Shown: positions 1 through 26,779 of the stretch, in pieces
Layout of the letters: the number at the start of each line of letters is the position of its first letter
Position numbering within the stretch: the first letter of the stretch is position 1
Virus record (IMG/VR): IMGVR_UViG_3300034101_003366
Coordinates: 1 to 26,779 of that record
Source of the DNA: a virus
Direction: 5' to 3' (one strand)
Length of the DNA: 26,779 nt
Program-made: the position numbers and the translations under genes
Notes under the pieces: model-generated
Seen by the model: only the letters and a program-made list of their open reading frames with translations
What the model was told of the DNA's origin: nothing
Database searches by the model: none

Positions 1-1121
1 ATTTCGTCTGGGGTAATCTTATAACTTAGTCCGGTGCTAGTTCTAAAATATGTTACAAAACTTCCAACAGGGATGGCGGCAAAAGTACCGTCACCGAACA
101 CCAGATCAATTTGATCTCCTGCTCTTGTATTAACTTGATAGCTTTTTTGTGCTGCATTATTATTATAGATAATGTTGACTCCGTTAACACTGGGAATTTG
201 ATTCCACAATTGTCCGACATTGCCTAAGCTACCAATTTCATATAGCCAAACATCTGAATTATTAATATTATCAAAATTAATACTAGCTAAATTATTAGGC
301 AAACTTTCAGGAAACCTAAAAGTCTGCGTTTGTAAATTTCCCTGTTTAAAATAAAAGAAAAATCCTGTGTTATTACTAGCATTGCCTAGATTGTCATTTT
401 TATAAATTACATTAAGAGGTCTGCCCGGTGCAGGTGCTGCTTCATAGATATAACTTTCATCTACACTGGTGCCGCTGACAACTTCAAAGTTTAAGGCAGC
501 ATTTTCAATTTGCGTGTTGTATCCAAAAACTGGTAGTGTACCTGCGGGCAAATTTATATTATATTCTGCATTTAATACCCCAGCAATAGTAGTACTGTTG
601 GCAGGTTTACCTACTTGCTGATTGGTCGGCAAAGCTGCATTAATTATTGTGATAAACTGTTCATACCAATTGACATTTCCGTTATCGTTCCAGTTTACAA
701 TAAGATTAGTAAGATCGATCCCGTTGCTGTCTTGTAATCTTTCAGTGGTTTGTACACTGTCGAATTTTATAAAACCATTGGCCGTTTGATTACGTTTAGG
801 CACATAGCTAATTAATTTAGCTAATTTTAAAACACTGTCTCTGCGTTCTGCTGTATCAATAAAATTTTCACGAGCGTTTAAATCTGTACGAAATGCAAGA
901 CTCTGTCCTAAAAATGCAATAAGGTCAATTAATGCAACATATTCGCTGGATTCGATGAAATCGTTAAAATTTTCTGGATAGTATATGCGTAGATAATCCA
1001 GCATTGTTTTACGCAAAGTTTGAAAATCATAACTTTGAAAATCTGCGTTTCTGAAAGTTTCGTAAAGAATAGTCCAGTCTTGATTGACTAAAAGACTACT
1101 TTGTCTGGTTGTAAGTGCCAT
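1..1121 (-). CDS. 6: Baseplate wedge subunit gp6, N-terminal part (cut by window edge)
   Basis: Starts at the ATG at 1121 and stays open to base 1, giving 373 codons without a stop; T4 gp6 is about 660 residues, so the C-terminal part lies outside. The N-terminus carries the typical gp6 pattern: an N-x-DFQSYDFQTLRKTMLDY stretch near residue 27, YYPENFNDFIESSEY, then LIAFLGQSLAFRTDLNARE and DTAERRDSVLKLAKLISY. In T4, gp6 forms the dimeric inner ring that links the six wedges around the hub and triggers the baseplate's shape change. It is last in the minus-strand baseplate operon, after gp25 as in T4. The 45-base gap upstream holds an ATAAATA motif, and a purine-rich GAGGACAGG precedes the ATG. 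Identity is firm. Confidence 0.93.
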   Translation of the reverse strand, partial: MALTTRQSSLLVNQDWTILYETFRNADFQSYDFQTLRKTMLDYLRIYYPENFNDFIESSEYVALIDLIAFLGQSLAFRTDLNARENFIDTAERRDSVLKLAKLISYVPKRNQTANGFIKFDSVQTTERLQDSNGIDLTNLIVNWNDNGNVNWYEQFITIINAALPTNQQVGKPANSTTIAGVLNAEYNINLPAGTLPVFGYNTQIENAALNFEVVSGTSVDESYIYEAAPAPGRPLNVIYKNDNLGNASNNTGFFFYFKQGNLQTQTFRFPESLPNNLASINFDNINNSDVWLYEIGSLGNVGQLWNQIPSVNGVNIIYNNNAAQKSYQVNTRAGDQIDLVFGDGTFAAIPVGSFVTYFRTSTGLSYKITPDE

Positions 1122-1139
1122 GCCTGTCCTCGTTTTATG

Positions 1140-1146
1140 TATTTAT
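1140..1146 (-). promoter_or_regulatory. Candidate gp55-type late promoter before gp6
   Basis: The minus strand reads CAATAAATAC here, 18 bases before the gp6 ATG and inside the 45-base gap after gp25. T4 late promoters are a lone -10 box, TATAAATA, read by gp55-loaded polymerase. A transcript would start close to the ribosome-binding GAGG. The motif is short and the DNA AT-rich, so this rests on position and on repetition before other virion genes. Confidence 0.5.
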
Positions 1147-1166
1147 TGAGAACAAAATATGGTATT

Positions 1167-1544
1167 TTAAAGCATTGAATTATTTTGAATCATTTGCTGA
1201 TCAAACTGCACAGCCAATTTAGCAGTCTGATTTGTTTGGATATAAATCAGATCTAATTCTATTTGTAATCCTCTGTCATACTGAGTTACAATCACATTCT
1301 GGGCTGCAATCCTTGGATCGTTTGCAACAATACGTTTTATGTCCTGTATTATTGTAGTTTTACTTTCTTCATTTAGGGGTTCGAATAGCATATCCCATAT
1401 TATAGTACCAAATTCGGGATTCATTAACTTTTCGCCTTTGCGAATGTTAAAATGATTTTGTAGATCTCGTTTGACTAATTCAAAATCAGTCAATCGAAAT
1501 CTCTTGTTACTTTCTAATGTGCTGAATCCGTTGTATAATACCAT
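1167..1544 (-). CDS. 25: Baseplate wedge subunit gp25
   Basis: 125 residues, close to the 132 of T4 gp25. The family's core pattern is present: a basic KRDLQNHFNIRKGEKLMNPEFGT stretch split around residues 25-47, followed by IIWDMLFEPLNEE and a C-terminal beta-strand region ending in VQFDQQM. gp25-like proteins (related to GpW and type VI TssE) seat the sheath on the baseplate and form the wedge core with gp6 and gp53. It lies 8 bases downstream of the spike gene and 45 upstream of gp6, the same gp25-gp6 adjacency as T4. A GGTAAATAT sequence overlaps the preceding stop codon but is too close to the ATG to act as an ordinary promoter for this gene. Confidence 0.93.
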   Translation of the reverse strand: MVLYNGFSTLESNKRFRLTDFELVKRDLQNHFNIRKGEKLMNPEFGTIIWDMLFEPLNEESKTTIIQDIKRIVANDPRIAAQNVIVTQYDRGLQIELDLIYIQTNQTAKLAVQFDQQMIQNNSML

Positions 1545-1552
1545 AACTATAT

Positions 1553-3709
1553 TTACCCTGTGCTAGTTATATTAGAGCTTTCAACACTAGCTTGTATAAC
1601 GGGAACCTGTGTTTGACTGTATTTTCCTTGATTATAAAAAGCAGAAGCAGTTCTGCCATTATCGTCGGCTGTAGGTTGCCCTGTTTTATACCAGTTAGTT
1701 GCAGCAGCAGATCCGACTAAATGGGCAGCACTAACAATGCCTGCAACATCGTCTACGGAGCTGTTTGCTGCGATAATACCATTTTTTTGTAATCTTGCAT
1801 AGTTCTCTTTAGTATAGTTATACATTGCCTTTTCTTGAATGGTTCCATTTTCTCTGAATGAATCCGAGCTCGAAATACCATCTTTTCCAGTCCAATTGTT
1901 GGGATTATTCAATGCTTCTGCTGTCTGCGGCGTTCCGGCCTTAATATATCCTAACTCTTGCAGTGCAAGAGACCCCAATTGATACTTGCCTTGATACCCT
2001 GCGTCATTTTGTGCTTGATAAGACCCGCCGCTTTCACTGTGTCCAATTTGTGCCATAACAGCTCTGAGTTGATTTTTATCTAATACGCCCATACTATCAA
2101 TGGGCTCGGGCTGAGCAATAAAAATTCCAGCTGGTGCTGCTCCTGTTAAGTTTTCAGTAGCTGCTTGAGTTGGCCCTACATCAGTGATGTCGGTTGGAGG
2201 ATTAATAGGATCTCCCAAAACATCTTTTGGCAAGCTAGCCACTGTTTCTCTTTGACTCTGAAATACTGCTGCTGCATCACCTCTGATGTATGGTTCGTGA
2301 GTTGGTACTTTATAATTTGTAGAAATTAAAGAATTTTGTTGCGCGAACCAAATACCTGGATTAGCAACTTTAGCATCGGGTAATTGATATAAGTTTATCC
2401 TACTGGGCGGATTTATTTCTGCGCCACCACCACCACCATTTAATGCTATCGCAGCACCGTTGACTGCAATAGAGCCACCTGCTCGTATACCCATAGATTG
2501 TTGGGCAACTAAAGACAATCCAGAGCCGCTTCTTAGTTGTGCTTGTTTACCATAAAGATTTAATGCAGTTTCTGCACTAGCTTGGACTAATTGTCCTGCC
2601 ATTTTAACACTGCCCACTGCTTGCATATTAATATTACGACCTGCAAAGAAGCTAATATTACTATCACTGTGCATCATAATATTACCCTGAGTACGTAAAG
2701 CAAAATCTTTTGCACCGTAGACTAAAATGTCTCCTTCTTTGGTAAGTTCTATCCATGCAGTTCCGTTAGAATTTGCAACATATATAAAACCTTCAGTGTC
2801 GTTTAACATTATCTGATGGCCCATTGCTGTTTTTAATCTTACCAAATTATCTTTACCTAATAGATCCCCGTCGTCCATGACAAGACTATGGCCGCCCACT
2901 CTTGTTGTAACATTGTATGTCGCGGGATTAAATTCCCCTGACACCAATTTTTGTGCGATATTAGGATCTGTTGCTGGATCTTGATTGCCAAAAGGTCTGC
3001 CAGGTGTACTAAATCCAAATACTGTACTCACTGGATCGCGTTGACTACTGCTACTAATAGCTCCACGAACATTATCACTATCTAGTCCCTGTACAATCAA
3101 TCTAATTGTTTGCGGAATATGTAGTGGTTTTTGTAAGTTAGGAAGAAAACTTGATTTGCCGTAAACATCTGCACTTTCCACTGTTTCTGCTACAGGATAA
3201 AATTTTCCCGGTAATAAGTAAGGGCCTAGTCCTGATTCAGAAATGCTTTCTTGAGAAATATAACTAAGTTCTACTGAACCAATTGCCGGAGTCATATTTC
3301 TTGTAATCGAAGAATTCACGCACGCAAACCAATACCCTTCTTGGCTTCCTGGAACAAAACAACACAAGACTTCTGTTCCAATATCCGGCGGACTCATATA
3401 AAATCCGTAACTCTGGGTCGAATCTGCAAAAGTATTTTGATTTGACTTAGGTTGTGTGTATTCTCCTAATCTACTAGATGTGCTGCCCAAAAAAGGGCTG
3501 GCATATGATACTAGTTTCCACGCCGACGCAAGATCGGGATTTGCGCCGCCAAACTGTGGTATAAACACTTGCAGTCTCCCTGACCTGGTGTTAGTGTCGA
3601 TGGCTTTTACTTTTCCGATATATATTCCGCTGGGTTGCGGAATATCAATTTTTGTAGTATCGATGAATGTAGGGTGTTTTGTACCTAAGTATGGTTGATT
3701 GTATGACAT
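1553..3709 (-). CDS. 5: Baseplate central spike, gp5-like, with C-terminal muramidase-like domain
   Basis: 718 residues. An OB-fold-like N-terminus begins near residue 28 (GIYIGKVKAIDTN, then LQVFIPQFGG). The middle, roughly 270-430, has the repetitive short beta strands of a VgrG/gp5 needle: LNDTEGFIYVANSNGTAW, WIELTKEGDILVYG, then runs of A/G/S/Q alternating with aliphatics, ending in a glycine patch. Residues about 545-700 resemble a lytic transglycosylase or lysozyme: HSESGG with candidate catalytic Glu559, then GYQGKYQLG and a helical tail. The expected role is piercing the outer membrane and clearing peptidoglycan. In T4 gp5 the lysozyme sits between the OB fold and the needle; here it follows the needle. 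Its start is 3 bases after the 929-residue hub gene. The spike call is secure, the enzyme class less so. Confidence 0.82.
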   Translation of the reverse strand: MSYNQPYLGTKHPTFIDTTKIDIPQPSGIYIGKVKAIDTNTRSGRLQVFIPQFGGANPDLASAWKLVSYASPFLGSTSSRLGEYTQPKSNQNTFADSTQSYGFYMSPPDIGTEVLCCFVPGSQEGYWFACVNSSITRNMTPAIGSVELSYISQESISESGLGPYLLPGKFYPVAETVESADVYGKSSFLPNLQKPLHIPQTIRLIVQGLDSDNVRGAISSSSQRDPVSTVFGFSTPGRPFGNQDPATDPNIAQKLVSGEFNPATYNVTTRVGGHSLVMDDGDLLGKDNLVRLKTAMGHQIMLNDTEGFIYVANSNGTAWIELTKEGDILVYGAKDFALRTQGNIMMHSDSNISFFAGRNINMQAVGSVKMAGQLVQASAETALNLYGKQAQLRSGSGLSLVAQQSMGIRAGGSIAVNGAAIALNGGGGGAEINPPSRINLYQLPDAKVANPGIWFAQQNSLISTNYKVPTHEPYIRGDAAAVFQSQRETVASLPKDVLGDPINPPTDITDVGPTQAATENLTGAAPAGIFIAQPEPIDSMGVLDKNQLRAVMAQIGHSESGGSYQAQNDAGYQGKYQLGSLALQELGYIKAGTPQTAEALNNPNNWTGKDGISSSDSFRENGTIQEKAMYNYTKENYARLQKNGIIAANSSVDDVAGIVSAAHLVGSAAATNWYKTGQPTADDNGRTASAFYNQGKYSQTQVPVIQASVESSNITSTG

Positions 3710-3712
3710 AAT

Positions 3713-6502
3713 TTAAATGAAATTAGTAAAGTCGCCGAATTCTAAATCGCCCAAACTTGCAAATGCTGCGGTCACATCAACATCTGTCACTCCAACATCC
3801 AAACTAATAAAATCGTTGATTGCAATTTGTTCCGCTGCGCTGGCCAATCCTGCGTATTGAAAATCTCCAATGGAATCAAAACTAGTATTGTAGTCTGTGC
3901 CTAATGCGCCTAAAGCCGTCGGACTCTTAAGCGCATCACTAATTCCAGTTGTTATTTTATCTACTGCAATATTTAATCCTCGGCCAACAACGTTATTAAT
4001 TAAAGATCCTGCTACTTGTGCGCCCAGTGCTTGAAGGAAGCTTCCACCTTGACCGTTAGCCAAAGCAGCAGCTCCTGCTACTGCAAGATTTACTGCTGCT
4101 GAAGAATTAATAGCTGGAATTAAAGAAGAAATATTAGTTCTCGGACCTGCAAATCTGATTGCTGTGTTCACTGTCGGAGTTAGCGCATTTGACAATGCAG
4201 TTTCTGTTCTTTGTGCAGCGGAAGAAGGAACCAATGGCTTTCCTTCTTGATCATACAATAGTTTTGCTAAAGTTAGTGATTGTTCAAATTTTCCATTAGA
4301 AAAAGAATTGTCAACAGTAATTATTTTATAAACTCCGCTAAATTCGCTGTATCTATATCTACTAGATGCTACGTCTGCTATACCTTTAATTTCGTCATAG
4401 TCCACTGGACTTTGAAAATTTACAAATACATATAGCTCTCCGCCGTCCATGTATAAACTACTACCCGAACTGTTATTTAAAAATTGACCTGATGGAGCCC
4501 CCAATCCTTGTCCCATGAATAAATCATCTTGTTTAATAAATTGCGGATCTCCTACAATTTTTAAATTTAATGTTATCATGTCTCCTTTGGCCCCTAGCAT
4601 CAAAGATCTCTGCAGATCTCCTGCGTCTGCAGATGCCTGTGGTAGTCCACCAGCTCTCATAGTTGTCGCAACATTGTCGCTGACTAGTGCTATAGAAGTT
4701 GGTGCAACATTCTCTTGTGGTCTTTCTTCAGTATTGGGATTAGGATAAGCATCAGCATTGGGTCTAATGGGAGTTCCTGTTTGTGATTGTGTGCTTTTTG
4801 TACGATTTGTGGACATCTCTACTAGATATAAAGTGTTAAAATCTATTTGTAAATCGATTACGTCTTTATTTTTTCCTGTAAAAATATAATCATATTTTTT
4901 TACAAATCCAGGCACACGACCTTTGGGATAAAATGGGTGTTTAGCAGATAAGTTATATGGCTTTACATAAAATACAATGTCCATACCATATCTGTTTTGT
5001 GTTGGATCATACTCTCTAATAGAGATACTAGGAATAATTCTAAACCATTTTAGCCACGTGATGGTATTAGGGTTTCCACCTGACAGAATACTGTCCCGTT
5101 GTTGTTGTGTTATTGTTGGGTCTTTTAACTGTTCACTTATATATGCACTGTTTCTAACTGCCCAATCAATCATTCTGTCAATGGTAGTACCTGCAGGAAT
5201 ATTTACGGTTGCCCCATCAAATCGAAGCCCCCCTTTGGCAGCGCCCGATGCTGCCTGAATTTGTGATCTTTGTGCAGCAGTTGACGTTCCGCTGGCTGGA
5301 GCTCCAGCTGCATTAACAGGACCTGTATATAATTTACTGTTGCCTATTTTTGCATCAAATACAACCCTAACAGTGTTGACTATAGATATTTGTTTTTGTG
5401 CTTTTAATGAACTAAAATAACTATTGATAGCGGCGCAGAATCCAGTTATTCCAAAACTTGAATATTCATTGTTTAATTGACTGGTCAAATCGCCTATTCG
5501 GGCCCGGGTGTCAGCCACAATGCTGGCATCAAATGGATCGCTGGACGCGGATGCTGCAAATGGTCTAAGTTCTGTATTAAGGCTTGTAATTTGTCTTTCA
5601 AGATTTGCTCTACTGGCAAGTTTTGCAGAAAATTCGTTGTCGCTGGCTGATACTTCAGCCGGACCACCAAATACTTGACTGACTGTGGTGGCTGTAACTG
5701 TGGTGCTAACAGGTAAGCTTACATGTGTTTGATTAAATGCCTGATGATTAAATGGCACTGCATCAATTTGATATTCTGTGCCTTTTGATGTTAATTTAGA
5801 CTTGATATTAGTTATCCTAATAGGAATAAATTTTGAATGTTCTTTGAGCGGCCCGGGTAGATCTCCGTCGACACTGCCAAAGAAATCAATTTGTAACATG
5901 TAAGGCATTTGCAAATAACTTCCTACTCCTTGATTAACTCTGTTTGCAGCATCCAACATTCTATTAATTAGTGTAAACCCCAATGGCTCGATAATTGTAA
6001 AACTACATTCAATTAAGTTACTGTTTCTATTTCTGGAAGTAGTATTAACTATGGTCTTTACTTTTAAGTTTTCGAAATAAAAATCTTCTTCAAATGCTGG
6101 ATCTCGTCTGAAAGTTGCACCGTATCTTCCTGCACTACTGATTAAAACATTTTGCGGTACATACTTTTTTTGTAATGAACTGTCTCTGCTGACCAAATTA
6201 TTGTAGTTTTGTATTCCCATTAAATGCAGACTCAGACAATAAGTGTAAGAATCATATTCTAACAATGGGTTATCAACTACACCTTGTCTGGTATTAGAAC
6301 CTATAAAAGCAGTAGTGCCAAATATTGCACGGCCTTCTGCATTACGTATTTGCGCCAACTCATTTTCGTTGGCTGCATCTATTGCTTCATCACCCACAGC
6401 TGGAATTAGATCTATTGCAGGAGTGGCAATATTTTGTCTTTCATTTAAGGAAATAGCAACAGCCGATGCATTGATGACCGTAGAATCTAAAGGATTTATC
6501 AT
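3713..6502 (-). CDS. Large baseplate hub candidate (gp27-position protein)
   Basis: 929 residues, with no close T4 match I can name. The first third looks like a folded beta-rich virion domain (FIPIRITNIKSKLTSKG, VPFNHQAFNQTHVSLP). A likely helical linker lies near 290-345, and a second beta domain near 490-560 contains MDIVFYVKPYNLSAKHPF. The C-terminal 150 residues are rich in Ala, Gly and Ser. It sits directly upstream of the gp5-like spike, where hub proteins of the gp27/gpD class are often found, so I infer it is the trimeric hub carrying the spike; T4 gp27 is only 391 residues. The start is supported by AGGA about 7 bases before the ATG and a 4-base gap to the gp53-like gene. A structural role is likely; gp27 equivalence is inference. 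Confidence 0.55.
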   Translation of the reverse strand: MINPLDSTVINASAVAISLNERQNIATPAIDLIPAVGDEAIDAANENELAQIRNAEGRAIFGTTAFIGSNTRQGVVDNPLLEYDSYTYCLSLHLMGIQNYNNLVSRDSSLQKKYVPQNVLISSAGRYGATFRRDPAFEEDFYFENLKVKTIVNTTSRNRNSNLIECSFTIIEPLGFTLINRMLDAANRVNQGVGSYLQMPYMLQIDFFGSVDGDLPGPLKEHSKFIPIRITNIKSKLTSKGTEYQIDAVPFNHQAFNQTHVSLPVSTTVTATTVSQVFGGPAEVSASDNEFSAKLASRANLERQITSLNTELRPFAASASSDPFDASIVADTRARIGDLTSQLNNEYSSFGITGFCAAINSYFSSLKAQKQISIVNTVRVVFDAKIGNSKLYTGPVNAAGAPASGTSTAAQRSQIQAASGAAKGGLRFDGATVNIPAGTTIDRMIDWAVRNSAYISEQLKDPTITQQQRDSILSGGNPNTITWLKWFRIIPSISIREYDPTQNRYGMDIVFYVKPYNLSAKHPFYPKGRVPGFVKKYDYIFTGKNKDVIDLQIDFNTLYLVEMSTNRTKSTQSQTGTPIRPNADAYPNPNTEERPQENVAPTSIALVSDNVATTMRAGGLPQASADAGDLQRSLMLGAKGDMITLNLKIVGDPQFIKQDDLFMGQGLGAPSGQFLNNSSGSSLYMDGGELYVFVNFQSPVDYDEIKGIADVASSRYRYSEFSGVYKIITVDNSFSNGKFEQSLTLAKLLYDQEGKPLVPSSAAQRTETALSNALTPTVNTAIRFAGPRTNISSLIPAINSSAAVNLAVAGAAALANGQGGSFLQALGAQVAGSLINNVVGRGLNIAVDKITTGISDALKSPTALGALGTDYNTSFDSIGDFQYAGLASAAEQIAINDFISLDVGVTDVDVTAAFASLGDLEFGDFTNFI

Positions 6503-6506
6503 CTTA

Positions 6507-6809
6507 TTATCCTATTGCGCTGGTTATTGCAGCTTTCTTAGGCAAAAATATTCTATTGCCTATTTTCATATCGAAGATAGGATCTTTAATAGTGTTAGGA
6601 TTGCGTAGTGCAAACACCCACCAAAGTCCAGTATCTTGATAAAGGTCGTATGCTAATAAATCTGGCCTATACTGATATGTTCTGTTTATTGCAAACAACA
6701 CATCGTCGGGATTCTTGGGTATTACTGGAAAATTAGCAAGATCTAAAAAGTCTCCGTAAAAAGGTGTTTTAGAATATAAGCTATTTTGAGCATATTGAAT
6801 TTCAGCCAT
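6507..6809 (-). CDS. 53: gp53-like baseplate wedge protein (LysM-like)
   Basis: 100 residues. After a short N-terminal arm it has the pattern YQYRPDLLAYDLYQDTGLWW, then VFALRNPNTIKDPIFDMKIG and IFLP at the end. This is the signature of phage gp53/LysM-like baseplate proteins: an N-terminal 'yr.dlLAy.lYGd..lWWv...rNp' segment and a final 'G..i.iP'. T4 gp53 is 196 residues, so this is a reduced form. gp53 completes the inner wedge with gp6 and gp25. Its ATG overlaps the stop of the upstream gene by one base (TAATG), indicating translational coupling. Identity is good; the LysM-like comparison is by sequence pattern only. Confidence 0.75.
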   Translation of the reverse strand: MAEIQYAQNSLYSKTPFYGDFLDLANFPVIPKNPDDVLFAINRTYQYRPDLLAYDLYQDTGLWWVFALRNPNTIKDPIFDMKIGNRIFLPKKAAITSAIG

Positions 6810-7696
6810 TATAGGAAACCTCCGATAGGTGAATTACCATTTTGTATTAGAGCACCTCGCGAGAATCTATCTAGTGTAAAGTTTCTAGAAATATTTTGTT
6901 TGCTGTATACAGGTTGTAAAGTAATGTTCACCGTGCTACTTGTTGGCAGTCGGACTGGGCCTCCTATATTTTGTGTAGGCGAACCTATCACCGTGCCTGA
7001 CATAGATGCGCCAACTGGAATGGCAACATAATCCACTTCCCCTGGCATAGTATGACTGAATGCCGTTACCACACAAGGAACATGAGGAAGATATGCTGCC
7101 CCAAATCCATCTAAAAATACCAGCGGAGGAGGACTACCTGCATTTTGATCTGCACCAAAAAACATCTTAGTAACAGTTCTAAAAAAATGTATTACAGCCA
7201 TTAGATACAAACCTTCTTTGATATTCTGCACTGTAAATTCTCCGGCTATATTAATAGCAGCAACTTCGCTGCCTTCATAAGAATAACTGGAGTAATTGCT
7301 ATGCGTCAATGAAGTAGAGCCATATCTTGCATTGTGGGTCACAGTTAAGGTTGGGGTATATGGAAAAATTACCCCGCTGGTTTCTGCTAGTGGACGTAGA
7401 ATGACACTATCTGCCCTGTTGTAAAATAAATCAGCAGTGGGTCTTGCCATACTAATTCGCACTCGCCAATCATCTTCTGGTTTTATAGGCGACCCGTCTG
7501 TACCATTAAAATTGATGTTAAATACACTGCCGGCGGCGTCTGCTAGTAATCCAGTGGCCCCAGGTGTTAAGCCAGAATTTGATAATCGGGCACCGCTGGT
7601 AGATGCTGCTCCAGTGGAACCTAACGGTGGATTACTTCCGTACAATGAATTCTGGTTAGAACCGTCCCCTGCAAAATTAGAAGTGTTATATGACAT
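6809..7696 (-). CDS. Baseplate tail-tube junction protein (gp48/gp54-like)
   Basis: 295 residues. After a Gly/Ser/Asn-rich first 55 residues comes a conserved-looking core: FPYTPTLTVTHNARYG, THSNYSSYSYEGSE, INIAGEFTVQNIKEGLY, IHFFRTVTKMFFG, SPPPLVFLDGFG and PGEVDYVAIPVG. The order 'IHF.R..TKM.FG' then 'PPP' then 'DYV' matches the tube-cap/tube-initiator proteins of T4-like phages; T4 gp48 and gp54 have 364 and 320 residues. Such proteins top the hub and nucleate tail-tube polymerisation. It is the first gene of the minus-strand baseplate operon, with a GATAAATAT late-type motif just upstream. I cannot decide between gp48 and gp54. Confidence 0.65.
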   Translation of the reverse strand: MSYNTSNFAGDGSNQNSLYGSNPPLGSTGAASTSGARLSNSGLTPGATGLLADAAGSVFNINFNGTDGSPIKPEDDWRVRISMARPTADLFYNRADSVILRPLAETSGVIFPYTPTLTVTHNARYGSTSLTHSNYSSYSYEGSEVAAINIAGEFTVQNIKEGLYLMAVIHFFRTVTKMFFGADQNAGSPPPLVFLDGFGAAYLPHVPCVVTAFSHTMPGEVDYVAIPVGASMSGTVIGSPTQNIGGPVRLPTSSTVNITLQPVYSKQNISRNFTLDRFSRGALIQNGNSPIGGFL

Positions 7697-7713
7697 TTTT
7701 TACCTGTTTTAGA

Positions 7714-7720
7714 TATTTAT
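7714..7720 (-). promoter_or_regulatory. Candidate late promoter of the baseplate operon
   Basis: The minus strand reads CGATAAATATC, with its 3' end 17 bases before the ATG at 7696, inside the 111-base divergent gap. It fits the T4 late -10 box TATAAATA in seven of eight positions. An AGG lies between it and the start codon. It would drive the operon from the tube-cap gene through gp6. Confidence 0.55.
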
Positions 7721-7751
7721 CGAACCAAAAATAGTAGCTTATTATTAAAAG

Positions 7752-7780
7752 TTGACATTGCTTGCTTAACATGTTAGTAT
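7752..7780 (+). promoter_or_regulatory. Near-consensus sigma70 promoter for gp55
   Basis: A perfect -35 box TTGACA (7752-7757), a 17-base spacer, then TAGTAT (7775-7780, one mismatch to TATAAT) preceded by TGT, an extended -10. Predicted transcription start is about 7786-7788. It points into the gp55 operon and away from the minus-strand baseplate genes. It is the best host-type promoter I found in the window. Confidence 0.8.
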
Positions 7781-7807
7781 GCGCTAACCGTGAATTTAAA
7801 GGACAAA

Positions 7808-8689
7808 ATGAAATCAAACTACTTAAATAATAAAGATATTCTTAAAGAGATACACAAAAGCAAAAATTCATACTGCTCATTTATTAGCCCAGACGTTGCA
7901 GATTATGATATGATTCTGCCAGACGTTAAGAAAATTAACAAAAAAAATATCTTAGATGCTCGTAAGTTAAGAGCAGAAAGATTAAGTAAATTGGCACACG
8001 AAGCTGCCGTGGCAGCCACTGGAGAAAAGCAAAAAGCTGATCAATTTGAAATCAAATATACTAAAATTCCCCAAACTGAAGTAGTCTTTCGAATTATGAC
8101 ATGGGAACACATACCACTAGATGACGTTAAAACTAAAAAAGCCAAAGACGCAGCCAAAGAATTATTCGACGACGAAGACGAAACTTCTCATACTGAATAC
8201 GATGAAGATGATCCTAAACACAACAAATACGTTAAAGTTAACTTCCCGCCGTTTTTTCATTACAAAGTAGATGAAGAAGGCAACCCTATTCTAGTAGGCA
8301 AAAGTCATTGGTCGGGAGAATTAGATACTGGTTCGTTTAATAGAGATCACGGAGCAATGACTAACAAACTAGCTCACATGTTTATGAAACTGTGTGAACG
8401 TTATGCAACTAGAAGTAATTGGAGAGGTTATACTTATAACGACGAAATGAGAAGTCAAGCCTTGCTACAGCTCAGCCAAATTGGACTTCAATTCGACGAA
8501 TCGAAATCACAGAACCCTTTTGCTTATTATACTGCCGCTATCACTAATAGCTTCACTCGTGTGCTAAACATCGAAAAACGCAATCAAAACTTACGTGACG
8601 ACATTTTAGAAATGAACAATCTCAATCCAAGCTACACTAGACAAGGATTGAGTTCTGGTGGAGGAGGCTCTAACTTTTACGATGAGTAA
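7808..8689 (+). CDS. 55: Late transcription sigma factor gp55
   Basis: 293 residues from the ATG at 7808. The diagnostic part is near the C-terminus: from N236, NPFAYYTAAITNSFTRVLN followed by IEKRNQNLRDDILEMN, the conserved block of T4-family gp55 sigma factors. A basic and acidic N-terminal region precedes it, with a Asp/Glu cluster around residues 115-138. gp55 binds host core RNA polymerase and recognises the single late promoter box. This protein is longer than T4 gp55 (185 residues). The start was chosen because AAGGA lies 4 bases upstream of 7808 and because the alternative in-frame GTG at 7790 would fall at the predicted transcription start. It is followed by an 8-base overlap with the next gene. 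Confidence 0.85.
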   Translation: MKSNYLNNKDILKEIHKSKNSYCSFISPDVADYDMILPDVKKINKKNILDARKLRAERLSKLAHEAAVAATGEKQKADQFEIKYTKIPQTEVVFRIMTWEHIPLDDVKTKKAKDAAKELFDDEDETSHTEYDEDDPKHNKYVKVNFPPFFHYKVDEEGNPILVGKSHWSGELDTGSFNRDHGAMTNKLAHMFMKLCERYATRSNWRGYTYNDEMRSQALLQLSQIGLQFDESKSQNPFAYYTAAITNSFTRVLNIEKRNQNLRDDILEMNNLNPSYTRQGLSSGGGGSNFYDE

Positions 8690-9581
8690 CAAAATGGCAG
8701 TTTTAAATATAACCGAATCGACATTTGACTTCAATAATGTTGACCCGTACAGTAAATTATTAATTTCCGGAGACAAAATCATTGACAATAACTATAACTA
8801 TCATACTTCAATGGCAGATATGACTTCTGAAGAAATTTTAAATATTGCCAATCAATTTGAATCTATAAATTTTGTCTCGCAAGGGTTTGACACAACATCA
8901 GATGCCTACAAAGAATCGTTAATGTTGATAAGTGTATTGTGTCACAAAAAACTTGTTACAGGGTATGAGCCACCGCCTATTACTCAATTTTTATCAATAG
9001 ACGTTACCGATCGCCCAGATACTCCGGTACTCTGGGTATTTGGATGTAGTCATAGTCACGGCGTTGGGCTAAAATCTGACGAGAAAAATTTTGGCCAGAT
9101 AGTTGCAGATGTATTAAAAATTCCGTTGTTAAACATTACTCAGCCAGGTTCTAGTCTAAATTGGAGTTTTAGACATTTAATTAATGCCGACATTAGGCCC
9201 GGCGATCGTGTTATATGGCAAATCACTACTCCACATCGATTGAGTGTATTTACCAACGGTCGTGTAACAGAAGTTGTATTAAACAACACATTAAATAGGT
9301 GTTTGCTCGATGTTAATAATGATGATCAAGTATTTTTCAATCATGTCAATCTGTTAACTTCTGGAGTTAGATATCTAAGGGCAATAAAGAATCAATTTTT
9401 GTTAACTGACCTTACTAGCCGCACTTGTTGTAATTTTTACAAATATAAATTGGAATATTCAAAATATCCCGAATATGTGTATCATCCAACCCTATATCTT
9501 GATTACGGGTCAGATAGAGTACATGCTGGTCCTTTGAGCCACAAGGCTCTTGCTCAACGTATACTAGATTGTGTATACTAA
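8682..9581 (+). CDS. SGNH/GDSL-hydrolase-like protein
   Basis: 299 residues from the ATG at 8682, which overlaps the gp55 stop; a GTG at 8658 and an ATG at 8694 are also possible. Residues 118-128 read WVFGCSHSHGVG, placing Ser123 in a GxS motif like block I (GDS) of SGNH hydrolases but with Cys for Asp. Near the C-terminus DRVHAGPLSH gives Asp278 and His281 in the block V D-x-x-H arrangement. PGDRVIWQIT around 180 fits a Rossmann-like strand. Members of this fold act as esterases or acetyl-hydrolases on sugars and lipids. The substrate is unknown; decoration of surface polysaccharide is one guess. It separates gp55 from gp47. Confidence 0.55.
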   Translation: MSNKMAVLNITESTFDFNNVDPYSKLLISGDKIIDNNYNYHTSMADMTSEEILNIANQFESINFVSQGFDTTSDAYKESLMLISVLCHKKLVTGYEPPPITQFLSIDVTDRPDTPVLWVFGCSHSHGVGLKSDEKNFGQIVADVLKIPLLNITQPGSSLNWSFRHLINADIRPGDRVIWQITTPHRLSVFTNGRVTEVVLNNTLNRCLLDVNNDDQVFFNHVNLLTSGVRYLRAIKNQFLLTDLTSRTCCNFYKYKLEYSKYPEYVYHPTLYLDYGSDRVHAGPLSHKALAQRILDCVY

Positions 9582-9585
9582 ATAG

Positions 9586-10602
9586 ATGAGTAATTTATTT
9601 AAAAAAGCTGCGATATTTACTGACATCCACTTCGGATTAAAATCAAATAGTCAGTTACACAACGAAGATTGTTTAAATTTTGTTAAGTGGGCAACTAACA
9701 AAGCAAAACAAGAAGGCTGCGAAACCGCCATGTTTCTTGGCGATTGGCACAACAATCGAGCCAGTATTAATATTGTTACTCTCAATTACAGTTTAAAAGC
9801 ACTGGAGTACTTGAATGATAATTTTGAACGTGTTTATTTTATTCCTGGTAATCATGATTTGTATTATCGGGATAAACGTGATATTCAATCGGTTGAATGG
9901 GCTCGTCATCTCCCGAACGTTCAAATTGTTAACGATTGGTTTACTAGCGGCGATGTGGTTATTGCTCCTTGGCTTGTCGGAGACGACCACAAACGAATTT
10001 CCAAACTCAGAGGAAAATACATGTTTGGACACTTCGAGCTGCCCCACTTCTATATGAACGCCATGGTGCAGATGCCTGATCACGGCGAAATTAAAAATGA
10101 ACATTTTGGAAATTTTGATCAAGTATTCACTGGACATTTTCATAAAAGACAGCAACGTCAGAATATTACATATATTGGAAATTGTTTCCCTCACAACTAC
10201 GCCGATGCCGGCGATGATGAACGGGGATTAACTATTTTAGAATGGGGCAAACCCCCAGAACATCATGCATGGCCCGACCAACCCCGTTATCGTGTATTAG
10301 GATTAGGCGCTATTTTGAATAACGCAGATTCGGTTTTAGGACAAGGTATGCATGTTCGTGTTAACATCGACATCGACATTAGTTACGAAGAAGCAACGTT
10401 TATTAAAGAAACGTTTATGCAAAGTCACAAATTACGTGAAATTACATTAATTCCACAAAAAAATGTAGACTTAAATGAATTTGCAATTCAAGGCAATGTT
10501 AATTTTGAAAGTGTAGATCAAATTGTTACAAATCAGTTAACCGCTATTACTAGCGACCACTACGACAACAATTTGTTGCTGGATATTTACAGAAATTTAT
10601 AA
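9586..10602 (+). CDS. 47: Recombination endonuclease subunit gp47 (SbcD/Mre11-like)
   Basis: 338 residues, against 339 for T4 gp47. All metallophosphoesterase motifs are visible: D13-x-H15 (FTDIHFG), GDWHNNR at 52-58, GNHD at 88-91, then GHFELPH near 146 and GHFHKRQ near 183. With gp46 it forms the Mre11-Rad50-type complex that resects DNA ends for recombination-dependent replication. It begins 4 bases after the SGNH-like gene and ends 2 bases before gp46, so the pair is co-translated. A C-terminal segment after residue 240 is likely the gp46-binding part. Confidence 0.95.
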   Translation: MSNLFKKAAIFTDIHFGLKSNSQLHNEDCLNFVKWATNKAKQEGCETAMFLGDWHNNRASINIVTLNYSLKALEYLNDNFERVYFIPGNHDLYYRDKRDIQSVEWARHLPNVQIVNDWFTSGDVVIAPWLVGDDHKRISKLRGKYMFGHFELPHFYMNAMVQMPDHGEIKNEHFGNFDQVFTGHFHKRQQRQNITYIGNCFPHNYADAGDDERGLTILEWGKPPEHHAWPDQPRYRVLGLGAILNNADSVLGQGMHVRVNIDIDISYEEATFIKETFMQSHKLREITLIPQKNVDLNEFAIQGNVNFESVDQIVTNQLTAITSDHYDNNLLLDIYRNL

Positions 10603-10604
10603 TC

Positions 10605-12377
10605 ATGTTTAAGATTAAATCACTGTCAGTTAAAAACTTTATGAGTGTAGGCAATGCCACTCAGGGCATCGATTTCGATCGCAATGACTTAACATTGGTA
10701 TTGGGTGAAAATTTGGACTTAGGCGGCGATGACAGTGGTGCTCGAAATGGAACTGGTAAAACTACTATCATTAACGCATTAAGCTATAGTCTGTTCGGCC
10801 AGGCACTAACTAATATTAAAAAAGACAATTTGATTAATAAAACTAACAGCAAACACATGTTAGTTACCATTGATTTTGAATCTGAAGGTCGCCACTACAG
10901 AATTGAACGGGGCCGCAAACCAAATGTACTAAAGTTTTACGTAGACGACGAAGAATTAGAAACCAAAGACGATAACAGTCAAGGGGACAGTCGCGAAACA
11001 CAATTAGAAATTGAACGTCTGTTAAATATGAGTCACGATATGTTCAAACATATTGTTGCTTTGAACACCTATACAGAACCATTTTTAAGTTTAAAAGCCA
11101 ACGATCAACGAACTATCATTGAACAATTGCTGGGTATCACTGTACTGTCAGAAAAAGCTGAAGCACTTAAAGAACAAGGCAAATCCACTAAAGAAGAAAT
11201 TCAACAGGAAGAATTTCGAATTAAAGCTGTAGGCGATGCAAACAAGCGAATTCAAGACCAAATTGATGCGCTGATTCGTCGACAAACATTGTGGACTAAT
11301 AAGCACAAAGATGACCTCGCATTATTACAGGCAGCATATGATCAGCTCGCAGAATTAGACATAGAGTCTGAGTTAGACACTCATAAAAAATTAGCAGAAT
11401 ATAATACAAAAAGTAAACAAATAGCCGATCTTAAAACTTTGGTTAAACGCTGCGAACAAGATGAAACCAGGGAATCCCGGGAGATAGAAAAGCTTAAAAA
11501 AGAAATTTTAGCTTTAGAAAATCATACCTGTCATAGCTGTGGACAATCATTTCATGATGCCAAACAAGTGATTGTTTTGGAAGAAAAACAAAAAACACTA
11601 CAAGAAACTGTATTACAAGCATTGGCTACTAATACACAATTGCTGGAAAATCAAGAAGCTCTCAACCTACTAGGCGAGCTGGGACAGAAACCAGTGACAT
11701 TTTATAAAGACGAAAGCGATGCGTTTGAACATCGTAGCAGCATGGCATCTGTTCTTACTCAATTAAATTCTAAACAGTCAGAACAAGACCCGTACACAGA
11801 TCAAATTAATGATATGAAGGAAACGGCTGTTGAAGAAATAAATTATGATTATATGAATTCGTTGGTACGAATTAAAGATCACCAAGAATTTTTACTTAAA
11901 TTATTAACCAATAAAGATAGTTTTATTCGTAAAAAAATTATCGATCAGAATCTCAGCTACTTAAATGCAAGATTGGGATTTTATTTGGATAAGATTGGGT
12001 TGCCGCATACAGTTAAGTTTAACAATGACTTGTCTGTTAGTATTGAAGAATTGGGCAGAGAGCTAGATTTTGATAACTTATCTCGTGGAGAGAGAAATCG
12101 ACTCATACTTAGCCTGAGTTGGAGTTTTCGTGATGTATGGGAAAGTCTTTATCAACCTATCAACTTGTTGTTCATCGATGAACTAGTGGACAGCGGAATG
12201 GATAGCAGCGGCGTCGAAAACAGTTTAGCTATCTTAAAGAAAATGAGCAGGGAAAGCAATAAAAGTGTATGGCTAGTAAGTCACAAAGATGAACTGGCCG
12301 GGCGTGTAAATAATATTTTAACTGTAGTTAAAGAAAACGGATTCACTAATTACAGCACTGACGTCGAAATAAACTAA
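10605..12377 (+). CDS. 46: Recombination endonuclease subunit gp46 (SbcC/Rad50-like ATPase)
   Basis: 590 residues; T4 gp46 has 560. An ABC-type head split by a coiled coil: Walker A-like GARNGTGKT at 45-53, long charged helices about 170-300, zinc-hook C309-H-S-C312, returning helices to about 440, the signature LSRGER at 492-497, and Walker B LLFIDEL with Asp525 and Glu526. A late His in VSHKDE is the switch histidine. It partners gp47 in processing DNA ends and degrading host DNA in T4. It is the last recognisable T4 core gene before the accessory cassette; the T4 order 47-46 is kept. Confidence 0.95.
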   Translation: MFKIKSLSVKNFMSVGNATQGIDFDRNDLTLVLGENLDLGGDDSGARNGTGKTTIINALSYSLFGQALTNIKKDNLINKTNSKHMLVTIDFESEGRHYRIERGRKPNVLKFYVDDEELETKDDNSQGDSRETQLEIERLLNMSHDMFKHIVALNTYTEPFLSLKANDQRTIIEQLLGITVLSEKAEALKEQGKSTKEEIQQEEFRIKAVGDANKRIQDQIDALIRRQTLWTNKHKDDLALLQAAYDQLAELDIESELDTHKKLAEYNTKSKQIADLKTLVKRCEQDETRESREIEKLKKEILALENHTCHSCGQSFHDAKQVIVLEEKQKTLQETVLQALATNTQLLENQEALNLLGELGQKPVTFYKDESDAFEHRSSMASVLTQLNSKQSEQDPYTDQINDMKETAVEEINYDYMNSLVRIKDHQEFLLKLLTNKDSFIRKKIIDQNLSYLNARLGFYLDKIGLPHTVKFNNDLSVSIEELGRELDFDNLSRGERNRLILSLSWSFRDVWESLYQPINLLFIDELVDSGMDSSGVENSLAILKKMSRESNKSVWLVSHKDELAGRVNNILTVVKENGFTNYSTDVEIN

Positions 12378-12398
12378 TTGTAATTCAAGGAAATAAAA

Positions 12399-13928
12399 AT
12401 GGAAAATGTGTTTGCAGTGATTTTATCAGTGCCCAGAATTACGCCAGTACGGCCAAGTTTGGCGCCTGCTATTATTAAATCACTGATATCAAAACATAAT
12501 TTATCTGCAAAAATTGTAGATATTAACATAGATTTTTATAATACCTTTGCTAAAAAATATGGATCTAATATTTTTAAAAAAATTGATCAATATTTAATTG
12601 GGTTAAACAACAGCCCACTCGATTCAAAAGCTCAAGAGTGCTATGATGAATATTTAAATTTTTGGGTTCGCGAACTTATAAAAATTAATCCAACACATTT
12701 TTTTATATCTGTGTTTACATGGCAAGCACAACGATTTGTAAGAGATTTTTTATCAATATTGCGGCACAATACCTCAGCAAAAATCCTAGTAGGCGGGCAA
12801 GGTATCGGAGAAATTAGAGAACAGACCAGTTGGATAGGTAAACCGATTTATGCCGAGAAACTTAAACAACTAGGATTGATTGATCATTGGATCAAAGGCG
12901 ATGCGGAAACAACTATTCCATTAATATGTCAAGGAATTTATACCGGGCCAGGCATCGATACTGACACGTATGCTAGTTGGAGCACTTTAAAAGAAAACCC
13001 TATTCCAAATTTCGATGACTTAGATATTTCCGCGTACCACAACGGTCTCCCAGGAGGTATAATTCCGTTAGAAATTTCTCGGGGGTGTGTAAGAAGCTGC
13101 AACTTCTGTGACTGGGTCACTTCGGGTGGTGGGTTTCGTACAAAAACTGGTTTACAAATGTTCAAAGAAGTAAAACACTATGTAGAAAAATATAATGTGA
13201 AAAATTTTTACTTCAATGATGCTCTTATCAACGGTTCTATAAAAGAATTTAATAAATTTAATCAGTTGTTAGTAGAGTACTATAAGAAAAAGAATTGGCC
13301 TGACAGGTCTATAAATTATTCAGGCCATTTTATTATAAGAGGACCGCAACACGGTTGGAAAAAAGAAGATATAGAATTAATGGGCAGGGCAGGTGCGTAC
13401 AGTATGGTAGTCGGAGTTGAAACTGGATCGGACCAGGTTCGACAAGCTATGAACAAAGGGTACAATACTGCCGATTTAGATTATAACATGGAAGAATTTG
13501 TTAAACATGGTATAAAACTATATATGTTAATGATGATCGGCTATCCCACTGAAACTAGAAAAGACTTCGACGAAACATTAGAATTATTAAAGCGATATCA
13601 AAAATATGTAGCAGGTGGACATATCAGTGGTGTAAATCTTGGGCAAACTTTTATAATTGAAGAAGGTGCTCCAATTTTTTATAAGCCCGAGCAATTGGAT
13701 TTAGTTGGTGTTAATGGTTCAGATCAACCCAGAGATGTATTTTGGATGAACCCGCAGAATCCTGAATTAACTTATAAAGAAAGAATTAAACGTAGAATCG
13801 AAGCCCAAGAATTGGTAACGAAGTTAGGATACCCTATATGGAGAGGGGATGCTCAGCTTGGATGGTTAATAAAAAAGTACAAAGACATTTACGACGGAAA
13901 TTTTAATGAACATCAAACTACAATTTAA
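12399..13928 (+). CDS. Radical SAM protein with cobalamin-binding-like N-terminal domain
   Basis: 509 residues, AAGGA upstream of the ATG. Residues 1-150 form a Rossmann-like domain in the position of the B12-binding domain of class B radical SAM enzymes, but I see no D-x-H-x-x-G cobalamin motif. Residues 215-420 are the radical SAM core: ISRGCVRSCNFCDW gives the [4Fe-4S] triad Cys230, Cys234, Cys237, followed by FYFNDALI, VVGVETGSD and LMMIGYPTE strands typical of the partial TIM barrel. The tail (about 430-509) is unique to this subfamily. The reaction is unknown; relatives perform methylations, ring rearrangements and methylthiolations. The next gene starts inside its last 23 bases. Confidence 0.82.
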   Translation: MENVFAVILSVPRITPVRPSLAPAIIKSLISKHNLSAKIVDINIDFYNTFAKKYGSNIFKKIDQYLIGLNNSPLDSKAQECYDEYLNFWVRELIKINPTHFFISVFTWQAQRFVRDFLSILRHNTSAKILVGGQGIGEIREQTSWIGKPIYAEKLKQLGLIDHWIKGDAETTIPLICQGIYTGPGIDTDTYASWSTLKENPIPNFDDLDISAYHNGLPGGIIPLEISRGCVRSCNFCDWVTSGGGFRTKTGLQMFKEVKHYVEKYNVKNFYFNDALINGSIKEFNKFNQLLVEYYKKKNWPDRSINYSGHFIIRGPQHGWKKEDIELMGRAGAYSMVVGVETGSDQVRQAMNKGYNTADLDYNMEEFVKHGIKLYMLMMIGYPTETRKDFDETLELLKRYQKYVAGGHISGVNLGQTFIIEEGAPIFYKPEQLDLVGVNGSDQPRDVFWMNPQNPELTYKERIKRRIEAQELVTKLGYPIWRGDAQLGWLIKKYKDIYDGNFNEHQTTI

Positions 13929-14475
13929 AGTCGAACGCCGTTTAGGAGATCCCACGATTACTGTAATTATCGACGATAATATGCCCAGTTACACAGGGGT
14001 ATGCCCTGATCAACTTGAATTAAATGTTCCAGTTATTTCGGGCTGTCACGAATTAAGAATACAACATTACGGTAAGAAAACAACAGATCATGTATATGAT
14101 AGCAGCGGTAAAGTTATTATCGACAAACATGTGGAAATAAAATCTATAGTATTGGATGATGTAGAATTAGTTGAAGAACTTTGGGATGGAGAATTTTATC
14201 CTGTATACGATCAAGATTATCTAAAAGATTGCATTAGTGCAAATATTAAAGTACCATATAGTCTAAGACCTAATTTATATTTAGGTCATAATGGTACTTG
14301 GATTTTAAAATTTGAATATCCGTGTATAGATTGGCTTTTGGCCGTCAGGCAAAATAAAATATTTAAAGTCACTGATCCAGACTTTATAACCAGTGAAGAA
14401 GATTTACAACGAGCAAAAGATTTTTTTAATTCGGCCCCCGACTTACCTTGGGATTTAGATTTTATTAAACGATGA
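13906..14475 (+). CDS. Conserved-looking hypothetical protein, beta-rich
   Basis: 189 residues, not recognised. It starts within the end of the upstream radical SAM gene, with GGAA a few bases before the ATG, and ends in an ATGA overlap with the membrane protein gene, so all three are probably co-translated. Sequence character: soluble, beta-strand-rich first half with CPDQLELNVPVISGCHELRI, a middle segment VELVEELWDGEFYPVYDQDY, and a C-terminal part with Trp/Phe/Tyr clusters (GHNGTWILKFEYPCIDW). The alternation of strands and aromatic residues could suit a sugar-binding or beta-sandwich fold; that is a guess. No catalytic motif, signal peptide or membrane segment seen. Confidence 0.7.
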   Translation: MNIKLQFKVERRLGDPTITVIIDDNMPSYTGVCPDQLELNVPVISGCHELRIQHYGKKTTDHVYDSSGKVIIDKHVEIKSIVLDDVELVEELWDGEFYPVYDQDYLKDCISANIKVPYSLRPNLYLGHNGTWILKFEYPCIDWLLAVRQNKIFKVTDPDFITSEEDLQRAKDFFNSAPDLPWDLDFIKR

Positions 14476-14825
14476 CTTTACAACAAATTTTTATAGCTAC
14501 CACAGTTTGGGCTATTCTCACAGCCATAGTGTATACACATTCAAATTGGAGCAAGATTAAACATTGCTATAAAATGTGGTTTACAAAAGAATATTGGACT
14601 GATTATAATATTGTAGAATTCGCTAGTTGGTCCGCAAAAGCTATTATTATTGTACCTGGTTTAATTTTTGGAATACAAATTTGGTGGTTATATTTTTTAA
14701 CTTTATTCACCAGCTTGACACTTATTTGGGCCAGCAATAAAAAACTTCTTCCTACATTAATAGGATTTAATACCATATGGGTATGGATTAGTTGCATGGT
14801 ATTGGCAAAGCATTTAATAACTTAA
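14472..14825 (+). CDS. Small multi-pass membrane protein
   Basis: 117 residues with about four hydrophobic segments: roughly 5-22, 55-71, 72-89 and 95-113, separated by a short basic loop (HSNWSKIKHCYKMW) and a KK-containing turn near 91. No signal peptide and no known motif. The ATG overlaps the upstream stop as ATGA. It lies between two radical SAM genes, and the next reading frame begins inside its last codons, suggesting it works with the cassette, perhaps as an inner-membrane anchor or transporter fragment. Not recognised as holin or spanin; four short segments without a basic tail argue against a classical holin. Confidence 0.65.
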   Translation: MTLQQIFIATTVWAILTAIVYTHSNWSKIKHCYKMWFTKEYWTDYNIVEFASWSAKAIIIVPGLIFGIQIWWLYFLTLFTSLTLIWASNKKLLPTLIGFNTIWVWISCMVLAKHLIT

Positions 14826-15955
14826 AACAATTTCTACTCGTGTTCCGCTTTAATTCAATATACGAATATCAACTTGAAGTTACAACGTATTGTAATGCAG
14901 CTTGTCCCCAATGCCCTAGAAATATTCAAGGATCTGGAATAAATCCTTACATGCCATTAGTACATTTAGATCGACGTATAGTGGATTCGACATTTAGTAC
15001 TGATCACTGCAAAAATCTTCGTCAGATATTTTTCTGTGGCAGTTACGGCGATCCTATTATGCATCCCGACTTTTTAAGTATACTACAAGATTTTAGAAAT
15101 AAGAACCCAACCTTATGGTTATACATTCACACCAACGGTGGTGTACATGACGAAAGTTATTGGTGTGAAATAGCTAACATAATGTCGGGATATGGTCAAA
15201 TTGATTTTGGTTTTGATGGACTTGAAGATACGTTACCGATATACAGACGTAATGTAAAATATGAAATAGCTATGCGTAATGCCAGAGCTTTCATAAACGC
15301 GGGTGGTAGAGCACAATGGAATTATATTGTGTATAAACACAACGAGCATCAAGTTGAAGAAGCTAGAATATTAAGTCAAAAGTATAAATTTTATAATTTT
15401 TTACCTAGAAAAACTGGCAGATTTTATGATCACAAAAATGAAACTAGCTATCCAAATTGGCCTGTATTGAATAAAAATAGAGAAACAGAATATGTGTTAG
15501 AAGCCCCTGTTGGGCAAGAATGGCAAAACCCTAGCGTACAAAAAATACAAATTTTAAAAAAAATGCATGGGAGCTTTCACGATTACTTAAAACAAACAAC
15601 TATCAAATGCGATGCTCTATTAGGAAACAAAGTTGTCATTACTGCTGAAGGCCTAGTGTTGCCATGCAATTTCTTTGAACATAATTTATATGATGCAAGA
15701 TTTCATGCAGACAATTATATGCCTGGCGTAAATGATGCAAGTTTTATAAACGGTAAAAATCAAATTATGGAATTTATTAATCATTATAAAAACGAAATCG
15801 ACATAAAGCAGAAAAATCTATGTGATATTTTTAAATCTCAATTTTGGACAGAGTTAGTCAATCGATGGTCAGGAAAAGATAAAATTATGGAATGTGCAAT
15901 GACTTGCGGAGAAAAATTTACAAAGGTGTGGGATCAAGGAGGATCTATTAGATGA
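14792..15955 (+). CDS. Radical SAM protein with SPASM/Twitch-like C-terminal cysteines
   Basis: 387 residues if the TTG at 14792 is used; a GTG at 14840 would give 371 and avoid the 34-base overlap. Neither has a clear ribosome-binding site. TTYCNAACPQCPRN holds the cluster triad Cys34, Cys38, Cys41, right after the first strand, as in the PqqE/AlbA/MoaA type. IFFCGSYGDPIMHPDF is the GGE-like region, and LYIHTNGG and IDFGFDGLED follow as barrel strands. The C-terminal half has KCDALLGN, VLPCNFFEH and MECAMTCGE, resembling auxiliary-cluster cysteines. SPASM proteins often modify peptides or sugars. The ending overlaps the dehydrogenase-like gene as ATGA. Confidence 0.8.
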   Translation: MHGIGKAFNNLKQFLLVFRFNSIYEYQLEVTTYCNAACPQCPRNIQGSGINPYMPLVHLDRRIVDSTFSTDHCKNLRQIFFCGSYGDPIMHPDFLSILQDFRNKNPTLWLYIHTNGGVHDESYWCEIANIMSGYGQIDFGFDGLEDTLPIYRRNVKYEIAMRNARAFINAGGRAQWNYIVYKHNEHQVEEARILSQKYKFYNFLPRKTGRFYDHKNETSYPNWPVLNKNRETEYVLEAPVGQEWQNPSVQKIQILKKMHGSFHDYLKQTTIKCDALLGNKVVITAEGLVLPCNFFEHNLYDARFHADNYMPGVNDASFINGKNQIMEFINHYKNEIDIKQKNLCDIFKSQFWTELVNRWSGKDKIMECAMTCGEKFTKVWDQGGSIR

Positions 15956-16536
15956 AAGTTTTAATTACAGGTGGTAATAGAGGGCTTGGATTAGAGCTAG
16001 TTAAAAACTTAAATGGAACTAGCATCAGTAGAGCAGATGGCATAGATATCACTCGAGATCATAAACAAATTGCCGAAATCAGCGTGAATTATGATGTTTT
16101 TATCAATAATGCGTTTGACGGTCCTCCCCAGGAAGCATGGGCTAATTTTGCACAAACTAACTTGTATATGGCTGTATACGATGCGTGGAAAACTGCAAAT
16201 AAGCAGGGTTGGATTATCAATATTGGTAGTTCAGGATCCAAGTCTATAATTGCACCTGAACCCAGATTCGAAACATATCGTATTAGCAAGGCTGCACTAG
16301 AACACGCTAGCAAGCAAGGCACACAAGCATTTAAACAAAACAAAGTACCTTTTAAAACAACATTAATCACTTTAGATAGATTAGACACTGAATTAAGCAG
16401 AAGTCGTTCAAACTGGACAGGTAACGGCATCAATTTAACTGATGTATATAATTTTATCGACTATGGCTCAAACATAAATCCAAATACCTGCATAGAAGAA
16501 ATAACATTTTATTGTAACTTAGACTATCTGGCATAA
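15952..16536 (+). CDS. Short-chain dehydrogenase/reductase-like protein (short form)
   Basis: 194 residues, shorter than the usual 250. Rossmann features are intact: TGGNRGLG at 6-13 (TGxxxGxG), the N-N-A motif at 52-54, a Ser-rich strand IINIGSSGS near 88, and Tyr109-x-x-x-Lys113 (YRISK), so the Ser-Tyr-Lys catalytic set is present. It probably reduces or oxidises a carbonyl/hydroxyl with NAD(P). The part after residue 130 is shortened, so the substrate loop is reduced. Its ATG overlaps the upstream radical SAM stop (ATGA), and it closes the tightly overlapped part of the cassette. A plausible role is redox or epimerisation on the product of the upstream enzymes. Confidence 0.78.
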   Translation: MKVLITGGNRGLGLELVKNLNGTSISRADGIDITRDHKQIAEISVNYDVFINNAFDGPPQEAWANFAQTNLYMAVYDAWKTANKQGWIINIGSSGSKSIIAPEPRFETYRISKAALEHASKQGTQAFKQNKVPFKTTLITLDRLDTELSRSRSNWTGNGINLTDVYNFIDYGSNINPNTCIEEITFYCNLDYLA

Positions 16537-16573
16537 ATTAAAGTACACATCATGGAAATCGTACAAATACAAT

Positions 16574-17008
16574 ATGACTTGGTTATTCGAAGGCTCTGAG
16601 GTTGAGAATTTACCCGACAGTTGTGTTGGATTTGTATATCTTATCACAAACAAATCAACAAACAAAAAATACATTGGCAAAAAACTGGCAAAATTTAGTA
16701 AAACTACGCAACGAACAGTAAAATTAAAAAACGGTACAAAAAAGAAAAAGAAAATTCGCTCAAAAGTCGATTCGGACTGGAGAGATTATTATGGATCAAG
16801 TCCTGAATTAAAAAGGGACGTAGAAACACTGGGCTTAGAAAATTTTACTAGAGAAATTCTTTATTATTGTGAATCAAAAGCAATTTGTAGTTATATTGAA
16901 GCAAGAGAACAATTTACCAGGCGTGTATTAGAATCAGATGAATATTACAACGGCATAATCGACTGCCGTATCCATGGCTCCCATATAAAAAATAAGTTAA
17001 GCATTTAA
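16574..17008 (+). CDS. GIY-YIG-type endonuclease-like protein
   Basis: 144 residues. The N-terminus has the GIY-YIG layout in altered form: G19-F-V-Y-L for GIY and Y33-I-G35 for YIG, followed by a long basic stretch (KLKNGTKKKKKIRSK), DWRDYYGSSPELKRD, ENFTREILYYC and YIEAREQF near 110-116, the last placing a possible catalytic Glu. A closing YYNGIIDCRIHG segment resembles small nuclease-like proteins of T4-type phages. No strong ribosome-binding site precedes the ATG. It lies immediately before the unidentified structured RNA region. GIY-YIG enzymes in phages are often homing endonucleases, so past or present mobility is possible. Confidence 0.72.
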   Translation: MTWLFEGSEVENLPDSCVGFVYLITNKSTNKKYIGKKLAKFSKTTQRTVKLKNGTKKKKKIRSKVDSDWRDYYGSSPELKRDVETLGLENFTREILYYCESKAICSYIEAREQFTRRVLESDEYYNGIIDCRIHGSHIKNKLSI

Positions 17009-17333
17009 GACTGGCACAGGTCAATATCATGTGCCCTAGACCTGGATCTCGGATCGCAGGGATGGAAGACTCACCGTGCTAGTGAGCACTCAACCACTAC
17101 CCGAAAGGATGAGGATTGCCAATGCCGCAATTTGGTTGTTTGAATAGGAATAAAGGCTAAAAAGACGTCACAGTGATGTGACAAGGTTTATATGTATGTT
17201 AGCGTATAGATATAAACTTGCCGTTGGGATAAGACGCAACTCGAGGTACCGGCCAACCGCCTCTGTAATGTTGTAACGCTAAGTGACTGTGCTACTCGGA
17301 TGAAGCTCACTCATTTTTTTGCCCTGCGCGGGC
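17009..17333 (+). ncRNA. Unidentified structured non-coding RNA candidate
   Basis: No convincing protein gene fits here, and the DNA is visibly richer in GC than its neighbours. Helices I can draw on the plus strand: GGCACA 17013-17018 with TGTGCC 17030-17035, whose loop GGTC can pair with GACC 17039-17042 (H-type pseudoknot); CTCAC/GTGAG 17070-17086; CAACC 17091-17095 with GGTTG 17134-17138 closing two small hairpins; GTCACA-GTGA-TGTGAC 17167-17182 with a GNRA loop; a 10-bp stem 17184-17193 with 17210-17219, whose loop TTAGCGT pairs perfectly with ACGCTAA 17276-17282; GAGG/CCTC 17243-17263; and a terminator-like hairpin to 17320. I could not match it to tRNA, tmRNA, RNase P RNA or a group I core. 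Ends are approximate; strand is inferred from the U-tract. Confidence 0.6.
17282..17320 (+). terminator. Intrinsic terminator candidate ending the structured RNA
   Basis: AGTGA (17282-17286) pairs with TCACT (17307-17311), with an inner GCT/AGC helix, followed after two bases by seven Ts at 17314-17320. The stem is interrupted by a 4-base bulge, so it is weaker than the terminator after gp23. A GCCC-GGGC hairpin follows at 17321-17333. Confidence 0.4.
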
Positions 17334-17391
17334 AAAGTGTGACCGATTAATCTGGATGAAACTTATATCGCTTCGCTCTTTAATTAAAATA

Positions 17392-17436
17392 TATCACTGA
17401 GCGACAGCGAAAGTGATAGATGTGCGTAGCACATCT
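17392..17436 (-). terminator. Hairpins after the minus-strand gp26 operon
   Basis: AGATGTGC-GTA-GCACATCT (17418-17436) is a perfect 8-bp stem touching the stop codon of the 72-residue gene. Directly beyond it on the minus strand, TATCACT/AGTGATA (17392-17418) forms a second stem followed by TATTTTAATT. The pair could end minus-strand transcription. The T-tract is imperfect, so this is a moderate call. Confidence 0.45.
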
Positions 17437-17654
17437 TAAAAGAATGGTAATCCTGTTTCCTTTGTAGTATTGATATTTTCTTCGATAATTCCATTAATGA
17501 TTTCTCTTTCATGAAAGCTTATTTCCAAAGCTTCACTATAAGTTATTCCACCCCTCATATGCCAACAAATTTTTAATATATTCTTCTTAAGGGCTTTTGA
17601 ATCTTTGTCGAAATCGTTAATCATTTCAACAATTGATTCATTGTCTAAACTCAA
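17436..17654 (-). CDS. Small baseplate/tail assembly-associated protein
   Basis: 72 residues, charged and helical, with no membrane segment. The second half, ICWHMRGGITYSEALEIS followed by HEREIINGIIEENINTTKETG, resembles small proteins encoded beside gp26 in other T4-like phages (a W-x-MRGG turn and a closing T-K-x-T-G). By position it could be a hub assembly factor comparable to T4 gp51 or a tail chaperone, but the sequence alone does not establish that. It starts 5 bases after gp26, so the two are co-transcribed; its stop codon is embedded in the terminator-like hairpin. Confidence 0.72.
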   Translation of the reverse strand: MSLDNESIVEMINDFDKDSKALKKNILKICWHMRGGITYSEALEISFHEREIINGIIEENINTTKETGLPFF

Positions 17655-17659
17655 AAGCC

Positions 17660-18502
17660 TTATGCGAAAAAACTTGCTTGTTCAAAAATTAATGGAGTTT
17701 CATAGGGTTTGTTACAGTCTTCGTGTTCACAGGTAACAGGAATTTTTTTAAGAGGACTTTGTTCTCCAAAGCTTTCTAATTTTGTTTTGACTGCGTCCCA
17801 CACTGTTTTGTTGCAATTTTGAAAAAATTCATGAATCTGAGCTGAATCTTCTACTAGAACACCTTCTTCGGTTTTAATTCCAGCCACACTATTGCTGATT
17901 TGTTCTACTGTCAGCGTTAATAATCTTTGGAAAACAACGTTAAATTTTGCTAATTTTTCTTCTTCGCTTAAGGTATCGTCGCTGACCACAGATAATAATC
18001 TTTGTTGTTCGTAGTTTTCTAAACTAGCTTTGTTAAATTGTTGATAAGTTTGAGGTCTGATATAAAGTTCAAGACCTTCTATTTTTATAGTAGAATCAAA
18101 ATCAGGACAAGTTATCTGCGATGACAACACACTTAGATCTGCAATGTTTTCATTTTTTCTTTGACAGTGTGGACAAACACTGACAAAATCCATGCCAGGT
18201 CCATATGTTGCATGTCTTATTGCTATCAGTACCGCATCTAAGTCGATGGCGGGCATTTTCCATGCATCTTTAATAGCAGGCACACAACTTTGTATTACTT
18301 CTACAGTGCTTTGCCCGTTCATCAAAGCATCTGGTGTTTTTAGTATTAGCTCGTCTTTTGCGGTCATCGGGTAAACAGGTAATTCTCCAGTAACCGGCAA
18401 CTCTAAACTGTTGCCTGGATACCAGCGTCCGTTGCTGGGCAATTTAAGATATAATTGAGGCTGTCTAAAATGCTTAGACAAAGGATTCACACTATTAACC
18501 AT
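17660..18502 (-). CDS. 26: Baseplate hub subunit gp26
   Basis: 280 residues; T4 gp26 has 208. The N-terminal family pattern is clear: LYLKLPSNGRWYPG, then GELPVYPMTAKDELILKTPD, ALMNGQSTVEVIQSCVP, and a later AIRHATYGPGMDF. These match the T4-type baseplate gp26 family. Two cysteine pairs, Cys110-x-x-Cys113 (CPHC) and Cys258/Cys263 (CEHEDC), suggest a metal-binding element. gp26 takes part in central hub assembly in T4. The gene diverges from the tape-measure candidate across a 58-base gap and heads a two-gene minus-strand unit. Confidence 0.85.
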   Translation of the reverse strand: MVNSVNPLSKHFRQPQLYLKLPSNGRWYPGNSLELPVTGELPVYPMTAKDELILKTPDALMNGQSTVEVIQSCVPAIKDAWKMPAIDLDAVLIAIRHATYGPGMDFVSVCPHCQRKNENIADLSVLSSQITCPDFDSTIKIEGLELYIRPQTYQQFNKASLENYEQQRLLSVVSDDTLSEEEKLAKFNVVFQRLLTLTVEQISNSVAGIKTEEGVLVEDSAQIHEFFQNCNKTVWDAVKTKLESFGEQSPLKKIPVTCEHEDCNKPYETPLIFEQASFFA

Positions 18503-18513
18503 ATTTTATTCCA

Positions 18514-18520
18514 ATAAATA
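18514..18520 (+). promoter_or_regulatory. Candidate late promoter before the tape-measure/head operon
   Basis: The plus strand reads CCAATAAATATAG in the 58-base gap between gp26 and the tape-measure gene. Predicted transcription start is near 18527, about 34 bases before the ATG at 18561. Matches the TATAAATA-type late box in seven positions. The gp26 unit has only a weaker GATAAGTA on the opposite strand of the same gap. Confidence 0.55.
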
Positions 18521-18560
18521 TAGTAATACTTATCTTGGTAAAATTACGAAAAAATAGATT

Positions 18561-20648
18561 ATGGATGAAAGAACGCAACAACTGCTGGAAAAACTTGGTT
18601 TAACAGCCAACGATACTTCGGGTGCGATGCAACAGTTAGTCTCTGCATTAAGCAGATCTACATCTGCCACTAGTAATCAAACTAATGCAGCAACAATATC
18701 TGCACAATCTTTACGGCAAATGCAGAGCAGTGCTCAGTCAGCTGCTTCTGGTTTTAGCAGTTTGTTGAGCATAGGCACAGGTGTAGTATCTCAGTTTACC
18801 TCCTTAACATCCACTGTCTACGGTGCAGAAAAAGCTTTTACTAGTGTAATTCCTGCGTTAGATTTTATTACTAATACTTTTACAAAAAGTGTGACCGCGG
18901 CGGGTTCAGCGCTCAGCGGTGCGTCATTTGCAGGCATGAGTTTTGGTAAAGCCAGTGAAGCAGCAGCATCAGGAGTGGTCGCAACATTTGAAGTTTTATC
19001 AAATGTTATGAAGTTTCAAATTGACAGTGCTCAAAAAGTCGCTGATCAATTCCAAGAACTGTCAAAAGTTGGTGCAACTTTTGGTGGCAGCATAGGAACA
19101 ATGGGCAGAATTGCAAAAGAGTTACGTATACCTTTGTTACAGTTTGGCAGAGTTATTACTAGCAACATCGAATCATTGAGTAAATTAGGAGGTTTGATAA
19201 CTGATGCAGGATCTAGAGTAGTTTCTTTTACAATGGATCTTTACGATAAAGAGGACACTTTATTGGCTTTATACGGTAGCATAGAAAATATAAGTTCGGG
19301 AGTAGCAGATTTCATGGCTTTGCAAGCTAGTCTAGGTAGATCTCAAACCACTGACTATCATGCACAGCGGAACGTAATTAAAGAGTATTTGATTAGACAA
19401 AAAGAATTAACGGCACTAACAGGGCAAAGTGCGGATGCTCTTAAAAAAGCAGAAGAAGAACGCAGAAGAGATTTAGCTTATCAAATGAAAGTTAGTAGAA
19501 TGAGCCCCATAGCTCAAGAAAATATTAAAGAAGGATTTGCTATTGCTCAATCTAAATTTGGTGACGAAGCTGCTCAATACTTAAAAGAATATGTTAGAAC
19601 GCAAGGAAAAGTCTTAGATCCTGTAATGATAGCATATGCTAACGGCAATCAAGAAGTCGCACGGACCATGCAGATGTTTGCTGAAAATGTAAATTTAGGA
19701 AAAGACGAATTCCGACGATCATATGCAGGATTTATAAAAGCAAATGCAGGCGCTTATAGAGGATTTGCTGAAAGCATCGAAGATTTAGCAGAATTGCCGC
19801 CTCAGTTAATGAATCCTTTTGTTCAATCTATGACTAAACAGGGCGCTTCACTGATTGCAAATATGGGATTTTTTGAAGATGCGCCGGCCATTATAGAAAG
19901 AATGATACGCGAAGGAACAAACTTTCGAGATGGCTTAGCCGACCCTGCTACTAAAGCATTTGTTGATGCCGAAAGAGATCGAGCTAGAATTCAAAGAGAA
20001 ATTGATACAACCGTACTAACTAATATGCAAAATATTGGAAGTACTATAAAATATTTAAATGAAATTACTTTGGCTATGGTAAAAGCACAGGGTAGTATTA
20101 GCGAGCTATTAGATCAGCTTAAAAAGGCGCCGCAGGCTGCTGCAGATTTTAATAAATCTGTTGGTAATATGGTAGATGACATTTTTAGAAAAATGAATAT
20201 ACAACTTCCTGATAGCTCAGAACGTGGATCGGATTTTCTTTCAACGTTGCGAGAACTTTTTTCAGGAAATCGAACTCTTCCAGTGTCAGTGAATCCGGGC
20301 CAATCACCGATTCCGGTAACAGTGGTGTCGGGACAAGGAACGCCTACAGCACAATCTGGGCCAACAATCCCGTCGACCCCTGTGGCAGCATTGGCCGCAG
20401 CAGAGGCAGATCTGTTTGCTGCATTAGCCAGACGAAATGAAAATAATACTCCATCGTCTGAGAACAATGTGGTAATGGCCATGGTAGAACGATTGCAATC
20501 ACAGGTCGCTGCGATGAGTGCTGCTAATGGCAATACTGAACAAGTAGTAGCAGCACTAACTGATCAAAATGGATTAATGGCAACATTGAATGACAAAATG
20601 GGCGAACTAATAGATTCTAATAAAAGCATATTCAATGCATTGGCTTAA
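18561..20648 (+). CDS. Tape-measure protein candidate (gp29 role)
   Basis: 695 residues. Strongly helical and rich in Ala, Ser, Gln and Thr: residues 1-80 are a polar helical segment (TQQLLEKLGLTAND), 85-180 alternate hydrophobic stretches with Gly/Ala (FTSVIPALDFITNTF, AAGSALSGASFAG), then long amphipathic helices (KAEEERRRDLAYQMK) to about 530, a Pro/Ser-rich low-complexity linker near 575-625, and a final coiled coil. This composition, the length and the place beside gp26 fit a tail-length ruler; T4 gp29 has 590 residues. The tape-measure role is inferred from character and context, since these proteins diverge quickly. No strong ribosome-binding site is seen before the ATG. Confidence 0.62.
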   Translation: MDERTQQLLEKLGLTANDTSGAMQQLVSALSRSTSATSNQTNAATISAQSLRQMQSSAQSAASGFSSLLSIGTGVVSQFTSLTSTVYGAEKAFTSVIPALDFITNTFTKSVTAAGSALSGASFAGMSFGKASEAAASGVVATFEVLSNVMKFQIDSAQKVADQFQELSKVGATFGGSIGTMGRIAKELRIPLLQFGRVITSNIESLSKLGGLITDAGSRVVSFTMDLYDKEDTLLALYGSIENISSGVADFMALQASLGRSQTTDYHAQRNVIKEYLIRQKELTALTGQSADALKKAEEERRRDLAYQMKVSRMSPIAQENIKEGFAIAQSKFGDEAAQYLKEYVRTQGKVLDPVMIAYANGNQEVARTMQMFAENVNLGKDEFRRSYAGFIKANAGAYRGFAESIEDLAELPPQLMNPFVQSMTKQGASLIANMGFFEDAPAIIERMIREGTNFRDGLADPATKAFVDAERDRARIQREIDTTVLTNMQNIGSTIKYLNEITLAMVKAQGSISELLDQLKKAPQAAADFNKSVGNMVDDIFRKMNIQLPDSSERGSDFLSTLRELFSGNRTLPVSVNPGQSPIPVTVVSGQGTPTAQSGPTIPSTPVAALAAAEADLFAALARRNENNTPSSENNVVMAMVERLQSQVAAMSAANGNTEQVVAALTDQNGLMATLNDKMGELIDSNKSIFNALA

Positions 20649-20656
20649 TTTTTAGG

Positions 20657-20663
20657 TAAATAT
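20657..20663 (+). promoter_or_regulatory. Candidate late promoter before the portal gene
   Basis: GGTAAATATC lies in the 35-base gap between the tape-measure and portal genes, with GGAG then 12 bases to the ATG at 20684. It differs from the stronger late boxes in having G before TAAATA. It may give the portal-to-capsid genes their own late transcript. Confidence 0.4.
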
Positions 20664-20683
20664 CTGACTGGAGAAAAGTTTTA

Positions 20684-22393
20684 ATGTCTTGGAAAAAGTA
20701 TTTTAGGGTAGCAAATGTAGCTGGAGCAGTAAGTCCTATCAATGGCTCTCAGGCTCAAAATATGACCTATAGAAATTATCAAAGTAACTTGCCCGAAGTT
20801 TATATAGGCCATCCCAATAGAATTGAACGTTATAACCAGTACGAACAAATGGACATGGACAGTGAAGTTAATGCCGCACTGGATATTTTGGCTGAATTCA
20901 GTACTCAGACCAATGAAGAAAACGGCACAGCTTTTAAATTTTATTGGAAAGAACAGCCCACAGACAACGAAGTTAAGATTATTCGTGAGCAGTTAACACA
21001 ATGGGTCAGCTTAAATGAGCTTAACAAAAGAATATTTAAAATGTTTCGAAATACTATCAAGTATGGTGATCAAGTGTTTATTCGTGATCCCGAAACATTT
21101 AAACTGTTTTGGGTAGAAGTCAGCAAAGTTGTTAAAGTTATTGTAAACGAAGCAGAAGGCAAAAAGCCCGAGCAATACATTCTTAAAGATATTGCTCCAA
21201 ATTTTGAAAATTTAACAGCTACAACTATTAATACCAGTGATGTTAATGTTAATCATCCACAAGTGGGCGGCAGCAGTGGTGCTTATATTCAGCCAAAAAA
21301 TCCAATTGGTGGCGGGTCAAGATTTAGTCATGCTCAAAATGAAGCTGCGGTTAATTCCGAACATATTGTGCATTTAACACTAACCGAAGGTTTGGATTTT
21401 AGTTGGCCATTTGGTAATAGTGTGTTAGAAAATGTGTTCAAAGTATTCAAGCAAAAAGAATTACTGGAAGATGCTATCATTATCTATCGTGTACAACGAG
21501 CACCAGAACGTAGAATTTTTTACATTGACGTAGGTAACATGCCCAGTCACATGGCCATGGCCTTTGTTGAACGTGTTAAAAACGAAGTACATCAACGCCG
21601 TATACCTACACAAACAGGTGGCGGTCAGAATATGATGGATGCCACATATAATCCGTTGAGTACCAATGAAGATTATTTCTTCCCGCAGACAGCAGAAGGT
21701 CGTGGCAGCAAAGTTGATACACTGCCAGGCGGCAGTAATTTAGGAGAAATTACAGATCTGCATTTCTTCACTAATAAACTATTCCGTGGACTAAGAATCC
21801 CCAGCAGCTATTTGCCAACAGGCCTGGATGACGGAACCAGTAATCCAAATTCGTTCAGTGACGGTAGAGTAGGAACTGCACTGATTCAAGAATGGCGATT
21901 TAACCAATATTGTATGCGTTTGCAGCGTATGATTTGTGAAAAATTAGATCAAGAGTTCAAATTATTCCTTCGTTGGAGGGGTATTAACATTGATAGTAAC
22001 TTGTTCGAATTGCAGTTCAATGAACCGCAAAACTTTGCCAGCTATCGTCAAGCTGAAGTAGATCAGTCTAGAATTGGATCGTTTACGCAATTAGAAGCTT
22101 TTCCGTATTTGAGCAAACGCTTCTTACTAACAAGATATCTTGGATTAACTGAAGAAGAAATGGCTGATAACGAACGCATGTGGGCAGAAGAGCAAGGAGA
22201 TGTAGACAAAGCACCTCCAGGTGAAGCAGGTCTACGTAGTATTGGCATTAGTCCAGGCGGATTAGATGCTGATTTAGAAGCGGCAGCGCCGCCAGCAGAA
22301 GGTGAAGCAGGCGCTGCACCACCAGCAGAAGTAGGAGCTCCATCACCTGGAGCAGCAGCAGCGGCAGCGCCAGCTCCCACTGGAACCCTATGA
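20684..22393 (+). CDS. 20: Portal vertex protein gp20
   Basis: 569 residues; T4 gp20 has 524. Family features: EQMDMDSEVNAALDILAEF near 50-70, FRNTIKYGDQVFIRDP near 122, IIYRVQRAPERRIFYIDVGN near 267-286, then the QTGGGQNMMDATYNP and EDYFFPQTAEGRGSKV segments, and DLHFFTNKLFRGLRIPSSYL in the clip/crown region. It forms the dodecameric ring through which DNA is packaged and to which the neck attaches. The last 50 residues are an unusual Ala/Pro/Glu-rich tail. GGAG precedes the ATG. The core order 20-small-core-21-22-23 matches T4 (20-67-68-21-22-23). Confidence 0.95.
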   Translation: MSWKKYFRVANVAGAVSPINGSQAQNMTYRNYQSNLPEVYIGHPNRIERYNQYEQMDMDSEVNAALDILAEFSTQTNEENGTAFKFYWKEQPTDNEVKIIREQLTQWVSLNELNKRIFKMFRNTIKYGDQVFIRDPETFKLFWVEVSKVVKVIVNEAEGKKPEQYILKDIAPNFENLTATTINTSDVNVNHPQVGGSSGAYIQPKNPIGGGSRFSHAQNEAAVNSEHIVHLTLTEGLDFSWPFGNSVLENVFKVFKQKELLEDAIIIYRVQRAPERRIFYIDVGNMPSHMAMAFVERVKNEVHQRRIPTQTGGGQNMMDATYNPLSTNEDYFFPQTAEGRGSKVDTLPGGSNLGEITDLHFFTNKLFRGLRIPSSYLPTGLDDGTSNPNSFSDGRVGTALIQEWRFNQYCMRLQRMICEKLDQEFKLFLRWRGINIDSNLFELQFNEPQNFASYRQAEVDQSRIGSFTQLEAFPYLSKRFLLTRYLGLTEEEMADNERMWAEEQGDVDKAPPGEAGLRSIGISPGGLDADLEAAAPPAEGEAGAAPPAEVGAPSPGAAAAAAPAPTGTL

Positions 22394-22417
22394 TTTTAAT
22401 AAATTGGTAAATACCTG

Positions 22418-22636
22418 ATGCAGCTCTTAGAACTTTATAATCAGATTCCGGACGGTTATCGTAGTGAAAAAGACGATAATAGTGTCATTAAAATTGATGA
22501 CACTAGAAAAACACGATTAACTTTGGATCGATTGAATAAACTTCGCATTATGAATGACACTAGAAAATTAGAGCATGAAAAGAAACTGGAAAAAGTTTCT
22601 ACTCAATACAAACCTGCAGCAGCGGCAGGTGTTTAA
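22418..22636 (+). CDS. Small protein in the gp67 position
   Basis: 72 residues, highly charged: acidic/polar first third (DGYRSEKDDNSVIKIDD), then a basic helix with TRKTRLTLDRLNKLRIMNDT and KLEHEKKLEKV, ending in QYKPAAAAGV. No membrane segment. In T4 the small prohead core proteins gp67 and gp68 lie between gp20 and gp21; this gene occupies that place but has no sequence feature proving homology. It starts 24 bases after the portal stop, with GGTAAATAC only 4 bases before the ATG and no clear ribosome-binding site, so translation may be coupled or weak. Confidence 0.65.
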   Translation: MQLLELYNQIPDGYRSEKDDNSVIKIDDTRKTRLTLDRLNKLRIMNDTRKLEHEKKLEKVSTQYKPAAAAGV

Positions 22637-22659
22637 TCTAAAAAACTTCAAAAACTCCC

Positions 22660-22677
22660 CATTTAACCCATTAAATG
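22660..22677. other. Perfect AT-rich hairpin in the gap before the core gene
   Basis: CATTTAA-CCCA-TTAAATG is a 7-bp inverted repeat in the 101-base gap after the 72-residue gene. It has no T-tract, so it is not an ordinary terminator; an mRNA stability or processing element is possible. Confidence 0.4.
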
Positions 22678-22688
22678 CTCATATTCTG

Positions 22689-22694
22689 TAAATA
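22689..22694 (+). promoter_or_regulatory. Candidate late promoter before the prohead core genes
   Basis: CTGTAAATAAC, with the box inside a small inverted repeat CTGTA...TACAG (22686-22703). Predicted start near 22702, 36 bases before the ATG at 22738, which is preceded by a good AAAAGGAA. The spacing is well suited to a separate late transcript for core, protease, scaffold and capsid. Confidence 0.45.
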
Positions 22695-22737
22695 ACTATA
22701 CAGAATTCACAAACATATTTTTAAAAGGAACACAAAT

Positions 22738-23745
22738 ATGTCAAAATATGAGCAATTAATTGAATACATCATTAACGAGCAGGAAGATAAAGCTCGCGAA
22801 CTTTTCCACCAAATTGTGGTTGAAAAATCGCGCGATATTTACGAATCGCTAATCGATGAACAAGATCTTGAAGAAGTCGGCGGCAATGAAGTCGAATCTA
22901 TGGTAGACGAAATCACTGGCGACGAACAAGGAATGCAAGAAGCCGAAGATGACGACATGGGCGACGATGAAGGCGACGACATGGACGGCGGCGACGATAT
23001 GGGCGACGATGATATGGACATGGACGGCGGCGACGATGACATGGGTATGGATGGTGGTGATGACATGGGCATGGACGGCGGCGATGACATGGAAAATCGC
23101 GTAATGGACCTTGAAGATGCATTGGATGAGCTTAAATCAGAATTTGATGCTTTAATGGGTGGCGGTGACGACATGGGCATGGATGACGGCATGGACATGG
23201 GCATGGATGACGAAGGCGACGAGGATATGGGTGAAAATCTTATTGTAGTGCCTACAGGTAAACCAACTCCTGAAAGCATGGGAGATTACGACGAATCAGT
23301 CTATGAAGCTAAAAAGTCTAAAAAAGAAGAAATGCTTAAAGACAAAATGCTTAAAGACAAAAAAGCAAAAAAGATGACCGAAGCTGAATGGATCCGCGAA
23401 TACGTGGAAAAAATTGGTGAGCCATTCCCAGGAAAGAACACAGAAACAGGTGAAGTTGGTGCAGGCGGTACAGCCAGTTTGAACACTAAGTCTGTTGTTG
23501 CCGGTAAGAACGACATGGGAGGTACTGCTTCCAATATTGCCAAAGGTGGTGCAGAGTCCGATCCAAGCGGAACACCGAATAGAAAGCCCAGCGGTCTTTT
23601 AAAAGGCGGCCAGGACCTAATTGGTAAAGTACAAAACAGCCCAGGTGCTAATGCTGGTAAATCTGCTTACAAAAGCAAAGCTCCTGCTGCAACAAAAGCA
23701 GAAGCAGGCGGCACCAATGACAAAAGTCCGTTGGCCAAAGGTTAA
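22738..23745 (+). CDS. Acidic prohead core protein
   Basis: 335 residues. The N-terminus (YEQLIEYIINEQEDKARELF, then HQIVVEKSRDIYESL) matches prohead core proteins of T4-like phages encoded just before gp21. Residues about 65-165 are extremely acidic with repeated D-D-M-G-M-D-G-G units, interrupted by one helix (VMDLEDALDELKSEFDALMG). A Lys-rich segment with a duplicated MLKDK follows near 200, then AEWIREYVEKIGEPFPG and a Gly/Ala/Lys-rich tail. It probably fills the prohead core and is degraded by gp21 before packaging. It lies 6 bases before gp21, with a strong AAAAGGAA upstream. Equivalence to T4 gp67 or gp68 is uncertain; much larger than either. Confidence 0.75.
   Translation: MSKYEQLIEYIINEQEDKARELFHQIVVEKSRDIYESLIDEQDLEEVGGNEVESMVDEITGDEQGMQEAEDDDMGDDEGDDMDGGDDMGDDDMDMDGGDDDMGMDGGDDMGMDGGDDMENRVMDLEDALDELKSEFDALMGGGDDMGMDDGMDMGMDDEGDEDMGENLIVVPTGKPTPESMGDYDESVYEAKKSKKEEMLKDKMLKDKKAKKMTEAEWIREYVEKIGEPFPGKNTETGEVGAGGTASLNTKSVVAGKNDMGGTASNIAKGGAESDPSGTPNRKPSGLLKGGQDLIGKVQNSPGANAGKSAYKSKAPAATKAEAGGTNDKSPLAKG
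22945..23231 (+). repeat. Coding tandem repeats of an Asp-Asp-Met-Gly unit
   Basis: Imperfect repeats built on GGCGACGATGACATGGGC, most regular at 22985-23095 and again at 23161-23231, encoding D/G/M-rich acidic units. GC is clearly higher than in neighbouring genes. The regularity invites slippage, so unit number may vary between relatives. Confidence 0.75.
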
Positions 23746-23751
23746 TTAACT

Positions 23752-24390
23752 GTGAAAAGTTTAATACAGGAACACTTATCTTTTGACAATGCCAGAATGG
23801 AAGTTCTGGCAGAGTCTACTGCTGATGGCAACGGTAAGAATCTGTATATGAAAGGTATTTTCATTCAAGGCGGGGTAAAAAATGCTAATCAGCGTGTTTA
23901 CCCTGTTGATGAAATTACAGATGCAGTTGAAGCCATTAATAAACAAGTTAAAGGTGGGTATAGTGTATTAGGCGAACTAGACCACCCCGATGATCTAAAA
24001 ATTAACTTAGACCGTGTGTGCCATATGATCACAGATATGTGGATGGATGGGCCAAATGGTTTTGGTAAATTAAAAATTCTTCCAACTCCTATGGGTAAAC
24101 TGGTGGAAGCCATGTTAACCTCAGGGGTGAAGTTAGGAGTGTCCAGCAGAGGTAGCGGCAACGTTAACGAAAGCTCGGGCCATGTAAGTGACTTTGAAAT
24201 AGTCACAGTTGATATAGTTGCACAACCTAGTGCTCCTAATGCGTATCCAAAAGCTGTTTACGAAGGGCTTATGAATATGCGCCATGGACATAGGGTTCTC
24301 GATATGGCCAAAGATGCCGGTGCAAATCAAAAAGTCCAAAAGTATCTGCAAGAGGAAGTAAAACGCCTTATTAAAGACTTAAAAATATAA
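23752..24390 (+). CDS. 21: Prohead core protease gp21
   Basis: 212 residues, the same length as T4 gp21. Catalytic landmarks of the herpes-assemblin-like protease clan: GELDHP with His78, LGVSSRGSG with Ser131/Ser132 as nucleophile candidates, and VTVDIVAQPSAPNA as the third conserved segment. It cleaves core, scaffold and capsid proteins after L/I-x-E during head maturation. The start is a GTG at 23752, the only candidate that fits, with AAAGG 11 bases upstream, 6 bases after the core gene. No odd features. Confidence 0.93.
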   Translation: MKSLIQEHLSFDNARMEVLAESTADGNGKNLYMKGIFIQGGVKNANQRVYPVDEITDAVEAINKQVKGGYSVLGELDHPDDLKINLDRVCHMITDMWMDGPNGFGKLKILPTPMGKLVEAMLTSGVKLGVSSRGSGNVNESSGHVSDFEIVTVDIVAQPSAPNAYPKAVYEGLMNMRHGHRVLDMAKDAGANQKVQKYLQEEVKRLIKDLKI

Positions 24391-24403
24391 AAGGAAATGA
24401 TCC

Positions 24404-25504
24404 ATGTTTGATGCTATCAAGCCATTAATCGACAGTGGTATCATTAACGAAGACACCAAGCAAGCTATCAGCGAAGCTTGGGAATCTAAGTTAAATGAAG
24501 CACGTGAACAACTTCGCGCAGAAATTCGCGAAGAGTTTGCCAACCGCTATGAACACGACAAAGGTGTAATGGTCGAAGCTCTAGACAAAATGGTCACAGA
24601 AAGTCTACAGTCAGAAATTCGTGAGTTTGCAGAAGAAAAAGAGCAACTAGCGGCTGATCGTGTACGTTTTAACAAACGTATGCAAGAAAGTGCTGGAAAA
24701 TTTGATCAATTCTTAGTTGGAAAACTAGCAGAAGAAATCAAAGAATTGCGTAGTGATCGCAAAGTTCAAAAAGAAAGTGTAAGCCGTCTTGAGAAATTTG
24801 TTATCCGTGCTCTTGCAGAAGAAATTCAAGAATTTGCTAAAGATAAACAAGATGTAGTTGAAACAAAAGTTAAGTTAGTTCGTGAAGCAAAAACCAAGCT
24901 TGACCAATTACAGAAATCTTTTGTTGCAAAATCTGCTGCTCTTGTACAAGAATCTGTGGCTAACAAGCTAGAGTCAGAATTGACTCAACTAAAAGAAGAC
25001 ATCCAAACTGCTCGCGAGAACAATTTTGGTCGTCGACTATTCGAAGCTTTTGCCAGCGAATTTGCGATTACTCATTTAAATGAGAATCAACAAATCGCTA
25101 AACTATCAAAAGCATTAGAACAAAAAGAAGCAATGATTGCAGAAGCTAAAAAGGCTGCTGCTGAAAAATCTGCTTTAGTTGAATCAAAAGACCGAGAAAT
25201 CCGTATCATTAAAGAATCTCAAGAACGACAAAAAGTAATGAGCGATTTAATGAAACCATTGAATAAAGAGAAGCAGGCTGTTATGAGCCAACTTCTTGAA
25301 ACAGTGCAGACTGATAAATTGCAATCTGCATATGAAAAGTATCTACCCGCAGTTCTAAATAACTCTGCTGCACCAAAAGCTGAAAAAGCTCAAGTGTTAG
25401 TTGAGTCCAGAGTAGAAGTGACAGGAGATAAATCTGCTAAGGTCGCCGTTGAATTTGATCATAATAATGTGATCGAAATTAAACGTTTAGCAGGGCTTAA
25501 GTAA
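24404..25504 (+). CDS. 22: Prohead core scaffold protein gp22
   Basis: 366 residues; T4 gp22 has 269. Almost entirely charged alpha helix with heptad character from about residue 15 to 310 (AREQLRAEIREEFANRYEHD; EIREFAEEKEQLAADRVRF; RLEKFVIRALAEEIQEFA). A short hydrophobic N-terminus (MFDAIKPLIDSGIINED) and a C-terminal domain ending in VEFDHNNVIEIKRLAGLK frame it. The scaffold organises gp23 assembly and is then cut by gp21; several L/I-x-E sites are visible. AAAGGAA lies upstream of the ATG. Position between gp21 and gp23 and composition make the call firm. Confidence 0.88.
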   Translation: MFDAIKPLIDSGIINEDTKQAISEAWESKLNEAREQLRAEIREEFANRYEHDKGVMVEALDKMVTESLQSEIREFAEEKEQLAADRVRFNKRMQESAGKFDQFLVGKLAEEIKELRSDRKVQKESVSRLEKFVIRALAEEIQEFAKDKQDVVETKVKLVREAKTKLDQLQKSFVAKSAALVQESVANKLESELTQLKEDIQTARENNFGRRLFEAFASEFAITHLNENQQIAKLSKALEQKEAMIAEAKKAAAEKSALVESKDREIRIIKESQERQKVMSDLMKPLNKEKQAVMSQLLETVQTDKLQSAYEKYLPAVLNNSAAPKAEKAQVLVESRVEVTGDKSAKVAVEFDHNNVIEIKRLAGLK

Positions 25505-25526
25505 ACCCTAATAAGGAAAGAAAAAA

Positions 25527-26711
25527 ATGACACAAGCACTATTAGAAGGCCGTTGGGGCGAAACAAAAGACGCCCTGCTAGAAGGTCTTAACGGTTCACG
25601 TAGAACCACCATGGGTGTTATCCTTGAGAACACCCGTAAACACTTAGCTGAAGCTGCAACAGCTGGGGCAACAAGCGCAGGTAACGTAGCTACACTTAAC
25701 CGTGTTATTCTACCAGTTATCCGTCGTGTAATGCCTACAGTTATTGCTAACGAAATCGTTGGTGTTCAGCCAATGACTGGACCTGTTGCACAGATCCACA
25801 CATTACGTGTTCGTTATGCTGAAACAACCAATGTAACTGCACCAAGTCCATTCGACACAGGTACAACAGCAGGTGATGAAGCTCTAAGTCCATTTAAGAT
25901 TGCTACAGCATATTCTGGTTCTTTGACAACCGGTCGTGCTTCTAGTACATCTTCGTTAGAAGGTCAACCAGGCCGTAAGATCAACGTACAGATCTTAAAA
26001 CAAGTTGTTGAAGCCAAAACTCGTAAGTTAAGCGCTCGCTGGACTTTTGAGGCTGCACAAGATGCACAATCTATGCACGGCCTAGACATTGAAGCAGAAA
26101 TCATGGCTGCTCTAGCACAAGAAATTACCGTTGAGATTGACCAAGAAGTTCTTGGTTCTCTACGTGCTCTTTCTGCTACAGACTTCGCTTATGACCAAGC
26201 TGCTGTATCTGGTACTGCTACATTCGTTGGTGACGAACACGCTGCTTTAGCTGTTCTAATCAATCGTGCAGCTAACTTGATCGCTCAGCGTACACGTCGT
26301 GGCGCTGGTAACTGGGCAGTCGTTAGCCCAGCTGCATTGACTGTTCTACAGTCTGCAACAACCAGTGCCTTCGCTCGTACAACAGAAGGTACATTTGAAG
26401 CTCCAACAAATACAAAGTTTGTTGGTACACTAAACGGAGCAATGCGTATTTACGTAGACAGCTATGCTAGCGATAGCACAGCCGTTCTAGTTGGATACAA
26501 AGGTTCTTCAGAGGCTGATGCCGCAGCATTCTACTGCCCATACATTCCTCTAATGAGCTCTGGCGTTGTTCTAGATCCAACAACATTCGAACCAGTCGTA
26601 GGCTTTATGACTCGTTACGGATATGTTGAGTTAACAAACACAGCATCGTCTCTAGGCAATGCTGGTGATTACCTAAGCGAAATTAGCGTAGCTAACCTAT
26701 CGTTCCAGTAA
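25527..26711 (+). CDS. 23: Major capsid protein gp23
   Basis: 394 residues, well under T4's 521. Family landmarks: LPVIRRVMPTVIANEIVGVQ then PMTGPVAQIHTLRVRYAET near 65-105, RKLSARWTFEAAQDAQSMHG, TRRGAGNWAVVSPAAL and VGFMTRYGYVELTN at the end. The fold is HK97-type. N-terminal L/I-x-E sites at 5-7, 17-19, 32-34 and 40-42 (HLAE-AATAG) could be gp21 cleavage points, giving a propeptide of about 42 residues (65 in T4). Codons are more GC-rich and even than in neighbouring genes, as expected for a highly expressed protein. AAGGAAAG precedes the ATG and a strong terminator follows. Confidence 0.95.
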   Translation: MTQALLEGRWGETKDALLEGLNGSRRTTMGVILENTRKHLAEAATAGATSAGNVATLNRVILPVIRRVMPTVIANEIVGVQPMTGPVAQIHTLRVRYAETTNVTAPSPFDTGTTAGDEALSPFKIATAYSGSLTTGRASSTSSLEGQPGRKINVQILKQVVEAKTRKLSARWTFEAAQDAQSMHGLDIEAEIMAALAQEITVEIDQEVLGSLRALSATDFAYDQAAVSGTATFVGDEHAALAVLINRAANLIAQRTRRGAGNWAVVSPAALTVLQSATTSAFARTTEGTFEAPTNTKFVGTLNGAMRIYVDSYASDSTAVLVGYKGSSEADAAAFYCPYIPLMSSGVVLDPTTFEPVVGFMTRYGYVELTNTASSLGNAGDYLSEISVANLSFQ

Positions 26712-26748
26712 TCAAGAGTTTACTTACCACTCGGGATGGGAAGACACT

Positions 26749-26771
26749 AAAGGGCCGCAAGGCCCTTTTTT
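26749..26771 (+). terminator. Intrinsic terminator after gp23
   Basis: AAAGGGCC-GCAA-GGCCCTTT stem with a GCAA (GNRA) loop, followed by a run of Ts to 26771. It lies 37 bases after the capsid stop codon. This is the clearest terminator in the window and probably ends the head-gene transcripts. Confidence 0.93.
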
Positions 26772-26779
26772 GTTGGTTA

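Follow-up and report, generated by a model that had tools for sequence, protein, structure and literature searches.

Results

The window, i.e., the whole stretch of 26,779 bases of the virus record that was analysed, contains a gap of 111 bases (7697-7807) between the start codons of two genes that run in opposite directions. On the + strand, the gap is followed by a gene for a gp55-like late sigma factor of 293 aa (7808-8689), which has an ATG start and an AGGA Shine-Dalgarno sequence and matched the profiles phrog_12791 (E 1.7e-76) and phrog_234 (E 3.1e-24), placing it in the late sigma family of T4 gp55; a comparison with Pfam gave no match at E 0.001. On the - strand lies a gene for a virion structural protein of 295 aa (6809-7696; phrog_12050, E 1.4e-42), after which genes for a baseplate wedge (6507-6809) and a virion protein (3713-6502) follow on the same strand; the matches of these leftward genes also included phrog_7145 and phrog_11190. 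Downstream of gp55, on the + strand, there are an ORF of 302 aa (8673-9581), which lies between gp55 and gp47 and for which neither PHROG nor Pfam gave a match at E 0.001, and the genes gp47 (SbcD-like, 9586-10602; phrog_100, E 1.9e-59) and gp46 (SbcC-like, 10605-12377; phrog_77, E 3.3e-96). Judging by their spacing, gp47 and gp46 are likely to be co-transcribed with gp55 as one operon. In one relative (L047), the sequence between gp55 and gp47 seemed by eye to differ from the 302-aa ORF of the window. Beyond gp46, the + strand encodes two radical SAM proteins (PF04055; 12399-13928 and 14792-15955), beside which lies a short-chain dehydrogenase-like ORF (15952-16536); a SegE-type GIY-YIG endonuclease (PF19835, E 2.4e-32) is encoded at 16574-17008.

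Direct reading of the gap confirmed the letters and coordinates given in the initial annotation, which had described a TTGACA-N17-TAGTAT promoter with an extended -10 facing gp55 (7752-7780, + strand) and a late promoter on the opposite side. The -35 hexamer TTGACA (7752-7757) agrees with the sigma70 type at 6/6 positions and is followed by a spacer of 17 nt whose last letters are TGT. The extended -10 (7772-7780) consists of this TGT, with TG at 7772-7773, and TAGTAT (7775-7780), which agrees with TATAAT at 4/6 positions. By these letters, it is a putative sigma70-type promoter, and its -35 is TTGACA rather than the TGAAACG of the class-2 promoters of phage CBB. The leader between TAGTAT and the ATG of gp55 is short and includes the AGGA. 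An inverted repeat without strand, GTTAG-N6-CTAAC (7773-7788), spans the -10 as well as the expected start site; its left arm belongs to the -10, and its right arm may be the discriminator and start site. The repeat may be either operator-like or a core promoter with its initiator. On the - strand, the divergent virion gene is preceded by the late promoter box GATAAATAT (7721-7713), i.e., GATAAATA in the gap is a late-type promoter that faces this gene. Two further late boxes, both AATAAATA, were found at 18513-18520 (+ strand), before an ORF of 695 aa that starts at 18561, and at 1140-1147 (- strand), before an ORF that has its ATG at 1121 and is open at the left end. All three boxes thus precede ORFs, the first of them the one starting at 7696, and correspond by sequence to T4-type late promoters, with A or G and not T as the first base. 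The late box and the gp55 promoter of the window are 61 bp apart, and any overlap of the two promoters is therefore marginal.

Loose sigma70 matches were not enriched in positions 1-20000 of the window (75 vs 70.9 in shuffles, sd 9.2), and TTGACA-N16-18-TAnnnT was found once, with 1.4 expected. When the extended -10 was added to the pattern, the gp55 promoter was the sole match on either strand of the window, and none was found in 20 shuffles. The late octamer [AG]ATAAATA occurred three times, which is fewer than the shuffle mean of 5.8, and all three copies were intergenic. It was also rarer than in shuffles (six for each genome) in two large relatives, G001 (354 kb; 42 vs 54.0) and G008 (339 kb, with a gp55 that is 86.5% identical and starts with ATT; 40 vs 79.5), where 27/42 and 32/40 copies, respectively, lay at most 60 nt before an ORF start. 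On its own, the window is thin evidence and proves little; the decisive evidence is conservation in the relatives.

A near-identity DNA search of phage records with the window gave no match. In IMG/VR, the gp55 match on a 74-kb contig (L156) is identical, and the promoter letters of that contig do not differ from those of the window. The tblastn search with gp55 matched 452 phage records, the best of which belonged to the PA5oct group (43.9%), followed by Phosso, Atu_ph07 and RaK2/GAP32-like jumbo phages. From IMG/VR, the best 80 of the matches listed were taken, and then 80 and another 80 using queries from two other clades, which gave 161 distinct usable upstream regions (71 old and 90 new). 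The window itself (L001) was left out of the relatives. The set of 74 distinct loci was found by gp55 protein similarity, while the start-codon and Shine-Dalgarno counts and the tree were based on 135 distinct loci of 174, pattern-selected loci included. L047, L048 and L058 had no usable start, and the script found no upstream gene for L016, L023, L042 and L065; L052, L065 and L077 were left out of the 22-promoter and start-codon counts and entered the shuffle-controlled counts of the 74 loci with corrected starts. The gaps of the named phages were taken from their annotation, with which the script disagreed at L082 and L085.

In all 10 named phages that were inspected, the genes left of gp55 run the opposite way. 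The gene adjoining the gap encodes an adenylyl-/cytidylyltransferase in Phosso and Atu_ph07 and is unannotated in several of the named phages. Based on annotation and gene order, gp47/gp46-like genes come after gp55 in 9/10 of them, with other ORFs intervening in Phosso and Atu_ph07; in the Vibrio phage, the annotation of the second gene reads only 'coil containing'. In SCTP-2, which has unannotated genes, no gp47/gp46-like genes were identified at this place.

Both promoters are conserved. Among the 74 distinct loci, an extended -10 was present 27-48 nt before gp55 in 56 (shuffle mean 1.8), and the complete window-type promoter, TTGAC-N17/18-TGnTAnn[AT]T, in 21 (shuffles 0.0). The late hexamer of the opposite strand, TATTTA, was found in 69/74 loci (19.5 in shuffles) and TATTTAT in 67/74 (7.5 in shuffles). 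In the larger set, TATTTA on the + strand at most 135 nt from gp55 was found in 159/161 distinct loci and TATTTAT in 140/161. TATTTA was also present in the gaps of 10/10 named jumbo phages, and GAACG/GAAACG in two of these, GAP32 and XaC1. Thus, the divergent pair of a host-type and a late promoter, which had been read from a single gap, is kept in the relatives. The 22 window-type promoters were picked for TTGA and TGYTA, and these letters are hence conserved by choice; at the remaining positions, the C of TTGAC was found in 95%, the third-base G of the -10 in 82%, the fourth-base T in 95% and the bases of the CTWAC arm in 73, 73, 68, 91 and 82%, and the far part of the spacer drifts (27-50% identity). 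No promoter class fitted 18/161 distinct loci.

The comparison with other host-type promoters showed how particular the gp55 site is. In G001, there were 17 host-type sites with an extended -10, of which 11 were intergenic and seven of these had TATAAT; TAGTAT was found solely at gp55. G008 has 14 such sites, with TAGTAT at gp55 alone. When both genomes were pooled, TATAAT was present in 16/29 of the other host-type sites and TAGTAT in 0/29. Judged by its letters, TTGAC..TGTTAGTAT-N3-CTWAC is a variant promoter that stands at gp55 alone in these two large relatives and is not their common host-type promoter. The initial annotation had described a strong host-type promoter that would make gp55 an early or middle product; the host type is borne out, but not the strength, since TAGTAT shares only the four positions with TATAAT and occurs at none of the other sites. 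In IMG/VR, 93 stretches match TTGACN15-16TGTTAGTATN3CTWAC exactly and 88 of these, which were not de-duplicated, precede gp55 (86 by script and L139 and L164 by eye); this search selected on the motif and therefore measures specificity and not conservation. The five matches away from gp55 (L119, L128, L135 and L137, which are alike, and L182) were searched for a regulator and had truncated or unrelated-looking ORFs that gave no lead. A separate observation in G008 is that four near-identical host-type promoter-like sites, TTGAC[CG]GAAAnTCCC..TGCTATAAT, lie in 7073-29097, perhaps an early region.

In the window as in G001 and G008, the sole intergenic copy of the inverted repeat GTTAG-N6-CTAAC is the one before gp55; G001 and G008 each have one further copy inside an ORF. 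Among the 22 loci with a window-type promoter, its arms are paired at 5/5 positions in 10 and at 4/5 in six; CTTAC, which breaks the symmetry, was found in four, and no compensatory changes were seen by eye.

In other clades, the two promoters are packed more tightly. The distance from the late hexamer to the -10 is 11 bp in 13 and 23 bp in 17 of the 74 loci. Among the 90 new distinct loci, both boxes were found in 58, with 34 at 23 bp, six at 11 bp, one at 19 bp and 17 at 45-91 bp. In the 23-bp class, the late box sits exactly at the place of the host -35, given a 17-bp spacer. A third class ('E') has TATTTA-[G/T]-TTGAC-N17 and a -10, with the same spacing of 30 bp from hexamer to -10 in 20/21 loci and TATAAT in 18/21 (21 of 23 rows were counted; L324 and L361, C-like by eye, were left out). 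The flanks vary, from 20 to 35 nt between the -10 and the gp55 start and from 18 to 37 nt between the late box and the divergent start. The fixed spacings partly reflect common descent. Among the 17 and 15 host-type matches and the 42 and 40 late octamers of G001 and G008, respectively, the gp55 locus is the sole divergent pair of a host-type and a late promoter within 150 bp. Given the size of a polymerase footprint, two polymerases would presumably be unable to occupy the DNA of the compact classes together, and the overlap of the late box with the gp55 promoter at clade-fixed spacings suggests mutual exclusion and self-braking. Of the compact early-to-late switch that the initial annotation saw in the window, the divergent pair stands, but the window promoters are apart and the tighter overlap (11, 23 and 30 bp) belongs to other clades. 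The interference between polymerases that it considered possible would have to be by occlusion, which is conceivable where boxes overlap and less so over the 61 bp of the window, because divergent polymerases cannot collide; head-on collision was rejected for this reason.

Two further arrangements were observed. The gap of the distant 490-kb phage Atu_ph07 (L084) has, by eye, a TATTTAG-TTGACA junction like that of the third compact class, without an obvious -10, and at 299424-299443 of G001, two late boxes stand back to back on opposite strands with 12 bp between their starts.

The start of gp55 was aligned in the relatives. In the window it is ATG, so that a non-canonical start of the IF3 type is found not there but, by sequence, in 17 relatives. 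ATT stands at the aligned first codon in these 17 distinct loci (including L002-L007, L030, L036 and L044), with AGGAG/GGAG approximately 7 nt upstream; GGAG was present in 17/17 ATT loci vs 4/88 loci with ATG, GTG or TTG (identity at least 60%). The set of 161 loci includes 19 with ATT, all of which have GGAG, and 15/19 had no upstream in-frame ATG, GTG or TTG before a stop. Among the loci with separated promoters, GGAG accompanied 14/14 ATT, 1/12 ATG and 0/16 GTG starts; it is also present in 42/103 compact ATG loci, and so is not peculiar to ATT across the family. An AUU start codon is used by infC. As controls, a canonical start was found at or within five codons of the aligned place in 76/76 gp47 genes (56 ATG, 20 nearby) and 65/65 gp46 genes (51 ATG, three TTG, 11 nearby), and 34/34 gp53 genes had a canonical start; the virion gene was uninformative, as seven of the 17 loci that aligned at the start had no canonical codon nearby. 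A weak start codon (GTG, ATT or TTG) is frequent for gp55 in the window's clade. When the start codons were placed on a quick tree built from 129 gp55 proteins, parsimony required 19 changes. All 103 loci with compact promoters have ATG, and 30/42 with separated promoters have a non-ATG start. On the tree, this association gave two firm independent pairs (starred branches, p 0.5), and because only these two are firm, it is a lead and not a result; in this test, 16/161 loci had no distance, and its classifier differs slightly from that used for the class counts.

Discussion

In this study, based on the comparison of one gap with those of its relatives, we consider it probable that the gap serves T4-related jumbo phages as a conserved region of bidirectional control, in which the gp55 promoter is moderate and individually controlled. 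Before there is any late transcription, the host RNA polymerase would start the gp55-gp47-gp46 operon rightward from a sigma70-type promoter dedicated to gp55, and the gp55-charged polymerase would start the baseplate/virion operon leftward from a T4-type late box. In the window's clade, gp55 would be restrained by the non-consensus -10 TAGTAT in the inverted repeat and often by a weak start codon, and in other clades the overlap of the boxes would mean that gp55 is not transcribed further while a late polymerase occupies the left promoter. Such a design would serve to provide gp55 early or at mid-infection while avoiding an overshoot. By analogy with T4 and CBB, gp55, along with gp47 and gp46, is most likely synthesised by the host polymerase before or around replication.

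Part of this picture is already known. According to the description of the CBB promoters (PMC5259590), gp55 of this phage (CBB_244) lies directly downstream of a host-like promoter, and ATAAATA late promoters precede structural genes, which is the same combination as in the window; the same promoter motifs are also reported there for GAP32. The host-like class of CBB comprises 18 promoters with TGAAACG at -35, of which 11 stand before a region with many ORFs for DNA synthesis (PMC5259590). The gp55 promoter of CBB belongs to this class, whereas the promoter described here combines TTGACA with TGTTAGTAT and, in two relatives, stands nowhere but at gp55. The section of that paper on promoters does not mention a back-to-back arrangement, a fixed overlap or start codons (PMC5259590). 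In a limited search of the open-access literature, no description was found of promoters overlapping back to back, of a spacing fixed by clade, of TGTTAGTAT-N3-CTWAC as an element restricted to gp55 or of the ATT start. As in T4, there is a sigma factor of the gp55 family, an ATAAATA late box and a late operon of virion genes, but the late box of T4 is given as TATAAATA (PMC2988020) and here it is [A/G]ATAAATA. Profiles of the T4 factors gp33 and gp45 (PF16805, PF02916) had no match in the five large genomes, yet the controls gave no match either; MotA (PF09114) was likewise found in 0/5 with silent controls, and the -35 of the window is TTGACA.

The simplest competing explanation, to which we give a nearly even chance, is an ordinary compact architecture in which gp55 has a host promoter and its neighbour a late one, with the spacing due to compaction and ancestry and no regulatory coupling. 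The divergent border is kept in every named phage, spacings that are fixed within a clade can be obtained by descent alone and the window boxes are as far apart as 61 bp, all of which this explanation accommodates. It accounts less well for an inter-box distance that remains constant while the spacer letters (by eye) and both flanks vary, for a pair that is the sole one of its kind in two large genomes and for a gp55 -10 that is unlike every other host-type site found in them.

It is possible, with some doubt, that a dedicated repressor or activator, encoded by the phage or the host, uses TGTTAGTAT-N3-CTWAC as its operator. The G by which the -10 departs from the consensus is maintained, YYWAC forms the right arm in 16/18 loci with this G and in 0/38 with another third base, and there is one intergenic site per genome. 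However, the 38 loci are mostly from other clades, so that descent confounds the association, and the search for compensatory substitutions and for a regulator gave nothing, with CTTAC variants among the loci. That gp55 is made chiefly late, through read-through or a late box on the + strand, with the host-type promoter playing a minor part, is improbable. ATAAATA is present on the + strand at most 70 nt from gp55 in 20/161 loci, and some loci may therefore also make gp55 late, but it is absent in 141/161, the window among them; moreover, the host-type promoter is conserved, and in T4 the RNA of gp55 was reported at t1 and the protein at t5, i.e., early/middle (PMC9697503). That the A+T-rich gap resembles a promoter by chance can practically be dismissed, as loose matches do occur at shuffle frequency, but the -35 and -10 are conserved around a drifting spacer, against shuffle controls and across clades.

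Within the reading of the gap as a bidirectional control region, a self-limiting switch through occlusion by the late box, whose brake is replaced in the window's clade by the operator-like -10 and weak starts, including AUU, is a tentative extension that we hold to be rather unlikely. In plasmid pLS20, overlapping divergent promoters have reportedly been described as a genetic switch; the compact gaps share such promoters with it and differ in that the candidate switch here would be the late polymerase itself. In Streptomyces, the GTC start of sigR is repressed by IF3, which limits the dose of this sigma factor (PMC5472188). This is also a sigma gene whose non-canonical start limits its dose, but in the phage relatives the codon is ATT (ATG in the window) and the Shine-Dalgarno sequence is strong.

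That the late sigma factor must not compete too early with the sigma70 of the host is recognised as a design problem of T4-like phages. In discussing a hypothetical gp55-gp33 fusion, the review of T4 late transcription indicates that dosage and timing become critical for a late sigma that binds the polymerase too well (PMC2988020). If the self-limiting switch is true, the first late transcription would shut off further synthesis of the late sigma factor, and if the AUU and other weak starts act as supposed, the timing of the late programme would be under the control of translation initiation. In giant phages, the gp55 region allows this design problem to be tested at a single locus defined by sequence, and natural variants with overlapping or separate promoters and with ATG, GTG, TTG or ATT starts are available for comparison.
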